This document shows, piece by piece, positions 1 to 64,000 of a DNA stretch of 64,000 nucleotides. Source of the DNA: Maribacter polysiphoniae (GTDB taxonomy: Bacteria > Bacteroidota > Bacteroidia > Flavobacteriales > Flavobacteriaceae). The DNA lies in the NCBI RefSeq assembly GCF_003148665.1, contig NZ_QGGQ01000004.1, forward strand, positions 62,001 through 126,000, written 5' to 3'. A program made the position numbers and the translations under genes. The notes under the pieces are model-generated. The model had not been told where the DNA came from. It did no database searches and was given only the letters and a program-made list of their open reading frames with translations. The first letter of the stretch is position 1; each line of letters opens with the position of its first letter.

Positions 1-11
1 ACTATTATTAT

Positions 12-2351
12 TTAATCCCCTTTAGAGGAAATCACTTCCAGTTTAGCAAAACGCAGCAACAACTTCTTCACATCACCCTGATCGAATTTTATTTCTGCTT
101 TTCTGTCATTTCCTACACCTTCCATGTTGATGACCTCCCCTCTCCCAAATCGGGTGTGGTTAACAATGGCCCCTACTTTAAGGTTACTATCTATTGCATT
201 TGTATTACCTATAGGTTTTGCCAATTCGGGTTTCAACTTTCTTAGCTTACGCAATTGATTTTCGTTGGGCTTGCCTATTGGTGGCGGTGTGCCCGTTTTA
301 GGTTTTACTTGTCGTAACCTGCTTTTATCCACTTCCCCGAAAATATCGGCATCAATCAATGTTTTATATCGATAACCTTTATCTATAGGTGTTAGGTTCT
401 CCACGTATTTTTCGTCAATTTCCTCGAGGAACCGACTAGGTTCCGCATCGATAAGCTTACCCCAGCGATATCGATTCTGTGTATAAGTTAGATAGGCCTG
501 TTCTTCGGCTCTTGTCAATGCCACATAAAACAACCTCCGTTCCTCTTCCAATTCGCTACGCGTATTCATACTCATGGCCGATGGGAATAAATCCTCCTCC
601 ATCCCTACAATATATACATAGGGAAATTCGAGCCCTTTTGCCAAGTGGATGGTCATCAAGGCCACCCTATCATCATCACCGGTATCATTGTCCAAATCCG
701 TCGCCAGGGCCACATCCTCCATAAACTCCCCAATATTCCCAGTAGCATCGGCAATTTCCTTTTGTCCCTCAACAAAATCCTTTATACCATTAAGCAATCC
801 CTCAATATTTTCCATTCGGGCAATCCCTTCGGGGGTACCATCCTTTTTAAATTCAAGAAGGATCCCTGTTTTCTTGGCTACATGTTCCGCAAGTGCAAAG
901 GCATCGGCACCTTCGTTCATAATTTGAAAACTCTTGATCATGGTGACAAAATCCTGTAGTTTTCGCTTGGTTCCTGAATTTATTTTAAGATTAATACGAT
1001 CCAGATTCTCTATCACCTCAAAAATAGACCGACCGTAATGATTGGCGGCCACAACCAACTTATCCAACGTTGTCTGACCAATACCCCGGGCAGGGAAATT
1101 GATAACCCGTTTTAAGGCTTCCTCATCCTTCGGGTTAATCACCAGTCGTAAATAGGACAGTACATCCTTAATCTCCTTACGTTGATAAAAGGAAAGTCCA
1201 CCATAAATACGGTACGGAATATCCCTCTTTCGCAAGGCATCCTCTATGGACCTAGACTGCGAATTGGTTCGATAAAGGACTGCGAAATCACCATTGGGAA
1301 GTTGTTGTTGCATTTTGTTCTCAAAAATGGAACCTGCCACAAAACGGCCTTCCTCGGCATCTGTAATACTACGGTGTATTTTTATGGGCGGACCATCATC
1401 ATTGTCCGTCCATACCTCCTTTTCAAGTTGGTTCTTATTGTTCGCGATAATGGAGTTCGCTGCGTTAACGATATTCTTGGTAGAACGGTAATTCTGTTCC
1501 AACCGGTACATCCCAACGTTATCATAATCACGCTGAAAGTTCAGGATATTACTGATATTGGCCCCCCTGAACGAATAGATACTTTGTGCATCATCCCCTA
1601 CCACGCAAATATTCTGGTACCGATCGGAAAGTGCCTTAACGATCAAATACTGGGAATGGTTGGTATCTTGGTACTCATCCACCAAAATATATCGGAACCG
1701 ATCTTGATATTTCATTAAAACCTCTGGGAACCGCGTCAAAAGCTCATTGGTGCGCAGTAATAGATCATCAAAATCCATCGCACCGGCCTTAAAACAGCGA
1801 TTGACGTATTCCTCATAAATCTCACCTGTTCTAGGACGTTTGGCCATGGCATCCGCCTCGATCAATTCGGGATTCTGCATATAAGCCTTTACCGTAATCA
1901 AACTGTTCTTGTACGATGATATCTTATTCTGTATCTGTTTATACTTATAAATATCCTTATCCAATCCCATTTCCTTGATAATGGAGGCTATCAAACGTTG
2001 GGAATCCTGGGTATCATAAATGGTGAAATTACTTGGGTAACCCAGTTTATCCCCGTCATAACGTAATAATTTCGCAAAAACGGAGTGAAAAGTACCCATC
2101 CAAAGATTTTTAGCTTCCGAATCACCAACAATATCAGCGATACGTTTTTTCATTTCCCTTGCCGCTTTATTGGTAAAGGTCAGTGCCAAAATATTAAATG
2201 AGTCCACACCCTGCGCCATTAGGTGCGCAATGCGGTACGTTAGAACCCGTGTCTTTCCAGAACCAGCACCGGCAATAACCATTAGCGGACCGTCTTTATG
2301 CAGTACGGGAGCCTTTTGGGCCTCATTTAATTCATCTATAAAATTTTTCAA
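12..2351 (-). CDS. uvrD: UvrD/PcrA-type superfamily 1 DNA helicase
   Basis: ATP-dependent 3'-5' DNA helicase of the UvrD/PcrA/Rep group, acting in nucleotide excision repair, mismatch repair and clearing of replication forks. The 779 residues carry Walker A AGAGSGKT (27-34), an early LTFTNKAAREM motif, the Walker B stretch VDEYQDTN near 225, QNYRST, and the late motifs LMTIHLAKGLEF and VALTRAEE. The last 50 residues form the PcrA-type C-terminal domain (VGAIVNHTRFGRGEV). The reading frame begins at a TTG codon; the N-terminus MKNFIDELNEAQKAPVL matches where the family normally begins and there is no nearby in-frame ATG, so I accept TTG. A strong DNA dyad lies 20-44 bp upstream of the start and may regulate the gene. 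Confidence 0.95.
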   Translation of the reverse strand: MKNFIDELNEAQKAPVLHKDGPLMVIAGAGSGKTRVLTYRIAHLMAQGVDSFNILALTFTNKAAREMKKRIADIVGDSEAKNLWMGTFHSVFAKLLRYDGDKLGYPSNFTIYDTQDSQRLIASIIKEMGLDKDIYKYKQIQNKISSYKNSLITVKAYMQNPELIEADAMAKRPRTGEIYEEYVNRCFKAGAMDFDDLLLRTNELLTRFPEVLMKYQDRFRYILVDEYQDTNHSQYLIVKALSDRYQNICVVGDDAQSIYSFRGANISNILNFQRDYDNVGMYRLEQNYRSTKNIVNAANSIIANNKNQLEKEVWTDNDDGPPIKIHRSITDAEEGRFVAGSIFENKMQQQLPNGDFAVLYRTNSQSRSIEDALRKRDIPYRIYGGLSFYQRKEIKDVLSYLRLVINPKDEEALKRVINFPARGIGQTTLDKLVVAANHYGRSIFEVIENLDRINLKINSGTKRKLQDFVTMIKSFQIMNEGADAFALAEHVAKKTGILLEFKKDGTPEGIARMENIEGLLNGIKDFVEGQKEIADATGNIGEFMEDVALATDLDNDTGDDDRVALMTIHLAKGLEFPYVYIVGMEEDLFPSAMSMNTRSELEEERRLFYVALTRAEEQAYLTYTQNRYRWGKLIDAEPSRFLEEIDEKYVENLTPIDKGYRYKTLIDADIFGEVDKSRLRQVKPKTGTPPPIGKPNENQLRKLRKLKPELAKPIGNTNAIDSNLKVGAIVNHTRFGRGEVINMEGVGNDRKAEIKFDQGDVKKLLLRFAKLEVISSKGD

Positions 2352-2370
2352 TACAATCAGGAATTTAGTG

Positions 2371-2395
2371 CGGTGAATTTAGCACTAATTCACCG
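2371..2395. promoter_or_regulatory. Perfect 9-bp dyad upstream of uvrD
   Basis: CGGTGAATT (2371-2379) and AATTCACCG (2387-2395) are exact reverse complements separated by 7 nt. A second, overlapping pair, TTAGTGC (2365-2371) with GCACTAA (2382-2388), would compete with the first as RNA or offer an alternative protein site. GAATTTAG is also directly repeated at 2361 and 2375. On the minus strand a weak -7 box (TAGCTTTT, 2410-2403) lies just upstream, so the dyad would cover the first transcribed bases of uvrD. There is no T-run, so it is not a terminator. An operator is the simplest reading. Confidence 0.5.
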
Positions 2396-2436
2396 GACCC
2401 TAAAAAGCTACACCCAATAATTATGAACAATGAAAA

Positions 2437-2466
2437 TTGAATATTCTTTCAATTTGAATATATTTA
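2437..2466 (+). promoter_or_regulatory. Candidate Bacteroidota promoter for the DsrE-like gene
   Basis: TTG at 2437-2439, 19 bp, then TATATTTA at 2459-2466, one mismatch from TAnnTTTG. The ATG of the downstream gene is at 2485, giving a short leader of about a dozen bases. Confidence 0.45.
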
Positions 2467-2484
2467 GGCATAAAAAGTCCGAAT

Positions 2485-3027
2485 ATGCCCCAATTTAACT
2501 CGATTCCTTTATTTCTTGGTTTCATCCTTAGCCTTTCAATGGGTGCACAAACCAAAAAAGCCGGACCGATAATTTTAGATTTCGGGGAAGTATGGACCAT
2601 AAATGCCCCTGATTTCAAAACCGATACCTCGATGGATTTCAAAGCGGTCTTCGATATCATGAATTCCCCTGATGAACATCGTACATTGAATTCCTCCATT
2701 GAAACCGCTGCCCGCTTCTTGAATATGCATGCTCAAAACGGTGTGCCAATAGAACAATTGAAAATAGCATTGGTCGTACACAGTAAAGCTTCAAAAGACA
2801 TTATGAACAATGAAGCCTACCAAAAACGATACGGTACAAACAACCCCAATATTGATTTGGTCAAGGCTCTTATAGATGCAGGCGCACAAGTTGTCTTCTG
2901 CGGACAATCCGCTATGTCGAGGGGCATAGCCCAAAAAGAACTCATAGATGGTGTTCAATTATCGCTCTCGGCTATGACCGCTTTGATCCAATTTCAAAAT
3001 AACGATTACAAAACCATTAAATTCTAA
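2485..3027 (+). CDS. Secreted DsrE/DsrF-like family protein
   Basis: The 180-residue protein starts with a signal peptide (hydrophobic LFLGFILSLSMGAQ, cleavage probably after residue 21) and continues as a DsrE/DsrF-like alpha/beta fold: IEQLKIALVVHSKASKDIM in the middle and GAQVVFCGQSAM near 136. The Cys in VVFCGQS sits where DsrE-like sulfur carriers hold their reactive cysteine. Periplasmic members of this family have no settled function; sulfur transfer is possible but inferred. It lies 11 bp before the M20 hydrolase gene and is probably cotranscribed with it. Confidence 0.8.
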   Translation: MPQFNSIPLFLGFILSLSMGAQTKKAGPIILDFGEVWTINAPDFKTDTSMDFKAVFDIMNSPDEHRTLNSSIETAARFLNMHAQNGVPIEQLKIALVVHSKASKDIMNNEAYQKRYGTNNPNIDLVKALIDAGAQVVFCGQSAMSRGIAQKELIDGVQLSLSAMTALIQFQNNDYKTIKF

Positions 3028-3038
3028 ACCAGATACTT

Positions 3039-4313
3039 ATGAATAAATACTTCAGTTTAGTACTACTCCTTATCGGAAGTTTGGCGTTCGGCCAAAACCC
3101 AAGTCTTGACAAAGACTACCAAGCGATTGAAAATAAGGTGATTGAATGGCGAAGGGAGATTCATCAAAACCCTGAATTGTCGAACCGCGAATTTAAAACC
3201 GCTGAAAAAATTGCCAAACATTTAAAGTCTTTGGGAATTGAAGTCCAAACCGGAGTTGCCCATACAGGTGTTGTTGGCATTTTAAAGGGTGGACAAGATG
3301 GGAAAGTTATTGCCTTAAGGGCCGATATCGATGCCTTACCTGTTTACGAACGTAATGATTTACCTTACAAATCCAATGTAACCTCTGAATTCTTAGGGGA
3401 AAAGGTCGGGGTAATGCACGCTTGTGGCCATGACACCCACACCGCTATTTTAATGGGAGTGGCCGAGGTCCTATCCAAAAACAAGGATAAGATCAAAGGA
3501 ACCGTAAAATTTATATTTCAACCTGCTGAGGAAGGTCCACCACCCGGGGAAGAAGGGGGTGCCCTGCTCATGGTTAAGGAAGGAGTGTTAAAGAACCCCG
3601 ATGTGGATGCCATTTTTGGTTTGCATATCAATTCGGAGACTCCAGTTGGTATTATTCGCTATAAATCAGGAGGAACCATGGCCGCTGCCCAAAGCTTCAC
3701 CATAAACGTTAAAGGAAAACAAAGCCACGGGTCACAACCTTGGTCGGGTGTTGATCCTATTTTGATCAGTGCCAAAATCATCGACGGTTTGCAAACGATC
3801 ATCAGCCGTGAAGTCGATTTAACCAATGAAGCCGCGGTCATAACCGTGGGCAAGATCAAAAGTGGGGTGCGTTTCAATATCATCCCCGAGAGTGCCGAAA
3901 TGATCGGGACCATTAGGACCTTGAATTATGACATGAAAGACCATATCAACAAAAGAATGATGGAAATGGTGCCTGCCATTGCAAAAGCCTATGGTGGTGA
4001 TGCCACCATTGAAATCAAGGACGCTACCGACATCACCTACAACGACCCTGCCCTTGTAGAGCAAATGTTACCTACCATGAAACGGGTCGCTGGTGAAAGC
4101 AACGTACAAACACGGAAAGCCGCGACCGGAGCCGAGGATTTCTCCTATTTTCAACGTGAAGTCCCTGGTTTTTTCTTTTTCTTAGGAGGAATGGCTCCCG
4201 GTACAACCGAATCCTTTCCACACCATACCCCAGATTTCCTTATTGATGATAGCGGCTTGTTGCTTGGGGTCAAAACGCTAACCGAAATGAGTTTGGATTA
4301 TTTGAACCAATAG
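3039..4313 (+). CDS. Secreted M20 family metallo-amidohydrolase
   Basis: A 424-residue M20/M40-type hydrolase of the hippurate hydrolase/IAA-amino-acid hydrolase group, which removes N-acyl groups from amino acids or peptides using two metal ions. A signal peptide (LVLLLIGSLAFGQ, about 1-19) sends it to the periplasm. Metal-binding motifs are visible: RADIDALPV near 102, HACGHDTHTA near 127, and PAEEGPPPGEEGG near 163. The dimerisation domain occupies roughly 210-320, and AATGAEDFSYF near 365 gives a late metal ligand. Its substrate cannot be read from sequence. Confidence 0.9.
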   Translation: MNKYFSLVLLLIGSLAFGQNPSLDKDYQAIENKVIEWRREIHQNPELSNREFKTAEKIAKHLKSLGIEVQTGVAHTGVVGILKGGQDGKVIALRADIDALPVYERNDLPYKSNVTSEFLGEKVGVMHACGHDTHTAILMGVAEVLSKNKDKIKGTVKFIFQPAEEGPPPGEEGGALLMVKEGVLKNPDVDAIFGLHINSETPVGIIRYKSGGTMAAAQSFTINVKGKQSHGSQPWSGVDPILISAKIIDGLQTIISREVDLTNEAAVITVGKIKSGVRFNIIPESAEMIGTIRTLNYDMKDHINKRMMEMVPAIAKAYGGDATIEIKDATDITYNDPALVEQMLPTMKRVAGESNVQTRKAATGAEDFSYFQREVPGFFFFLGGMAPGTTESFPHHTPDFLIDDSGLLLGVKTLTEMSLDYLNQ

Positions 4314-4338
4314 TATCTACATTGCAGAATAAAACAAA

Positions 4339-4360
4339 AGGTCAGAGACAATCTAGACCT
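4339..4360 (+). terminator. Weak hairpin after the M20 gene
   Basis: AGGTC (4339-4343) pairs with GACCT (4356-4360) around a 12-nt interior that includes a further AGA/TCT pairing, followed by GAATTTTAAG. Short stem and poor T-run make this only a possible terminator. Confidence 0.3.
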
Positions 4361-4395
4361 GAATTTTAAGATTATTAAGTCATAATTAATTACTC

Positions 4396-5970
4396 ATGGA
4401 TTCTTTTCTTAGTGTTTTAGGTAATATTTCTTGGTGGATGTGGATGCTTATCATCATATTGATCGTAGCCATCCGGGATATTTTTTTTCAAAGTGCCCAT
4501 ACCATTTCGCATAACTTTCCGATTGTGGGGCATTTACGTTATTGGTTGGAAAGTATTGGCCCGGAAATGCGACAATATTTTGTGGCGAACAATCGGGAAG
4601 AACTACCCTTTAACCGTATAGAGCGAAGTTGGATATATGCCTCCGCCAAAAGGGAGAACAATTATGAGGGCTTTGGAACGGACAGGGATATTTACGCCCA
4701 CCAACATATCTTCGTAAAAAACCAAATGATGGCCTATAAGATCGGGCCTGACCATCCCAACGCCAAGGACAAATGCTTTTTGCCCTGTGCCAAGGTCATC
4801 GGTAGTTACAACAAACGCAGAAAACCATTTAGACCGGGATCGGCCATAAATGTATCCGCAATGAGTTTCGGTTCGCTTTCCGCAGCGGCGGTTGAATCCC
4901 TGAACCTAGGTGTTGCCAAAGCCGGAGCCTACCATAATACAGGGGAAGGAGGCCTATCACCTTATCATAAAAAAGGAGGGGATATCATTTTTCATTTCGG
5001 GACGGGTTATTTTGGTGTTCGTAGTGATGACGGTAATTTCTCCATGGAAAAATTAAAGGTATTGGTCAATGAAAACCCATGTATCAAAGCCATTGAAATT
5101 AAACTTTCACAGGGTGCCAAGCCTGGTAAGGGCGGTGTTCTACCAGGTGCCAAGATAACTCCGGAAATTGCTAAGATCAGAGGGGTTGAAGTGGGCAAGG
5201 ATGTCCTCTCCCCTGCCACCCACAAAGCTTTTGACACCATTCCTGAGCTGCTACAACTCATTGAGGATATTGCAGAACAAACTGGATTACCTGTTGGGGT
5301 AAAGGGAGCGATAGGAAAATTGGACCAGTGGGAAGCATTGGCCGATCTTATGATCAAAACAGGCAAAGGACCTGATTTCATTACGGTAGATGGAGGTGAA
5401 GGTGGCACAGGTGCTGCCCCACCGAGTTTTGCCGATCATGTATCACTTCCCTGGGTATACGGATTTTCAAGCCTGTACAAAATGTTCTTGGACAAGAAAT
5501 TAACCGATAGGATTGTTTTTATCGGGAGCGGAAGACTGGGATTCCCCGCCAAAGCCGCTATGGCCTTCGCTATGGGCGTAGACTGCATCAATGTTGCCCG
5601 AGAGGCCATGATGAGCATTGGATGCATCCAAGCACAGGTTTGCCATACCAACCGGTGTCCGTCTGGAGTGGCCACACAAAATAAATGGCTTCAAGGCGGT
5701 ATTCATGTACCCCTTAAATCGGACCGATTGGCACAATATTTCAAGACTTTCAGAAAAGAACTGATTGAAATTACCCATGCAGCGGGTTATGAACACCCTT
5801 GCCAATTTACCATGGATGATATACAAGTCAATGTTGATGATGATTTCTTACATAGTGACCTAAAATCAACATACGGATATGAAAAATCGAAAGTACCTTT
5901 CAAAAGCATGCATGAACTATATGCTTGTGAATTCTTAGGTGGACAAGATTTTCATGACATTCCCAAATAG
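4396..5970 (+). CDS. Membrane-anchored FMN-binding glutamate synthase family protein
   Basis: This 524-residue protein is a single-domain relative of the glutamate synthase large subunit synthase domain, as found in many Bacteroidota. One transmembrane helix lies at about 11-31 (MWMLIIILIVAIRDIFF), with the catalytic domain expected in the cytoplasm. The barrel has NVSAMSFGSLSAAAVESL near 150, GEGGLSPYH near 178, VDGGEGGTGAAPPSF near 334 and the 3Fe-4S cysteine cluster IGCIQAQVCHTNRCPSG near 409-425. There is no glutaminase domain, so it would depend on free ammonia or have another reaction; family function is unsettled. Confidence 0.88.
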   Translation: MDSFLSVLGNISWWMWMLIIILIVAIRDIFFQSAHTISHNFPIVGHLRYWLESIGPEMRQYFVANNREELPFNRIERSWIYASAKRENNYEGFGTDRDIYAHQHIFVKNQMMAYKIGPDHPNAKDKCFLPCAKVIGSYNKRRKPFRPGSAINVSAMSFGSLSAAAVESLNLGVAKAGAYHNTGEGGLSPYHKKGGDIIFHFGTGYFGVRSDDGNFSMEKLKVLVNENPCIKAIEIKLSQGAKPGKGGVLPGAKITPEIAKIRGVEVGKDVLSPATHKAFDTIPELLQLIEDIAEQTGLPVGVKGAIGKLDQWEALADLMIKTGKGPDFITVDGGEGGTGAAPPSFADHVSLPWVYGFSSLYKMFLDKKLTDRIVFIGSGRLGFPAKAAMAFAMGVDCINVAREAMMSIGCIQAQVCHTNRCPSGVATQNKWLQGGIHVPLKSDRLAQYFKTFRKELIEITHAAGYEHPCQFTMDDIQVNVDDDFLHSDLKSTYGYEKSKVPFKSMHELYACEFLGGQDFHDIPK

Positions 5971-5972
5971 TA

Positions 5973-5980
5973 TACTTTTG
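5973..5980 (+). promoter_or_regulatory. -7 promoter element before the OmpA-like gene
   Basis: TACTTTTG is an exact match to the Bacteroidota -7 consensus TAnnTTTG and lies 32 bp before the ATG at 6013. No clear TTG is present at the -33 distance. Confidence 0.45.
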
Positions 5981-6012
5981 CGTTTAATTATTAAAATTAC
6001 CCATTAAGCCTT

Positions 6013-6789
6013 ATGAAACAAATTTTACTTAGCCTAACCCTAATCCTGATTTCCACTACTTCTATTTTCGCACAGCGAAAAAGTGACCTGATTGCCGAGA
6101 TTGCATCACTTAAAACGGAATTGGACTCTACAAAAGCTATTGTTATAAAAGCCAAAAAAAATGAAAAAGTAGGCTTAGCCCGGGCAGAATCCTTCGAGTC
6201 CCAGGTTAAGGAATTACAGGATGCCAATGCCACCCTACTTAAAAATCTAAACAGTTTTGCTGAAGTTTCGAATAAAAATTCTGAAAACATCAATAAAGTG
6301 ATGGCTAAACTGGAGCAGAAGGAAAATCAGTTAAAGGCCATCAACAATAGCATCGCCTCAAACGATTCAACATCGGTTGTGGTATTGACCAATGCCAAAC
6401 AATCACTTGGGGAAAATGCAAAAATAGGTATTGCCAATGGTTCTGTGATCATTGCATCAAAGTTGGAATCCATATTTGGAAATACCACAGGCACGACCAT
6501 AACGGCTGAAGGTACAGCATGGTTAGAGAAGATAGGGAACATCCTAAAAACAAATCCAAAGGTGTCTTTGACTATTGAAGGATTAAGTATGACCGGAGAG
6601 TTGGATTTGGCAGCCGATCAGGCATCCGCTATTGGTTCCCTTCTTCAAAAACAGTTCTCGATTGCCTCCAATAGGATTCAAACCTTGGGTAAGGATGGTA
6701 ATTTCAAGGAAGGTATCAACCTAGTCATACATCCAGATTATGCACGGTTTTATGATATGGTTAAAGAGCATATGAAAGCATCGAACTAA
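6013..6789 (+). CDS. Periplasmic coiled-coil protein with an OmpA-like C-terminal half
   Basis: A 258-residue exported protein. Signal peptide at about 1-20 (SLTLILISTTSIFAQ). Residues 25-115 are rich in heptad-like Lys/Glu/Leu stretches and predict a coiled coil. The C-terminal part (WLEKIGNILKTNPKVSLTIEGL, then DLAADQASAIGSLLQKQF) resembles the OmpA/MotB fold, in which a helix counts out repeats before a strand with LTIEG, although the peptidoglycan-binding residues are weak. I therefore infer a cell-envelope structural role and do not name it further. Confidence 0.65.
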   Translation: MKQILLSLTLILISTTSIFAQRKSDLIAEIASLKTELDSTKAIVIKAKKNEKVGLARAESFESQVKELQDANATLLKNLNSFAEVSNKNSENINKVMAKLEQKENQLKAINNSIASNDSTSVVVLTNAKQSLGENAKIGIANGSVIIASKLESIFGNTTGTTITAEGTAWLEKIGNILKTNPKVSLTIEGLSMTGELDLAADQASAIGSLLQKQFSIASNRIQTLGKDGNFKEGINLVIHPDYARFYDMVKEHMKASN

Positions 6790-6873
6790 TTTGGAGGCTT
6801 ATTGAAATCGTATATACTTTTTCAAAAAAACCTGCGTTTTAAATTGCGTAAACCGAGCTAAATACCAATTAAA

Positions 6874-7392
6874 ATGACAGGAGATCAAATCTTTCAATTA
6901 TTTGCTTATCTATTACCCTCAGTAGTCGTAGGGGCAATTTCTTTTTATTTTTTTAGAATGCACACCAATAATGAGGAAGGCCGTCGGCGGTATCTTTTAC
7001 ATAAGGATTCTCAGCTAAATACGCTTCCCATACGATTGCAGGCCTATGAACGGATGGCTTTGTTTCTAGAGCGAATCGCCATACCGAGTCTTGTCGTTCG
7101 CGTAGCACCGAAAACAGCTGATAAGAACGATTACGAAAACCTTTTGATACGTACTATCGAAAATGAGTTTGAACACAACCTATCACAACAGATTTATTTG
7201 TCGGATGAATGTTGGAACATCATTAAGGCTGCCAAAAGCGCAACCATTCAAATGATTCGTAAGGCTGCCTTGAGCGAAACCGATTCGGCGGACAAACTTC
7301 GAGAAGACGTTCTTAACCAAACAATGGACAAGCAATCCCCTTCAGCCACTGCCCTTTCGTATGTAAAAAAGGAAATAGGGGAACTGTGGTAG
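6874..7392 (+). CDS. Conserved small membrane protein (DUF7935-like)
   Basis: 172 residues with one N-terminal transmembrane helix at about 8-27 (FAYLLPSVVVGAISFYFF) and a cytoplasmic helical remainder. The body has RLQAYERMALFLERI and LIRTIENEFEHNLSQQIYLSD, a pattern I recall from a family conserved across Flavobacteriaceae (DUF7935) with no known function. It converges with the patatin gene across an 82-bp gap that has no visible terminator. Confidence 0.7.
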   Translation: MTGDQIFQLFAYLLPSVVVGAISFYFFRMHTNNEEGRRRYLLHKDSQLNTLPIRLQAYERMALFLERIAIPSLVVRVAPKTADKNDYENLLIRTIENEFEHNLSQQIYLSDECWNIIKAAKSATIQMIRKAALSETDSADKLREDVLNQTMDKQSPSATALSYVKKEIGELW

Positions 7393-7474
7393 AAGCCTTC
7401 AAGAACTACGTACTGTAAAATTGTGGCTCCATTGCATTCGTGTTGATGGAGTTCAATCGAACGACGATGGGAAA

Positions 7475-8386
7475 TCAATCCGCATCAAGTTCCAACTGGG
7501 AGGTCTCCAAATTCTTATATTTGGCGAAATTATAGCCACTCGCCCACCATGTAGTCATTTTTTCCTTGTTGAAAATCAATGAATTGGTTGTGAGCACTGC
7601 CGGAGTATAATAAAAATTGATAACCGCTCCCTGGTGGTTCGCCACATACTTACCTATACGAATGTTCTGACCTTCAATACGGTCCAACATAAAGGCAAAC
7701 ATAGACGTCAGCAAAGCAAAGGCATTCTTTGAAGGCAAACGATTGAACATCGTGGTCTCGGTCTGTAAAATAATCGCATCTATTTCCGTTGCCCCACGTT
7801 TTATGGCCTCTTCGATAGGGACCATGGACCCGAGTCCACCATCGGCATATTCACACCCGTTTTTTCTGACCAAACTCATAAAGGGGGTATAGTTACAGGA
7901 AATCCAAATCCATTCACAGAATTCTTCGTAGTTAAAATCGTTGATCGATTTATATTCCACTTGATTCATCGATAGGTTGGAAACCGTAGCGACAATATCC
8001 TTTGGTCCGTTCTTGAGCATGTGGAATTCTTCCTCCGTAAGCGTATTCTTGATTAATTTTAGTAGGTTTTTACTCTCCCCAAAAGTTTTACTACCCCTAT
8101 AGAAATTCTTAAGAACATTCCAATGGTCAATTCCGATGGTTTCAACCCCATGTTTTTTTTGAATAACAAAAGGACAGTTACTGAAAATACTATTTTGGTT
8201 CACCGAGGTATAGACTTCTTTTATCTTTTCGATTTTTTGAAGGGCCAAATGGGAGATTAACAAACTACCCGTGGAAGTTCCTAAAAAAAGATCATAGGAA
8301 TGGTTTAACCCTTTCATTAAATATTCGGCGACACCCCCTGCGAAAGCACCTTTGCTTCCTCCTCCCGATATGACCATTGCTCTCAT
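7475..8386 (-). CDS. Patatin-like phospholipase
   Basis: Cytoplasmic or membrane-associated acyl hydrolase of the patatin family, 303 residues. The oxyanion glycine motif SGGGSKGAF is at 7-15, the nucleophile elbow GTSTG places the serine at 38, and the Asp of the catalytic dyad is in YADGGLGSM near 176. No signal peptide. The ATG overlaps the stop of the upstream M1 peptidase gene by 4 nt, so the two are translationally coupled. Substrate (phospholipid or other ester) is unknown. Confidence 0.9.
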   Translation of the reverse strand: MRAMVISGGGSKGAFAGGVAEYLMKGLNHSYDLFLGTSTGSLLISHLALQKIEKIKEVYTSVNQNSIFSNCPFVIQKKHGVETIGIDHWNVLKNFYRGSKTFGESKNLLKLIKNTLTEEEFHMLKNGPKDIVATVSNLSMNQVEYKSINDFNYEEFCEWIWISCNYTPFMSLVRKNGCEYADGGLGSMVPIEEAIKRGATEIDAIILQTETTMFNRLPSKNAFALLTSMFAFMLDRIEGQNIRIGKYVANHQGAVINFYYTPAVLTTNSLIFNKEKMTTWWASGYNFAKYKNLETSQLELDAD

Positions 8387-10476
8387 TGCAGACTCAATTT
8401 GGTCCTAATATAGCGAAGTTCGTCATCATTCATCCCTTTTGTTAGGCCTATGATACGATTTCTTTGACCATCAACCTTTAGAAGGGTATCAAGTAAACCT
8501 CTGGCATATTTACGAAACTGCCAAGAATGATGCACGCAGGCATTGACCAGATCCAATATGTTCTGATCCGTATATTCAAGAACGTCCCCAATGATTCCAA
8601 AAGCCGTCTGACGGGTTTCCATAGAATACTTTGGAGAAGTATACCCATACAGTTCTGAAAGATATGCTTCCTTTGAATCATCATCATAATCCTTGGTCAG
8701 TGACGCCAATAACAACCATAGTAAGCGCACATTTTTATTGGGCAAACCCATCACACCCTTGGTCTTGTCCAAATACCGACCCCTATCTTGGGGAAATGAA
8801 ATCCATAATCGATATAATGCATTTTCTTGGGTGATATAGCTTTCATCCTCCAATAAGGATTCATACTCCTTTTTGAGTGCCAAGGGAATCTTGGAATAGG
8901 CCAAAGTCAAGGCCTGTCTTATTTTGATGGATTTGCTGTCAAACGCAGATTGGATGAGTTCTGGGGGGAATTGCTTATGGTTCCTCAAAACCAACCGAGC
9001 CCTAAATTCCTCATTATCAAATTCATCCCAATATTTTTCAATAATGTTCTTCTTGTCTTTCAAACTTGTGGTCAACGCCCATTTTAGTTTTATAAAACCG
9101 GCCACAGCGGATGATTCCGTTGTCAAAAAGTCCTTTACCTTTTCCATCGGAAAAGTGGTTGAACCTAACCATAGTTTCTTAAATGGACTAAGATCCATAT
9201 CCGCTGCCAATTCCATTTCCCTTATAAAATCATCAATGGTAACATTCTGAAATCGGTATTTCCCCAAATAATTCTTAACCCCATTTTTAAAAGCATCATC
9301 CCCTACCTGATTACGCAACATGACTAAGGCCCAGGCCCCTTTTTCATAAAAGGTAAGGCTACTTGCCTTGGGATTGGTCAAAGCCTCCCCTTTCCCTTCT
9401 TTGGCCTGTTCATTCAATTGTTGGGCCGAATCATAAAGCTTCCAATAGAAATAATCATTCCCAAAAATTTCCTTTTCAGCCAAATAAGCATAATAGGTGG
9501 CAAACCCTTCGTGCAGCCAATGATGGCTCCCGTTTTTTTCCGTAACCAAATTCCCAAACCATTGATGGGCCAGTTCATGCGCGTTGACATTCACGTAATT
9601 CTTATCAACAAATGCGATGGAATCAATAACATACCCATCGGAAAAAATGGTTGTTCCTGTATTTTCCATTCCTGCGTATAAAAAATCCTTCACAGGAATC
9701 TGTTTATAATTCTGCCAAGGATAGGGTACACCTATCTCCTGCTCCAAAAAGTCAAAAATTGACTTGGTATACCGGTAGGTAGGTTCTACTTTTAGACTGT
9801 CTTTGGGGTAATAATAATTCTCAATAGGAATACCACTCGTGGCCGTTAATTGTTGCTTGCTGTATTTTCCGATTGCAAAGGACAACAAATAACTACTCAT
9901 GGGTTCACGCATATCATATGACCAGGTTTTAAGTCCATCTTTCGCCCTGACTTTTTTAAGAACACCGTTGGCAATTACCTCATATTCCGGATCAAATGAA
10001 ATATTCAGGTCAAATTCCACCTTCTCTTCCATATCGTCAAAACTGGGCAACCAATGGCTGGTGTATTTCCCCTGTCCTTGGGTCCAGACCTGCCCATTAC
10101 CTTTTAAATGGTCATCCATATCAATAAAGTAAACCGTCTGTTGGGGTTTGGCAACATAGTGCAAGGTTAAGGAATAGCTCCTGTTCCTTTTAAAATTCTT
10201 ATAAATTGATATTTTAGTTTTGGAGGTCTTGAAGGTTGTTTTTTTATGGTTCAACAAGACTGAATTAAATGTCATATCCTGGGCATCCAAGAAAACGGAA
10301 TCTACATCCTGTTTTACTTTGAAGTGATAAACCACAGACCCTTGAATGACTTTTTGTTCTACCAATGGCTTGATGCTCACCGCTGCATGGATAAAGTCCA
10401 CTTTATCCTGATGTTGGGCAAACAAACAAGTTGTGGAAATACTACATAGACACAGGAAGAAAAATCGTCCAAACAT
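8383..10476 (-). CDS. Secreted M1 family aminopeptidase
   Basis: A gluzincin metallopeptidase of 697 residues that removes N-terminal amino acids from peptides. Signal peptide MFGRFFFLCLCSISTTCLFAQ (about 1-21, periplasmic or outer-membrane). The substrate-anchoring GMENTG motif lies near 269 and the zinc site HELAHQWFG followed 18 residues later by the Glu of WLHEGFATYY near 300-325. The C-terminal half is an alpha-helical HEAT-like region (roughly 460-697), shorter than in E. coli PepN. The downstream patatin gene overlaps it by 4 nt. Confidence 0.93.
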   Translation of the reverse strand: MFGRFFFLCLCSISTTCLFAQHQDKVDFIHAAVSIKPLVEQKVIQGSVVYHFKVKQDVDSVFLDAQDMTFNSVLLNHKKTTFKTSKTKISIYKNFKRNRSYSLTLHYVAKPQQTVYFIDMDDHLKGNGQVWTQGQGKYTSHWLPSFDDMEEKVEFDLNISFDPEYEVIANGVLKKVRAKDGLKTWSYDMREPMSSYLLSFAIGKYSKQQLTATSGIPIENYYYPKDSLKVEPTYRYTKSIFDFLEQEIGVPYPWQNYKQIPVKDFLYAGMENTGTTIFSDGYVIDSIAFVDKNYVNVNAHELAHQWFGNLVTEKNGSHHWLHEGFATYYAYLAEKEIFGNDYFYWKLYDSAQQLNEQAKEGKGEALTNPKASSLTFYEKGAWALVMLRNQVGDDAFKNGVKNYLGKYRFQNVTIDDFIREMELAADMDLSPFKKLWLGSTTFPMEKVKDFLTTESSAVAGFIKLKWALTTSLKDKKNIIEKYWDEFDNEEFRARLVLRNHKQFPPELIQSAFDSKSIKIRQALTLAYSKIPLALKKEYESLLEDESYITQENALYRLWISFPQDRGRYLDKTKGVMGLPNKNVRLLWLLLASLTKDYDDDSKEAYLSELYGYTSPKYSMETRQTAFGIIGDVLEYTDQNILDLVNACVHHSWQFRKYARGLLDTLLKVDGQRNRIIGLTKGMNDDELRYIRTKLSLQ

Positions 10477-10523
10477 ACCATAAAATTACAATGTTTTTAT
10501 CAAATGTCGTTAGAGACCCCAAA

Positions 10524-10631
10524 GACATTTCGAAGGAGGAACGACTGGGAAATCGCACAAGCAACTCCATACCATTATCTTTTACCTAAGCAGGATGTGA
10601 TCCCTCGTCGCTACCACTCGCTCGGAATCAC
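10524..10631. repeat. Two-hairpin REP-like intergenic element
   Basis: Two imperfect inverted repeats lie in tandem. The first pairs ATTTC (10527-10531) with GAAAT (10549-10553) and contains GAAGGAGGAACGACTG. The second pairs GTGATCC (10597-10603) with GGAATCAC (10624-10631) around CTCGTCGCTACCACTCGCT. The phrases match, in my memory, the ubiquitous intergenic element of Flavobacteria and relatives (forms such as ATTCCGAAGGAGGAACGACTGAGGAATC and CCTCGCTTCGCTCGG). An 86-codon frame running through it (10504-10764) is best seen as an accident of the element. Confidence 0.6.
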
Positions 10632-10760
10632 CAAGAAACCCCAATATCGGGCAACAAAACAACTTATCCGCTTTGCTTTTCCATATGCGAATTCTACCAT
10701 AGACCGAAATCACCAATCACTAAAATTGCATCTAAATCCCAATACGCTTATTTTTATCGG

Positions 10761-12866
10761 ATGAATGCCAATTTTCTTCAGACTCCCATTACCTACCTTA
10801 AAGGTGTAGGCCCGCATCGGGCCCAAATATTGCAGTCGGAGTTAGGTATTGGCACTTATCAAGACCTACTGAACCTTTTTCCCAACCGATATATCGACAA
10901 AACCCAATACTATACGATCGGGCAATTACAACGCAGTAATGCCGATGTTCAGATTGTTGGGAAAATCATTCACTTAAAAACCGTGGAACAAAAGAAAGGG
11001 AAACGTCTGGTGGCCACCTTTGTCGATGATACGGGTGAAATGGAATTGGTATGGTTCCGGGGTCAAAAATGGATACGGGAAAATCTAAAGCTAAATATAC
11101 CTTATGTCATTTTTGGGCGATGTAATTGGTATAACGGAAAGTTCTCAATGCCCCATCCTGAAATGGAATTGTTGACAGAGCATGAAAAAGGTCTTAAAAT
11201 TACGATGCAGCCCATTTATCCCTCTACGGAAAAATTGGGGAATAGCGGCATCACCAATCGTGTCATCAATAAATTACAACAACAACTGTTTATTGAAACC
11301 AAAGCGAGGTTCAGGGAAACCCTTTCCGACAGTTTATTGCACGACTTAAAACTAATCACTAAGAGTGAAGCCTTGTTCAATATCCATTTTCCCAAAGACC
11401 AAGCCCTTTTGGCCAAGGCCCAATTTCGTTTGAAATTTGAGGAATTGTTCTATCTACAGTTTCAGTTGATTTCAAAAAAAATGTTGCGAAAGCAAAAAAT
11501 AAAAGGGTTTAATTTTGACCAAGTAGGTGAACGTTTCAATGATTTTTACAAGAACCATCTGCCTTTTGAGTTGACCAATGCGCAAAAAAGGGTGATTAAG
11601 GAAATAAGGGCCGATTTGGGGAGTAATGCCCAGATGAACCGATTATTGCAAGGTGACGTGGGATCAGGAAAAACCATTGTGGCATTAATGACCATGCTAT
11701 TGGCGATAGACAATGATTATCAGGCCTGTTTAATGGCTCCCACTGAAATCCTGGCAAATCAACATTTTAATGGTATCAAGGAACTTTTGGAAGATATGGG
11801 GGTGCGAATTGCACTATTGACGGGTTCTACGAAAAAATCGGAACGCAACATCATCCATCAGCAGCTTGAAAGTGGGGAATTGCACATTCTTATCGGTACC
11901 CATGCCCTATTGGAAGACAAAGTAAAATACAAAAATCTGGGTCTAGCCATCGTTGATGAACAACATCGATTTGGTGTAGCGCAACGTTCCAAATTATGGC
12001 ATAAAAATGAGTTTCCCCCACATATTTTGGTTATGACGGCTACCCCGATTCCCAGAACCTTGGCGATGAGCCTGTACGGGGATTTGGACATTTCGGTCAT
12101 TGATGAGCTCCCACCCGGACGTAAGGCCATTAAGACCGTACATCGCTACGATTCAAATCGCCTTAAGGTATTTGGATTTATCAAGGATGAAATTAAAAAA
12201 GGACGTCAGATTTATGTGGTCTACCCGCTGATCCAAGAATCAGAGGCCTTGGATTACAAGGATTTGATGGATGGTTATGAAAGTATCGCAAGGGATTTTC
12301 CGCTTCCTGAATATCAAATTTCGATTGTTCACGGTAAAATGAAACCTGCGGACAAAGATTATGAAATGGAACGTTTTGTTAAGGGAGAAACCCAGATAAT
12401 GGTAGCCACTACGGTCATTGAGGTCGGCGTGAATGTTCCCAATGCCTCAGTTATGATCATCGAAAGTGCTGAACGTTTCGGATTGTCCCAATTACATCAG
12501 TTACGGGGCCGTGTAGGTCGTGGTGCCGACCAGAGTTATTGTATTTTAATGACCAGCCACAAACTGTCCTCCGAAGCCAAGACCCGACTGGAAACCATGG
12601 TACGCACCAACGACGGATTCGAAATTGCCGAGGTCGATCTAAAACTACGGGGACCCGGGGATTTAATGGGCACCCAACAAAGTGGCATCCTAAACTTAAG
12701 AATTGCCGACATCGTAAAGGACAATGATATTCTCAAGACCGCCCGACACTACGCCATAAAAATCCTAAAAGAAGACCCGGGACTTGAAAAACCTGAAAAT
12801 TTAATACTTCGACATACCTATGCCCAAATAGTCAAACAAAAGAATATCTGGAATTATATTAGTTGA
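10761..12866 (+). CDS. recG: ATP-dependent DNA helicase RecG
   Basis: Remodels stalled replication forks and Holliday junctions. At 701 residues it has the normal length. The N-terminal wedge/OB domain spans roughly 1-260 (LKGVGPHRAQIL near 10; FVDDTGEMELVWF near 90). The helicase core contains GDVGSGKT near 298-305, APTEILANQH, the DEQH box VDEQHRFGV near 397, MTATPIPRTLAM, and the late motifs TTVIEVGVNVPNAS and QLRGRVGRG. The C-terminal TRG-type region follows. No other gene appears linked to it. Confidence 0.96.
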   Translation: MNANFLQTPITYLKGVGPHRAQILQSELGIGTYQDLLNLFPNRYIDKTQYYTIGQLQRSNADVQIVGKIIHLKTVEQKKGKRLVATFVDDTGEMELVWFRGQKWIRENLKLNIPYVIFGRCNWYNGKFSMPHPEMELLTEHEKGLKITMQPIYPSTEKLGNSGITNRVINKLQQQLFIETKARFRETLSDSLLHDLKLITKSEALFNIHFPKDQALLAKAQFRLKFEELFYLQFQLISKKMLRKQKIKGFNFDQVGERFNDFYKNHLPFELTNAQKRVIKEIRADLGSNAQMNRLLQGDVGSGKTIVALMTMLLAIDNDYQACLMAPTEILANQHFNGIKELLEDMGVRIALLTGSTKKSERNIIHQQLESGELHILIGTHALLEDKVKYKNLGLAIVDEQHRFGVAQRSKLWHKNEFPPHILVMTATPIPRTLAMSLYGDLDISVIDELPPGRKAIKTVHRYDSNRLKVFGFIKDEIKKGRQIYVVYPLIQESEALDYKDLMDGYESIARDFPLPEYQISIVHGKMKPADKDYEMERFVKGETQIMVATTVIEVGVNVPNASVMIIESAERFGLSQLHQLRGRVGRGADQSYCILMTSHKLSSEAKTRLETMVRTNDGFEIAEVDLKLRGPGDLMGTQQSGILNLRIADIVKDNDILKTARHYAIKILKEDPGLEKPENLILRHTYAQIVKQKNIWNYIS

Positions 12867-13224
12867 ATCAATTCCTTGGATATAAATCGGTTTGGCATAT
12901 CCCAAGTGTTATCGTCTTTTATAAACTATAATATATTCACTTCGTTACCTACGAGCCTTTGGCTGTTAATCAAAATAGGGGTGTTCCACCATTATCCAAT
13001 CACCCAAACCTTTAATTTCCATGGATTTAAGCAGCGATCATCATAAGTAGCGGATAAATTCTTAACTTTCCCTAAGCATCACTACGTTGAAAAGTTTGGG
13101 ACGATAATGGATTACATGGTTTTTCCATATTCATTACTGCCATTGATCTTTTGTCCTAAGAGTATGAAAACCCCAAAAAAACATAGTGTGAAGTGAAAAC
13201 AAAAACCCTTTTTACCATTTACCC
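12867..13224. other. 358-bp intergenic region with no recognised feature
   Basis: Between recG and the SRAP gene. I find no plausible coding frame, tRNA, strong hairpin or clear promoter box; the sequence is moderately AT-rich and unstructured by eye. Confidence 0.5.
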
Positions 13225-13989
13225 ATGTGCTATGATATAAAAGCTAGTCTGGAAGGCCAATTGGCGAAAGCCAAAAAAGATCAGGATTATGTGGCTGTGG
13301 AAGAGATTTTGGAAAAATTAATTCCCTTCACTGACCTGCCCATACACCATGCCTCGGGTTTTAGCCATCCTGATTTACTTATCTATACCGACCGTTCCCC
13401 CAATTTTCCTGAGGTGGCAACATGGGGACTTGTTCCCTTTTGGGTTCATGATGAGGAACAACGCAAAAAAATATGGAATAGCACCCTAAATGCCCGCGGG
13501 GAAACCATCTTTGAAAAACCGGCTTTTAAAACAGCTGCCCATAACAATCGCTGTATCATCTATATCGATGGATTTTACGAACACCATCATTTTAAGGGCA
13601 AGACCTATCCTTTTTTTGTCCATCGAAAAAACAATGAACCTATGGCATTGGCCGGATTATGGAGCGAATGTGAAAATAATGAAGGGGGCACCTCGATAAC
13701 CTTCACTATAGTGACCACCAAAGGCAATTCCCTTATGGCTAAAATCCATAATAACCCCAAACTAAAAGAGGCTCGAATGCCTTTGATCCTTACCCATGGG
13801 CGTATTGACCAATGGGTAAGCCCTATAGCACAAAACACTATTGAAAAACTTATCGAATCATATACGGATGATGAACTCGAAGCCTACACGGTAAGGCGAT
13901 TAAGAGGAAAGGAATATCTAGGCAACGTAAAAGAAATCTCCCAACCATTTGAATATGCCGAGCTGGAATTTAACAATCAAGAATATTAA
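13225..13989 (+). CDS. SOS response-associated peptidase (SRAP, YedK/HMCES type)
   Basis: Shields abasic sites in single-stranded DNA by forming a thiazolidine crosslink through its Cys2. The protein begins MCYDIKA, so Cys2 becomes N-terminal after Met removal as the chemistry requires. Other family marks are WGLVPFWVHD near 72, the Asn of STLNARGET near 90, the Glu of GFYEHH near 117 and the late RMPLIL-TH stretch near 183-192. Length of 254 fits the family. The VOC gene follows after 19 bp. Confidence 0.93.
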   Translation: MCYDIKASLEGQLAKAKKDQDYVAVEEILEKLIPFTDLPIHHASGFSHPDLLIYTDRSPNFPEVATWGLVPFWVHDEEQRKKIWNSTLNARGETIFEKPAFKTAAHNNRCIIYIDGFYEHHHFKGKTYPFFVHRKNNEPMALAGLWSECENNEGGTSITFTIVTTKGNSLMAKIHNNPKLKEARMPLILTHGRIDQWVSPIAQNTIEKLIESYTDDELEAYTVRRLRGKEYLGNVKEISQPFEYAELEFNNQEY

Positions 13990-14008
13990 TCAATAAATTA
14001 AAAAGGAT

Positions 14009-14380
14009 ATGGAATTAGGAGCTTTTTCGGTAAGTCTCAATGTTAAGGATCTTGAGGCTTCAAAACACTTTTATGGGAATTTGGGTTTCACGGTTTTTGG
14101 GGGGGATATGGAACATAATTACCTTATCATGAAAAATGCCGACACCCTTGTGGGGCTTTTTCAGGGTATGTTCGAAAACAATATACTAACCTTTAATCCG
14201 GGTTGGGACGCTAACGCCAACAAACTGGAGTCTTTTGCTGATGTAAGGGAAATCCAAAGTAACTTAAAACAAAAAGGTATAGCCTTACTTCAAGAGACCG
14301 ACCAAAACGGTTCTGGTCCGGCAAGCATCATGTTAACGGACCCTGATGGAAACACCATTCTTATAGATCAGCATGTATAG
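14009..14380 (+). CDS. VOC (glyoxalase/bleomycin resistance fold) family protein
   Basis: A 123-residue single-module vicinal oxygen chelate protein. It opens [22 protein letters not shown], the classic first beta-alpha unit, and ends [16 protein letters not shown], the classic last strand with the metal-side Glu position replaced by Ile-Asp. Such proteins dimerise to form a metal site and include lyases, dioxygenases and resistance proteins; the substrate cannot be read here. Probably in one transcript with the SRAP gene. Confidence 0.85.
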
Positions 14381-14386
14381 CTCAAC

Positions 14387-14440
14387 TATTGATTACTCGT
14401 TTATTTGTTTTGGCAAACGTCTTACGGATCATGATCAATA
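14387..14440. repeat. Nested inverted repeats after the VOC gene
   Basis: TATTGAT (14387-14393) pairs with ATCAATA (14434-14440), and inside it CGTTT (14398-14402) pairs with AAACG (14415-14419). The nested arms could fold into one interrupted stem in the 222-bp gap before the protease gene. No T-run follows, so termination is not implied. Confidence 0.3.
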
Positions 14441-14602
14441 GGTACATTTCCTTGCCGTGCCATCTAATAACCCCCAATTAATGCTATCATAAAGAAATAC
14501 CGGTATAATACACCCTTTCAATTTGGTCCGAAAACCATATAATGAGTGGCAATCGGATTTTATTTATTACCTTTTCATCTACTTAGTTAATTCGAATACG
14601 AC

Positions 14603-17600
14603 ATGAAAAATATCCCATTGCTTTTACTGCTTTTTTGCCTAATTGAATCAACAAATGCGCAAATTAGTGCCCAATTACTACAACATCCCGATGTTTCCAA
14701 AACACATATTACTTTTATTTATGGTGATGACGTATGGATCGTTCCCAAATCCGGTGGCCTTGCCCATCAACTAAGTTCCCCTGAAGGAGTTGAAAGTTAT
14801 CCACGCTTTTCCCCCGATGGAAGCCTAGTGGCCTTTACCGCTAACTACCATGGAAATAGCGATGTATACCTAATTGATATACATGGAGGTATCCCCCAAC
14901 GATTGACTTTTCACGGACAGTTTGATCGGGTTTTAGGTTGGACCCCGGATGGTGATTCCATTCTATTCGCATCATCCAGAGAGAGTGGTCGTCAACGCTA
15001 TAATCAATTTTATACCGTTTCAAGACATGGGGGTTCACCCAAAAAACTCCCCATACCCTATGGAGAATTTGCCTCCTTTTCCCCCAATGGTCAAAAAGTA
15101 GCTTATACGGATAGATCTAGGGTAAACAGAAATTGGAAAAGATACCGCGGTGGCACGGCACCCGATATTTCTGTTTTTGACCTGAACACCTTTAGTACCG
15201 AAAACATAACCAATACTGACGCAAATGATGAATTACCCATGTGGAATGGGGATGTCATTTACTATATGTCCGATAATGGTCCCAACAAAAGAAATAATTT
15301 GTGGAAGTATGACCTAGCAACAAAATCAAATACCCAGCTGACCAAATTTACGGACTTTGACATAACCTTCCCGGAGAGTGGGCCTGATGATATCGTATTC
15401 GAGGCAGGTGGGAAATTATACCTGTATAAACTATCATCAAATACCATTTCAGAAGTTGAAATTCAAGTGGTTTCGGATCAAAAAGGACGGATTCCACAAC
15501 AAAAGAGAGTAGCTTCATTCATCCAAAACACTACCCTATCCCCCGACGGCAATAGGGTCATTGTCCAGGCGAGGGGGGAATTGTTCAATTTACCCGCGAA
15601 CGAAGGTTTCACAGAAAACATCACAAGAACATCTGGAAGTGCCGAACGGAAACCAGCTTGGTCACCAGATGGTAAACATGTTGCCTATTGGAGTGATTCT
15701 AGTGGCGAGTATCAATTATATCTACATGATATGACCGGGGAACAATCGCCAAGAATGGTCACTGATTTCAAAAACGGATTCAATTATTCCATTCATTGGT
15801 CCCCTGACAGCAAAAAGATCGCATATGTAGATCAAGCCATGGGAATTAATTATTTGGATGTAGCTACCGGTAAGGTCATACAAGCCGACAAGGGTAAATA
15901 TATGTTTGAAGGAGGTTTGGAAAATTTCCGGGTAACATGGACCCCTGATAGTAAATGGTTTGCTTATGCCCGTGGTACAGAGAATCCATCGACCACTGCG
16001 ATTTTCGCATTCAATACGGCCAACAACAAACTGTCCCAACTTACTTCGGGATACTATTCCGATAATTCACCGACCTTCAGTGCCGATGGAAAGTATCTTT
16101 TTTTTACGACCAATAGAACATTCGAGCCCGTTTATTCAGACCTCGACAACACATTCATCTACCCCAATACAACAAGTATTGCCGTGGCAACCTTAAACAA
16201 AACAGTAAGTTCTTTGTTGGCGTTGAAAAATGATTCGATCGAACTATTGAAAGAAGACGGGAATAAAGACGAAAAGGAAGGAAAATCAAAGAAGAAAAAA
16301 GATGAAGACACCGATGGGGATGCTAAAAAAGAAGTACCTAAGACCACAATTGACATTGTAGGATTCGAGAATCGCGTAGAGATGTTGGACATTCCCTCTG
16401 GTAATTTAGGGAACCTAGCCGCAATTGAAGGTAAACTGCTGTTTACACGTTTTCCTAATTCAGGGGCGCCGGAAGATACCTTCCCATCCTTGGATTACTA
16501 TGATTTCGAAGAAAGGGAAGTAAAAAACATTATTTCAAAAGTTAACGATTTTGAGGTTTCTGCAGATGGCACAAAAATTCTGGTCAACCAAGAAAAAAAA
16601 CTTGCAGTATTGGAAATTAAGGCCGATCAAAAAATAGACAAAACAGTACCAACACAAGATATGGTCATGTATATAACACCCCAGGATGAATGGAAACAGA
16701 TATTCAATGATGTCTGGAGGTTTGAGCGAGATTATTTTTATGATCCCGGTATGCATGGTGTGGATTGGAATGCGATGAGAACAAAATACGGGCAGTTGAT
16801 TGACCAATCGAACACACGGAATGACGTTAATATTATCATTGGGGATTTGATAGCGGAACTCAATGCCTCCCATACCTATACCGGCGGAGGTGATACAAAA
16901 AACGCCGATATGATGAATGTGGGGTATTTAGGGGCTGACATAGCCCTAGAGAACGGAAAATATAGAATCAAAAAAATAATCTCAAGTGCCCCCTGGGACG
17001 TTGAAGTGCGATCACCCCTTGCTAAACCTGGAATAAACATCAGCGAAAATGATTATATTCTAGCAGTGAATGGGCGTCCTATTGACATTGCCAAACCAAT
17101 CTTCGAGGCCTTTCAGGGGTTGGCCGATGCCACCGTCCAAATAACTACCAATAGCACGCCCTCGCTGACCAACGCCAAAAAACATATTATAAAATTGATG
17201 GCATCTGAAACCAGGTTGCGTCATTTGGCCTGGATCGAGAACAATCGCAAACAAGTTGAAAAAGCCACCAATGGGAAAATAGGCTATGTCTATGTTCGCA
17301 GTACCGGACTTGATGGTCAGAATGAATTGGTACGGCAATTCTACGCTCAAATGAACAAGGAAGGTTTGATTATTGATGAGAGATTCAATAGTGGGGGACA
17401 AATTCCTGATCGATTCGTAGAGCTTTTAGATCGCGAGCCCTTGGCCTTCTGGGCTGTTAGGGATGGAAAAGACTGGGCTTGGCCACCCTCGGGAAATTTT
17501 GGTCCAAAAGTCATGCTTATTAATGGCTTTAGTGGATCTGGAGGTGACGCTTTTCCCGATTATTTCAAAAAGAGAGGTATTGGTCCATTGATCGGTACCC

Positions 17601-17878
17601 GAACTTGGGGCGGACTTATCGGAATTTCAGGTGCACCCGGTTTGATCGATAATGGAAGAATAACCGTTCCTACTTTTAGAATGTACGATCCAAACGGTGA
17701 ATGGTTTAAAGAAGGCCATGGTGTTGACCCCGATATCGAAGTAGTTGAGGATTTTCAAAAATTGGCGAATGGGATAGATGTACAATTAGAGGCCGCCATT
17801 AAGGAGGTTCTTCGATTACTTGATAGTCCCACCAACTTTAAAACACCGTCCAGACCCAATTATGAAAATCGGAATTAG
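14603..17878 (+). CDS. Secreted tricorn-type S41 protease
   Basis: A 1091-residue relative of archaeal tricorn protease, a serine peptidase that processes oligopeptides. Signal peptide about 1-20 (LLLLLFCLIESTNAQ). Residues 30-560 hold WD40/TolB-like propeller repeats (FSPDGSLVAFTA, WSPDGKHVAYWS, FSADGKYLFFTT). A Lys/Glu/Asp-rich linker at about 550-575 is unusually charged. The catalytic region has the His of LNASHTYTGGG near 758, a PDZ domain near 770-870, and the nucleophile in NGFSGSGGDAF near 977. Exported, probably periplasmic or outer-membrane associated. It appears monocistronic. Confidence 0.93.
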   Translation: MKNIPLLLLLFCLIESTNAQISAQLLQHPDVSKTHITFIYGDDVWIVPKSGGLAHQLSSPEGVESYPRFSPDGSLVAFTANYHGNSDVYLIDIHGGIPQRLTFHGQFDRVLGWTPDGDSILFASSRESGRQRYNQFYTVSRHGGSPKKLPIPYGEFASFSPNGQKVAYTDRSRVNRNWKRYRGGTAPDISVFDLNTFSTENITNTDANDELPMWNGDVIYYMSDNGPNKRNNLWKYDLATKSNTQLTKFTDFDITFPESGPDDIVFEAGGKLYLYKLSSNTISEVEIQVVSDQKGRIPQQKRVASFIQNTTLSPDGNRVIVQARGELFNLPANEGFTENITRTSGSAERKPAWSPDGKHVAYWSDSSGEYQLYLHDMTGEQSPRMVTDFKNGFNYSIHWSPDSKKIAYVDQAMGINYLDVATGKVIQADKGKYMFEGGLENFRVTWTPDSKWFAYARGTENPSTTAIFAFNTANNKLSQLTSGYYSDNSPTFSADGKYLFFTTNRTFEPVYSDLDNTFIYPNTTSIAVATLNKTVSSLLALKNDSIELLKEDGNKDEKEGKSKKKKDEDTDGDAKKEVPKTTIDIVGFENRVEMLDIPSGNLGNLAAIEGKLLFTRFPNSGAPEDTFPSLDYYDFEEREVKNIISKVNDFEVSADGTKILVNQEKKLAVLEIKADQKIDKTVPTQDMVMYITPQDEWKQIFNDVWRFERDYFYDPGMHGVDWNAMRTKYGQLIDQSNTRNDVNIIIGDLIAELNASHTYTGGGDTKNADMMNVGYLGADIALENGKYRIKKIISSAPWDVEVRSPLAKPGINISENDYILAVNGRPIDIAKPIFEAFQGLADATVQITTNSTPSLTNAKKHIIKLMASETRLRHLAWIENNRKQVEKATNGKIGYVYVRSTGLDGQNELVRQFYAQMNKEGLIIDERFNSGGQIPDRFVELLDREPLAFWAVRDGKDWAWPPSGNFGPKVMLINGFSGSGGDAFPDYFKKRGIGPLIGTRTWGGLIGISGAPGLIDNGRITVPTFRMYDPNGEWFKEGHGVDPDIEVVEDFQKLANGIDVQLEAAIKEVLRLLDSPTNFKTPSRPNYENRN

Positions 17879-18028
17879 CCTTTTGGGTAGTTTCTTAACA
17901 GATAACTTCCAAAAATCAATTCGGCTAACCAATTAGATGTTGTATCGTAATATTGTTTAACAGGATCAAATATCCGTATGGATAAGACCGTCCTAAGAAT
18001 ATTGTTTTTTTAAATTATCAGAACAATC

Positions 18029-18901
18029 ATGAGTACAAATAAAAAAGTAAGGACTTTAATCCCTGTATTTACCATAGATATGGGAGGTATCCCCATTAAA
18101 CAAGCCCTACCTACCACGAAAGTGAACCAAGTTGATCCATTTCTATTATTACATCATGGGAAATTGAAGTATAGAAAACATGGGAAAGCGATTCACCAAG
18201 GCATCGGGCCGCACCCGCATCGGGGTTTTTCACCAGTGACCTTTATTGTCAATGGTGAAATTCATCATCGGGACAGCCGTGGCAATAATCAAATCGCAAA
18301 GAAAGGAGAAGTCCAATGGATGCATGCCGGTTCGGGTATCATACACAGTGAACGCCCCTCCCAAAAACTAGTCGACCAAAATGAATACAATGAGTTTGTC
18401 CAGCTTTGGATAAACAGTCCGGCTGCAAAGAAAATGCAACCACCCAAATACCAATATATTCCTGAAGATGAAATCCCGAAATTCCATTCGGGGGACAATC
18501 AGGTTTGCACCAAATTAATTACTGGCACTTATGGTGACCTTAAAGGTAAAATCATTGCTGAGAGCGAATTACTCATTCTTTGGTCCACAGCCCATGGCCC
18601 AGGGAAAGGGACTTTCGATCTTCCTAAAGGTTTTAATGCCATGCTCTACACCATAAATGGTGAAATAAAGCTTAAAAATTATGGTAAGGTTGAAAAAGAA
18701 TGTTTGGTGGTCTTTGAGAATGAAGGGGATCAGATTACCGTCGAAACTATGGATGCAACCGAATTCCTAATCCTTTGCGGTGCACCCCTAAACGAGAAAA
18801 TGGTACAACAAGGACCTTTCGTCATGAATTCCGAAACAGAGATTTTAGAAGCTATGCGCGATTATCAAATGGGAAAAATGGGGATTTTGATAGAAGAATA
18901 A
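18029..18901 (+). CDS. Pirin family cupin protein
   Basis: A 290-residue bicupin. The N-terminal cupin carries the pirin metal site: HHGKL near 43, HPHRGFSPVTFI near 65, and HRDSRGN with MHAGSGIIHSE near 86-110. The C-terminal cupin (about 170-270) lacks obvious metal ligands, as is usual. Bacterial pirins include quercetin dioxygenases and regulatory proteins; the role here is unknown. Cytoplasmic and apparently monocistronic. Confidence 0.9.
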   Translation: MSTNKKVRTLIPVFTIDMGGIPIKQALPTTKVNQVDPFLLLHHGKLKYRKHGKAIHQGIGPHPHRGFSPVTFIVNGEIHHRDSRGNNQIAKKGEVQWMHAGSGIIHSERPSQKLVDQNEYNEFVQLWINSPAAKKMQPPKYQYIPEDEIPKFHSGDNQVCTKLITGTYGDLKGKIIAESELLILWSTAHGPGKGTFDLPKGFNAMLYTINGEIKLKNYGKVEKECLVVFENEGDQITVETMDATEFLILCGAPLNEKMVQQGPFVMNSETEILEAMRDYQMGKMGILIEE

Positions 18902-19147
18902 TCTAGGCCTTAATTCGAAGAAACCTGATTTTCAATTGTCCTTCAAGCTATAGAACCTGAATTATTGTACCATTGGTTCTTATGGGCAACCAAATAATAT
19001 CCAACGTGAAATTTTGATGGAATCCAAAGGTGTGAATCAGTTTTTTTGTTGTACTATTAAATATCTTTTTTAACAACCAACCAACTCCAAATGAAGATTT
19101 TTTCAAATGAACCATCTTTAAAGCGGTTTCACAAAATGTAAAATCGC

Positions 19148-19756
19148 ATGAAAAGATATAACGAGGACTTTTTAGACAAGATTAAGGGTTTTAATTTACA
19201 AGTCCTTGAAAACAGTAAGTACCCTATTTACGCCTTATCCAAAGAGCTAAAATTCATATATTTCAATCCTGCTTGGTCCCATTTTGCGAAAGACAACCAA
19301 TTTGAAGGAAGAGCATTAAAAAATCTTTCCCTTGGCAGTCCCTATTTAAAATCGATCAAAGGTGTTTGGCTTAAACTCTTCTTTCAAAAGAATTATAAGA
19401 AGGTAATACGAACCGGGGAAACCTGGCATCATGAGTACCAATGCTCTAGCAATGAGTTCTATCGTTTTTATCATCAAACCGTTTATCCCTTACTGGATAA
19501 ATCAGGGGTGTTGATTGTAAATACGGAAGTATTCAAATTACCCATGGACCAAATGAACATCAAAACCTTTGAAGTCATTATCGAAAGATACACCCAACCG
19601 AACAACCGTATTAATCAATGTAGCAATTGTAGACATACACAGCGTGCCGATAAACCTGATTTATGGGACTGGGTACCGAATTGGGTAGAAAAATTACCGA
19701 TCAATTCCAACTTAAGCATTTGTCCCACATGTGAGCATCTTTATAAAGATTCTTAA
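19148..19756 (+). CDS. PAS-domain protein with C-terminal double Cys pair
   Basis: 202 residues. Residues 15-135 look like a PAS sensor domain: YPIYALSKELKFIYFNPAW, then GRALKNLSLGSPYLKSI and a C-terminal YPLLDKSGVLIVNTEV strand pair. The tail carries two cysteine pairs, CSNCRHTQ near 158 and CPTCEHLY near 193, about 32 residues apart, suggesting a zinc-ribbon-like metal site that closes over WDWVPNWVEKLP. No kinase, HTH or other output domain follows, so it may act through protein contacts. I do not recognise a named family. Confidence 0.7.
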   Translation: MKRYNEDFLDKIKGFNLQVLENSKYPIYALSKELKFIYFNPAWSHFAKDNQFEGRALKNLSLGSPYLKSIKGVWLKLFFQKNYKKVIRTGETWHHEYQCSSNEFYRFYHQTVYPLLDKSGVLIVNTEVFKLPMDQMNIKTFEVIIERYTQPNNRINQCSNCRHTQRADKPDLWDWVPNWVEKLPINSNLSICPTCEHLYKDS

Positions 19757-19821
19757 ATATGGCTTTCTTGCCCAGTCGTTTAACTTTCCGTTCCCAGATG
19801 CGGTACTTTGCGTGTATATAC

Positions 19822-19859
19822 AAAAAAGGCGCCAAGAGAAATTATCTCGACGCCTTTTT
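19822..19859. terminator. Bidirectional intrinsic terminator
   Basis: AAAAAAGGCG (19822-19831) pairs with CGCCTTTTT (19851-19859), with an inner GAGA/TCTC pairing. Runs of A on the left and T on the right let it stop both the PAS gene (plus) and the DUF1080 gene (minus). Confidence 0.8.
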
Positions 19860-19876
19860 CGTACCCTAAGAAGGCC

Positions 19877-20812
19877 CTAATCGAGAGCTGGGGTAACCAC
19901 AATACTTCTGAATTCCACGGGTCCGTGATCACCTTGAATTAAGAATGACCCTGGTTCAGCCTCGTTATTATCCAAAGCACCACCAGTCATTCCCGGTATA
20001 TTTTGATTGGTGATTATTTCTTTTCCGTTGGCTACGATGGTCACCCGTCTTCCGATCAAGGTAATGTCATACGCTTGCCACTCCCCTGCTGCTTTCGCCG
20101 CCATTTCATTAGGGGTAAGAAAACCGTATATACCTCCAAAATAAATACTTGAAGGTTCCAATCCTTTGTTATCGGCAATTTGCACCTCGTATCTTCCCCG
20201 AAGATAGATACCGCTATTACTTTCCTCAGGATAACGGAATTCAATATGTAATTTAAAATCGTCGAATTTTTCATCGGAAATTAAATTGACCCCTGATTTT
20301 TCACTGGTAAGAACACCGTTTTTCACCTTCCATTGGTTTTCACCCTCGGCATGCCATCCTTCTAGATTTTTACCATTGAACAGTGCTTTCGGCGCTCCCC
20401 ATACGGGTTGGGGATTATAGGCCAACTTAGGTGCCCTGGTCCCTGTCCATTCATATGTCTTACCATCGGTATAGACCATTTTACCCTTTAGTAGATCTCC
20501 TTCCATTATCCCCTCGAACTCCATATACCGTTTACCCGGTTCCCATTGCGGTGGTATGGCAAAACTGAATTTACCTTTGTTCAATTTCACCTCTGCTATA
20601 GGTCTTGCACTTCCAAAAGCATAAACAAAACGCCCCACCAATGTATTAAAGCCCGAATGGCTGATCTCTAACCAGGAAGGAAGTTGCTTCCCGTCTTGTG
20701 AGATGGTTAAATTCCATTTTCCCTCAATCGATTTCCCTTCTTGTGCACTTAATTGGAATGAAAGTGTAACGAGCATAACAACCGCTACTATTCTTAGCTT
20801 TTTAATATTCAT
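19877..20812 (-). CDS. Exported DUF1080 (3-keto-disaccharide hydrolase-like) protein
   Basis: 311 residues with a signal peptide (IVAVVMLVTLSFQLSAQ, about 1-24). Residues 25-125 form a small beta-rich module (GKWNLTISQDGKQLPSWLEI). Residues 135-308 are the DUF1080 concanavalin-like domain, with FNGKNLEGWHAEG, SNSGIYLRGRYEVQI and FLIQGDHGPVEFRSI, the usual landmarks. Some DUF1080 proteins hydrolyse 3-keto-glycosides; that activity is possible here but unproved. Lies 42 bp downstream of the NTF2-like gene on the same strand, so likely cotranscribed. Confidence 0.88.
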   Translation of the reverse strand: MNIKKLRIVAVVMLVTLSFQLSAQEGKSIEGKWNLTISQDGKQLPSWLEISHSGFNTLVGRFVYAFGSARPIAEVKLNKGKFSFAIPPQWEPGKRYMEFEGIMEGDLLKGKMVYTDGKTYEWTGTRAPKLAYNPQPVWGAPKALFNGKNLEGWHAEGENQWKVKNGVLTSEKSGVNLISDEKFDDFKLHIEFRYPEESNSGIYLRGRYEVQIADNKGLEPSSIYFGGIYGFLTPNEMAAKAAGEWQAYDITLIGRRVTIVANGKEIITNQNIPGMTGGALDNNEAEPGSFLIQGDHGPVEFRSIVVTPALD

Positions 20813-20854
20813 TGTACTATGTATTTATTAGGTTTCCTTAATGTTAAAAATATT

Positions 20855-21313
20855 CTATTGTTCACAACCTTCCCTTCTCCTAGTATCGATAAGGTAAATG
20901 ATTTTCCAATTTCCGTTATCCTTGAACAATTGGAATGAATTTACCCCGCAGTGGCTAAAATTGCCATTATACCAGAATTCATAGGGTGTCCATGCATTCG
21001 CCATAGCACCATCGATCTGTATGTTGAACGATACTATTCGTTCTTGAAAATCGACCGAATCGGGAATTTGCACTATTGATTTTAAAAACGTGTTGAAATC
21101 CTCTGCCCTTAAGGCATCCTTACCGTCTTTTGAGGCACCAATGGTTTGGGCTATTACCCCATCCATAACCGATTGCTTCATCAAAACGGAATCCTTGGAA
21201 TGAAAGCCTTCAAAAAAAGCTTCAATGGTGTGCCTTATTTGGGCCTCTTCATTGACTTGGGCTGCCATATCCATAAAAACAAGAAGCAATACCAGTGGTA
21301 TCAATTTTTTCAT
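20855..21313 (-). CDS. Exported NTF2/SnoaL-like protein
   Basis: 152 residues: signal peptide (LIPLVLLLVFMDMAAQ, about 1-18), then a cone-shaped NTF2-like domain (EAQIRHTIEAFFEGFHSKD; ANAWTPYEFWYNGNFSHCGVNSFQLFKDNGNWKIIYLIDTR read as two strands around a Gly-Asn turn). Residues after DTRRREGCEQ end the chain. Flavobacterial proteins of this type are usually of unknown function. Its promoter is unusually clear and its downstream partner is the DUF1080 gene. Confidence 0.82.
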   Translation of the reverse strand: MKKLIPLVLLLVFMDMAAQVNEEAQIRHTIEAFFEGFHSKDSVLMKQSVMDGVIAQTIGASKDGKDALRAEDFNTFLKSIVQIPDSVDFQERIVSFNIQIDGAMANAWTPYEFWYNGNFSHCGVNSFQLFKDNGNWKIIYLIDTRRREGCEQ

Positions 21314-21329
21314 ATCCCCTTATTTCTTT

Positions 21330-21359
21330 CAAAAATAAGTTAAAATAGACAAAGGACAA
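21330..21359 (-). promoter_or_regulatory. Bacteroidota promoter for the NTF2-like gene
   Basis: On the minus strand: TTG (21359-21357), 19 bp, TATTTTTG (21337-21330), an exact match to TTG-N19-TAnnTTTG. The ATG is at 21313, 17 bp below the -7 box. Confidence 0.7.
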
Positions 21360-21448
21360 CCAGGATAATGGTCAATATAAAAATCATAATCCATCAACCC
21401 CTAAACAACTACAAAATCATTACTTTTATCGATTGTAAATTAAATGCA

Positions 21449-22267
21449 ATGTCTACAGCAAAAAAAGAATACAAAAGGGTTACCGTAAAGTCCCTCGTTG
21501 ATATGAAAAAACACGGTGAAAAGATTTCAATGCTTACCGCATATGATTACTCAATGGCCAAAATAGTTGATGCAGCCAAGGTCGATGTAATCCTTGTAGG
21601 GGATTCGGCCAGTAATGTCATGGCGGGTTACGAAACCACATTACCCATTACCCTGGACCAAATGATCTATCACGCCTCATCGGTTTTGAGAGCGGTAAAA
21701 AGGGCATTGGTCGTCGTCGACATCCCTTTCGGGAGTTATCAAAGTGACCCCAAGGAAGCCTTGCGTTCCGCGATTCGAATTATGAAAGAAAGCAGGGCCC
21801 ATGCCGTAAAAGTCGAAGGGGGTGAAGAAATCAAGGAATCGGTAAAAAGAATACTGAATGCCGGTGTTCCCGTAATGGGACATTTGGGCTTAACCCCACA
21901 AGCCATATATAAGTTCGGAACGTATACCGTTAGGGCCAAGGAAGAGGAAGAGGCCAAAAAATTGATTGCCGATGCCAAATTATTGGAACGTTTGGGTTGC
22001 TTTGCGATCGTTCTTGAGAAAATACCTGCAGAACTGACCAAAAGGGTTTCAGAAAGTATTTCCATCCCTACCATAGGCATAGGTGCTGGCAAACATGCCG
22101 ACGGACAAGTACTTGTCATACATGACCTTTTAGGAATGACCCATGAGTTCAACCCGAGATTCCTTCGAAGATATATGAATCTATATGAAGAAATGGGTAA
22201 CGCCATTTCGCAATATGTCGATGATGTAAAAAGCAAGGATTTTCCAAATGATGAAGAACAGTATTGA
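21449..22267 (+). CDS. panB: 3-methyl-2-oxobutanoate hydroxymethyltransferase
   Basis: First committed step of pantothenate synthesis: transfers a hydroxymethyl group from 5,10-methylene-tetrahydrofolate to alpha-ketoisovalerate, in the cytoplasm. The 272 residues have [38 protein letters not shown] (metal-binding Asp), VKVEGG near 117, GHLGLTPQ near 140 and [22 protein letters not shown] near 212. An upstream in-frame extension exists, but [11 protein letters not shown] at 21449 fits the family start and follows a -7-like TACTTTTA at 21421. lspA follows closely. No panC is seen nearby. Confidence 0.96.
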
Positions 22268-22296
22268 TTTTTAATTCTTTCACCAATTCAAGGTAC

Positions 22297-22779
22297 ATGT
22301 TAAAACGAATAAGCATTGTTATTTTTGTGCTTTTGAACGTCGGGTGCGATCAATTGTCTAAAGAACTTGTTCGAAAACACGTTGAACCGATGGATTATAT
22401 CCAGGTGGTGAACGACAATTTTATTTTGACCAATGTGGAGAATACCGGGGCTATGTTAGGATTTGGACAAAGCTTGCCCCCTACCCTAAAAATGATATTC
22501 CTACAAGGGATTCCCTTAATCGTATTATTGATTTTACTGACCAGGACCATTCAAAAATCAAATCTGAATCGTTGGTTGGCACTGGCTTTTGCCTTTGTAA
22601 TTGGGGGTGGTATCGGTAATTTGATCGATCGTATTGCCTACGGCTCTGTGACCGACTTTTTTCTGGTAAAGTTGGGGTTCATTAAAACCGGCATCTTTAA
22701 TATGGCCGATGTTTCTGTAACCATAGGGGTTTTCTTGCTGCTATTTGTAACGATAAGATATAGAAATTTATCAATTTAA
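22297..22779 (+). CDS. lspA: Lipoprotein signal peptidase (signal peptidase II)
   Basis: Inner-membrane aspartyl protease that cleaves prolipoproteins before the lipidated Cys. I start at the ATG of MLKRISIVIF (160 residues); an upstream TTG would add 11 unlikely residues. Four transmembrane helices are visible. Family motifs: CDQLSKEL near 17, NVENTGAMLG near 47, the catalytic Asp of NLIDRIAYGSVTDFF near 108, and FNMADVSVTIG near 134 with the second Asp. The many lipoproteins in this window are its substrates. It lies 29 bp after panB and 2 bp before the pseudouridine synthase gene. Confidence 0.96.
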   Translation: MLKRISIVIFVLLNVGCDQLSKELVRKHVEPMDYIQVVNDNFILTNVENTGAMLGFGQSLPPTLKMIFLQGIPLIVLLILLTRTIQKSNLNRWLALAFAFVIGGGIGNLIDRIAYGSVTDFFLVKLGFIKTGIFNMADVSVTIGVFLLLFVTIRYRNLSI

Positions 22780-22781
22780 GG

Positions 22782-23474
22782 ATGGCAAAGATAATCTCAA
22801 ATCCGAAAAACCTTCAGGTTCTTCATGAAGACAACCATCTGATTGTCATCAACAAACGCCCTGGCGATATTGTTCAAGGGGATAAAACCGGGGACACCCC
22901 ACTGAGCGAAGTCGTAAAGCAATTTATCAAGGAAAAATACAACAAGCCCGGTAATGTTTATTTGGGGGTCCCACATCGGTTAGATCGCCCCACCTCGGGT
23001 ATTGTGGTTTTTGCCAAAACCTCAAAAGCCTTACCAAGACTGAATAAACTTTTTGCCGAAAAGGAAGCTAAAAAAACTTATTGGGCAATCGTAAAAAATA
23101 GACCTCCAAAAGATTTCGACACCCTTACCCAATGGTTGCGGCGCAATACCAAACAGAATAAGTCCTATGCCAATAACAAGGAAGTATCGAATAGTAAAAA
23201 GGCCATTCTAACCTACAGGTTGATCAAAGAATTGGACAACTTCTTTTTGTTGGAAATTGATTTACAAACGGGGCGCCATCATCAAATTAGGGCGCAGTTA
23301 TCGGCAATTGGCTGCCCTATAAAGGGTGATTTGAAATATGGCTTTGACCGCAGTAACAAAGATGGTAGTATCCATCTACATGCGAGAAGGTTATTGTTCA
23401 TTCATCCTGTACAAAAAGAACCCTTGGAAATTATCGCTTCTACACCCAATGATCCCGTTTGGAACGCTTGTTGA
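22782..23474 (+). CDS. RluA-family RNA pseudouridine synthase
   Basis: Converts specific uridines to pseudouridine in rRNA or tRNA. At 230 residues it is a compact form without the N-terminal S4 domain. The catalytic motif HRLDRPTSGIVVFAKT near 66-81 contains the essential Asp, followed by KTYWAIVKN and LQTGRHHQIRAQLSAIGCPI near 163-182. The exact target nucleotide cannot be assigned. It begins 2 bp after lspA. Confidence 0.92.
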   Translation: MAKIISNPKNLQVLHEDNHLIVINKRPGDIVQGDKTGDTPLSEVVKQFIKEKYNKPGNVYLGVPHRLDRPTSGIVVFAKTSKALPRLNKLFAEKEAKKTYWAIVKNRPPKDFDTLTQWLRRNTKQNKSYANNKEVSNSKKAILTYRLIKELDNFFLLEIDLQTGRHHQIRAQLSAIGCPIKGDLKYGFDRSNKDGSIHLHARRLLFIHPVQKEPLEIIASTPNDPVWNAC

Positions 23475-23515
23475 TGTTTTTTGTTACTTTTAGTACGGAC
23501 ACAAAACACTATACC

Positions 23516-24040
23516 ATGATTAAAAAAGGATTATTACTTATCTGCCTTGTTCTGATAACTTCGTGTGGAAGCTATAGTTCAATAGACACATTCTATAATG
23601 CCCATAAGGACGATAATCAGGTAACGGCCATTCGCGTTCCCCGATTTATGTTGACATTGGTTAGCGGTATTTCACCCGAAATGCAGTCCTTGGTAGGCAA
23701 CACCAAGGATTTACGCTATATGCGATTTCCTAGTGCCACCCCGGCAAGAACCCAATTTCTGAACAAGCAAATGAATGGTATTACAGGGAATTCCTTTATT
23801 GAAGTATTTCGCAAAAACGACGAGTTGAAAAGAAATGTAGTTTCGATACGTGAAAAGCGGAACAGTGTTAAGGAAATATTGATCTACAACAATGACAATC
23901 TAAATGGATCATTCCTGTATTTTAATGGGGATTTCGACCCTGTAAAAGTACGTGAAATGGCAAAGAACAATGAGTTTGGTAAAATGGGTGACGGACTTAT
24001 ACAACAATTCAGTGCACAAACCCCAGGAATAAATCAATAA
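23516..24040 (+). CDS. DUF4252-type lipoprotein
   Basis: 174 residues from the ATG of MIKKGLLLICL; the longer in-frame extension overlaps the pseudouridine synthase gene and lacks a signal. The lipobox LITSC puts the lipidated Cys at residue 18. The remainder (HKDDNQVTAIRVPRFMLTLVSG; FRKNDELKRNVVSIREKRNSV) fits the DUF4252 family as I remember it, common in Bacteroidota and of unknown function. A TACTTTTA -7-like box at 23487 could drive it independently of the upstream genes. Confidence 0.75.
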   Translation: MIKKGLLLICLVLITSCGSYSSIDTFYNAHKDDNQVTAIRVPRFMLTLVSGISPEMQSLVGNTKDLRYMRFPSATPARTQFLNKQMNGITGNSFIEVFRKNDELKRNVVSIREKRNSVKEILIYNNDNLNGSFLYFNGDFDPVKVREMAKNNEFGKMGDGLIQQFSAQTPGINQ

Positions 24041-24062
24041 GTGTTTACTGGAACGAAAGGTC

Positions 24063-24920
24063 CTATCGGGAAGACCTTACACTTTCAATGACCACCGACC
24101 CCAAAATAAATACCCCTCCGATTATTGTCGTTAAGGCCGGGATCTCCGATAAAAAAACGGCCCCGATCACTATACCATAAACGGGTTGAATACTACTGAT
24201 AATACTGATGGTGGTTATTGAAAAATGCTTGAAAGTCATTAGAAAGAGGGTGTGACCAATAGCTGTTGTCAAAACGGCCAAGGCAACTATTCCTTCCCAC
24301 TGTGACAAGAGCGTTGGGGGAGCTACAAAAAACAAGGCCGGAAACAATAGCAATCCTATGATACCCGTTTGATAGACCATCAAAGTCGAACCATGGTAAC
24401 TTGCTGATTTTGATTTAAGTATAATATTCCTTAAAGCATAAAACAAGGCCGATAAAATACCCATGCCTATGGCCACAGTTGTCGAATTACCAATATTAAA
24501 ATCGGGTGCTAAAAAATAAATTCCACATAAAACCAATAATCCCAATAACACATGAATCCTTTGAAACTTAGTCTTGAGGATCATAGGCTCCAAAAAAGCG
24601 GTAATCACAGGATACGTAAAGAGGGACAACATTCCTATGGCCACATTGGACATTTGTAAGGCATAAAAATAGGTAAGCCAATGGAGACACATTAGAACTC
24701 CACCCAAAATAACCATTAGCCGATCGCTAGCATTGATATGCAATGGGATTCCTTTATACCTGCAGTAGACAAACAAGACAAAAAAGGCCAAAATACCCCT
24801 GGTCGCAATCGTTACGGGTACTGGTAAATCGACATACCTACCAAGTGCCCCTGATGTACTGACAAAGAGCATTGCCAAATTTATTTCCAAGAGGTGGGAC
24901 AGATGCTTACTATTCTTCAA
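24063..24920 (-). CDS. EamA/DMT family transporter
   Basis: A 285-residue inner-membrane protein with ten predicted helices arranged as two five-helix EamA repeats (first about 5-135, second about 145-280). Landmarks are ISILSALFYALRNIIL in the second half and TISIISSIQPVYGIVIGAVFLSEIP, the conserved helix 9-10 region. Such proteins export amino acids or metabolites; substrate unknown. It follows the TPR-like gene by 7 bp on the same strand and converges with the DUF4252 gene across 22 bp. Confidence 0.9.
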   Translation of the reverse strand: MKNSKHLSHLLEINLAMLFVSTSGALGRYVDLPVPVTIATRGILAFFVLFVYCRYKGIPLHINASDRLMVILGGVLMCLHWLTYFYALQMSNVAIGMLSLFTYPVITAFLEPMILKTKFQRIHVLLGLLVLCGIYFLAPDFNIGNSTTVAIGMGILSALFYALRNIILKSKSASYHGSTLMVYQTGIIGLLLFPALFFVAPPTLLSQWEGIVALAVLTTAIGHTLFLMTFKHFSITTISIISSIQPVYGIVIGAVFLSEIPALTTIIGGVFILGSVVIESVRSSR

Positions 24921-24927
24921 ACTGTAG

Positions 24928-26472
24928 TTATCGGGTTTGCTGCATGGCTTTCTCCCTGATAATCTGGGCTACAGGTTTATTTTCCAAATGACTTTCCAAC
25001 CAAGAGAGAATATCCAAATAAAGAAAGGCGCGTTTCTCATACGGATGGTTCTCGTACTTTTTAAGTTCGTTATACAGTTTTTGGAATTCATTGCGTAGGT
25101 CACTTGGGTAAATACTGCCTAAATTCCGTAAAAACTTGATCATCTCTTTCTGAACCGCATGAAGATCGTTCATTTTCATCAAAAACTTATATGTGCTTTT
25201 CAATTGGAGTTCCATATGGTAATCCATACCCGCCTCATAATGGGCCACCAAACTCAATACCCTGGCAAAACACATGAGGTCTTCGCGCATTTTCAGGTTC
25301 TTATTGTCGATGATCCTTTTTAAATATAAAATACAATTCTTATTGTCCCCTACACCAAAGTACAAACTTGCTATCTTATAGTATAAGAGCATAATATGGT
25401 GTGCATCCAACCGATCCTTGTGTTTGGCAATACCATATTCTATGATTTTCACCAGATACAATCCCTTTTCAAAAGTGCCCTCCATAAAATGGAGATTCAA
25501 TTTATTCGCATTGATATACAAAAAGGCCAATGAGCTGATGTTATCATTTTTCGGAAAACTTTTTGCCTCGACCATGGCTTCCAATCGATACAGTGTTTCC
25601 CTAAATTGTGAACTGTATTTCACGTAGAACAAAGACTCCAATAAATAATGGTTTCCCTTTATGAAAAACACAGGATTCAATTGGATCATTTTTTCATTTT
25701 CATAAAAAAGATCGACCCATTTATTCGAATACTTATAACAGGAAAGAAAATCCTGGATTAAAAAACTATACCATAAATGTGCCTTGTACAGCCATAATTT
25801 CTCCCTAAAACCAAGTTTATCGATATTGTACTTGGGTAATTTATTCTTGAAATAGGTCTTTACCTTAATTAAATCCTCATCACTTCGAACATATCCGACC
25901 TTTAGCATGAGTCCATATAGCTGCAATGATAAATTGGAAAGCTTGCTTGCCATTACATTTTGCTCGGACAACTGCTTGGCCTGTACTACCAACTCATCTG
26001 CCCTATCGGGAATACTTCGGGTAATATATTGGGTCTCAATTAATTTTTCAAGTTCCACGATCTCATAAGCAATATTCTTCTCTTCATTGTCTATGGCGAT
26101 ATATTTCGATTTATCTAGTATTTTCAGACTCTGCTTATAAAGTCCTTTCTGGTATAATATGGTGGCAAAATCCAATTGCTCCCGTAATTGCACCCTAATA
26201 TTCTGATTTACAGGATTTAAACGAAGACTTACAAGAATCTGTTTGTACAAATGGGCCTTAAGGTTAGAAAGTTGCGATTTCTTAACAATACCACTGTCCA
26301 AAATTACCTTTTCGTCATAGCGCTTTGTTTTATCCAATAAATTGAATAATGCTAAAAATTTAGCATCCGTATTCACCCCCAAACGTCCAACATAAAGTTT
26401 AAACTGACGTTTTTCTGACTTGGAGAGTGATTTCACCAGAACAAACAATGCATCTTTATGCGTATTTGTCAT
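24928..26472 (-). CDS. Large alpha-helical repeat protein of unknown function
   Basis: 514 residues with no signal peptide or membrane span. Composition and spacing (ILYQKGLYKQSLKILDKSKYIA; YYKIASLYFGVGDNKNCILYLKR) suggest TPR-like helical repeats across most of the chain. The N-terminus FVLVKSLSKSEKRQFKLYVGR is a stretch I have seen conserved in flavobacterial proteins of this length without known function. Probably a cytoplasmic scaffold. The DMT transporter gene follows 7 bp later, likely in one operon. Confidence 0.6.
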   Translation of the reverse strand: MTNTHKDALFVLVKSLSKSEKRQFKLYVGRLGVNTDAKFLALFNLLDKTKRYDEKVILDSGIVKKSQLSNLKAHLYKQILVSLRLNPVNQNIRVQLREQLDFATILYQKGLYKQSLKILDKSKYIAIDNEEKNIAYEIVELEKLIETQYITRSIPDRADELVVQAKQLSEQNVMASKLSNLSLQLYGLMLKVGYVRSDEDLIKVKTYFKNKLPKYNIDKLGFREKLWLYKAHLWYSFLIQDFLSCYKYSNKWVDLFYENEKMIQLNPVFFIKGNHYLLESLFYVKYSSQFRETLYRLEAMVEAKSFPKNDNISSLAFLYINANKLNLHFMEGTFEKGLYLVKIIEYGIAKHKDRLDAHHIMLLYYKIASLYFGVGDNKNCILYLKRIIDNKNLKMREDLMCFARVLSLVAHYEAGMDYHMELQLKSTYKFLMKMNDLHAVQKEMIKFLRNLGSIYPSDLRNEFQKLYNELKKYENHPYEKRAFLYLDILSWLESHLENKPVAQIIREKAMQQTR

Positions 26473-26619
26473 CGTAATCTATATAGTTTAAATAATTGTT
26501 TATCAATAACTTATACTGACCAAAAAGTTACTTAACGTTGTAAATGTGATTCTAAACCCCAAATCAACAAACCTATTGGCCATATATTCGTAAAAGGCTA
26601 GTAAAACTACGTAAATATA

Positions 26620-27792
26620 ATGAGTAAAGATATAGTACAGATTTTTGATACCACACTACGTGATGGGGAGCAAGTCCCGGGATGCAAATTGGACAAAGAA
26701 CAGAAATTGGTCATTGCCAGGCGTCTCGATGATCTTGGCGTCGATATCATCGAAGCAGGGTTTCCTATTTCGAGTCCGGGCGATTTTAATGCTGTCTATG
26801 AGATTGCTAAAATTGTAAAACATGCTACTGTATGCGGATTGACCCGTGCGGTGAAAAAAGATATTGAAGTAGCTGCCGAAGCTTTAAAACCTGCCAAAAC
26901 CCCAAGAATACATACAGGTATAGGAACATCAGACTCCCACATACGACACAAGTTCAACTCGAACAAAGAGGCTATTATAGAACGGGCGGTCAGTGCCGTC
27001 AGTTACGCGAAAACTTTTGTTGAGGATGTAGAGTTTTATGCAGAGGATGCCGGTAGAACGGATAATGAGTTCTTGGCAAGGGTTTGTGAGGCAGTCATAA
27101 AGGCAGGTGCAACGGTGTTGAACATTCCTGATACCACTGGGTATTGCCTTCCTGAGGAATATGGGGCCAAAATGAAATATCTAAAAGAAAATGTGACAGG
27201 TATACATAAAGCCGTACTTTCGTGCCATTGCCACAACGATCTAGGTTTGGCTACCGCCAATTCCATCGCAGGGGTAATCAATGGAGCCCGTCAGATTGAA
27301 TGTACGATAAATGGTATTGGGGAACGTGCCGGAAATACTTCCTTAGAGGAAGTGGTAATGATATTAAGACAACATCCTTATCTAGGCATCGATACCAATA
27401 TCAATAGTAAATTACTTTATGACACCAGCCAAATGGTTTCCGATAAAATGGGAATGTTGGTGCAACCCAATAAAGCCATCGTGGGAGCCAATGCCTTTGC
27501 ACATAGCTCGGGTATCCATCAAGATGGGGTGATAAAAAACAGGGAGACCTACGAAATCATGGACCCTGCCGAAGTAGGGGTAAACGAATCCTCGATTGTC
27601 CTTACCGCAAGAAGTGGCAGGGCGGCTTTGGCCTATAGGGCTAAAAAAGTGGGGTACGAACTTACCAAGGTACAATTGGACATTGTCTACCAAGAGTTTT
27701 TGAAATATGCCGATCAGCAAAAAGAAATCGTGGATGAAGACATTCATGAGATCATAGAGAGTAGCAAAATAAAAATTGAAAGCATTTCATAA
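26620..27792 (+). CDS. leuA: 2-isopropylmalate synthase, short form
   Basis: Condenses acetyl-CoA with alpha-ketoisovalerate, the first leucine-specific step. The TIM barrel has [13 protein letters not shown] (9-21), the metal-binding HCHNDLG near 204-210 and [14 protein letters not shown] near 231-244. At 390 residues it lacks the C-terminal LeuA allosteric domain of 500-plus-residue enzymes, so leucine feedback through that domain is not expected. Homocitrate synthase is the main alternative; the immediate partner leuB favours leuA. A -7-like TATATTCG lies at 26584. leuB starts directly after the stop codon. Confidence 0.9.
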
Positions 27793-28911
27793 ATGAAATT
27801 GAACATTGCCGTTTTAGGTGGGGATGGTATAGGACCCGAAGTTATCGCGCAAGCCGTGAAATGCCTACAAGCCGTTGAAGAAAATTTTGGACACGATTTC
27901 ACATTCACAAATGGATTGATCGGTGCCGCTGCCATTGAAAAAACGGGTAGCCCAATCCCTGAGGAAACCGTAGCACTCTGTAAAAATTCCGATGCCACTT
28001 TGTTTGGAGCCATTGGTACACCGGAGTACGATAATGACCCTATGGCCAAAGTGCGGCCGGAAGATGGACTTTTATATTTACGGAAAGAGCTGGACCTTTT
28101 TACCAATATAAGGCCCATAAAAGCATTTCCTGCCTTGATCAAAAATTCCCCTTTAAAACGCAATATTATCACTGGGACCGATTTGGTCATTTATAGGGAA
28201 CTTGTAAGCGGTATGTACTTCGGTGAAAAAAGTTTGAGCGAGGACGGAACCATAGCCACCGATCTTTGTAGGTACACCGAAAACGAAATAAGCCGTGTGG
28301 CCCATATGGCCTTTAAGGCAGCAAAAAAGAGGAAAGGCAAACTTACCTTGGTTGACAAGGCCCATGCGCTTGAAACCTCAAGATTATGGCGAAAAGTAGT
28401 CACTAACATTGCAGAAAGCTATCCTGAAGTGGAATTCACTTGTATGTATTTGGATCACGCCTCAATGTCCATATTATTGGAACCGAGTTCCTTTGATGTG
28501 ATTTTGGCCAGCAATATGATCGGAGACATTCTCTCCGCCCAATGCAATGTGCTCATCGGATCTGCGGGATTGCTTCCCTCAGCGTCGATCGGTGCTGAAA
28601 ATGCCATGTTCGAACCCATACACGGTTCTTATCCACAAGCGAAGGACAAGAATATTGCCAACCCAGTGGCTGCTATTTTTAGCGCTGCACTACTCCTTGA
28701 ACACTTTGGACTTCAAGAAGAGTTTAATGCTATTGTTTCTGCCGTTCACAAATCGTTCATGAAGAAAATAGTGACCATCGATATTATGGGGAGTACAAAA
28801 TACGGTACATCCAGTGTTGGTGACTTTATCGCAAGGAACATTGTTGATGCCGATGACAACCTGAACATCAATGATGAGAACATTGGTCTGGGCAAATCAA
28901 CCATTATCTAA
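27793..28911 (+). CDS. leuB: 3-isopropylmalate dehydrogenase
   Basis: Oxidises and decarboxylates 3-isopropylmalate to alpha-ketoisocaproate with NAD, in the cytoplasm. 372 residues, normal length. Motifs: LGGDGIGPEV near 8-17, LLYLRKELDLFTNIRPIK near 93, the catalytic Tyr of SGMYFGE near 140, the Lys of VDKAHAL near 188, and MIGDILSAQ near 240 plus FEPIHGSYPQAKDKNIANP near 274-292 for NAD. It begins with no gap after leuA. leuCD are not in this window. Confidence 0.95.
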   Translation: MKLNIAVLGGDGIGPEVIAQAVKCLQAVEENFGHDFTFTNGLIGAAAIEKTGSPIPEETVALCKNSDATLFGAIGTPEYDNDPMAKVRPEDGLLYLRKELDLFTNIRPIKAFPALIKNSPLKRNIITGTDLVIYRELVSGMYFGEKSLSEDGTIATDLCRYTENEISRVAHMAFKAAKKRKGKLTLVDKAHALETSRLWRKVVTNIAESYPEVEFTCMYLDHASMSILLEPSSFDVILASNMIGDILSAQCNVLIGSAGLLPSASIGAENAMFEPIHGSYPQAKDKNIANPVAAIFSAALLLEHFGLQEEFNAIVSAVHKSFMKKIVTIDIMGSTKYGTSSVGDFIARNIVDADDNLNINDENIGLGKSTII

Positions 28912-28921
28912 AAAAGTTTAT

Positions 28922-30142
28922 TTATTCGGATGCCAATTGTTTGACAAATGCATCGAATTCTTTCTTAAAGGAATCATACTTTTCACCAGTGGCAGGGCCA
29001 TTGAATCCCGTGTGTATCTTTTTCACTACGCCATTCTTATCTATAAAAATGGTTGTGGGGTACGAAAGTACATGGTTTAACATGGGCAATTTCTCTTGTG
29101 CCTTTATTTTGCTTGACGACCCATATTGGGCCAACAATATGGGATATTCTATACCTATGGCGTTCTTTAACCTATTGATGCGCCCAAAAGCTTCTTCCTC
29201 GGTCTTGGCATATTCAAAGGCCAATGCGACCACAGCTACATTCAGTTGTGGATTCTCTTCTAAATAGTTAACGAGGAATTTTGATTCATCCAGGCAATTG
29301 GGACACCAAGTACCCATGATCTGAACGATAATGGCTTTGTTCTTGAATGCAACATCCTCTAGGGAAACTTGTTTCCCTTTCGTGTTTGGAAAAGAAAAAT
29401 TGAATTTCCCTTGTCCGGTTTTTAAGAATGTCAAGGAATCTGCATCGGGTAATTCGAAATTCACATTTCTTCGTCCTTCAAAAGGTTCCTGGAAATGATT
29501 GCCCGAATAGAAAGTTCCATTCATCGTACTATCCGTGACTTTTGCAATGAATAAAAACGCATGGGCACCGTCAAAAGCGGATAATTTCATGATATCCCCA
29601 TCCATAATACCTTCTAAATAACGGTAGTCCCCTGTTGTTGTCCTGAATGTACCCTTTACTTTGTTTCCTTCTTGGGTGAAAATTCCTTTACCCAAATAAC
29701 TGCCTATCGTATCCGGACTGAATTCGGTCTCCCATATTCCGGATACATTCATCGATGCCCCCTGTTTTGCATTGAAACGTGCCAACTCCCCTTGGGTGGC
29801 CCTAAAAGGCACAACGCGATTCAGACTTTCTTTTATAAATTCACCCGTAATTGTGGTGTCTGTGAATTTTCCTGCAATGTACCCTTCGAAAACCGGCATC
29901 CGTATGACCAAGGAATCCTTCATGATTTCTATTTCATCAACATGAATTATCTCTTCCGCATTATGGATTTCGATAACAGGGCGCCCATTCAATTGCTTTA
30001 AATCGAATGAAAAAGGTAGAATTTCATTATCTTGAACTGATAATTCAGCTCGCCATGTACCTTCAGCGAGTGAAGTGCGATTTAAGTTTTCGCAAGAATA
30101 GCCGACAATCAAGACCAAAAGAATCAAAATAAAATTTCGCAT
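28922..30142 (-). CDS. TlpA-like thiol-disulfide oxidoreductase lipoprotein
   Basis: 406 residues from the ATG of MRNFILILLVLIVGYSC; the frame extends five codons further to a TTG, which I discount. Cys17 in the GYSC lipobox is lipidated. Residues 20-250 form two beta-rich DUF4369-like modules (GTWRAELSVQDNEI; GIWETEFSPDTIGSYLG). The thioredoxin domain at about 262-400 has the active site GTWCPNCLDE with CxxC at about 280-283 and YPTTIFIDKNG near 360. It probably reduces or matures periplasmic thiol proteins. It converges with leuB across 10 bp. Confidence 0.88.
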   Translation of the reverse strand: MRNFILILLVLIVGYSCENLNRTSLAEGTWRAELSVQDNEILPFSFDLKQLNGRPVIEIHNAEEIIHVDEIEIMKDSLVIRMPVFEGYIAGKFTDTTITGEFIKESLNRVVPFRATQGELARFNAKQGASMNVSGIWETEFSPDTIGSYLGKGIFTQEGNKVKGTFRTTTGDYRYLEGIMDGDIMKLSAFDGAHAFLFIAKVTDSTMNGTFYSGNHFQEPFEGRRNVNFELPDADSLTFLKTGQGKFNFSFPNTKGKQVSLEDVAFKNKAIIVQIMGTWCPNCLDESKFLVNYLEENPQLNVAVVALAFEYAKTEEEAFGRINRLKNAIGIEYPILLAQYGSSSKIKAQEKLPMLNHVLSYPTTIFIDKNGVVKKIHTGFNGPATGEKYDSFKKEFDAFVKQLASE

Positions 30143-30222
30143 AAGTGAAGTTTTCAAAAATTGTATCGAAAAAACAAATAATTACTTACAAAAAAAATTA
30201 AAACAATTCAATTGAAACAGTA

Positions 30223-30253
30223 TTGAATGTCTTATTTCATTGTTTTATCTTTA
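30223..30253 (+). promoter_or_regulatory. Candidate promoter for pheT
   Basis: TTG (30223-30225), 20 bp, TATCTTTA (30246-30253), one mismatch from TAnnTTTG. The pheT ATG is at 30273. Confidence 0.55.
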
Positions 30254-30272
30254 CCAGCTTTAAATACAACCA

Positions 30273-32699
30273 ATGAACATTTCTTATAACTGGTTAAAAC
30301 AGTTTCTCAAAATAGATTGGGAAGCAAAGGATACTGCTGAACTTTTAACCGATCTAGGCCTAGAAGTCGAAGGTATATCACATTATGAAACCGTTAAGGG
30401 AGGTCTTAAAGGTATTGTAGTAGGTCATGTACTTACTTGTGAGCAACACCCAAATGCAGATCGCCTAAAATTGACCACTGTTGATATTGGCCTTGAAAAG
30501 CCTGTGCAAATAGTGTGTGGTGCCCCCAATGTAGCCAAAGGCCAAAACGTGCCGGTAGCCACTATAGGTACTGTCCTTTATACAAAAGAAGGGGAATCAT
30601 GGAAAATAAAGAAAGGAAAAATCCGTGGTGAAGAAAGTCACGGAATGATCTGTGCCGAAGATGAATTGGGTATTGGGGAGAGTCATGATGGAATTATGGT
30701 CTTAGATGACTCCCTAACACCGGGAACCCCAATGGCCGAAGTTGTCGAGATAGAAAGTGATGAGGTTTTTGAGATCGGGCTCACCCCCAACAGGGCGGAC
30801 GCCATGAGTCATTATGGTGTTGCAAGGGATTTGAAGGCCGGACTCAAGCAAAAAGAAGTCGAAAAAGAACTTATTACCCCTTCAACAAGTAATTTTAATA
30901 TTACCGACCGTTCCTTGAAAATGGATGTATTGGTTGAAGACAACAGCTTGGCTCCGCGTTATTGTGGGGTAACCTTAAGCAATTTAATCGTGCAACCCTC
31001 TCCAAATTGGTTGAAGAACCGTTTAAAAGCGATTGGTTTAAACCCGGTCAACAATATTGTCGATGCCACCAATTATGTGTTGCATGAGATGGGGCAACCC
31101 CTTCATGCCTTTGATGCCGATCGTATTTTTGGTAAGAAAATCGTTGTAAAAACATTACCCAAGGGAACAAAATTCATGACCTTGGATGGTATTGAAAGGG
31201 AACTTCACGAAGAAGACCTGATGATTTGCGATGGAGAAAAGCCTATGTGTATTGCCGGTGTCTTTGGTGGAATAAACACAGGGGTTACCGAAAATACCAA
31301 ATCCATCTTTTTGGAAAGTGCCTATTTTGATCCCGTATCCATAAGAAAAACGGCAAAAAGACACGGACTGAACACCGATGCTTCTTTCCGATTTGAAAGA
31401 GGTATCGATATCGAAAATGTAGAATACAGCCTCAAAAGGGCTGCGATGTTGATCAAGGAAATCGCCGGAGGGGACATTACCTCCGATATCGTTGACCTAT
31501 ACCCTAATAAGAAAGACAACTATCAAGTATTTTTATCCTTTGATAAGATTGATAAGCTAATAGGCCAAAATATACCACGGGACACCATAAAATCGATCTT
31601 GGCTTCGCTTGAAATAAAGGTCAAGAATGTTACCGAATCGGGAATGGGCTTGGTGATACCTTCCTATAGGGTTGATGTTCAACGCGAAGTGGATGTTATT
31701 GAGGAAATACTTAGGGTCTATGGATACAATAATATTGCCTTTGGCGATAAATTGAATGCATCCATTGCCCCCATTTCAAAATTCGAGGATTACAACCTGC
31801 AATATGTCATTGGCGATTTACTTGCTGCCAGGGGATTTCATGAGATAATGACCAACAGTCTTACCTCACCCGATTATGTTGATTTAATAGAAGAACTGAA
31901 ACACGAGCAATCAGTAACCATTTTAAACCCTTTGAGTACAGATTTATCAACGATGCGCCAAAGTATGTTACTGAATGGGCTGGAAACCATATCGTACAAT
32001 ATAAACCGGAAAAGCCGCAACCTAAGGTTCTTTGAGTTTGGAAAGACCTATCATCAATACAGCGATGGACATGTAGAGGACAAACATTTAAGTCTTTTCG
32101 TTACCGGTAATAGGAACAGTACCGGTTGGGCCTCCCCTGCCAAACCTACCGATTTCTTCTTTTTTAAATCCGTGGTCGAGAACATTCTAAATCGATTGGG
32201 AATACTGGACATCAATACCAAACCTATTGAAAGTACCATTTTTTCAGAGGGCTTGACATTTACCTGTAAGAAAAAGAAGGTAGTACATTTTGGGGTTGTC
32301 AATAAATCATTGATAAAGCAATTTGATATTAAACAAGAGGTTTTATATGCTGATTTTAATTGGGACAATATTATTGAACTGGTGCCCAAATCAGAAATTA
32401 AATTCAATCCAATCCCTAAATATCCAGAAGTAAAAAGGGATTTAGCCTTACTGATAGATGAACGTGTAGGATTCAAGGAAATACACGACATTGCTTTTCA
32501 AACGGAGCGAAACCTCTTGAAAAAGGTGAATTTGTTTGATGTTTATACAGGTGACAAACTTCCCCAAGGTAAAAAGTCCTACGCGGTTAGTTTTACCCTG
32601 CTCGATGAAAAAAGCACGTTAACCGATAAGCAGATAGACAAAATAATGTCTAAACTGCAACAGAAGTATACTACGGAACTCGGTGCGGAACTAAGGTAA
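30273..32699 (+). CDS. pheT: Phenylalanine-tRNA ligase beta subunit
   Basis: Pairs with PheS to charge tRNA-Phe. 808 residues, full length. Domain order: tRNA-binding OB fold about 40-150 (HPNADRLKLTTVD; QIVCGAPNVAKGQNVPVA), B3/B4 editing domain about 215-375 (NNIVDATNYVLHEMGQPLHAFD), B5 domain about 400-475, core region, and the C-terminal FDX-ACB domain about 712-808 (PKYPEVKRDLALLIDE). pheS is not adjacent, a common split in Bacteroidota. Its 3' end overlaps the convergent fasciclin gene by 9 bp. Confidence 0.97.
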   Translation: MNISYNWLKQFLKIDWEAKDTAELLTDLGLEVEGISHYETVKGGLKGIVVGHVLTCEQHPNADRLKLTTVDIGLEKPVQIVCGAPNVAKGQNVPVATIGTVLYTKEGESWKIKKGKIRGEESHGMICAEDELGIGESHDGIMVLDDSLTPGTPMAEVVEIESDEVFEIGLTPNRADAMSHYGVARDLKAGLKQKEVEKELITPSTSNFNITDRSLKMDVLVEDNSLAPRYCGVTLSNLIVQPSPNWLKNRLKAIGLNPVNNIVDATNYVLHEMGQPLHAFDADRIFGKKIVVKTLPKGTKFMTLDGIERELHEEDLMICDGEKPMCIAGVFGGINTGVTENTKSIFLESAYFDPVSIRKTAKRHGLNTDASFRFERGIDIENVEYSLKRAAMLIKEIAGGDITSDIVDLYPNKKDNYQVFLSFDKIDKLIGQNIPRDTIKSILASLEIKVKNVTESGMGLVIPSYRVDVQREVDVIEEILRVYGYNNIAFGDKLNASIAPISKFEDYNLQYVIGDLLAARGFHEIMTNSLTSPDYVDLIEELKHEQSVTILNPLSTDLSTMRQSMLLNGLETISYNINRKSRNLRFFEFGKTYHQYSDGHVEDKHLSLFVTGNRNSTGWASPAKPTDFFFFKSVVENILNRLGILDINTKPIESTIFSEGLTFTCKKKKVVHFGVVNKSLIKQFDIKQEVLYADFNWDNIIELVPKSEIKFNPIPKYPEVKRDLALLIDERVGFKEIHDIAFQTERNLLKKVNLFDVYTGDKLPQGKKSYAVSFTLLDEKSTLTDKQIDKIMSKLQQKYTTELGAELR

Positions 32700-33266
32700 A
32701 AAGTTTACGGTCTTAGGCAAGATCACACTATCTATTTCGTGGATAATACCATTACATTGGTCTGAATCCGCGGTGATGATTTTTGCCGAGTTCCCATAAC
32801 TGTCGGTCAAGACAATGTCTATCCCATCTATGGTAGCCGTCAGCACTTCACCTTGTACGGTCATAAAGGTCGCCTTACCTTGCCCCCTACATAATTCCCT
32901 GAGAATCTTAGAGGCCGAGAACTTCCCTGCTATGATATGGTACCTTAAAAGTGCCTGTAAATCACTTTTGTTCTCAGCTTTGAACAAATCCGTTCCTGTA
33001 TTCGAAAATAGCGCATTCAAAGCCTTATCTGAGGGTGCAAAAACGGTGAACGGACCATCAAAAGCGAGTGCATTGTGCATACCTGCTGCCTTTAAGGCGG
33101 CTATTAAGGTTGTGTGGTTCCCAGAGTTGGTAGTAGATGAAATAATGGATTCTTCAATATCCAACGTCAAATACTTATTACTTAAATCTGTGTAACTATC
33201 TTGTGCTGAGGCAAAAAAGGTCAAAAAAAGAGTCAATAAGGCCACGGGGGAGGCATAACATTTCAT
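32691..33266 (-). CDS. Exported fasciclin-domain protein
   Basis: 191 residues: a signal peptide (PVALLTLFLTFFASAQ, about 1-21) and one fasciclin (FAS1) domain at about 45-185. Landmarks are HTTLIAALKAAGMHNAL, DGPFTVFAPSDKALNAL near 75 and YHIIAGKFSASKIL near 110, ending GIIHEIDSVILP. FAS1 domains mediate adhesion or matrix contacts. A small dyad (CGGTA, 33307-33311, with TACCG, 33318-33322) lies upstream. The 3' end overlaps pheT by 9 bp. Confidence 0.9.
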   Translation of the reverse strand: MKCYASPVALLTLFLTFFASAQDSYTDLSNKYLTLDIEESIISSTTNSGNHTTLIAALKAAGMHNALAFDGPFTVFAPSDKALNALFSNTGTDLFKAENKSDLQALLRYHIIAGKFSASKILRELCRGQGKATFMTVQGEVLTATIDGIDIVLTDSYGNSAKIITADSDQCNGIIHEIDSVILPKTVNFLP

Positions 33267-33416
33267 TTAGGTTTAATTTAGGGCGTGATAATAAATCTTC
33301 GACGAACGGTATCAAATTACCGACAATATACAATTTATACCCATGTACAAAACTGATAAATTACATGTTTTTAGTATTTAACACAATATTAACATTTGTG
33401 GTTTAACATTTCAAAA

Positions 33417-33446
33417 TTTGAAACCAAGGCAAATTATGTTACTTTG
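33417..33446 (+). promoter_or_regulatory. Candidate promoter inside the extended frame of the next gene
   Basis: TTTG (33417-33420), 18 bp, TTACTTTG (33439-33446), close to the Bacteroidota consensus. It supports the ATG at 33474 as the start, because the longer TTG-initiated frame (from 33396) would begin upstream of this promoter. Confidence 0.35.
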
Positions 33447-33473
33447 AAGCATCTTGACGAAAAACGATATGCT

Positions 33474-34193
33474 ATGTTTCTGGAAAATACGGATTTAAAA
33501 AGAGCGCTGAACCATGCCAGGCATAAGGATAGCCACGTTATCGATATTCATGAAGAGCTCGATAAAATATTCAAGGCCAGTGATGACCATGATAATAGAA
33601 TTGGGGAAAACCTTCTAAAGAATGGTTCCAAAGTCACCCATCAACTCAATTTTGACCTGTTGGAATCAGAACATATCTATCATATAAACCATATCAAGAA
33701 AATCTGTATTGATTATCGCCTTCGATTTCTGGATTCGAAGTATTTCAAGGGAACTATTCCCCCTGAAGCGATTTCAAGAATCAAACACATTGAAAAAGCG
33801 CACCAAACCGAACTTTCCGGTTTCAAGATCATCGCTCCTTCGAAACTTTTCAAACTCAAGGATAAAGATGACCCCCTGCTATTCGTTCCGCTGGGTAATG
33901 GCTATTATTATTTCATCCACAAATGGGGCAATGACCTACATCCTTTGCGAAAAGTGTTGATGTGGCCGTTCAGGAACATCGTAAACCTCTTGGTTACCAT
34001 CATCATTTTAAGCTATTTGACGACCCTGATCACACCTATTGGTCTTTTTACCAAAACCAGTTCGGGTTATGAGTTTTGGTTGTTGTTCTTTTTTATGTTC
34101 AAATGGGCAATAGCCGTCGTATTGTTCTACGGTTTCGCCAAGGGAAAGAATTTCAACCATGCCATTTGGAATAGTAGATATTGCAACTCGTGA
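33474..34193 (+). CDS. Membrane protein of unknown function
   Basis: 239 residues from the ATG of MFLENTDLKRALNHARHKD. The first 160 residues are charged and helical (IRIENLL-type segments; HINHIKKICIDYRLRFLDSKYF). A hydrophobic region at about 165-225 contains two transmembrane helices (NIVNLLVTIIILSYLTTLI and EFWLLFFFMFKWAIAVVLFY). The topology suggests a cytoplasmic N-terminal domain. I do not recognise the family. The stop is 13 bp from the convergent lipoprotein gene. Confidence 0.65.
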   Translation: MFLENTDLKRALNHARHKDSHVIDIHEELDKIFKASDDHDNRIGENLLKNGSKVTHQLNFDLLESEHIYHINHIKKICIDYRLRFLDSKYFKGTIPPEAISRIKHIEKAHQTELSGFKIIAPSKLFKLKDKDDPLLFVPLGNGYYYFIHKWGNDLHPLRKVLMWPFRNIVNLLVTIIILSYLTTLITPIGLFTKTSSGYEFWLLFFFMFKWAIAVVLFYGFAKGKNFNHAIWNSRYCNS

Positions 34194-34206
34194 GTAGACT
34201 TCGCCC

Positions 34207-35346
34207 CTACTCGTCCTTATAGTAAATTTGATAGGGAACCCCATCTAAATCAAGGTTGTCCAAAAATTTAGGTTCCGGTTCCAATTGGATTCTCAACAAA
34301 CCACCTTTAAGCCCATTATCGCTCTTCTGGTACCCTACAAGCATAACATTGTTTCCATCGTCATAACTTACCATAGTGGTTTGCCCTATTTTAAATTCAA
34401 AAGTCAATTGGGTTTCCGTTAAAAAATTCCCGTAGTAATACAACAGTGCCTTATTATTGGCAAAATCGTATATCGCAGGCACACCCGATGTTTCAGAGTC
34501 ATCCGGTCTAATATAGAAAAGCCGCCCGGCAGCATCAAAACAATACATTTTGGATCCAGAGAATTTCGGTGCGGTCGCTTCTTCGTAGTTCACGTATTTC
34601 ACCGCCAGGGTGCTACTATTCAATACCGTATGTAGTTCTTGGTATGAAATAATAATGTTTTTCTGGTTATCTTCAAAAATCCGTTTAACATTATATCCCA
34701 AACCAATCCCATGTACAACCGTTAGGGTCGTGGTATCTATTACCGAAAGCTCATATTCATCGGTAATATCCCAATCCAAGGTCAATACGAACAAACGGCC
34801 ATTAGTCACAACCATTTGTGATGGTTTTTTATCCAATTCGATATCCTCCCTATTATTTGCCTCACTGGCAAGATCAAGAGTCCTTACGTAGTATTTGTTT
34901 ATTTTTGAGGTTTCCTCTTTGCAATAGGCTACATATAAAATATCCCCGTCAAGGGCAATGGAAGTTACCGTTAGGTCACATGCCAATAAATCGCCAAAGA
35001 CATCAACAGTGGTTGATATATCCTCATCAAAATCGTGTATGGTCACTTGTCCATCACAATCGCTGACTTTGGTATAAAAAGCGAACATTGATCCGTTCTG
35101 GAATGTTATGTCCGGTAACGGAACATTTGCAAAAGTACTTTCCGCACTGCTTACATCCAATTCGGACTCATCCGCTTCAAGCATTTGAACGGATAATTGC
35201 CCATTGCTTTGCTGCAATAAGACATAATCCGCCTCATAGACTATTTGCTCTTCTTCTTTTTCTTCAGGTAGTGTGGAATCATCTGATGTGCTACAACCTA
35301 TGACCACAAATGCCAATAATGCATAAATAATGCTGTAGGTTTTCAT
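34207..35346 (-). CDS. Lipoprotein with probable beta-propeller fold
   Basis: 379 residues. Lipobox FVVIGC puts lipidated Cys at 18, followed by an acidic spacer (DDSTLPEEKEEEQ). The rest consists of repeated short beta segments (LDGDILYVAYCKEE; NGRLFVLTLDWDITDEYEL; FDAAGRLFYIRPDDSE), each of the kind that builds propeller blades, so a six- or seven-bladed propeller is a reasonable guess. Function unknown. It lies 26 bp downstream of the ABC-F gene on the same strand. Confidence 0.65.
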   Translation of the reverse strand: MKTYSIIYALLAFVVIGCSTSDDSTLPEEKEEEQIVYEADYVLLQQSNGQLSVQMLEADESELDVSSAESTFANVPLPDITFQNGSMFAFYTKVSDCDGQVTIHDFDEDISTTVDVFGDLLACDLTVTSIALDGDILYVAYCKEETSKINKYYVRTLDLASEANNREDIELDKKPSQMVVTNGRLFVLTLDWDITDEYELSVIDTTTLTVVHGIGLGYNVKRIFEDNQKNIIISYQELHTVLNSSTLAVKYVNYEEATAPKFSGSKMYCFDAAGRLFYIRPDDSETSGVPAIYDFANNKALLYYYGNFLTETQLTFEFKIGQTTMVSYDDGNNVMLVGYQKSDNGLKGGLLRIQLEPEPKFLDNLDLDGVPYQIYYKDE

Positions 35347-35372
35347 AATGTAAGATTTAGGGACTGATAAAA

Positions 35373-37001
35373 CTATACCGTCACATCATACATTTTATTG
35401 CGTTGCTCCTTAATGGTCTTATCAGACATATATTCATCAAACGTCAAATATCTGTCAATGTTGCCCTGTGGCGTCAATTCTATGATACGATCGGCAACGG
35501 TCTGTGCGAATTCATGATCATGGGTGGTAAAGAGCACTGTTCCTTTAAAATTCTTAAGGGAATTATTGAATGCGGTAATACTTTCCAAATCCAAATGGTT
35601 GGTGGGTTCATCCAACATTAACACATTGGCCCTGAGCATCATCATTCTACTCAACATACAACGTACTTTCTCCCCACCGGATAAAACCGTACATTTTTTC
35701 AAGGCCTCTTCCCCACTAAAAAGCATCTTTCCTAAAAATCCACGAATATAAACTTCCTCGCGCTCTTCCTCGGTCTTGGCCCATTGGCGCAACCAATCCA
35801 CTAGATTGATATTTTCCGTAAAAAAGCCGGAGTTATCGGCAGGTAAATAGGATTGGGTTGTAGTAACCCCCCACTGAAATTCCCCTTCTTCCTGTTTCCT
35901 ATTCCCATTCAGAATTTCATAAAAAGCCGTGGTGGCCCTGGAGTCCCTTGAAATGATCGCAACCTTATCGCCCTTGGCTAAATTGATATTGACCTTATCG
36001 AACAATAAATCACCATCTTCCGAAGATGCCTTTAATCTTTCAATGTTCAATATTTGGTCGCCTGCTTCACGTTCACGTTCAAAAATCAATGCAGGGTACC
36101 TTCTGCTTGAGGGTTTTATATCCTCAACCTTTAATTTAGAAAGCATTTTTTTACGTGAAGTAGCCTGTTTACTCTTGGCAACGTTGGCACTAAAACGCAT
36201 AATGAACTCTTGAAGTTCCTTGGCTTTCTCCTCTGACTTCTTATTCTGTTGGGCACGTTGGCGCGCAGCCAATTGACTACTCTCATACCAGAACGTATAG
36301 TTACCTGAAAACAGGTTCATCTTGCCAAAATCGATATCCGCAATATGGGTACATACCGCATCTAGGAAGTGACGGTCGTGGGATACAACGATTACGGTGT
36401 TTTCATAATCCGCCAAAAAGTTCTCCAACCAACCGATTGTCTCATAATCCAAATCATTGGTAGGCTCATCCATGATCAAAACATCAGGGTTTCCAAAAAG
36501 GGCCTGTGCCAAAAGCACCCTTACCTTAAGTTTGGAATCCACATCGGACATCAATGTGTAATGCAACTCCTCATGAATACCCAAATTGGACAACAAGGCC
36601 GCTGCGTCACTATCGGCGTTCCATCCGTTCATTTCTTCAAATTGCACCTGAAGTTCCCCAATTTTATCTGCCTTCTCATCGGAATAATCGGCATAAAGAG
36701 CATCAATTTCATTTTTGATCGCAAAGAGCGGTTTATTACCTATGACCACCGTCTCGAGTACCGTGTTCTCATCGTAGGCATTATGGTTTTGCTCCAATAT
36801 CGACATACGTTTACCCGGTTCCAGATGTACGTGTCCCGAGGTCGGATCTATCTGTCCCGATAGAATTTTGAGAAAGGTACTTTTACCCGCCCCGTTGGCT
36901 CCGATAACCCCATAACAGTTCCCTTGGGTAAACGAAACATTTACTTCATCAAACAAAACGCGTTTACCAAATTGAACAGATAAATTTGAAACTGATAACA
37001 T
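35373..37001 (-). CDS. ABC-F family ATPase, YbiT-like
   Basis: Cytoplasmic, ribosome-associated ABC-F protein of 542 residues with two nucleotide-binding domains and no membrane span. First domain: Walker A GANGAGKSTFL near 34, Walker B LIMDEPTNDLD near 175. The P-site linker, rich in Lys/Glu, is at about 235-300. Second domain: signature LSGGEKVRCMLSRMMM near 438 and Walker B VLMLDEPTNHLDLE near 458, but the position of Walker A reads ISRDSRATTAF near 348, lacking the GxxGxGK pattern. E. coli YbiT is the likely closest named relative. Drug resistance is not implied. Confidence 0.88.
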   Translation of the reverse strand: MLSVSNLSVQFGKRVLFDEVNVSFTQGNCYGVIGANGAGKSTFLKILSGQIDPTSGHVHLEPGKRMSILEQNHNAYDENTVLETVVIGNKPLFAIKNEIDALYADYSDEKADKIGELQVQFEEMNGWNADSDAAALLSNLGIHEELHYTLMSDVDSKLKVRVLLAQALFGNPDVLIMDEPTNDLDYETIGWLENFLADYENTVIVVSHDRHFLDAVCTHIADIDFGKMNLFSGNYTFWYESSQLAARQRAQQNKKSEEKAKELQEFIMRFSANVAKSKQATSRKKMLSKLKVEDIKPSSRRYPALIFEREREAGDQILNIERLKASSEDGDLLFDKVNINLAKGDKVAIISRDSRATTAFYEILNGNRKQEEGEFQWGVTTTQSYLPADNSGFFTENINLVDWLRQWAKTEEEREEVYIRGFLGKMLFSGEEALKKCTVLSGGEKVRCMLSRMMMLRANVLMLDEPTNHLDLESITAFNNSLKNFKGTVLFTTHDHEFAQTVADRIIELTPQGNIDRYLTFDEYMSDKTIKEQRNKMYDVTV

Positions 37002-37024
37002 TCTCCCTTATTTTAAAATCCGTG

Positions 37025-37056
37025 CAAAAATAGACAATTTAATAGCTCTATACCAA
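37025..37056 (-). promoter_or_regulatory. Bacteroidota promoter for the ABC-F gene
   Basis: Minus strand TTG (37056-37054), 21 bp, TATTTTTG (37032-37025), an exact -7 match. The ABC-F ATG at 37001 is 24 bp downstream. Confidence 0.6.
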
Positions 37057-37077
37057 TAAACTTTTTCCTTAGGCCCT

Positions 37078-37114
37078 ATGGATATATTAACTCTATCCGA
37101 TGGATATTTAACTC
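37078..37114 (+). promoter_or_regulatory. Tandem direct repeat upstream of a lipoprotein promoter
   Basis: ATGGATATATTAACTC (37078-37093) is repeated as ATGGATATTTAACTC (37100-37114), start-to-start distance 22 bp, about two helical turns. It ends about 31 bp before an exact -7 box (TAAATTTG, 37146-37153) that serves the gene at 37178. The -33 box there is poor, which is typical of activator-dependent promoters. LytTR- or NarL-type regulators bind such direct repeats. Confidence 0.45.
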
Positions 37115-37145
37115 GCAATTAACAAGGTAACATGTTCCTGTTGCT

Positions 37146-37153
37146 TAAATTTG
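37146..37153 (+). promoter_or_regulatory. -7 promoter element for the lipoprotein gene at 37178
   Basis: TAAATTTG matches TAnnTTTG exactly and lies 24 bp before the ATG. No TTG at the normal -33 distance. Confidence 0.45.
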
Positions 37154-37177
37154 TTGACATATCGTAGATATTCTTAT

Positions 37178-38563
37178 ATGAATAAAAGTTTACTTTATTT
37201 ATTTCTTATCTTTTTAGCAGGCTGCAGCGATAGCGAAAAAATTTCCCCTAGAGTTTTTTTTGGTGGTGAAATTGTAAACCCTACCAGCAAATATGTTGTT
37301 CTTTATAAAGGGGATGTTGTTATCGACTCCTCAGCCTTGGATACCAATAACATGTTTTCCTTGCAATTGGATTCCATACAGGATGGTCTCTACTACTTTA
37401 AACATGCCCCCGAATATCAAAACGTCTATTTAAAAAAAGGGGATAGTCTTTTAATACGATTGAACACGGTTGATTTTGATGAATCCCTTGTGTTTTCGGG
37501 AAAAGGTGAGGAAGTCAACAACTTTATGATGGAGGTTTACCTGACCAAGGAACACGAAAAAAGAATCGTCGATGATTATTACTGGTTAAACCCGGCCGAA
37601 TTCAGTAGGAAAATCGATTCCCTGCAACAACAGAAATTAGATCTTCTAAGCGATCTTAATATTGACTTTTCATTGACCGATAAGGAGCTTGAAATCGCCA
37701 AAGCCGACATCATATATAATTATGCCATGTTTAAGGAACGTTATCCTTTTAAGCATAAAAGATTGGCGAAGGCTAAAAAAGTGCCGAAATTAGATGAGGA
37801 TTACTATGCGTATCGCAAAAATCTAACCTACAACAATGAGGATTTTACCTATCTAAGACCCTACTACGAGTTTATGGTGAACCATTTTGGCAATTTGTCC
37901 TATATGTCCTGTACCCATGGTTGTGACATTAAGGATAAGATGGCCAAAAACCACCTACATTTCAACAAGCATAAATTAAAACTTATCGATAGTCTGGTCG
38001 TTGAGAAACAATTAAAGGACAACCTTTTTAGGAATGTAGCCGTTGATTATCTGTTGAAAGTACATGATACCGAAGAAAACAACAAAATATTCATGGAGGT
38101 CTTTCGGGCACTATCCGGGGATAACAGGCATATGGATGAAGTTAATGACCTATATTCCGGAATTAGGAACATACAACCCCATAAAAGAATACCAAGTATA
38201 GATTTGACCGATTATAGTGGCGATCAGGTGTCTTTAACCACTATAGCCAAAGACAGAAAAACCGTATTCTATTTTTGGTCCGCATCGAACAAAAAACACT
38301 TGAACGACATTGCTAAACGCATCCACTATTTAAGTCAACATGAACCCAAGTACAACTTTGTAGGTATAAATGTTCAGACCAATTTGGACGAATGGAAATC
38401 CTTGGTCAAGGTAAAAGGCTTCGACCCCAATAATCAATATCGTTCGGACAATTTTGAGAAACTCACAAAAACCCTGATTATTTATCCGATGAACAAATGC
38501 ATCATTACCGATAACGAAATTATCGTTGATGCCTTTGGGGACATATATCATTCTTTTAAATAA
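37178..38563 (+). CDS. Lipoprotein with a TlpA-like domain lacking the CxxC site
   Basis: 461 residues from the ATG of MNKSLLYLFLIFLAGC (lipidated Cys at 16). Residues 25-125 are a DUF4369-like beta module (FFGGEIVNPTSKYVVLYKGD). The middle is helical and charged. The C-terminal 110 residues have a thioredoxin-like layout (LTTIAKDRKTVFYFWSASNKK read as strand, turn, helix; NFVGINVQTNLDEW; YPMNKCIITDNE), but the expected CxxC reads SASN. It may bind partners instead of doing redox chemistry. A longer frame from 37151 starts at a TTG inside the -7 box and is discounted. Confidence 0.7.
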   Translation: MNKSLLYLFLIFLAGCSDSEKISPRVFFGGEIVNPTSKYVVLYKGDVVIDSSALDTNNMFSLQLDSIQDGLYYFKHAPEYQNVYLKKGDSLLIRLNTVDFDESLVFSGKGEEVNNFMMEVYLTKEHEKRIVDDYYWLNPAEFSRKIDSLQQQKLDLLSDLNIDFSLTDKELEIAKADIIYNYAMFKERYPFKHKRLAKAKKVPKLDEDYYAYRKNLTYNNEDFTYLRPYYEFMVNHFGNLSYMSCTHGCDIKDKMAKNHLHFNKHKLKLIDSLVVEKQLKDNLFRNVAVDYLLKVHDTEENNKIFMEVFRALSGDNRHMDEVNDLYSGIRNIQPHKRIPSIDLTDYSGDQVSLTTIAKDRKTVFYFWSASNKKHLNDIAKRIHYLSQHEPKYNFVGINVQTNLDEWKSLVKVKGFDPNNQYRSDNFEKLTKTLIIYPMNKCIITDNEIIVDAFGDIYHSFK

Positions 38564-38566
38564 AAA

Positions 38567-38591
38567 ACCCAAAAACCATCGGCTTTTGGGT
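38567..38591 (-). terminator. Intrinsic terminator for the aldolase gene
   Basis: ACCCAAAA (38567-38574) pairs with TTTTGGGT (38584-38591). Read on the minus strand the stem is followed by TTTTTTA, so it fits the end of the gene starting at 39286. It lies just after the stop of the plus-strand lipoprotein gene but has no T-run for that direction. Confidence 0.7.
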
Positions 38592-38632
38592 CTATCTATT
38601 CATAGCTTGTTTAAAAGATTAAGCTATATCCT

Positions 38633-39286
38633 TTAGTTTCCTTTTTTATAATCTGCCAAGAATTTCTCCAATCCACTATCCGTCAAAGGATGTTTCAGAA
38701 GGCCTTCAATTGAAGAAAGAGGTCCGGTCATTACGTCTGCACCGATTTTAGCACAATCAATGACATGCATGGTGTGTCTGATCGACGCAGCCAATATCTG
38801 TGTTTCAAAAGCATAATTATCATATATATGACGAATTTCAGCAATCAGGTTAAGTCCGTCAGTTGAAATATCATCCAATCTACCTATAAATGGTGACACA
38901 TAGGTAGCTCCTGCTTTTGCGGCCAATAAGGCCTGTCCAACAGAAAACACCAATGTACAGTTGGTACGGATACCATTATCCGAAAAATACTTCAACGCTT
39001 TTATACCATCTTTGATCATAGGCACTTTTACTACAATCTGTTCGTGCAGTTCGGCCAACTCCTCACCTTCTTTGACCATAGCATCAAACTCGGTAGCGAT
39101 AACTTCAGCGGATACATCACCATCTACAATATTACAGATATCAACATAATGCTTTAAAATATTGTTACGTCCGGTAATGCCTTCCTTGGCCATTAATGAC
39201 GGATTGGTGGTAACACCATCCAAAACCCCCAATTCCTGGGCTTCCCTGATTTGATCTAAATTGGCTGTATCGATAAAAAATTTCAT
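38633..39286 (-). CDS. fsa: Fructose-6-phosphate aldolase / short transaldolase
   Basis: 217-residue TalC/FSA-type aldolase that makes or splits fructose 6-phosphate from dihydroxyacetone and glyceraldehyde 3-phosphate, or acts as a transaldolase. Marks: [13 protein letters not shown] at 3, [14 protein letters not shown] near 24, the Schiff-base Lys of [10 protein letters not shown] near 86, [19 protein letters not shown] near 108 and FIGRLDD near 132. Short transaldolases and FSA cannot be separated safely by eye. It is followed by a clear terminator. Confidence 0.88.
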
Positions 39287-39341
39287 GAATTTGTTTTTAA
39301 TTAATTTTCTAGGTAATGTTTTAAAAATGAATATACCAAAA

Positions 39342-40151
39342 TTACAACTTATAATGATTCAATAACAGCTTCTCATAGGCTTTATCGGGTAAAGTCCGTT
39401 TAAGGAAAATAGAGAACTTTTGCATAAATGAACCCACCTTATAATGCACTTTGGGATTTTTGGTATTTATAATACGGTATACTTTTTCGGCCACCTGAAT
39501 GGGATTATTGCCCGAAGAAACATCATCATTGATCGATTGCAAGGTTTTCCCGTATGCATCCTCATATGGGGAGCCTTTTAAAACCGGTGCATGATATCTT
39601 CCGCTGGCTATGTTCGTCGCAAAATCACCAGGAGCCAAATTGGTCATTCGTATGCCGAAATTCCTGGTTTCCATTCGAAGCGCCTCCGTCGTAACTTCCA
39701 AAGCACCTTTGGTAGCTGAATAAATGCCGCGATAAGGTAACCCCATATAGCCGGCAATGGAGGTTATATTGATAATGAGTCCGTCCCCCTGCTTCCGCAT
39801 TTGGGGCAAAACAGCCTTTATCATATGCAATGGGCCATGGAAATTGGTCTCAAAGGTTTTAAGAATCTCTTCGTGTGGGGTTTCTTCTATCGGGCCTGTT
39901 ATTCCCACACCTGCATTATTGACCAACACATCCAACCGACCTTCCTTTTCTATAAGTTGGGAAACAGCCTTTGCAATCGTACTTGTATTCCTAACATCCA
40001 ACTCCAGGAGGTCAAAATCACTGAAATCAGGGTATTTAGCCAGATTCCTTGTTGTTCCGTAAACTTTAAATCCTTTGGATTTCAATAAATTTCCGATGGA
40101 TTTCCCTATTCCAGAAGAGCCTCCCGTTATAAGAACTACTTTTTGTTCCAT
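39342..40151 (-). CDS. Short-chain dehydrogenase/reductase
   Basis: 269-residue classical SDR using NAD(P). Cofactor motif TGGSSGIG at 8-15, NNAGVG near 89, catalytic Ser in NITSIAGYM near 131 and YSATKGA near 144 with the Tyr and Lys. The C-terminal portion ([38 protein letters not shown]) resembles SDRs that act on lipophilic substrates, but the substrate is not known. No signal peptide. Confidence 0.9.
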
Positions 40152-40280
40152 ATAAGTTATAGATTAAGTTTTAAAAAAAGGTCTGGTAAAAAGCGATTTA
40201 CATAGAAGCCTAAAGTACAATGACAATATGGTCCGAAAATCAAATACACGCTTTTTATGAAAAATGAAGGTATAAAAAAA

Positions 40281-40376
40281 CGGCAAGCTACCTACATCGC
40301 ACCGCTACAACCATATACCCTTGCTGCGTTCCCACCCTGGGGGATTCTACAGGAGCTGGTCGTGTAGGACTTGCCG
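40281..40376 (-). ncRNA. ffs: Signal recognition particle RNA, small bacterial type
   Basis: The minus strand folds into one long hairpin closed by CGGCAAG (40376-40370) and CTTGCCG (40287-40281). Near the loop it has CCCAGGGTGGGAACGCAGCA, matching the conserved SRP domain IV features: a GNRA-like tip and the asymmetric AGCA loop that bind Ffh. About 96 nt, typical of 4.5S RNA. With Ffh and FtsY it directs membrane and exported proteins to the translocon. A U-run (TTTTTTT) after the closing stem makes the RNA its own terminator. Confidence 0.9.
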
Positions 40377-40380
40377 AATG

Positions 40381-40410
40381 CAAATATACAATCTTTTAAA
40401 ACTTTTTCAA
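40381..40410 (-). promoter_or_regulatory. Bacteroidota promoter for the SRP RNA
   Basis: Minus strand TTG (40410-40408), 19 bp, TATATTTG (40388-40381): an exact consensus. A start 5 nt below places transcription at the first base of the closing stem. Confidence 0.8.
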
Positions 40411-40525
40411 TCGTTTTATATTCTAATTTTAATGAATTAACTTGCCTTTTTTATTGATATTCCTAAGTGTTTCTAATAGAGAATAATACAGTCGGGAATA
40501 CCTAAATCAACAAATAAATATATTC

Positions 40526-41569
40526 ATGAATCTTATTAAGCTTACCTCTTTTAGTTTTCTCCTACTGCTATTCATGTCCTGTGGCAGTGGCAATACCAAG
40601 GCAACTTCTTTATTCGAAATTCAATTGGAAGGCAATAAAACGGATTTCAAACAACATCAAACCGTAAGTGTCGGCATTAAAAACAAGAAGGAGAAATCAA
40701 TCAATTCGGTAACCTATACCATTGATGGCAAGGAACTCGAGGTTAAGGAAAACAAAATTACATTTGACCTTACGACTTTGGGGGCCAAGACCCTTAAGGC
40801 CACTGTCGATTATGATGATACCCGTATCGATGTTTCAAAGAAAATAAAAGTATTGGCGCCTACCCCTCCTGCCCTATACACCTATGAAATCATAAACGAA
40901 TTCCCTCACGACATCAAGGCATATACCCAAGGTTTGGAATTCCATGATGGCATACTCTATGAGAGTACCGGAAAAAAAGGAAGGTCTTCTTTAAGGAAGG
41001 TCGATTTTAAAACCGGGGAAATCCTAAAACAAATACGCCTTGAGGATTCCCAGTTTGGCGAAGGAATCACGATTATGAACGGTAAGATATACCAGCTTAC
41101 TTGGCAAAATGGAATTGGATTCGTGTATGACTTGGAGAAATTCGAGAAGATAGACACTTTCCAATATGGGGAAAGCAAGGAAGGCTGGGGACTATGCCAT
41201 AATGGAAACAAAATATTCAAAAGTGATGGTACCGAAAAGATTTGGTTTTTAAATCCCGATACCTTAGCCGAAGAGGGCCATATTGAAACAGTGACCAATA
41301 AATCGGTATTCAACATGGCCAATGAACTGGAGTATTTGGATGGGAAGATCTATGCCAATGTTTACCAAAAACCAAGCATGATGATTATTGATGCACAAAG
41401 TGGAGCCATTGAGGGCGTCATCAATTTCGGTGGTTTAAAGGAAAGGGTCACCAAACACCAAGAACTGGATGTGCTTAACGGGGTAGCTTATCATCCAGAA
41501 CGAAAAACCTTCTTTGTAACAGGCAAAAACTGGGATAAAATGTTCGAGGTAAAAATCATCAAAAAATAA
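40526..41569 (+). CDS. Glutaminyl-peptide cyclotransferase lipoprotein
   Basis: Glutaminyl cyclase of the plant/bacterial (beta-propeller) type, which converts N-terminal Gln to pyroglutamate. 347 residues. Lipobox LFMSC puts the lipidated Cys at 19. Residues 25-110 are an immunoglobulin-like spacer. The propeller starts at YTYEIINEFPHDIKAYTQGLEFHDGILYESTG near 115-145 and has the family motifs ITIMNGKIYQLTW and MANELEYLDGKIYANVY. It begins a probable operon: the thioesterase start overlaps its stop by 1 nt. Confidence 0.9.
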   Translation: MNLIKLTSFSFLLLLFMSCGSGNTKATSLFEIQLEGNKTDFKQHQTVSVGIKNKKEKSINSVTYTIDGKELEVKENKITFDLTTLGAKTLKATVDYDDTRIDVSKKIKVLAPTPPALYTYEIINEFPHDIKAYTQGLEFHDGILYESTGKKGRSSLRKVDFKTGEILKQIRLEDSQFGEGITIMNGKIYQLTWQNGIGFVYDLEKFEKIDTFQYGESKEGWGLCHNGNKIFKSDGTEKIWFLNPDTLAEEGHIETVTNKSVFNMANELEYLDGKIYANVYQKPSMMIIDAQSGAIEGVINFGGLKERVTKHQELDVLNGVAYHPERKTFFVTGKNWDKMFEVKIIKK

Positions 41570-41964
41570 TGGAGTCCTACGAAAAGAAAATAATTGTCTC
41601 CCAAGCAGATCTAGACGACCTAAACCATGTGAACAACGTGCGTTATGTTCAATGGATCCAAGATATCTCTAAAGAACATTGGCAATCTACCGCTCCTAAA
41701 GAAATGCAGGCAGGTATACTCTGGGTCGTCAAAAACCATAATATCGATTATCTCAGTTCTGCCGTCTTAGGTGACGTAATTTTAGCCAAAACCTTTATAG
41801 CAAGCACAAAAGGAGCCATTTCGGTGCGTTGTGTGGAAATGTACAATGATAAAACGAATGAGCTTATAGTCCGTTCCGTTACAGAATGGTGCCTGCTCAA
41901 TGCGATGACCCTAAGACCGATCCGCATTTCAGAGAAAATCCAAAAGGTCTTCCTGAGCGATTAA
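41569..41964 (+). CDS. Hot-dog fold acyl-CoA thioesterase
   Basis: 131-residue cytoplasmic thioesterase of the 4-hydroxybenzoyl-CoA/YbgC group. VSQADLDDLNHVNNVRYVQW at 10-29 is the signature in which the Asp and neighbouring residues act in hydrolysis, followed by LWVVKNHNIDYLSSAVLGD and SVRCVEMYNDKTNELIVRS. Substrate unknown. It overlaps the glutaminyl cyclase gene by 1 nt and is followed 17 bp later by the beta-helix lipoprotein. Confidence 0.88.
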   Translation: MESYEKKIIVSQADLDDLNHVNNVRYVQWIQDISKEHWQSTAPKEMQAGILWVVKNHNIDYLSSAVLGDVILAKTFIASTKGAISVRCVEMYNDKTNELIVRSVTEWCLLNAMTLRPIRISEKIQKVFLSD

Positions 41965-41981
41965 ACGGAAAAACCAAAACT

Positions 41982-43505
41982 ATGCAGCGGATCGTATTCC
42001 CAATTTCTGCCTTGATACTTATAATGGTATGGAGTTCGTGCAGAAATGATTTCGAGTATGCATACAACCCTGGTAATTTGGAGTTTTCAAAGGATACCGT
42101 TTTTCTTGATACCGTTTTTTCCAACATATCGAGCAGCACCTACACCTTAAAGGTATACAACCCCAACCATGACGACATAGAAATTCCTTCCATCCGACTA
42201 AAACAGGGGCAAAACAGTGCTTATCGACTTAATGTAGACGGCATGGCAGGAAAGGAATTCACGAATATACCCATCCTGGCCAAAGACAGCCTTTACATAT
42301 TTGTTGAAACCACCTACAGCCCCACCAATGATGGGAAGCAATTTTTATATACCGATGCTATTGCGTTTAAGGGACTATCGAGCACCCAAGAAGTGCAATT
42401 AGTCACTTTGGTAAAGGATGCGATTTTACGATATCCCAAAATATTGGAGAATGGTATCAAGGAAACCCACCCTTTGAATATGGATATCGATGGGAACCAA
42501 AATAATGTAGAAGGATTTTTTTTAAAGGATGATGAATTGATATTCACCAATGATAAGCCCTATGTAATCTACGGGTATGCGATAGTTCCGGAAAACCAGA
42601 CCTTACAGGTCAATGCGGGAGTCAGGATCCATTTTCATGAAGGTTCGGGGATATATGTTTCTAAGGGAGCTTCCCTACATATCAATGGTACGTTAAGTTC
42701 TTCCCAGGACATCTTGGAAAACGAGGTTATTTTTGAAGGAGATCGACTAGAACCCGAATATTCGAATGTTCCTGGGCAATGGGGTACGATTTGGATTGCA
42801 GAAGGAAGCCTAAACAACACCATGGAACATGTAACGATCAAAAATGCTACAATCGGCACCATTGTTAAGGGTGATGGACAACGACAAACCTCAAGCCTAA
42901 CTATAAATAACACCCAGATTTATAACTCCTCCTTCACCAATCTACAGGCAATAAACACCTATGTTACGGGGGAAAACACCGTATTAGGGGGTGCGGGTGG
43001 CAATTCCCTACACTGTTCCCGTGGTGGTCGCTACGAATTCACCCATTGCACCATTGCGAATTATTGGTCACATGGTTCAAGATTGGGAACGGCTTTAAAA
43101 ATAGATAACTATGATTCCACCACTTCAGGGGATTTGGTTTTGGCCCAGTTCAATAATTGTATCATTGATGGTAGTGCCCCAATCGAAATATCATTACATC
43201 CTAACGAGGCCAATGCTTTTAATTTTACTTTCGACCATTCCCTTATAAAATTTGAGGATACTTCTGGGCAATACAAAAACAATACTTTGTACGATTTTAA
43301 CGACAACACCAAGTACACTGAAGTCCTTTTTAACCAAAACACTGATTTTGAAGGATTTAATCGTGATGTATATCAATTAGGTGAGGCTTCATCAGCCATT
43401 GACAAGGCTGATTTGGCATATTCCTTACCTATTCCTTATGATATCATTGGTACGGAAAGAACCCAAAATCCGGATATTGGGGCATATGAATACACTCCCA
43501 AATGA
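41982..43505 (+). CDS. Lipoprotein with right-handed parallel beta-helix
   Basis: 507 residues from the ATG of MQRIVFPISALILIMVWSSC (lipidated Cys about 20). A longer frame overlapping the thioesterase has no signal and is discounted. Residues 25-180 are an Ig-like or adhesin-like region (FLDTVFSNISSSTYTLKVYN). Residues 200-480 contain parallel beta-helix turns (GVRIHFHEGSGIYVSKGASL; NTMEHVTIKNATIGTIVKGD; QTSSLTINNTQIYNSSF), as in surface polysaccharide-binding or cell-surface proteins. Ends with DIGAYEYTPK, a tail I have seen on related flavobacterial proteins. Substrate unknown. Confidence 0.8.
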   Translation: MQRIVFPISALILIMVWSSCRNDFEYAYNPGNLEFSKDTVFLDTVFSNISSSTYTLKVYNPNHDDIEIPSIRLKQGQNSAYRLNVDGMAGKEFTNIPILAKDSLYIFVETTYSPTNDGKQFLYTDAIAFKGLSSTQEVQLVTLVKDAILRYPKILENGIKETHPLNMDIDGNQNNVEGFFLKDDELIFTNDKPYVIYGYAIVPENQTLQVNAGVRIHFHEGSGIYVSKGASLHINGTLSSSQDILENEVIFEGDRLEPEYSNVPGQWGTIWIAEGSLNNTMEHVTIKNATIGTIVKGDGQRQTSSLTINNTQIYNSSFTNLQAINTYVTGENTVLGGAGGNSLHCSRGGRYEFTHCTIANYWSHGSRLGTALKIDNYDSTTSGDLVLAQFNNCIIDGSAPIEISLHPNEANAFNFTFDHSLIKFEDTSGQYKNNTLYDFNDNTKYTEVLFNQNTDFEGFNRDVYQLGEASSAIDKADLAYSLPIPYDIIGTERTQNPDIGAYEYTPK

Positions 43506-43580
43506 TTGTTTGTTGCATATTCTTCCCTATAAATAGGTGTTTTCCTTCAAATTAAAATATTTTTATACATTACAAACACA

Positions 43581-43638
43581 AACCTTATTTATTATAAGGT
43601 TTTCCTATGTCCATGGTTCCCCGACTATCATAACTTTG
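43581..43638 (+). promoter_or_regulatory. Composite regulated promoter of the LytTR gene
   Basis: AACCTTAT (43581-43588), 5 nt, ATAAGGTT (43594-43601), then TCCTATGTCC (43603-43612), 18 bp, and an exact -7 box TAACTTTG (43631-43638). The GTCC end lies where a -33 TTG should be. The same arrangement stands before the gene at 48264, with identical dyad arms. It reads as an activator site feeding a weak -33 promoter. Confidence 0.65.
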
Positions 43639-43660
43639 CTATTGACAAATAGCTAATACA

Positions 43661-44404
43661 TTGGAATTCAATTACTCCATTATCGATTCTGACGCCACCT
43701 CCAATCTGCAACTGCAGCATTTTTTGGAGGAATACGGTGATTTTTCGTGCTCTTCCTTGGCTAAAAATAGTAACGACGGTCTAAATGCAATTTTAAAATA
43801 TTCCCCCGACGTCGTTTTTGTGAACCTGAATGAAAATGCCTCCGAATATTTTCAAATGGTCATTGAACTTCACCAGTATGTCAAGAAATTACCGGTCATC
43901 ATTGGTATATCCAAAACAAAGAATCATGCCTATGAGGCCATTAAAAATGGTTTTTTCGATTATTGGTTGAAACCCTACAATGAATTCGACATACGAAAAT
44001 CCTTGCTGCGCCTTAAAAAGCAAATGCCCGAAACTACTCCCGTCCATTCCCAAGCCGCAACGATTTGTTTAAAATCATACCGGGATTTCCAATACTTGAA
44101 CACGAATGATATTCTTTACCTGCAAGCCGATAACAACACCACGGAATTTGTGATGAAGGATGGAAGCGTTGTCAATGCTTTCAAAACCTTGAAAACATTT
44201 GAAAACCAATTACCTCCGAATTTCATACGAATCCATCAGAGTTATATTATCAATACCATCTTCATTTCAGGTATCAGTTATGGAAAATCAGTGTGCACCT
44301 TAAAACTTAGAAACCTACAACTACCCTTTTCGAAGTCGTATAAAGCGAATATCGATGAGGTAAAGAATCTTTTATCAAAAACCGCGATTCTTTCCAATAA
44401 TTAG
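43661..44404 (+). CDS. LytTR-family regulator with a pseudo-receiver
   Basis: 247 residues. Residues 4-120 have a response-regulator receiver fold with the acidic pair IDSD at 8-11 and the conserved Lys in WLKPYNEF near 107, but the phosphoacceptor strand reads PDVVFVNLN with Asn at 55 in place of Asp. The LytTR DNA-binding domain (about 138-240) has ILYLQADNNTTEFVMKDG and FIRIHQSYIINT. The start is a TTG; an in-frame stop lies just upstream and the promoter supports a short leader. It probably does not depend on phosphorylation. Confidence 0.88.
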   Translation: MEFNYSIIDSDATSNLQLQHFLEEYGDFSCSSLAKNSNDGLNAILKYSPDVVFVNLNENASEYFQMVIELHQYVKKLPVIIGISKTKNHAYEAIKNGFFDYWLKPYNEFDIRKSLLRLKKQMPETTPVHSQAATICLKSYRDFQYLNTNDILYLQADNNTTEFVMKDGSVVNAFKTLKTFENQLPPNFIRIHQSYIINTIFISGISYGKSVCTLKLRNLQLPFSKSYKANIDEVKNLLSKTAILSNN

Positions 44405-44548
44405 GTGAATTCTCTCAAAACTGGTTCGAATACTCCTCAAACAATGCCAAATACTCATACTTTTTAAAATACTCTATCTTACTCTTGGGGTCTTATTAGT
44501 TTTACAACGTAATAAAAAAGAAACCCCTAACAAAAATTATTTAAGATT

Positions 44549-45040
44549 ATGAGAAGAGCACTTAGTATTTTAGCAGTATTGGCCTTAATGATTGGATCAA
44601 TGGCAATGATCAATGTAAATGACACCCAAGATCAAGACACAATAACTTGTGACGACTGTGCCCATACCAAAGACAGAAGAAAGGAAAAAGTGGCATCGGC
44701 AACTTGTGACGACTGTGCCCATACCAAGGACAGAAGAAAGGAAAAAGTGGCTTCGGCAACTTGTGACGACTGCGCCCATACCAAGGACAGAAGGAAAGAA
44801 CAATTGGCTTCGGCAACTTGTGACGACTGTGCCCATACCAAGGACAGAAGAAAGGAAAAAGTGGCTTCGGCAACTTGTGACGACTGCGCCCATACCAAGG
44901 ACAGAAGGAAAGAACAATTGGCTTCGGCAACTTGTGACGACTGCGCCCATACCAAGGACAGAAGGAAAGAACAATTGGCTTCCGCAACTTGTGACGACTG
45001 CGCCCATACAAAAGACAGAAGAAAGGAAAAAGTGGCATAG
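44549..45040 (+). CDS. Secreted 19-residue-repeat protein (CDDC repeats)
   Basis: 163 residues: a signal peptide (RALSILAVLALMIGSMA, about 1-20), a short acidic spacer (NVNDTQDQD), then seven tandem 19-residue repeats, each with CDDCAHT followed by KDRRKE and either KVASA or QLASA. Every repeat has two Cys, one His and a basic segment, so the mature protein carries 14 Cys in CxxC pairs. Metal binding, disulfide cross-linking or processing into small peptides are all possible; I recognise no family. It is flanked by a LytTR regulator and a two-component pair. A strong terminator follows. Confidence 0.75.
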   Translation: MRRALSILAVLALMIGSMAMINVNDTQDQDTITCDDCAHTKDRRKEKVASATCDDCAHTKDRRKEKVASATCDDCAHTKDRRKEQLASATCDDCAHTKDRRKEKVASATCDDCAHTKDRRKEQLASATCDDCAHTKDRRKEQLASATCDDCAHTKDRRKEKVA

Positions 45041-45157
45041 GCAGCTTGTAACGATTGTATCCACACAAAAGACAGAAGAAAGGAAAAAGTGGCATAGGCA
45101 GCTTGTAACGATTGTATCCACACAAAAGACATAAGGAAAGTAAAAAGTATAGTCTAG
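44645..45157 (+). repeat. Nine-copy 57-bp tandem repeat
   Basis: Copies start every 57 bp from 44645 to 45101. Copies 1-7 form the repeat protein. Two sub-types alternate: one with AGAAGAAAGGAAAAAGTGGC (copies 1, 2, 4, 7) and one with AGAAGGAAAGAACAATTGGC (copies 3, 5, 6). Copies 8 and 9 lie after the stop; copies 7 and 8 both end in a TAG where the earlier copies have TCG. The mosaic suggests unequal crossing-over or gene conversion. Confidence 0.9.
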
Positions 45158-45221
45158 TGGTATATTAGCAACTCAAGAGCTATTGAACAAAGAAGGTATA
45201 AAATAAAGTTCCTTCAAAACA

Positions 45222-45258
45222 AAAAAGGTCTTAGTCTTACAAAGATTAAGACCTTTTT
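45222..45258 (+). terminator. Strong intrinsic terminator after the repeat gene
   Basis: AAAAAGGTCTTA (45222-45233) pairs perfectly with TAAGACCTTTTT (45247-45258), loop of 13 nt, ending in a T-run. It stands only 18 bp before the start of the histidine kinase gene. Confidence 0.85.
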
Positions 45259-45276
45259 GTTTACATTAGTGTCACC

Positions 45277-47349
45277 ATGCTTAAAACCAATCTACCACAA
45301 TCACCCCCATTGACCAAATGGCTTTTGCATATCCTATTATGCGCTGCCTTAGGCTCTTGCACTCTGCCCAACACCAAAACCGAAGCTCCCCAAACCATTG
45401 CAAATGATAGTATTTTAAGCTGGATATCCCTTGGGAGTAATTCCGAAATGCCCCTGAAGCAAAAAAACGAATTACTAAAAAAAGCATATATAGCGGCAGA
45501 CAAAAGCACCATTGATAGTGCACGAATAAAATATTATTCCAGACTTTCATTGGCCTATTTGGAACTAAATGATTCCTCTTTGTTTCGTTCGGTCAACCAT
45601 AAAGCAATTTCAATATCCAAAAAGTTGAATGATACGGTTGCTGAAGCCAATGCCCACTGGGATTTGGCTGACTTTTTTGATACAAAAATGGTAAAGGACA
45701 GTTCCTTTTACCATTATTCCGAGGCGCAAAAAAAATATGAATCCATTGGGGACAAATATCTATCGGGAAGAATGTTTTTCAATATGGCAGTACTCCAAAC
45801 CAATGTCAAGGATTATACAGGTGCGGAAATAAATGCCTTTAAGGCCATAGAAAGGTTAAAGCCCTTGGATGAATATCTAAGACTCCACCGCTGCTATAGT
45901 TTATTGGGTTCAATCACAAAGGAACTCAAGGAATATGAACGATCCCTCGAATATTTTAACCTAGCCGAGGAATACCTTTCTGAAATAGACGATGAAAAAA
46001 CCAAAAAAAATTTCTATTCCAGATTACAGAACAACATTGGTAACGTCTATAAAGATCAAGGGAATTACAAAGCCGCTAAGCGATACTACCAAAAAGCTAC
46101 ATTGAACCAAGATAGTTTACAGTTCAATCAACCTTCCATCTACGCCTTACAATTTAACAATTTAGTCCTCAGCCGCTTTAAACTGGGAGATACCTTAAAT
46201 GTTTTCAAGGATTTGGAAACCGTTAAACAGATTCGGGAAGAACAAAACGATATTGAAGGGCTTTCGTTAGTCGAATATACGTATGCAGAATACTATTTAT
46301 CGTTGAAAGACACGGTAAATGCCATGGTAAGTGCCCGACATGCAATGCAACACGCGGAGCAGGGATCCAACAACAAAAGGTTGTTGGCCTCATTGGGATT
46401 GTTGGCGCGCATCGATCCCGAAAATTCATTGAAACATACGGAAAGGTATATTGCCTTATACGATAGTCTTGTTCAACTGGAACGACAGGAACGCAATAAA
46501 TTCACACGAATACGTTTCGAAACCGATGAGTTTATCGCAGAGAATGAATCCCTAACCCGAAAAAAACAAATATGGACAGGCTTGGCATTAGGTATTTTCC
46601 TGCTTGGGGTATCCGTTTATGTGATTTTCCATCAGCGAGCAAAAAACCAAGCCTTACGTTTTCAACAGCAACAACAGACCAGTAACCAAGAGATATTCGA
46701 TTTAATGTTGTCCCAAAAGCAAAGAATCGCCGAAATAAAGAAAGCCGAGCAAAAACGAATTTCCGAAGAATTGCACGATGGGGTCCTAGGGAAAATGCTG
46801 GGGGCTAGAATGGTGCTTACCGGATTGAACAAAGTCAGCACGGAGGAAGCACTATTGGAAAGGGCTAAGGCAATAGCCGCACTAAAGGACGTTGAAGGTG
46901 AAGTACGTGCCATTTCCCATGAATTAAGTCACGCTGCCTATCATAACATAAACAACTTCATCACTTCCATTCAAGAATTACTCAAGAATGTATGTACGCT
47001 GAATCATCTTGAATATTCTTTCCAATATGATGAATCCCAAGATTGGGACACAATGAAAGGTGACATCAAAATCAATCTATATCGTATGATCCAAGAGATT
47101 TTACAAAATGCAGTCAAACACGCATCTTGTAAGAATATTTTGGTTAGTTTTGTACGAACAAATGAGGAGATTATCGTGACCATTACCGATGACGGAATAG
47201 GGTTTGTATCAAAATCGGGCAAAACCAAAACGGGTATAGGTATGCGAAACATCAGATCAAGAGTAGAAAAACTCGGCGGTACTTGGGAAATTGATAGTGT
47301 TATAAACAAAGGAACGACGATTACTTTGAATATACCGCTTAAAAATTAA
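45277..47349 (+). CDS. TPR-containing sensor histidine kinase (HisKA_3 type)
   Basis: 690 residues. An N-terminal signal ends in the lipobox ALGSC (Cys28). Residues 45-400 are TPR-like helical repeats lying outside the membrane (NIGNVYKDQGNYKAAKRYYQKA). One transmembrane helix is at about 431-450 (IWTGLALGIFLLGVSVYVIF), followed by a coiled coil, HisKA_3 with phospho-acceptor His500 in RISEELHDGVLG, and HATPase_c (ILQNAVKHA; DDGIGF; GIGMRNIRSRVEKLGG). It senses something in the periplasm and phosphorylates a partner. The NarL-type regulator 69 bp downstream is the natural one. Confidence 0.93.
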   Translation: MLKTNLPQSPPLTKWLLHILLCAALGSCTLPNTKTEAPQTIANDSILSWISLGSNSEMPLKQKNELLKKAYIAADKSTIDSARIKYYSRLSLAYLELNDSSLFRSVNHKAISISKKLNDTVAEANAHWDLADFFDTKMVKDSSFYHYSEAQKKYESIGDKYLSGRMFFNMAVLQTNVKDYTGAEINAFKAIERLKPLDEYLRLHRCYSLLGSITKELKEYERSLEYFNLAEEYLSEIDDEKTKKNFYSRLQNNIGNVYKDQGNYKAAKRYYQKATLNQDSLQFNQPSIYALQFNNLVLSRFKLGDTLNVFKDLETVKQIREEQNDIEGLSLVEYTYAEYYLSLKDTVNAMVSARHAMQHAEQGSNNKRLLASLGLLARIDPENSLKHTERYIALYDSLVQLERQERNKFTRIRFETDEFIAENESLTRKKQIWTGLALGIFLLGVSVYVIFHQRAKNQALRFQQQQQTSNQEIFDLMLSQKQRIAEIKKAEQKRISEELHDGVLGKMLGARMVLTGLNKVSTEEALLERAKAIAALKDVEGEVRAISHELSHAAYHNINNFITSIQELLKNVCTLNHLEYSFQYDESQDWDTMKGDIKINLYRMIQEILQNAVKHASCKNILVSFVRTNEEIIVTITDDGIGFVSKSGKTKTGIGMRNIRSRVEKLGGTWEIDSVINKGTTITLNIPLKN

Positions 47350-47418
47350 AAATCCAACCCAAGATGCCCCTTGGAAAACAAAATTGACACACAATAGAAT
47401 TGTACTAATAGACGGAAA

Positions 47419-48090
47419 ATGAAGATTGTACGACTTTTATCGGTAGATGACCACGCCATGACGGCCATGGGTTATAAATACATCCTGGAAGGTGCGGAAT
47501 TCGATGGCTTTCAAGTTAAGGTAGATACAGTGAATACTTTTGAAGGGGCTATTGAGAAGATTGACTTTTCGCAACGATCTTTGCCTTATGATATTCTTTT
47601 ATTGGACATATCCCTTTTTCCTACACATTCCAACGACACTAGAAGTGGTGAAGACCTTGGGATATATGCAAGGGAAAAAGTCCCAGCTTCGAAAATCGTC
47701 TTCATGTCATCATTTAGTGATAGTTACCGTATCAACAGTTTATTCAAAACCGTTGACCCTGATGGGTATATGGTAAAATCGGAAATAGATGAAAAATCAC
47801 TTTGCGCAATGGTACGAACCGTTTTGGAAAGACCGCCCTATTACACCGCAAGTGCCCTATCTGCGATTCGAAAGAAAATGGCCAATGACTTTGACCTGGT
47901 AGATGAAACCGATAAAAAAATCCTACACTATATCTCTACCGGAACCCGTACGAAGGATATAGGCCCTATTATATCGGTCGCCCCCACAACAGTGGAATCA
48001 AGAAAAAGGCAATTAAAACAACTTTTCGGTATTGAACACGGTAATGATATCGAACTTATTGAGGAGGCCAGAAAACGCGGATTCATATAA
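47419..48090 (+). CDS. NarL/LuxR-type response regulator
   Basis: 223 residues. The receiver domain has the acidic pair VDDH at 9-12, phosphoacceptor Asp63 in DILLLDIS, switch Ser in FMSSFSD and Lys in YMVKSEID. The C-terminal LuxR-type helix-turn-helix is at about 160-218 (DKKILHYISTGTRTKDIGPII; TTVESRKRQLKQLFG). All residues required for phosphorylation are present, in contrast to the nearby LytTR protein. Partner of the upstream kinase; its DNA targets may include the shared dyads in this cluster, by inference only. Confidence 0.92.
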   Translation: MKIVRLLSVDDHAMTAMGYKYILEGAEFDGFQVKVDTVNTFEGAIEKIDFSQRSLPYDILLLDISLFPTHSNDTRSGEDLGIYAREKVPASKIVFMSSFSDSYRINSLFKTVDPDGYMVKSEIDEKSLCAMVRTVLERPPYYTASALSAIRKKMANDFDLVDETDKKILHYISTGTRTKDIGPIISVAPTTVESRKRQLKQLFGIEHGNDIELIEEARKRGFI

Positions 48091-48116
48091 TCCCAGTTTT
48101 TTAACATTTTATTTCA

Positions 48117-48151
48117 TTTTTTAAATAACTAATAATCAGCTATTTAAAAAA
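48117..48151. repeat. AT-only 11-bp inverted repeat
   Basis: TTTTTTAAATA (48117-48127) and TATTTAAAAAA (48141-48151) are exact reverse complements with a 13-nt spacer. The stem is all A/T, so it is a poor terminator; it could still end the response regulator transcript or be a protein site. Confidence 0.5.
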
Positions 48152-48173
48152 CAAACTGCATTTTATAAAGGAC

Positions 48174-48232
48174 AACCTTATATTTCATAAGGTTATCCTA
48201 AGTCCTGTTTTATAGACATACCGTTAAATTTG
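48174..48232 (+). promoter_or_regulatory. Second copy of the composite regulated promoter
   Basis: AACCTTAT (48174-48181), 5 nt, ATAAGGTT (48187-48194), then TCCTAAGTCC (48196-48205), 19 bp, and an exact -7 box TAAATTTG (48225-48232). Dyad arms are identical and spacings match the copy at 43581-43638 within 1 bp. Confidence 0.65.
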
Positions 48233-48263
48233 AGGTCAATTGTAATTCAAATAGCCCTAATCA

Positions 48264-48905
48264 ATGTCTACAGCCCCCGAAAATTCTAGAAACAACTTTC
48301 CCAAAAGGCGAGCACAAAGTGCTTCCTTTAGGGGACTTTCCGCATTTACCAATAATCTTGAAAAATTCTTTTTTTCAGAAATCTCAATACGGAATAGCGC
48401 GACAAACGACAATAAGATCAGTTTGATTATCGATTTGAATTGTGATTTGAATTTACTCGATTTGGTCATAAACTCCTATAAGGGTACATGGGGAACATTC
48501 AACCAATGCAAATACTCCCTAGCGAATGAATTGGCATTATTAGAGCAGTACAATGACATTCCTTTCGACGTTGAAGAGTTTTCCATCAACCTAAAGGACA
48601 CAAGTATAATCATAAACAAAATATACGAACAAAGTATTTCCGCCCATTTGGATGCGGTTATAAGTAATCTGGAAAAACACTACGTTCAATTAACCAAAGG
48701 AAATGTTGAAGTTCCTTATGAAATTTTCATGGCTGTTTTTGAGGATGACATTTTAACACCCGATTTTGCCAGTAGCCAAACAAAAAAGACCCATAACTAT
48801 ACAAGCTATTGGGCCTTATATTTTGAATCCGAGCAAGATGCCGTTATTTACGACCTTAAGAACAACAGGTTTATCTATGAGGATTTACATATGATAAACG
48901 AATAG
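48264..48905 (+). CDS. Protein of unknown function, co-regulated with the LytTR gene
   Basis: 213 residues, no signal peptide or transmembrane helix. The N-terminal 40 residues are basic and polar (RNNFPKRRAQSASFRG). The rest is acidic with helical stretches (DVEEFSINLKDTSIIINKIYEQS; SAHLDAVISNLEKHYVQL) and a beta-rich end (YWALYFESEQDAVIYDLKNNRF). I recognise no family. The gene has its own copy of the composite promoter, which ties it to the cluster. It converges with glyA across 8 bp. Confidence 0.7.
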   Translation: MSTAPENSRNNFPKRRAQSASFRGLSAFTNNLEKFFFSEISIRNSATNDNKISLIIDLNCDLNLLDLVINSYKGTWGTFNQCKYSLANELALLEQYNDIPFDVEEFSINLKDTSIIINKIYEQSISAHLDAVISNLEKHYVQLTKGNVEVPYEIFMAVFEDDILTPDFASSQTKKTHNYTSYWALYFESEQDAVIYDLKNNRFIYEDLHMINE

Positions 48906-48913
48906 TCTGTCTA

Positions 48914-50188
48914 TCAGGCATTGTACAAAGCCCTATCTTGCATTAAAGCGTTTACCTCAATCTTAACCTGAGCTATTACATCCTCATTTTCGGCATTGGC
49001 AAGAACGCGATCGATGAAATCAACTATAGTCGACATTTCGTCTTCCTTTAACCCACGTGTAGTAATCGCTGCTGTACCAAATCGTATTCCAGAAGTTACA
49101 AATGGTGATTTATCATCGAACGGAACCATATTCTTGTTAGCCGTAATATCCGCCTTTACCAACACTTTTTCCGCATCTTTTCCTGTAATGTCCTTATTAC
49201 GCAAATCGATCAACATCATATGGTTGTCGGTTCCCCCTGAAATAATATTATATCCTTTTGCAACAAATGCTGAAGCCATGGCTGCCGCATTTTTCTTGAC
49301 CTGTAGCATATAATTCAAGTATTCATCGGTCAATGCTTCTCCAAAAGCAATGGCCTTTGCCGCAATAATATGTTCTAACGGTCCACCTTGGTTACCAGGA
49401 AAGACAGCCAAATCCAACAATGCGGACATCTTTCTCAAATTTCCATTCTTCAAACGAATTCCAAAAGGATTGTCAAAATCCTGCCCCATTAAAATCAATC
49501 CACCCCTTGGGCCACGCAAGGTTTTATGGGTCGTAGTGGTTACAACATGACAATGTGGAATCGGATCATTAAGTATGCCTTTTGCAATTAAACCAGCTGG
49601 GTGTGCTATATCTGCCATAAGGATGGCATCAACACTATCCGCGATTTCACGAAAACGTTTAAAATCCATATCACGGGAATAGGCAGAAGCTCCGGCTATG
49701 ATCAAATTTGGTTTTTCCTTTAACGCGATTTCCTGAATAGCATCATAGTTAAGTACGCCTGTCTCGGCATCCACACCATAAAATACGGGATTGTACAATC
49801 TTCCCGAAAAATTAACGGGTGAACCATGGGTTAAATGTCCTCCATGTGAAAGGTCAAATCCTAGAATCTTGTCACCAGGTTTTAAAAATGCGTGGAAAAC
49901 CGCGGCATTTGCTTGCGACCCCGAATGAGGCTGGACATTGGCATAGGTTGCCCCGAATAATTCCTTTGCCCTATCAATGGCGATTTGCTCAACTTGATCT
50001 ACTACTTCACATCCTCCGTAGTATCGTTTCCCAGGATATCCTTCGGCATATTTGTTGGTCAATACCGAGCCAGCGGCCTCCATTACCTGGGGACTGGTGA
50101 AGTTCTCTGAAGCTATAAGTTCAATACCGTTCAATTGTCTTTGTTTCTCAGCTTCTATTAAATCAAAAATGAGATGGTCACGTTGCAT
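48914..50188 (-). CDS. glyA: Serine hydroxymethyltransferase
   Basis: PLP enzyme that interconverts serine and glycine with tetrahydrofolate, the main source of one-carbon units. 424 residues from the ATG of [15 protein letters not shown]; a 12-residue upstream extension is discounted because it lacks family similarity. Motifs: [17 protein letters not shown] near 22, [15 protein letters not shown] near 44, [13 protein letters not shown] near 87, and the PLP Lys of [13 protein letters not shown] near 224. Cytoplasmic, apparently monocistronic, divergent from fahA. Confidence 0.97.
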
Positions 50189-50232
50189 ATTTTCTTTTAT
50201 GTTAAATGAGCCGTAAAAATACAAATTGCCAA

Positions 50233-50261
50233 TTGGTTATTGATGGAAAATAATATATTTG
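50233..50261 (+). promoter_or_regulatory. Bacteroidota promoter for fahA
   Basis: TTG (50233-50235), 18 bp, TATATTTG (50254-50261), an exact consensus -7. The ATG is at 50300. Confidence 0.65.
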
Positions 50262-50299
50262 ATTTGGAATTTATCAAATACAAATTAACAATTTGAGAT

Positions 50300-51601
50300 A
50301 TGGAGATACTTGCGAACAATCCTAATAGAAAAACTTGGATACCCACCCCGGAAAATACCGACTTTCCAATACAGAACATACCCTTCGGTGTTTTTTTAAC
50401 CCGGGATGATATTATCACCATAGGCACCCGGATCGGTGATACTGCCATAGATTTAGGGGCAATGCACCAATTGGGGTATTTTGATGGAATTCCTTTGACC
50501 GATGATATTTTTCTGCAAGACACCCTAAATGATTTTATCTCTGACGGACAAAAAACATGGCGTTTGGTGCGTAACCGTATTAGTGAGGTCTTCGAAATCG
50601 GGAATGAGACGTTGAAAAATAATGAGAACCATAAGAACATTATTCTATTTGCCCTCAATGAAATAGAAATGCAACTACCAGTGCAAATTGGTGACTATAC
50701 CGATTTTTACTCCAGTAAAGAACATGCCACCAATGTGGGTACGATGTTCCGTGACCCCGAAAATGCACTGCTTCCGAATTGGTTACATATTCCTGTAGGG
50801 TACCATGGTAGAAGTTCTACGATCATTCCCAGTGGCATACCGATTCACAGGCCCATGGGACAAACCATGCCCAAAGGTGCGGAAAAACCCATCTTCGGCC
50901 CTTCTCGATTGGTTGATTTTGAATTGGAAATGGCCTTTATCACTACGGATGCCAATTCTTTGGGAGAGCCTATTGCCGTAGAGAACGCGGAAGACCATAT
51001 TTTTGGAATGGTCTTGTTCAACGACTGGAGTGCCCGGGATATACAAAAATGGGAATATGTTCCCCTTGGACCCTTCTTGGCCAAAAGTTTTGCTTCCTCG
51101 ATTTCCCCATGGATCGTAACCTTGGATGCGTTGGCACCCTACAGATGTAAAGGTCCAAAACAAGAACCAAAGCCTTTTCCTTATTTAGCCCTTCAAGGGG
51201 AACACAGTTTTGATATTCAATTGGAAGTGGATTTGATTACACCGGAAGGCATCCCCACGACAATTTCAAAATCGAACTTCAAATACCTGTATTGGTCCAT
51301 GGCACAACAATTGGCCCATCACACCACAAACGGTTGTAAAGTCAATAGTGGTGATATGATGGGCAGTGGAACGATTTCCGGTCCAACCCCCGATTCATAT
51401 GGGTCAATGCTGGAACTTGCATGGCAAGGCACAAAACCCATTACCTTAAAGGACGGGAGTGAACGTAAATTCATTCAGGACAATGATACCGTAGTCATTA
51501 AGGGCTTTTGTGAAAGAAACGGACATCGTCTTGGTTTTGGTGAGGTTTCCACAAAACTATTGCCTGTTTTTAATTCCAAAAAAGATAAAAAGAACATGTA
51601 A
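50300..51601 (+). CDS. fahA: Fumarylacetoacetase
   Basis: Last step of tyrosine degradation: hydrolyses fumarylacetoacetate to fumarate and acetoacetate. 433 residues, normal for the two-domain enzyme. N-terminal SH3-like domain about 1-120; catalytic domain with YTDFYSSKEHATNVGTMFRD near 133 (metal Asp and catalytic His), VGYHGRSSTIIPSG near 163, FELEMAFI near 209 and NDWSARDIQKWEYVPLGPFLAK near 239. Cytoplasmic. No other tyrosine-degradation gene is adjacent. Confidence 0.96.
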   Translation: MEILANNPNRKTWIPTPENTDFPIQNIPFGVFLTRDDIITIGTRIGDTAIDLGAMHQLGYFDGIPLTDDIFLQDTLNDFISDGQKTWRLVRNRISEVFEIGNETLKNNENHKNIILFALNEIEMQLPVQIGDYTDFYSSKEHATNVGTMFRDPENALLPNWLHIPVGYHGRSSTIIPSGIPIHRPMGQTMPKGAEKPIFGPSRLVDFELEMAFITTDANSLGEPIAVENAEDHIFGMVLFNDWSARDIQKWEYVPLGPFLAKSFASSISPWIVTLDALAPYRCKGPKQEPKPFPYLALQGEHSFDIQLEVDLITPEGIPTTISKSNFKYLYWSMAQQLAHHTTNGCKVNSGDMMGSGTISGPTPDSYGSMLELAWQGTKPITLKDGSERKFIQDNDTVVIKGFCERNGHRLGFGEVSTKLLPVFNSKKDKKNM

Positions 51602-51662
51602 AAAGGTTTTTCGTCGAAACAATACGATAATTTATCGTTTTACGTTATCAACAAACACAGTT

Positions 51663-51679
51663 TTGGCACGAGTGTTGAA
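51663..51679 (+). promoter_or_regulatory. Possible sigma-54-type -24/-12 element
   Basis: TTGGCACG (51663-51670), 4 nt, TTGAA (51675-51679). The -24 half is perfect; the -12 half has GA in place of the conserved GC. It lies 31 bp before the ATG of the lipoprotein gene at 51710. No enhancer-binding protein is seen nearby, so confidence is low. Confidence 0.3.
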
Positions 51680-51709
51680 AATGTAGTATACAACGGTAAA
51701 TTAAATATC

Positions 51710-52897
51710 ATGAAGAAACTTTTACTAGTAAGCGGAATTTTACTTTTTATGTTGTCTTGCGGCGGGGTAAAAAAGACCCAACAAGCCCTAAATACAGGCA
51801 ATTATATGAACGCCATAAACAGTGCCGTTCAAAAGTTAGCGGAAAACAAAGACAAAAAAAGCAACCAATCTTATGTGCTTTTATTGGAGGAAGCCTTTCA
51901 AAAAAACACTGAGAGGGAGTTGGAACATATTGCTTTTCTACGAAAAGACGGTAATCCCGCAAATCTTGAAACTATCTATAAAGGATACGAAAACCTAAAT
52001 CGCATTCAAGAAATGATAAAACCATTATTGCCCTTGCGCATTAATGATCAAAATAGATATGCTGAGTTTTCCCTAACCAACTATGATAGTGAGATTATTG
52101 CCACAAAGGACAAACTTTCATCGTATTTGTATGATAATGCTTTAAATCTTTTGACCAATGCCACCAACAAATACGATTATAGAAAAGCCTATGATGATTT
52201 TGATTATTTGAACGAAATTAATCCTGGCTATGGCGATACTAGGTTAAAAATGGAAGAAGCCTATCAAAAGGGCCAAGATTATGTAAAGGTAGCAATGGTA
52301 AATAATACAGAAAAGATCATTCCTGTTAAGCTTGAGGAGGAACTATTGAATTTCAATGCCTTTGGATTGGAAGACAAATGGACAAAATACCACACCAACC
52401 CCCTTTCAAACATCGACTATGATTATGATATGCAAATAGAGTTAAGGGAAATCAATATTTCCCCTGAACAAGTGAACGAAAAGCAGATCATAAAGGAAAA
52501 ACAGATAAAAGACGGTCAAAAATACCTTTTGGACAATGAAGGCAATGTTGTTAAGGACAGTCTAGGCAACAAAATAAAAGTGGACAAGTTCAAAACGGTC
52601 AAATGTAATTTTTATCAGTTCACACAATTCAAAACTGCACAAGTTGCGGGCTTTATAAGCTATTTTGACCTGGAAACGAAACAACAACTAAATTCCTATC
52701 CCCTTGCCAGTGAATTTGTATTTGAACATGTGTATGCCAATTACGACGGTGATAAAAGGGCTTTGGAAAATGAATTGGTTTCCTTGTTAAACCTTGCCGC
52801 GGTTCCGTTTCCTTCAAACGAACAAATGGTATATGACGCTGGTGAAGACCTTAAAAATCGTATAAAAGGAATTATAACCTCACACCGATTCAACTAA
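51710..52897 (+). CDS. Lipoprotein of unknown function, helical repeat type
   Basis: 395 residues. Lipobox FMLSC puts the lipidated Cys at 17. The first 180 residues are helical and TPR-like (TGNYMNAINSAVQKLAENKDKK; YDYRKAYDDFDYLNEINPGYGD). The rest is a beta-rich region that ends in conserved polar segments (FYQFTQFKTAQVAGFISYFDLE; SEFVFEHVYANYDGDKRALENE). Proteins of this layout are widespread in Flavobacteriaceae with no known role. A strong bidirectional terminator follows. Confidence 0.7.
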   Translation: MKKLLLVSGILLFMLSCGGVKKTQQALNTGNYMNAINSAVQKLAENKDKKSNQSYVLLLEEAFQKNTERELEHIAFLRKDGNPANLETIYKGYENLNRIQEMIKPLLPLRINDQNRYAEFSLTNYDSEIIATKDKLSSYLYDNALNLLTNATNKYDYRKAYDDFDYLNEINPGYGDTRLKMEEAYQKGQDYVKVAMVNNTEKIIPVKLEEELLNFNAFGLEDKWTKYHTNPLSNIDYDYDMQIELREINISPEQVNEKQIIKEKQIKDGQKYLLDNEGNVVKDSLGNKIKVDKFKTVKCNFYQFTQFKTAQVAGFISYFDLETKQQLNSYPLASEFVFEHVYANYDGDKRALENELVSLLNLAAVPFPSNEQMVYDAGEDLKNRIKGIITSHRFN

Positions 52898-52933
52898 AAA
52901 AAAGGCCCTGAATTTACTTTCAGGGCTTTTTTA
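52898..52933. terminator. Bidirectional intrinsic terminator
   Basis: GCCCTGAA (52905-52912) pairs with TTCAGGGC (52919-52926), flanked by an A-run and a T-run, so it can stop the lipoprotein gene (plus) and the YtxJ-like gene (minus), whose stop codon adjoins it. Confidence 0.85.
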
Positions 52934-53329
52934 TTATATATAAGAATTAAGTTCAATGGAATTGATTCCCCCATGGGAATCATGGGCTACCACTACCCCA
53001 TTGCGTATGACCAAAAGCTGTGGCGATTGGTGCACTACCTGGAATTTGATGCCTGTTTCATTGGAAACCTCCCTAAAACTATGTAAATCCAAATAATAGA
53101 GATCGAATTGATCTTTGGGATAATCATAATTGGCATTAAACGTATTCAACACCATTCTACTGATACCACAGGTCGTTGAATGTTTAAATATTACCTGGGT
53201 CTTGTCTTTTGATTTTTCTGCAATTTCATCCAATTGATGTACCGAAACCAGGGGTTTCCATGGTACATTGGGTTGTTCTTTCTTAGGTTTTTCACCACTT
53301 TTACCAAAAAGGTCCTTAAATAATCCCAT
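52934..53329 (-). CDS. ytxJ: Bacillithiol-system YtxJ-like protein
   Basis: 131 residues with a thioredoxin-like fold: VIFKHSTTCGISRMVLNTF near 47-65 carries the single active-site Cys in a TCGIS context, then FDLYYLDLHSFREVSNET and VVHQSPQLLVIRNGVVVAHDSHGG. This is the monothiol bacilliredoxin-like family of Bacillus and Bacteroidota, thought to remove bacillithiol from protein thiols. Cytoplasmic. Divergent from clpB across 162 bp. Confidence 0.88.
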   Translation of the reverse strand: MGLFKDLFGKSGEKPKKEQPNVPWKPLVSVHQLDEIAEKSKDKTQVIFKHSTTCGISRMVLNTFNANYDYPKDQFDLYYLDLHSFREVSNETGIKFQVVHQSPQLLVIRNGVVVAHDSHGGINSIELNSYI

Positions 53330-53405
53330 AGTGTGTTTTTATCTCTAAGTCGCTTATAATCCAAATCCTTACTCTGCCGTAATGTCTTGTGTTTTTAGGC
53401 TTTTA

Positions 53406-53420
53406 CAGACATTTTGTCTG
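53406..53420. promoter_or_regulatory. Small palindrome upstream of clpB
   Basis: CAGACA (53406-53411), 3 nt, TGTCTG (53415-53420), a perfect 6-bp dyad 72 bp before the clpB ATG. A regulatory site for the heat-shock gene is possible, but no matching known operator comes to mind. Confidence 0.3.
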
Positions 53421-53491
53421 CTTGTTCTACTTGGTAGGATTATTGACATTCATATATCAAAAGTAATCTATAACAAGAAAAAACAACGCTG

Positions 53492-56092
53492 ATGAACTTT
53501 AATAATTTTACCATAAAATCACAGGAAGCCGTTCAGCTTGCCCAACAAATTGCGCAAGAGATGGGCCACCAACAGATAGAGAACGAACATCTTTTCAAGG
53601 CTATTTCGCAAGTCGATGAAAATGTACTTCCGTTCATTCTAAAGAAATTAAACGTCAACACCAATTTATTGAACCAAATCCTTGATAAGGAGTTGGAGAG
53701 TTTCCCAAAGGTAAGTGGCGGTGAGATCATGGTCTCAAGGGAAGCTGGAAAAAGCTTGAACGAAGCGGGTATCATAGCCAAGAAAATGGAAGATGAATAT
53801 GTTTCCATAGAACATATCCTATTGGCGATACTCAAGTCCAAAAGTAAAATTTCACAAATCCTTAAAGACCAGGGAGTCACTGAAAAAGACCTTAAAAAAG
53901 CCATAGAGGAACTTCGAAAAGGAGGTAAAGTAACCTCCCAAAGTGCGGAAGAGACCTATAACTCCCTTGAAAAATATGCCCGTAACCTTAACCAATTGGC
54001 CGACAGCGGAAAATTGGACCCTGTTATTGGTCGGGACGAGGAAATCAGGCGTATTTTACAGATCCTCTCAAGAAGAACCAAGAACAACCCTATGCTGGTT
54101 GGTGAACCTGGTGTTGGTAAAACCGCTATCGCGGAAGGACTGGCCCATAGGATCATTCAAGGTGACATTCCCGAAAACCTAAAAGACAAAGTCATATATT
54201 CTTTGGACATGGGCGCATTGATTGCAGGTGCCAAGTACAAAGGTGAATTTGAGGAACGATTGAAATCGGTGATTAAGGAAGTTACCGCCTCAGACGGTAA
54301 CATCGTACTCTTTATTGATGAGATCCATACACTCGTAGGTGCCGGTGGTGGCCAAGGGGCCATGGATGCCGCCAACATTCTTAAACCTGCTTTGGCCAGG
54401 GGTGAACTTAGGGCGATAGGTGCAACTACATTGGATGAATATCAAAAATATTTTGAAAAGGACAAAGCCTTGGAACGTAGATTCCAAAAGGTCGTAGTCA
54501 ACGAACCGGACACTGAAAGTGCTATTTCCATCCTTAGGGGTATCAAGGAAAAATATGAGGCACACCACAAGGTCCAGATCAAGGATGAAGCTGTTATCGG
54601 GGCCGTAGAACTATCCCAACGGTATATAACCAATAGGTTCTTGCCTGACAAGGCCATCGACCTTATGGACGAAGCCGCTGCCAAACTCCGTATGGAAATC
54701 AATTCAAAACCAGAGGAATTGGATATATTGGATAGAAAGATCATGCAACTCGAAATTGAGATAGAAGCCATTAAGCGTGAAGATGATCAGGCCAAGCTTA
54801 AACTTCTGTATATCGATTTAGCCAATATCAAGGAAAAACGAAATGAAATCTATGCCAAGTGGGAAAGTGAAAAAACGGTGATAGACTCTATACAAAAAAT
54901 TAAAAATGACATAGAGAACTTTAAAGTGGAAGCCGAACGGGCCGAACGCAGTGGGGATTATGGCAAAGTAGCTGAATTGCGTTATGGCAAGATCAAGGAA
55001 GCCCAAGAAAAATTGGATGTCCTTCAACAAGAAATGTCAGAACAGCAAAAAGGGGACACCTTGATCAAAGAGGAGGTCACTTATGAAGACATCGCAGAGG
55101 TCGTTGCCAAATGGACCGGTATTCCTGTAACCAAAATGTTGCAAAGTGAGCGTGAAAAATTATTGAAACTTGAGGAAGTCCTTCATAAACGTGTAGTTGG
55201 GCAGGATGAGGCGATACAGGCCGTATCCGATGCCATACGTAGAAGTAGGGCCGGACTTCAGGATGCCAAGAAACCAATAGGTTCATTTTTGTTCCTCGGT
55301 ACTACAGGGGTCGGTAAAACCGAACTTGCGAAAACCTTGGCTTCTTATTTATTCGATGACGAGAACGCCATGACCCGTATAGATATGAGTGAATACCAAG
55401 AACGTCATTCCGTTAGTAGATTGGTAGGAGCGCCTCCAGGATATGTGGGTTATGATGAAGGTGGTCAGCTTACCGAGGCCGTAAGAAGAAGACCTTATTC
55501 CGTGGTGTTGTTGGATGAAATTGAAAAAGCGCATCCAGATACATTCAATGTGCTCTTACAAGTATTGGACGAAGGTCGACTAACCGATAACAAAGGGCGT
55601 ATTGCGGACTTTAAGAATACCATAATTATTATGACAAGTAATATGGGTAGTCACATTATCCAAGAGAAGTTCGAGAACAATAAAGATATCTACAGTGCCT
55701 CAGAAGCTGCACGGGTAGAAGTCCTTGGGCTATTGCGAAAAACAATTCGTCCTGAGTTTTTAAACAGGATCGATGATATTATCATGTTCACACCATTGAA
55801 CAAGGAAGATATCACACAGATCGTGAGACTGCAGTTGGAACAATTGAGAAAAATGTTGGACAAACAGAATATCACAATTGACTTTACCAATGAAGCCATT
55901 ATCCATCTTGCCAATAGAGGGTATGACCCCCAATATGGTGCGAGACCTATCAAAAGGATCATACAAAAAGAAGTCTTGAACAATTTGTCCAAAGAGCTTC
56001 TTGGCGGAACCATTAAAGCGGATAGCATTGTCTTGATCGACTCCTTTGATGATCAATTGGTCTTCAGAAACCAAAATGAATTGGTAAATTAA
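53492..56092 (+). CDS. clpB: ATP-dependent chaperone ClpB
   Basis: Hexameric AAA+ disaggregase that works with DnaK/DnaJ to rescue aggregated proteins. 866 residues, typical. N-terminal Clp-N repeat domain 1-145; first AAA+ domain with Walker A GEPGVGKT near 205-212 and LFIDEIHTLVGAG; long coiled-coil middle domain about 400-520 (with IEAIKREDDQAKLKLLYIDL); second AAA+ domain with GTTGVGKTELAKTLA near 604 and LLDEIEKAHPD. It has the middle domain that separates ClpB from ClpA/ClpC. Ends in a strong terminator. Confidence 0.97.
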   Translation: MNFNNFTIKSQEAVQLAQQIAQEMGHQQIENEHLFKAISQVDENVLPFILKKLNVNTNLLNQILDKELESFPKVSGGEIMVSREAGKSLNEAGIIAKKMEDEYVSIEHILLAILKSKSKISQILKDQGVTEKDLKKAIEELRKGGKVTSQSAEETYNSLEKYARNLNQLADSGKLDPVIGRDEEIRRILQILSRRTKNNPMLVGEPGVGKTAIAEGLAHRIIQGDIPENLKDKVIYSLDMGALIAGAKYKGEFEERLKSVIKEVTASDGNIVLFIDEIHTLVGAGGGQGAMDAANILKPALARGELRAIGATTLDEYQKYFEKDKALERRFQKVVVNEPDTESAISILRGIKEKYEAHHKVQIKDEAVIGAVELSQRYITNRFLPDKAIDLMDEAAAKLRMEINSKPEELDILDRKIMQLEIEIEAIKREDDQAKLKLLYIDLANIKEKRNEIYAKWESEKTVIDSIQKIKNDIENFKVEAERAERSGDYGKVAELRYGKIKEAQEKLDVLQQEMSEQQKGDTLIKEEVTYEDIAEVVAKWTGIPVTKMLQSEREKLLKLEEVLHKRVVGQDEAIQAVSDAIRRSRAGLQDAKKPIGSFLFLGTTGVGKTELAKTLASYLFDDENAMTRIDMSEYQERHSVSRLVGAPPGYVGYDEGGQLTEAVRRRPYSVVLLDEIEKAHPDTFNVLLQVLDEGRLTDNKGRIADFKNTIIIMTSNMGSHIIQEKFENNKDIYSASEAARVEVLGLLRKTIRPEFLNRIDDIIMFTPLNKEDITQIVRLQLEQLRKMLDKQNITIDFTNEAIIHLANRGYDPQYGARPIKRIIQKEVLNNLSKELLGGTIKADSIVLIDSFDDQLVFRNQNELVN

Positions 56093-56110
56093 AAGAATGC
56101 TTTTTATAAA

Positions 56111-56145
56111 AAAAGGCCATGTCGATAGCGTCATGGCTTTTTTTT
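56111..56145 (+). terminator. Intrinsic terminator after clpB
   Basis: GCCATG (56116-56121) pairs with CATGGC (56132-56137), preceded by an A-run and followed by eight T, so it works best for clpB. Confidence 0.85.
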
Positions 56146-56154
56146 ATCGATAAC

Positions 56155-56172
56155 ATATACCATACAGTATAT
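56155..56172. promoter_or_regulatory. Candidate TetR operator
   Basis: ATATAC (56155-56160) and GTATAT (56167-56172) are exact reverse complements with a 6-nt spacer, just upstream of a -7-like TATATTCG (56181-56188) and 34 bp before the TetR ATG. TetR proteins commonly repress their own gene at such dyads. Confidence 0.45.
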
Positions 56173-56205
56173 AGTTTTTTTATATTCGTAGAAAATAGCT
56201 GTAAC

Positions 56206-56802
56206 ATGACAACCAAAGCTGAACGAACAACTGCTTTTATAATTGAGACCGTTGCCCCAGTTTTTATCAAACACGGTTACGTGGGCACTAGTATGAGTGA
56301 CCTCACAGATGCTACAGGGCTAACCAAAGGAGCTCTTTACGGCAATTTCGAAAACAAGGAAGCCCTTGCGCTTGCCGCTTATGAATACAGTGTCAATAAA
56401 CTCTTCAAAGCCATTGATGAACGATTGGACATTGAAGGTGATTCTTTGGATAAATTATTCTCCTTGACCGAATTTTACAGCCATTATGATGTTTTTACCT
56501 CAGAATTGGGCGGTTGTCCCGTATTGAATATTGGGGTAGATGCACAAAACAACAATAAATCGTTGGCAGCAGCTTCGCGCGAAACAATTAGGACCATAGA
56601 AGGTAAAATTGCTTTGGTACTTGAAAATGGCGTAAACAACAACGAACTGCGATTACCGGTAACCCCACTTCAATTTGCAAAACAGTTCTTTACCATGCTA
56701 CAAGGTGCCGTAGCGATGAGTACTATGACCCTTGACCGCAAATACCTTACGAATACCGTGGCCTATTTAGAAGTATTGGTCAAAAAGGAAATCAAGAAAT
56801 AA
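56206..56802 (+). CDS. TetR/AcrR family transcriptional regulator
   Basis: 198 residues from the ATG of MTTKAERTTAFIIETVAPVF; the longer frame begins inside the clpB terminator and is discounted. N-terminal DNA-binding domain about 8-55: FIKHGYVGTSMSDLTDATGLTKGALYGNFENKEAL. C-terminal ligand and dimerisation domain with GGCPVLNIGVDAQ near 105, a motif of the YfiR-like TetR group. Which genes it controls beyond itself is not visible. Confidence 0.9.
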   Translation: MTTKAERTTAFIIETVAPVFIKHGYVGTSMSDLTDATGLTKGALYGNFENKEALALAAYEYSVNKLFKAIDERLDIEGDSLDKLFSLTEFYSHYDVFTSELGGCPVLNIGVDAQNNNKSLAAASRETIRTIEGKIALVLENGVNNNELRLPVTPLQFAKQFFTMLQGAVAMSTMTLDRKYLTNTVAYLEVLVKKEIKK

Positions 56803-56813
56803 CCGTTTCCTAT

Positions 56814-58436
56814 TTATTTGGGCACTACCCTATAAATCCAGGTCTTTTCGGTATAACGACCATCGAACTTACTATCACGCGCCTTACGGGCCTCACTCAT
56901 GGAATCAAAGCGTCCTAAATACACATAGTTCAATTTATTCTTGCTTCTCAAAAATGATTTGGGCTGTAACCCTTTCTTGGTAAGATCGGCCTTAAATGCA
57001 TCTAAATACCTTTTGGTTCCAAAAACATTGGCTATTAAATAATAACCCGGTTTTAGTCCATCTTCCCCTACAACCTCTTCATATTTCTCACCGGCCTTAG
57101 GCTTTTCCTCCTCGGTCTGTTTAACCAATTCAGCCTGTTTAATCAATTCGGCCTGCAATTGTTCTTCTTTGGCCGCATTTTCGGCAGCGATTTTGGCGGT
57201 ATTGATGGAATCCATTTGCTGTTGCATCCTTAATTTTTGGGTGTCAACCAATGCCTTGTTCTTTTCTGCCTTAGCGATGGAATCCAATCTTTGCTTTTGG
57301 TCTTTACGCATTTGTACGGCTAAGTCGTCATTCGCTTTCTTTTCCCGAATAACGGAATCCCTTTTCCTTTTGCGTTCGCTTATATCCTTCTGCCTAGCCT
57401 CCCGTTTAAGGGCCAATGCTTCTGCCTTGGTCAATTCCTTTGAAAGCTCATCAACGTCGGCAATCTGTTCCAGTTCCTCCTCTTTCGGCTCTTCCTCCCG
57501 GTCTATTCTGTCTGCTTTCTTTCTTGTTACAGCCCGTCCAAAATCATAGGCCGTGGTAAATTCGACAGTCGGGTCATTCCCTTTTAAATCGGAATCGGTC
57601 CCAAATTCGACCAAGGCACCAATAGAAAAACGTTTCATGATCCTTCCCCCTCCCCCAATGGCTATTCCATAGAAACTATTATAACCTGCCTGTGCCCAAA
57701 ATTTATTTGTTGACAAAACCGCACTCAGCCCTACTTGCGTATCATAAGTCGGAATCGACTTTATATAAAGCATTGGCCTAATAACGGAAGTACTATCGGA
57801 AGCCCCTAAGGAAACCGGGATATCGTAAGAGACCGTTCCCAAAAATATTTTCTCGTCAGAAGCCGTATTCCCTTCTTTCTCAGCCATATTATAATCGAAC
57901 ATGTTCTCTGAGGAAAACCCAATACGCAGGCCATCATAAGCAAATTGCACCCCTGGGGCAAACTGAAGTATAAAATCTTCTGAAGGGGTAAAAAATGGCA
58001 ATAGTATCTGCGGATCACCTTGAAAAGGATTTCCTGAGAATTCCTGTTGGTAAGCGAAAAAGTTCAAACCGAAGGTCAAACTTGCCCGATCGTTGAAATC
58101 ATAACGATACGCATAGTTCAAAACCCCTCCGGTATTCAGGTAAACATCGGTATTATGCTGATAAAACCCTGCCCCTATTGATGATGAGTTATTTATCTTC
58201 CCCGTATAATTCAAAAAGAAGGTAGTAGGGTCACCATCGACAGTCTGCCACTGCCAACGGCTCCATAACCCAACGGAATGGGTGTTGCCATAATTACTGG
58301 AAAAGGCCGGATTTAAAATACTTGAATTGGAATCAGTAAGGTTATGCTGTCTTAAATCCACAGGAAGACCTTCATTTTGAGCGTGTAAGACACTTACAAA
58401 TGCTATAAACAAAAGAGACAGTTTGATTTTAACCAT
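56814..58436 (-). CDS. PorP/SprF-type outer-membrane protein fused to a SPOR domain
   Basis: 540 residues from the ATG of MVKIKLSLLFIAFVSVLHAQ (signal peptide about 1-20). Residues 25-300 form the beta-barrel of the PorP/SprF family (type IX secretion/gliding), with NPAFSSNYGNTHSVGLWSRW near 39. Residues 310-445 are a charged, Lys/Glu/Arg/Gln-rich coiled coil. The last 80 residues resemble a SPOR domain (PGYYLIANVFGTKRYLDAF; YVYLGRFDSMSEARKARDS), which binds denuded peptidoglycan. The fusion would tie an outer-membrane barrel to the cell wall. A TTG seven codons further up is discounted. Confidence 0.85.
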   Translation of the reverse strand: MVKIKLSLLFIAFVSVLHAQNEGLPVDLRQHNLTDSNSSILNPAFSSNYGNTHSVGLWSRWQWQTVDGDPTTFFLNYTGKINNSSSIGAGFYQHNTDVYLNTGGVLNYAYRYDFNDRASLTFGLNFFAYQQEFSGNPFQGDPQILLPFFTPSEDFILQFAPGVQFAYDGLRIGFSSENMFDYNMAEKEGNTASDEKIFLGTVSYDIPVSLGASDSTSVIRPMLYIKSIPTYDTQVGLSAVLSTNKFWAQAGYNSFYGIAIGGGGRIMKRFSIGALVEFGTDSDLKGNDPTVEFTTAYDFGRAVTRKKADRIDREEEPKEEELEQIADVDELSKELTKAEALALKREARQKDISERKRKRDSVIREKKANDDLAVQMRKDQKQRLDSIAKAEKNKALVDTQKLRMQQQMDSINTAKIAAENAAKEEQLQAELIKQAELVKQTEEEKPKAGEKYEEVVGEDGLKPGYYLIANVFGTKRYLDAFKADLTKKGLQPKSFLRSKNKLNYVYLGRFDSMSEARKARDSKFDGRYTEKTWIYRVVPK

Positions 58437-58532
58437 ATGCAAAAAAACAAAAAACAAAGGGTATTACATACTATTTTAGGGTATTTTTAGTTAGAATAAT
58501 TGATAAAGTCACAAACTAACGAATTACTGATT

Positions 58533-59066
58533 ATGAAGGTTTTAAAAGCGTTGCTCATTTTTGTTTTCGTATTAGGTTTCGCGGGTTGTAAGGAAGAACC
58601 TGCCGTGGTTGATGATACCATATCTACCTTTTATTTTATCAGACATGCCGAAAAAGACAGGTCTGACCCCGAAAACATGGATTCTGAACTGTCACAAAAA
58701 GGCCTAGGTAGGGCTATGCATTGGGCAGAGATTTTGGATGAGGTAGACATCGACGCCATTTACACAACGGACTATGAAAGAACCCAAATGACAGCAGCCC
58801 CCACAGCCGTCAAAAAAAACTTAACCGTTCAAATCTACGACCCGGCCCTTATCGATCTGGAACAATTCAAAGCTGATAACCTAAATAAAAAAGTCTTGGT
58901 AGTGGGCCATAGCGATTCTACCCCGGATTTTGTGAATAAACTTATTGGTCAGGAAAAGTACCAGCAAATTGATGACTATCAAAATGGGAGCTTATTCGTG
59001 GTGGAGATCATCAATGGTATTACAACGGATATGCGTTTGAATTTCAATTGTAATTGCCCGGACTAA
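58533..59066 (+). CDS. Histidine phosphatase superfamily lipoprotein
   Basis: 177 residues from the ATG of MKVLKALLIFVFVLGFAGC (lipidated Cys 19). The catalytic RH motif is in STFYFIRHAEKD near 38-49, followed by LSQKGLGRAMHWAEIL, AIYTTDYERTQMTAAPTA and the second His in VLVVGHSDSTPDFV near 129. Small SixA/phosphoglycerate-mutase-like phosphatase in the periplasm; substrate unknown. The upstream in-frame extension from 58500 is discounted. Its 3' end overlaps the next gene by 23 bp on the other strand. Confidence 0.88.
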   Translation: MKVLKALLIFVFVLGFAGCKEEPAVVDDTISTFYFIRHAEKDRSDPENMDSELSQKGLGRAMHWAEILDEVDIDAIYTTDYERTQMTAAPTAVKKNLTVQIYDPALIDLEQFKADNLNKKVLVVGHSDSTPDFVNKLIGQEKYQQIDDYQNGSLFVVEIINGITTDMRLNFNCNCPD

Positions 59067-59805
59067 CGACTACATCCTTTAATGCTATTTCGGACAGTAA
59101 CTCCAATTCCCCATTCATAAAAAGATGGTCTATTTCGTTTATGGACGAAGAGGACGCCTTGGGCTTATAATTCCTGTAATCAACAAATCGAATACCACTG
59201 ACCACTCTTTCATTATAGGCTTCCCTAAATCGCATACCCCCTCCATTGACATGGAACTCATAGGCTAGATAGTCGGGTTTAAACGTTTTGGTATTGAACC
59301 AATACAGATATACATCATCAAAGTCATCCCCACCATTTTCTTGGCTAAAGGTTACTCTTATTTTATGGTAATTGTTTTCATGGATTTTAATGTCTCCCAA
59401 ATATTCCTTGTTTACGGCAGGATCGTTTAAACCATACGGCAAATACGCAAAATAATGCACTGAATTAATGGAGTTGCCGTACAGATTCGCTAAAGAATCC
59501 GGTGTAGCGATCAATTCGCCATCAATATAGCGCTCAAAGCCCTTTGAAGTCTTTAGGTCCACTATATCCAGTGAATCATTTTTCTGTATCCGCTTTAGGA
59601 TCTTTTGGCCATTGGCGTTTTCCTTAACATAGATCATTCCTCGAAAATCAAAGGATATATCACTTGTCCGATATAAGTCACCCCCACAGGCATCAATACT
59701 TTTATCCACGATCTGTTGGGCAGTTATACCGTGGGTTTGTTTCTCCTTGCAGGATATAAAAAAGACCACCAATGCGGTTAATAGGGCACTTCTTGTTTTT
59801 TTCAT
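59044..59805 (-). CDS. DUF6503-like lipoprotein
   Basis: 253 residues from the ATG of MKKTRSALLTALVVFFISC (lipidated Cys 19); an ATG eight codons upstream is also possible but adds charged residues to the signal. The body is beta-rich (FDFRGMIYVKENANGQKI; DVYLYWFNTKTFKPDYLAYEF; GMRFREAYNERVVSGIRFVDY), as in outer-membrane lipoprotein-sorting (LolA/LolB-like) proteins. I recall the family as DUF6503. Function unknown. It converges with the histidine phosphatase gene with a 23-bp overlap. Confidence 0.75.
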   Translation of the reverse strand: MKKTRSALLTALVVFFISCKEKQTHGITAQQIVDKSIDACGGDLYRTSDISFDFRGMIYVKENANGQKILKRIQKNDSLDIVDLKTSKGFERYIDGELIATPDSLANLYGNSINSVHYFAYLPYGLNDPAVNKEYLGDIKIHENNYHKIRVTFSQENGGDDFDDVYLYWFNTKTFKPDYLAYEFHVNGGGMRFREAYNERVVSGIRFVDYRNYKPKASSSSINEIDHLFMNGELELLSEIALKDVVVSPGNYN

Positions 59806-59871
59806 TTTTATGGGTTCGTAAAATGACATGGAACATTACAAAGATTAAGGAATAATTCCAATTTCAGGAAA

Positions 59872-59901
59872 TTGCGGATAGAATTATTGTTCCTATTTTT
59901 G
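59872..59901 (+). promoter_or_regulatory. Bacteroidota promoter for smpB
   Basis: TTG (59872-59874), 19 bp, TATTTTTG (59894-59901), an exact match. The ATG at 59909 lies only 7 bp below the -7 box, so the mRNA would have almost no leader. Confidence 0.65.
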
Positions 59902-59908
59902 CACCGTT

Positions 59909-60370
59909 ATGCAGAACAAAATCAATATAAAGAATAAGAAGGCCAGGTTCGAATATGAAATATTGGATAAATACACGGCTGGTATTGTTTTGGCCGGAAC
60001 GGAAATAAAATCCATCCGTCAAAGTAAAGCGTCAATATCCGAAAGTTTCTGTGAATTCAATGACCGTGGTGAACTGTACATTATCAATATGCAGATTGAT
60101 GAATATTCGCATGCATCACATTTTAACCATAAGCCAAAGGCCGAACGTAAGTTGCTTTTGGGCAAGCGTGAACTTAAAAAGCTACAAAAGGAAGTCGCTT
60201 CAAGCGGTCTGACCATCGTACCCTTGAACCTGTTCTTAAACGACAGGGGGTTGGCAAAAATGAACATTGCCCTTGCCAAGGGTAAAAAATTGTACGATAA
60301 ACGGGAAACGATGAAAGACCGGGATAACAAACGCGACCTTGATCGGATCAAAAAAAGTTACAATCGGTAA
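59909..60370 (+). CDS. smpB: SsrA-binding protein
   Basis: Binds tmRNA and rescues stalled ribosomes by trans-translation. 153 residues, full length. INIKNKKARFEYEILDKYTAGIVLAGTEIKSIR at 5-37 is the start of the OB fold, followed by FCEFNDRGELYIINMQIDEYSHA, HKPKAERKLLLGKREL and the basic tail KGKKLYDKRETMKDRDNKRDL that enters the ribosome. tmRNA itself is not in this window. Confidence 0.97.
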   Translation: MQNKINIKNKKARFEYEILDKYTAGIVLAGTEIKSIRQSKASISESFCEFNDRGELYIINMQIDEYSHASHFNHKPKAERKLLLGKRELKKLQKEVASSGLTIVPLNLFLNDRGLAKMNIALAKGKKLYDKRETMKDRDNKRDLDRIKKSYNR

Positions 60371-60394
60371 TTGACCCATAACCTCATCAACAAG

Positions 60395-61036
60395 CTAATT
60401 CTTATCCTCCAATAAGGGAACAAACCTAAAGGAACCCAATTCCTTCTTCTCGAACTCCTTTTCCGATTTTCGAATGAACAAGGTCATGATCTGGTCGTCA
60501 ATCCCTACGGGAATAACGAGCCTCCCCCCTATTTTCAATTGTGACATAAGGGCCTTGGGAACTTCAGGAGCACCTGCGGTAACGATGATACTGTCAAAGG
60601 GAGCCACCTCAGGAAGTCCTTTATACCCATCACCAAAAATGACCTTCTTGGGTCGATATCCCATTTTTTTGAAAAAAAGATTGGTTTTCTTAAACAATTC
60701 CAACTGTCGCTCAATAGTATATACTTTTGCCTTCAGTTGCATTAAAATTGCTGTCTGATAGCCACTACCTGTACCGATTTCCAGAACTTTGTGCCCGGGT
60801 TCAACTTCCAATAAACCGGTTTGAAAAGCGACCGTGTATGGTTGCGATATGGTTTGATCGGCTGCAATCGGGAATGCCTTATCCTGATAGGCATGCCCTT
60901 CAAAACTACTATCCATAAACAAGTGTCTAGGCACCGTTCGAATAGCGTCCAACACTTTGGTATCCACTATTCCTTTGGCAATCAACACATCGGCCAATTT
61001 ATTCCGCATTCCGCGATGTTTAAGCGTATCTCTCAA
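60395..61036 (-). CDS. pcm: Protein-L-isoaspartate O-methyltransferase
   Basis: Repairs isoaspartyl residues in damaged proteins with S-adenosylmethionine. 213 residues. PRHLFMDSSFEGHAYQDKAFPIAADQTISQPYTVAFQT near 36-73 is the family signature, then VLEIGTGSGYQTAIL near 83 for SAM. The frame starts with TTG: MRDTLKHRGMRNKLADVL aligns with the usual N-terminus of the family, whereas the first ATG, nine codons on, would cut it. The 3' end converges with smpB across 24 bp. Confidence 0.92.
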   Translation of the reverse strand: MRDTLKHRGMRNKLADVLIAKGIVDTKVLDAIRTVPRHLFMDSSFEGHAYQDKAFPIAADQTISQPYTVAFQTGLLEVEPGHKVLEIGTGSGYQTAILMQLKAKVYTIERQLELFKKTNLFFKKMGYRPKKVIFGDGYKGLPEVAPFDSIIVTAGAPEVPKALMSQLKIGGRLVIPVGIDDQIMTLFIRKSEKEFEKKELGSFRFVPLLEDKN

Positions 61037-61160
61037 GGGTAATTACTATGGTTTGGTTTGAAAAGCGAAGTTAACAAAGTTTGCCTTAAGAATTAAAGAT
61101 CTTATGCTTTCCCACGCAAAACTTTTGAAGTGCAATGTAAAGAAACTAGCAAACTATCGT

Positions 61161-61168
61161 TATTTTTG
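61161..61168 (+). promoter_or_regulatory. -7 promoter element before the Gfo/Idh/MocA gene
   Basis: TATTTTTG matches the -7 consensus and lies 15 bp before the ATG at 61184. It falls inside a longer in-frame extension from 61130, so it supports the downstream start. Confidence 0.45.
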
Positions 61169-61183
61169 AAAAAAATACTACCT

Positions 61184-62143
61184 ATGCTTAAAGTCGGAGT
61201 CTTAGGAGCCGGACATTTAGGAAAAATACACCTTCGTCTGCTCAACGAATCCCAAAAATATGATCTTATTGGCTTTTATGACCCGGATGTCATCAATGGC
61301 CATAAAGTAGCCACCGAATTCGGGTACACCTATTTCGATAACATCAATGAACTTATTGATGCAGTGGATGTGGTTGATATCGTAACCCCCACACTTTCAC
61401 ATTATGATTGTGCCAAAAAGTCCATGGAAAAAGGGAAACATGTCTTTATTGAAAAGCCGATTACAAATACCTTTGAAGAGGCAGAGGATTTATTGCTTTT
61501 GGAAGCAAAACACGGTGTTAAAGGTCAAGTGGGACATGTCGAAAGATTCAATCCCGCATTCTTGGCCGTAAAGGACAAAATACACAATCCAATGTTTATT
61601 GAGGCCCACCGATTGGCCGAGTTCAATCCTCGGGGCACCGATGTCCCCGTTGTTTTGGATTTAATGATCCATGATATCGATGCCATTCTAAGTGTGGTAA
61701 ACTCCAAGGTAAGGCAAATTAATGCCAGTGGGGTTTCGGTCATAAGCAACTCCCCGGATATTGCCAATGCCCGAATCGAATTTGAGAATGGATGTGTGGC
61801 CAATCTTACGGCAAGTAGGATATCACTCAAAAACATGCGAAAATCACGATTCTTTCAACGGGATGCCTATATCTCGGTCGACTTTTTGGAAAAAAAGGTT
61901 GAGGTGGTTAAAATGAAAGATGCCCCCGAGTCACCCGGGGATTTTGACATGATCCTACAAAATGCCGAAGGGATCAAAAAACAGATTTATTTTGAAAATC
62001 CGGATATAGAGACCAACAATGCCATTCTTGATGAATTGGAAACATTCGCGGATGCCATTTCCAAAAACGCAACACCTGTTGTTTCATTGCGTCAAGGAAC
62101 GCAGGCTTTACAGGTAGCCTTGCAAATCATAGCCTCATTTTAA
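61184..62143 (+). CDS. Gfo/Idh/MocA family oxidoreductase
   Basis: 319 residues from the ATG of MLKVGVLGAGHLGKIHLRLL; the first residues form the Rossmann motif GAGHLG. EKPITNTFEEAEDLL near 92 is the family's KP motif and GHVERFNPAFLA near 118 starts the substrate-binding domain. HDIDAILSV near 164 provides catalytic-region residues. Such enzymes act on sugars, inositol or related compounds with NAD(P); substrate unknown. A 10-bp gap separates it from the 3-hydroxyacyl-CoA dehydrogenase gene. Confidence 0.9.
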   Translation: MLKVGVLGAGHLGKIHLRLLNESQKYDLIGFYDPDVINGHKVATEFGYTYFDNINELIDAVDVVDIVTPTLSHYDCAKKSMEKGKHVFIEKPITNTFEEAEDLLLLEAKHGVKGQVGHVERFNPAFLAVKDKIHNPMFIEAHRLAEFNPRGTDVPVVLDLMIHDIDAILSVVNSKVRQINASGVSVISNSPDIANARIEFENGCVANLTASRISLKNMRKSRFFQRDAYISVDFLEKKVEVVKMKDAPESPGDFDMILQNAEGIKKQIYFENPDIETNNAILDELETFADAISKNATPVVSLRQGTQALQVALQIIASF

Positions 62144-62153
62144 AGATTCCCTT

Positions 62154-63041
62154 ATGAAAAACATAGCTGTTATCGGTGCGGGTACGATGGGTAATGGTAT
62201 TGCCCACGTTTTTGCGCAAAATGGATATAAAGTGAATTTGATTGATATTTCCGAAGAATCCCTTGATCGTGGTATTGCCACGATTACCAGGAATTTAGAT
62301 CGGATGCTATCCAAAGAAAAAATCACTGGGGAAGACAAAATACAAACCCTAAAAAACATAACCACCCATACACAGCTTTCCTCAGGTATACCGAACACCG
62401 ACCTGGTCGTTGAGGCGGCTACGGAGCGATTGGAGATTAAACTAGGCCTGTTCAAGGAAATGGATGCCATAGCGGCACCGAACACTATTTTGGCCACGAA
62501 TACCTCCTCCATATCGATTACGAAAATCGCTGCTGCCACCGCAAGACCCGAAAAGGTCATTGGCATGCATTTCATGAATCCCGTACCTATCATGAAATTG
62601 GTGGAAATCATTCGGGGCTACAACACCTCGGATGCAACCACAAAGGTTATTATGGACCTTTCCCTGAAATTGGGCAAAACCCCTACCGAGGTTAATGATT
62701 ATCCGGGATTTGTGGCCAATAGGATCTTAATGCCGATGATCAATGAAGCCATTGAGACCTTGTATCATGGTGTTGCAGGGGTCGAGGAGATCGATACCGT
62801 TATGAAATTGGGTATGGCCCACCCTATGGGCCCATTGCAATTGGCAGATTTTATAGGATTGGATGTGTGCCTCTCCATTCTTAATGTGATGTACGACGGA
62901 TTCAAAAACCCAAAATATGCGCCCTGTCCCCTACTCGTCAATATGGTCATGGCCAACAAACTAGGGATAAAATCCGGTGAGGGTTTTTACGACTATAACG
63001 TTTCAAGGAAAGCAGAGATAGTCTCCTCCCAATTTAAATAG
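62154..63041 (+). CDS. 3-hydroxybutyryl-CoA (3-hydroxyacyl-CoA) dehydrogenase
   Basis: 295 residues; NAD-dependent oxidation of 3-hydroxyacyl-CoA in fatty acid or butanoate metabolism. Rossmann motif GAGTMGNGIAHVFAQNGYKV at 7-26, VVEAATERLEIK near 87, ILATNTSSISITKIA near 112, catalytic His of GMHFMNPVPIMKLVE near 139 and DYPGFVANRILMPMINEA near 183. This is the short, single-function form (Hbd/PaaH-like), without an enoyl-CoA hydratase domain. Runs 5 bp into the DUF1015-type gene. Confidence 0.93.
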   Translation: MKNIAVIGAGTMGNGIAHVFAQNGYKVNLIDISEESLDRGIATITRNLDRMLSKEKITGEDKIQTLKNITTHTQLSSGIPNTDLVVEAATERLEIKLGLFKEMDAIAAPNTILATNTSSISITKIAAATARPEKVIGMHFMNPVPIMKLVEIIRGYNTSDATTKVIMDLSLKLGKTPTEVNDYPGFVANRILMPMINEAIETLYHGVAGVEEIDTVMKLGMAHPMGPLQLADFIGLDVCLSILNVMYDGFKNPKYAPCPLLVNMVMANKLGIKSGEGFYDYNVSRKAEIVSSQFK

Positions 63042-63046
63042 GACCT

Positions 63047-64000
63047 ATGGCTGTTATAAAACCTTTTAAGGCGGTTCGACCCACAAAGGACAAAGTGGCC
63101 CATGTTACTTCCCGATCATATCAAGAGTATTCCGAGGAAGAGTTGGAGGCCACATTGCGTTTCAACCCGTTCTCTTTCTTACACATTATCAATCCTGGAT
63201 ACAAGTTTTCCAAGGAAGTGTCGGGCGAAGAACGTTTCAAATTGGTCCACAATCGCTATCTCGAATTTTTAGAGGACAATATTTTTTTAAAAGACAGTAA
63301 GGATAGCTTTTATATTTACCAGATAGAGAAGAACAACTTCAAGACTTGTGGCTTTTTTTGTGCGACAAGTGTTCAGGACTATCGCGATGATATTATAAAA
63401 AAACACGAAGACACACTAAGTCAACGGGAACAATTGTTCGCCAAATATCTAAATACCGTCGGTTTCAATGCAGAACCTGTTTTGATCACCTATTCCGATA
63501 ATGACTCGATCCAAGTACTTATCGACCTAGAGAAACAAAAAAAACCCGAGTACTTTTTTACCACCCCTGATAAAATCAAACATTCCCTTTGGGTGGTTTC
63601 CAATACTGATTCCATCCAAAAATTGATATGTGAGTTTAAAAAAATAGATTCGTTGTATATTGCGGATGGCCATCATCGAAGTGCATCTTCCAATGTATTG
63701 GCCCGTATGTCCAAGGATAGGAACCCCAACCATACGGGAAAGGAGCCTTATAACTATTTTATGAGCTACCTGATTCCCGAATCGGAGATACGTATCTATG
63801 AATTCAACCGTATGGTAAGGGACCTGAATGGTTTGACCAAAGAAGAATTCCTGATACGATTGGATGCTTTCTTTAGGATGGAAAACAAAGGAAGTGTGCT
63901 CTATAAGCCTTCCAAAAAACACCATTTCAGTATGTATTTGGATGGGGATTTTTATTCGCTTTTCCTTAGAAAAAAAGTATATGGATTTACGGATACCTTA
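63047..64000 (+). CDS. DUF1015-type protein, 3' end outside the window
   Basis: An open frame from ATG 63047 to the window edge (318 codons, no stop). It begins MAVIKPFKAVRPTKDKVAHV and has YQEYSEEELEATLRFNPFSF, SLYIADGHHRSASSNVLARM near 204 and FMSYLIPESEIRIYEFNRMV. The IADGHHR motif and the N-terminus are marks of the DUF1015 family (about 410 residues), whose function is unknown. Its partner genes often include SerA/SerC-type enzymes elsewhere, but here it follows a 3-hydroxyacyl-CoA dehydrogenase gene by 5 bp. Confidence 0.88.
   Translation, partial: MAVIKPFKAVRPTKDKVAHVTSRSYQEYSEEELEATLRFNPFSFLHIINPGYKFSKEVSGEERFKLVHNRYLEFLEDNIFLKDSKDSFYIYQIEKNNFKTCGFFCATSVQDYRDDIIKKHEDTLSQREQLFAKYLNTVGFNAEPVLITYSDNDSIQVLIDLEKQKKPEYFFTTPDKIKHSLWVVSNTDSIQKLICEFKKIDSLYIADGHHRSASSNVLARMSKDRNPNHTGKEPYNYFMSYLIPESEIRIYEFNRMVRDLNGLTKEEFLIRLDAFFRMENKGSVLYKPSKKHHFSMYLDGDFYSLFLRKKVYGFTDTL

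Follow-up and report, generated by a model that had tools for sequence, protein, structure and literature searches.

The window, a 64,000-nucleotide stretch of the Maribacter polysiphoniae genome, contains a gene cluster that encodes a LytTR regulator, a small protein, a sensor histidine kinase, a NarL-type response regulator, and a protein of 213 residues (Table 1). Two exact composite sites are found in the window, one upstream of the LytTR gene and one upstream of the 213-residue protein gene.

Table 1. Genes and predicted regulatory elements of the cluster.
Feature	Position	Strand	Remarks
Site 1 operator 1 (putative), AACACAAACCTT	43575..43586	+	CCTT intact in the right half, left half degenerate; lies 21 bp before operator 2, centre predicted near -62.5; register from the alignment of relatives
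Site 1 palindrome, AACCTTAT-N5-ATAAGGTT	43581..43601	+	apparently the facing halves of operators 1 and 2
Site 1 operator 2 (putative), AAGGTTTTCCTA	43596..43607	+	predicted centre about -41.5; GG conserved in 45 of 46 loci
-7 box TAACTTTG of the LytTR promoter	43631..43638	+	37 bp from first G of GG to TTTG
LytTR regulator gene, 247 residues	43661..44404	+	Pfam LytTR 62.1 bits; Response_reg 25.7, below cut-off of 30.2
Small protein, signal-like N terminus	44549..45040	+	seven tandem copies of CDDCAHTKDRRKE
TPR-containing sensor histidine kinase	45277..47349	+	Pfam HATPase_c 53.1 bits, TPR_1 31.4 bits
NarL-type response regulator, proposed to bind site 1 and site 2	47419..48090	+	conserved receiver residues, modelled fold
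Site 2 operator 1 (putative), AAGGACAACCTT	48168..48179	+	predicted centre about -63.5
Site 2 palindrome	48174..48194	+	apparently the facing halves of operators 1 and 2
Site 2 operator 2 (putative), AAGGTTATCCTA	48189..48200	+	predicted centre about -42.5; GG conserved in 46 of 46 loci
-7 box TAAATTTG of the 213-residue protein promoter	48225..48232	+	38 bp from first G of GG to TTTG
213-residue protein, proposed conserved second target	48264..48905	+	function not assigned by domain or fold search

The LytTR protein has an asparagine at the expected position of the phospho-accepting aspartate (VFVNLN), and this aspartate is missing from the LytTR receiver in the branch to which the window belongs. 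The small exported-looking protein, which stands before the kinase gene and carries tandem repeats in some species, is possibly a peptide precursor. The kinase, adjoining the NarL-type gene, matches HATPase_c above the cut-off and HisKA_3 at 21.8 bits, below the cut-off of 24. In the NarL-type protein, the Pfam scores of both Response_reg (23.0, cut-off 30.2) and GerE (19.6, cut-off 23.5) fall below threshold. Its receiver has the acidic pair, phospho-accepting aspartate, and lysine, with D11, D63, and K120 invariant and D10 nearly so among 26 sequences. The predicted structure (pLDDT 86.8) places helices at residues 163-173, 178-184, 189-203, and 210-220; judged by this modelled fold, the protein has a C-terminal four-helix helix-turn-helix domain, although GerE is below cut-off. 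The top Foldseek matches of the model are full-length NarL-family regulators, and the nearest PDB chains are spr1814, VraR, LiaR, and RcsB. For the 213-residue protein, no Pfam match above cut-off, no NCBIfam match (E<=0.01), and no PDB fold match (E<=0.001) was obtained. An Rfam search of positions 40000-52000 returned the small SRP RNA and nothing else.

The original prediction described a composite promoter, very unlikely by chance, at both gene starts, and both composites exist as described. The palindromes, beginning at 43581 and 48174, are without mismatch and are followed by one base, TCCTATGTCC or TCCTAAGTCC, a spacer of 18 or 19 bp, and the -7 box. Across the 5.13 Mb of the genome, the exact palindrome is found at these two gene starts and nowhere else. 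A version with one mismatch occurs once, at C3:31526, where the rest of the composite is absent. Loose palindromes with up to three mismatches are not enriched in the genome (88 versus 110 in a reversed control). The window has two of them compared with a shuffle mean of 0.81, and 20 of 100 shuffles reach two, but both window palindromes are exact. The rarity resides in the exact composite, not in the loose palindrome. A 39-column profile, built from 19 of 28 collected sites, all 19 from the genus itself and both window sites among them, scores these two sites at 42.6 and 36.0 bits and the next two places in the genome at 26.1 and 21.3 bits; in a genus-wide scan, few further sites score comparably.

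Alignment with relatives suggests a different division of the composite. The conserved units are a pair of operators with a GG-N4-CC core and a spacing of 21 bp, such that each promoter appears to comprise two operators of the form AAGG-N4-CCTw, the upstream operator of site 1 being half decayed. The palindrome of the original prediction stands, and it is best read as the right half of operator 1 and the left half of operator 2, which face each other. A separate TCCTAwGTCC box is not supported; this segment seems to contain the outer half of operator 2. Its GTCC end, which the original prediction placed at the -33 position, is not conserved among relatives. Predicted operator centres lie at approximately -42 and -63. 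At site 2, a TAnnTTT box with TTT 38 bp after the GG is present in 42 of 46 loci. As a reference for this distance, the window contains 7203 GG anchors on both strands, of which 44 (0.6%) have a TAnnTTT-type box or TAnnTTGY at 37-38 bp.

The 46 loci with both sites comprise the window, 12 of 18 loci of relatives, and 33 of 80 loci of a wider set; in the latter, 34 of 80 loci have all four genes, and L111 was omitted because no site was found there. For L084 and L077, site 1 was anchored by hand, the profile having chosen a wrong place. Half-sites of the same genome resemble each other more than half-sites of different genomes, with identities of 0.859 versus 0.612 in the ungrouped test (45 loci, L118 being absent from the protein alignment) and 0.841 versus 0.551 in 23 groups below 75% LytTR identity. 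The 46 loci include at least two duplicates (L058/L073 and L056/L068, from the same genomes), which the grouped tests remove. The p value of 0.00005 is the floor of 20,000 permutations. The same permutation test reveals no excess likeness within genomes in the loop (idx 14-19; p 0.13-0.29) or in the promoter spacer (idx 39-55; p 0.11-0.45). Covariation between the two sites in the half-sites, but not in loop or spacer, suggests a single trans-acting DNA-binding protein.

Outgroup half-sites are of the AAGG, ACGG, and GTGG types. In the outgroups that have a palindrome at both cluster ends (L097, L106, L108, L109, and L110), the type is identical at both in five of five. Other outgroups have a palindrome at one end, either before the LytTR gene (L096, L099, L101, L103, L104, and L113; the contig of L104 stops at the NarL gene) or after the NarL gene (L095, L100, L105, and L107), and these slightly lower confidence in a NarL-type binder. 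No clear palindrome is seen at either cluster end in the LytTR-bearing outgroups L098, L111, L112, L114, and L115, and none lies upstream of the duplicate LytTR gene of L052. When recognition-helix residues of the NarL-type protein are compared with the half-site type, AAGG often occurs with RKR and ACGG with RKN or RKK. This correspondence, not a strict one (L108 and L192 are exceptions), is suggestive only.

Sister clusters that contain the kinase and NarL-type genes without a LytTR gene carry the same operator, placed 38 bp from the -7 box in 11 of 12 loci. In 10 of these 12, the whole genome holds distant LytTR proteins only (best E 8e-17). Behind this promoter layout lies a conserved stretch, a putative small RNA, which is present in 80 of 299 genomes of the Flavobacteriaceae; the seven such loci searched gave no Rfam match. 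From a set of 30 small RNA loci, the search pattern anchored all except L247, L250, and L255. The 38-bp distance is present in 26 of the 27 anchored loci and in 20 of 21 among genomes new to the test, and a NarL gene is found in 27 of 27 and a LytTR gene in 0 of 27 within a stretch of approximately 3 kb. A quick tree places the NarL proteins of the small RNA clusters in a separate clade, approximately 33-40% identical to the NarL-type protein of the window; thus, the argument from these clusters runs by homology. L111 owes its small RNA label in this tree to an 8-base string, and the label is probably false.

A regulator dedicated to both promoters, as originally predicted, is supported by the half-site covariation, the few comparable sites in the genus, and the near-constant distance to the -7 box. 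Between the two candidates named for this role, the LytTR protein and the NarL-type regulator, the latter is favoured because clusters of kinase and NarL genes that lack LytTR carry this operator too, again 38 bp from the -7 box; LytTR as a necessary binder is not sustained. The LytTR protein was the first preference, on account of the 21-22 bp period of the CC halves, and was abandoned on the evidence of the LytTR-less clusters. It would bind to direct repeats, 21 bp apart, at both sites and activate its own operon along with the 213-residue protein gene. The CC-to-CC period of 21-22 bp agrees with LytTR sites as described in available parts of the literature, namely repeats of 9-11 nt with spacers of 11-13 nt (PMC4847170) and mostly 12 bp spacing with autoregulation (PMC6193735), and one of the two sites precedes the LytTR gene itself. 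This reading is nevertheless unlikely, given the same operators and distance beside kinase and NarL genes in genomes without a close LytTR protein, the single palindromes at some outgroup sites (L104 and L106), and the receiver that lacks its phospho-accepting aspartate in the window's branch. The LytTR gene is likely a target rather than the source of a binder.

The palindromes could also be intrinsic terminators that serve the upstream genes and lie near the next promoter by chance. They can fold as hairpins, the arms still pair in several relatives, and a T run follows the stem in L055, L063, L105, and L108. However, a terminator scan of the window for a GC stem with a T run found none at 43581 or 48174, the -7 box follows at an almost fixed distance, and the half-sites, unlike the loop, co-vary between separate sites, for which terminators have no need. 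Spacing, absent T run, and site-to-site covariation favour a DNA operator, and we regard terminators as very improbable. Gene conversion between the two promoters would account for the resemblance of half-sites within genomes, but a conversion tract would include the loop inside the palindrome, and neither loop nor spacer has excess likeness; we give this explanation almost no credence.

Taken together, these comparisons make it probable that NarL-type dimers on tandem operators switch on the LytTR operon and the 213-residue protein gene. The TPR-containing kinase would be the partner that phosphorylates the adjoining NarL-type regulator. Phosphorylated dimers would occupy the two palindromic operators, 21 bp or two helical turns apart, with the inner operator at approximately -42, just upstream of the -7 box, taking the place of a -33 element. 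Bound dimers would then recruit RNA polymerase to the LytTR operon and the 213-residue protein gene, which bracket the system, with transcription predicted to start near 43643 and 48237.

Further targets were sought among six weaker profile matches. Two have a -7-like box 37-38 bp after the GG, G006:C11:1166405 (before a 401-residue protein) and G003:C138:20894 (before a 147-residue protein), and may be extra targets. The other four, including both in the same genome as the window (C1:111236 and C1:115602), lack a -7-like box at this distance. All of them contain AACCTTGG together with a half like that of operator 1, and are neighboured by ORFs that we take to be lactonase-like or transposase-like.

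More tentatively, the cluster might represent an undescribed Flavobacteriaceae peptide-signalling family. Outside the inner membrane, the kinase would use its TPR part to sense a small exported precursor, which carries seven repeat copies in the window, and the NarL-type regulator would fire the tandem operators at -42 and -63. The output would have been rewired, to a small RNA in one branch and to the LytTR pseudo-receiver operon and the 213-residue protein in that of the window, with operator specificity drifting between genera. Should the signal be the repeat precursor, the cluster would provide peptide communication in a phylum for which the literature searched gives no such system. No description of the operator, the two-component system, or the RNA was found in that literature, to which subscription papers and bioRxiv preprints mostly did not belong. 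The sites supply an operator open to experiment in a two-component system that is widespread among flavobacteria and whose targets are described nowhere in that literature, the matched operator changes (AAGG, ACGG, GTGG, and GGGG) offer a natural series for drift in regulator specificity, and the 80 of 299 genomes tested yield a candidate small RNA family.

NarL-type two-component systems are known to drive small RNAs, as in GacA-RsmY/Z and similar systems. The sister clusters likewise have a NarL-type gene directly before a small-RNA-like promoter with putative operators; they differ in that the RNA adjoins the regulator gene, and the outputs in the window's clade are protein genes. Going by the description in the available part of PMC9723704, Rfp18 and other Flavobacterium psychrophilum small RNAs are similarly structured and conserved in flavobacteria. 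LytTR operators, as far as the excerpts cited above extend, share the 21-22 bp repeat period, whereas the units here are palindromic and present in genomes with distant LytTR proteins only. The operators resemble the box of ComA, a Bacillus subtilis response regulator with a NarL/LuxR-type helix-turn-helix, which in the available text binds TTGCGG-N4-CCGCAA and tolerates N5 (PMC4797271). Both are inverted repeats with a GG-N4-CC core, upstream of the polymerase site and with an extra element nearby. This core is present as GG-N4-CC in the window and as GG-N5-CC in many outgroups and small RNA loci. The half-site here is instead AAGG, ACGG, or others by clade, and the phylum and -7 box also differ. 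The second element of ComA, as given in the same text, is a direct repeat with a 5-nt spacer, whereas here, where clear, it is an inverted repeat 21-22 bp away.

The two composite elements of the original prediction, at 43581 before the LytTR gene (site 1) and at 48174 before the gene of a 213-residue protein (site 2), are exact in the sequence, and their claimed rarity is borne out by a scan of the 5.13-Mb genome, in which the palindrome is exact at these two places only. With one mismatch it occurs at a single place (C3:31526), without the rest of the composite. Because the palindrome at up to three mismatches is not enriched genome-wide (88 versus 110 for a reversed control), only its exact form is meaningful.

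Features of the window and repeat units of the small proteins encoded before the kinase
Feature	Position	Strand	Remark	Source
Bacteroidales small SRP RNA	40277-40383	minus	112.7 bits	RF04183
LytTR regulator gene	43661-44404		first of five genes in a row	Pfam, NCBIfam
Small repeat protein, signal-like N terminus	starts 44549		second gene	Pfam, NCBIfam
Repeat unit CDDCAHTKDRRKE x7	within 44549-45134		near-identical copies in the small repeat protein	
TPR histidine kinase	starts 45277		third gene	Pfam, NCBIfam
NarL-type response regulator	starts 47419		fourth gene	Pfam, NCBIfam
213-residue protein of unknown kind	starts 48264		fifth gene	Pfam, NCBIfam
Repeat unit CDDCAHDKDRREPKVAQ x4	locus L048			
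Repeat unit STDGDDVQIDRRG x10	locus L066			
Repeat unit ATDDDEVGEPQPSNGEV x5	locus L084			

The parse into a palindrome and a separate box had the sequences right, but the whole palindrome is not kept in aligned promoters, nor is the GTCC noted at −33 conserved in relatives; what is kept is CC ... GG, followed mostly by a C(C)T half. Beyond the clade, CCNTA-N7-TAN'GG-N5-CCNTA, with 22 bp from CC to CC, is the form found upstream of LytTR (loci L096, L097, L099, L101, L103, L108, and L113). Such palindromes also lie 3' of the NarL-type gene (L095, L097, L100, and L105–L110). Five loci (L097, L106, L108, L109, and L110) have a palindrome at both cluster ends, of one type per locus; the remaining outgroup loci have it at a single end, except L098, L111, L112, L114, and L115, which show no clear palindrome. 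The smallest form is a single palindrome, NNGG-N5-CCNN (L104 and L106), and L113 has two perfect palindromes 22 bp apart. These outgroup forms argue that the conserved unit is a predicted operator built on a GG-N4/5-CC core and frequently arranged in tandem. Site 2 of the window is composed of AAGG-ACAA-CCTT and AAGG-TTAT-CCTA, 21 bp apart, and site 1 has an intact downstream operator 2 (AAGG-TTTT-CCTA) and an upstream operator 1 with a decayed left half. The palindrome originally described is a pair of facing halves of these predicted operators. A second inverted repeat, approximately GAAGG-T6-CCTTC, is observed in several relatives, roughly 40 bp upstream of site 1; the window copy (about 43530–43560) is decayed, and the repeat may be a terminator or an additional operator.

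Counted from the first G of GG, TTTG in the −7 box of the window comes at 37 bp (site 1) and 38 bp (site 2). Among the genomes compared, TTTG is found at 37 in 12/15 (site 1) and at 38 in 12/13 (site 2), the misses being those without an exact TTTG at that distance. In a set of 46 loci with both sites (window and at least two duplicates included), site 2 has TAnnTTT at 38 in 42, at 37 in two, and none in two; site 1 has TAnnTTGY, with TTG at 38, in 29, TAnnTTT at 37 or 38 in 10, a box elsewhere in three, and none in four. For a rough sense of scale, such a box lies at 37–38 from 44 of the 7203 GG anchors on the two strands of the window. In Flavobacterium psychrophilum, TAnnTTTG is reported to occupy −12 to −5, and motif SM5, a TAnnTTGY variant, the same position (PMC9723704). 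By this ruler, the predicted center of operator 2 is near −41.5 or −42.5, that of operator 1 near −62.5 or −63.5. Such positions are the usual seats of activators that touch the polymerase. In relatives such as L066, L075, and L083, the site 1 box reads TAnnTTGY in place of TAnnTTTG; because this is the SM5-type box, a different sigma factor may serve each of the two promoters in such relatives.

The half-sites, compared over the six bases adjoining CC and GG, are more alike between the two sites of one genome than between genomes: 0.859 versus 0.612 (45 loci), 0.855 versus 0.563 (31 groups at 85% LytTR identity), and 0.841 versus 0.551 (23 groups at 75%), each at the lowest p that 20,000 permutations allow (0.00005). 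In the same comparison, neither the arm-to-arm loop nor the promoter spacer shows excess likeness (p 0.13 to 0.29 and 0.11 to 0.45, respectively). Had the sites drifted independently, site 1 and site 2 would be no more alike within a genome than between genomes, and the half-sites are more alike; gene conversion between the promoters would also have carried the loop, which has no excess likeness. Because both explanations predict otherwise, what remains, as the half-sites suggest, is one reader common to both sites, with drifting specificity. This concerted evolution supports the dedicated regulator proposed for the two promoters. Arm pairing within one site is looser, with one of three position pairs clearly beyond permutation at both sites, that adjoining CC/GG (30/46 and 28/46; p 0.0008 and 0.007).

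Either the LytTR or the NarL-type protein had been proposed as this regulator. A period of 21–22 bp would suit LytTR, judging from PMC4847170 and PMC6193735, but the same kind of operator follows NarL in clusters that have no LytTR gene, and the LytTR protein is not favored as the reader. A NarL-type match at E ≤ 1e-20 is present in 43/99 relatives, among which are TPR kinase and NarL-type clusters that lack LytTR; in most of these, a small precursor gene is visible ahead of the kinase. In ten of 12 genomes with such clusters (G017, G028, G030, G039, G040, G044, G046, G048, G054, and G059), the best LytTR protein genome-wide reaches no better than E 8e-17; the weakest LytTR gene seen inside a syntenic cluster in the same search gave 1.1e-28 (G038, L191). 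The remaining two, G050 and G055, carry a LytTR cluster at another place in the genome. In the 12 LytTR-less clusters, an operator of the same kind, mostly ACGG or GCGG, lies directly 3' of NarL. Its distance to the −7 TTT is 38 bp in 11/12 loci, and in 5/12 a second, complete palindrome is plain another 22 bp upstream. Because these clusters carry the operator at the same distance, the predicted operator goes with the NarL-type gene. The NarL-type protein of the window has the invariant receiver residues, and its predicted fold is nearest to the full-length NarL-family regulators spr1814, VraR, LiaR, and RcsB. A limit to the argument is that, in a quick tree, the NarL-type proteins of LytTR-less clusters form a separate clade. 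The NarL-type protein is the most likely candidate for regulator of both sites.

In protein comparison, the nearest named relatives of the LytTR protein are from Maribacter, Zobellia, and Kriegella (Flavobacteriaceae). Because its phospho-Asp position is Asn in the window and His in two relatives, LytTR in this branch is probably a pseudo-receiver that is not phosphorylation-switched. LytTR, kinase, NarL, and the 213-residue gene occur together in 12/18 whole-genome loci (the other six comprise two short contigs and four loci missing the 213-residue gene) and in 34/80 loci of a second set of relatives. Exceptions in the clade are additional kinase copies (L054, L056, and L071), a NarL gene some distance away (L071), and a tandem LytTR pair, 58% and 82% identical to that of the window, with no operator palindrome upstream of the first copy (L052; G008, 2895–4729). 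Genome G029 has two additional NarL-type paralogs (L176 and L177; 49–50% identity), with neither this kinase nor LytTR on the fetched stretch.

In many loci, the gene immediately preceding that of the kinase codes for a small protein whose N terminus is hydrophobic and signal-like. A simple ORF pick, which left some loci without a plausible frame, gave a tandem-repeat tail in at least 12 loci, window included, with a repeat unit that differs by species; other loci have a single short tail instead. Degenerate CDDCAHTKDRRKE copies run on beyond the stop codon of the window protein. Matches of the latter to Opy2 (24.5 of 22.1 bits) and KPN_two_small (34.6 of 33 bits) exceed the cut-offs; no stretch does so by itself, and the matches are probably a product of the repeats. 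Because the small protein adjoins a TPR sensor, our guess is that it is a candidate peptide precursor.

A profile from 19 sites, which match it by construction, was run over 12 genomes of the genus. In the 11 cluster-carrying genomes, the known sites are the best matches (best E 2e-11 to 1e-8); in G004 (68% complete, without such a NarL or LytTR match), no match is better than E 0.003. Weaker matches (21–27 bits) lie elsewhere in the window's own genome (G000), G003, G006, and G009; of six examined, two have a −7-like box at 37–38 bp and four do not. Those two are operator-like, have TAnnTTGY as their box (38 or 37 bp away), and precede a 401-residue protein (L257, G006:C11:1166405) and a 147-residue protein (L259, G003:C138:20894); they may mark additional targets. 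The weaker matches of the window's genome, C1:111236 and C1:115602 (L064), have no −7 box at the right distance. Both resemble operator 1 and precede lipoprotein-like genes, two paralogs, in the vicinity of ORFs that we take from motifs to be lactonase-like and transposase-like.

Downstream of the operators of LytTR-less clusters is a conserved 90–110-base stretch, which would form a UCAAC...GUUGA stem around UUAAUUAAUCCCUC in most, then a terminator-like stem. Double-sided changes occur in 8/17 predicted pairs, all within the terminator stem; the 5' stem says little on pairing because it is nearly invariant. Rfam gave no match at gathering score in the 7/12 loci searched. A model built without the operators finds one copy each in 80/299 family genomes, which represent 68/236 genera; the window's genome has no copy. 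Anchoring succeeded for 27 of the 30 best loci; an operator with TAnnTTT at exactly 38 bp is present in 26/27, and in 20/21 after genomes of the 12-cluster set are set aside. A NarL-type gene is upstream in 27/27 and LytTR in 0/27 (stretch of about 3 kb). The conserved stretch is a putative small RNA, and as such would be the output of these sister-branch clusters. It is observed directly 3' of NarL-type genes in L178–L187, L193, and L194.

What is new here is the system and its re-wired outputs, and less so the operator type. ComA, a regulator with the same kind of HTH, reads TTGCGG-N4-CCGCAA and tolerates N5, according to PMC4797271; its operator has a GG-N4-CC core, like the GG-N4/5-CC core of the sites described here.
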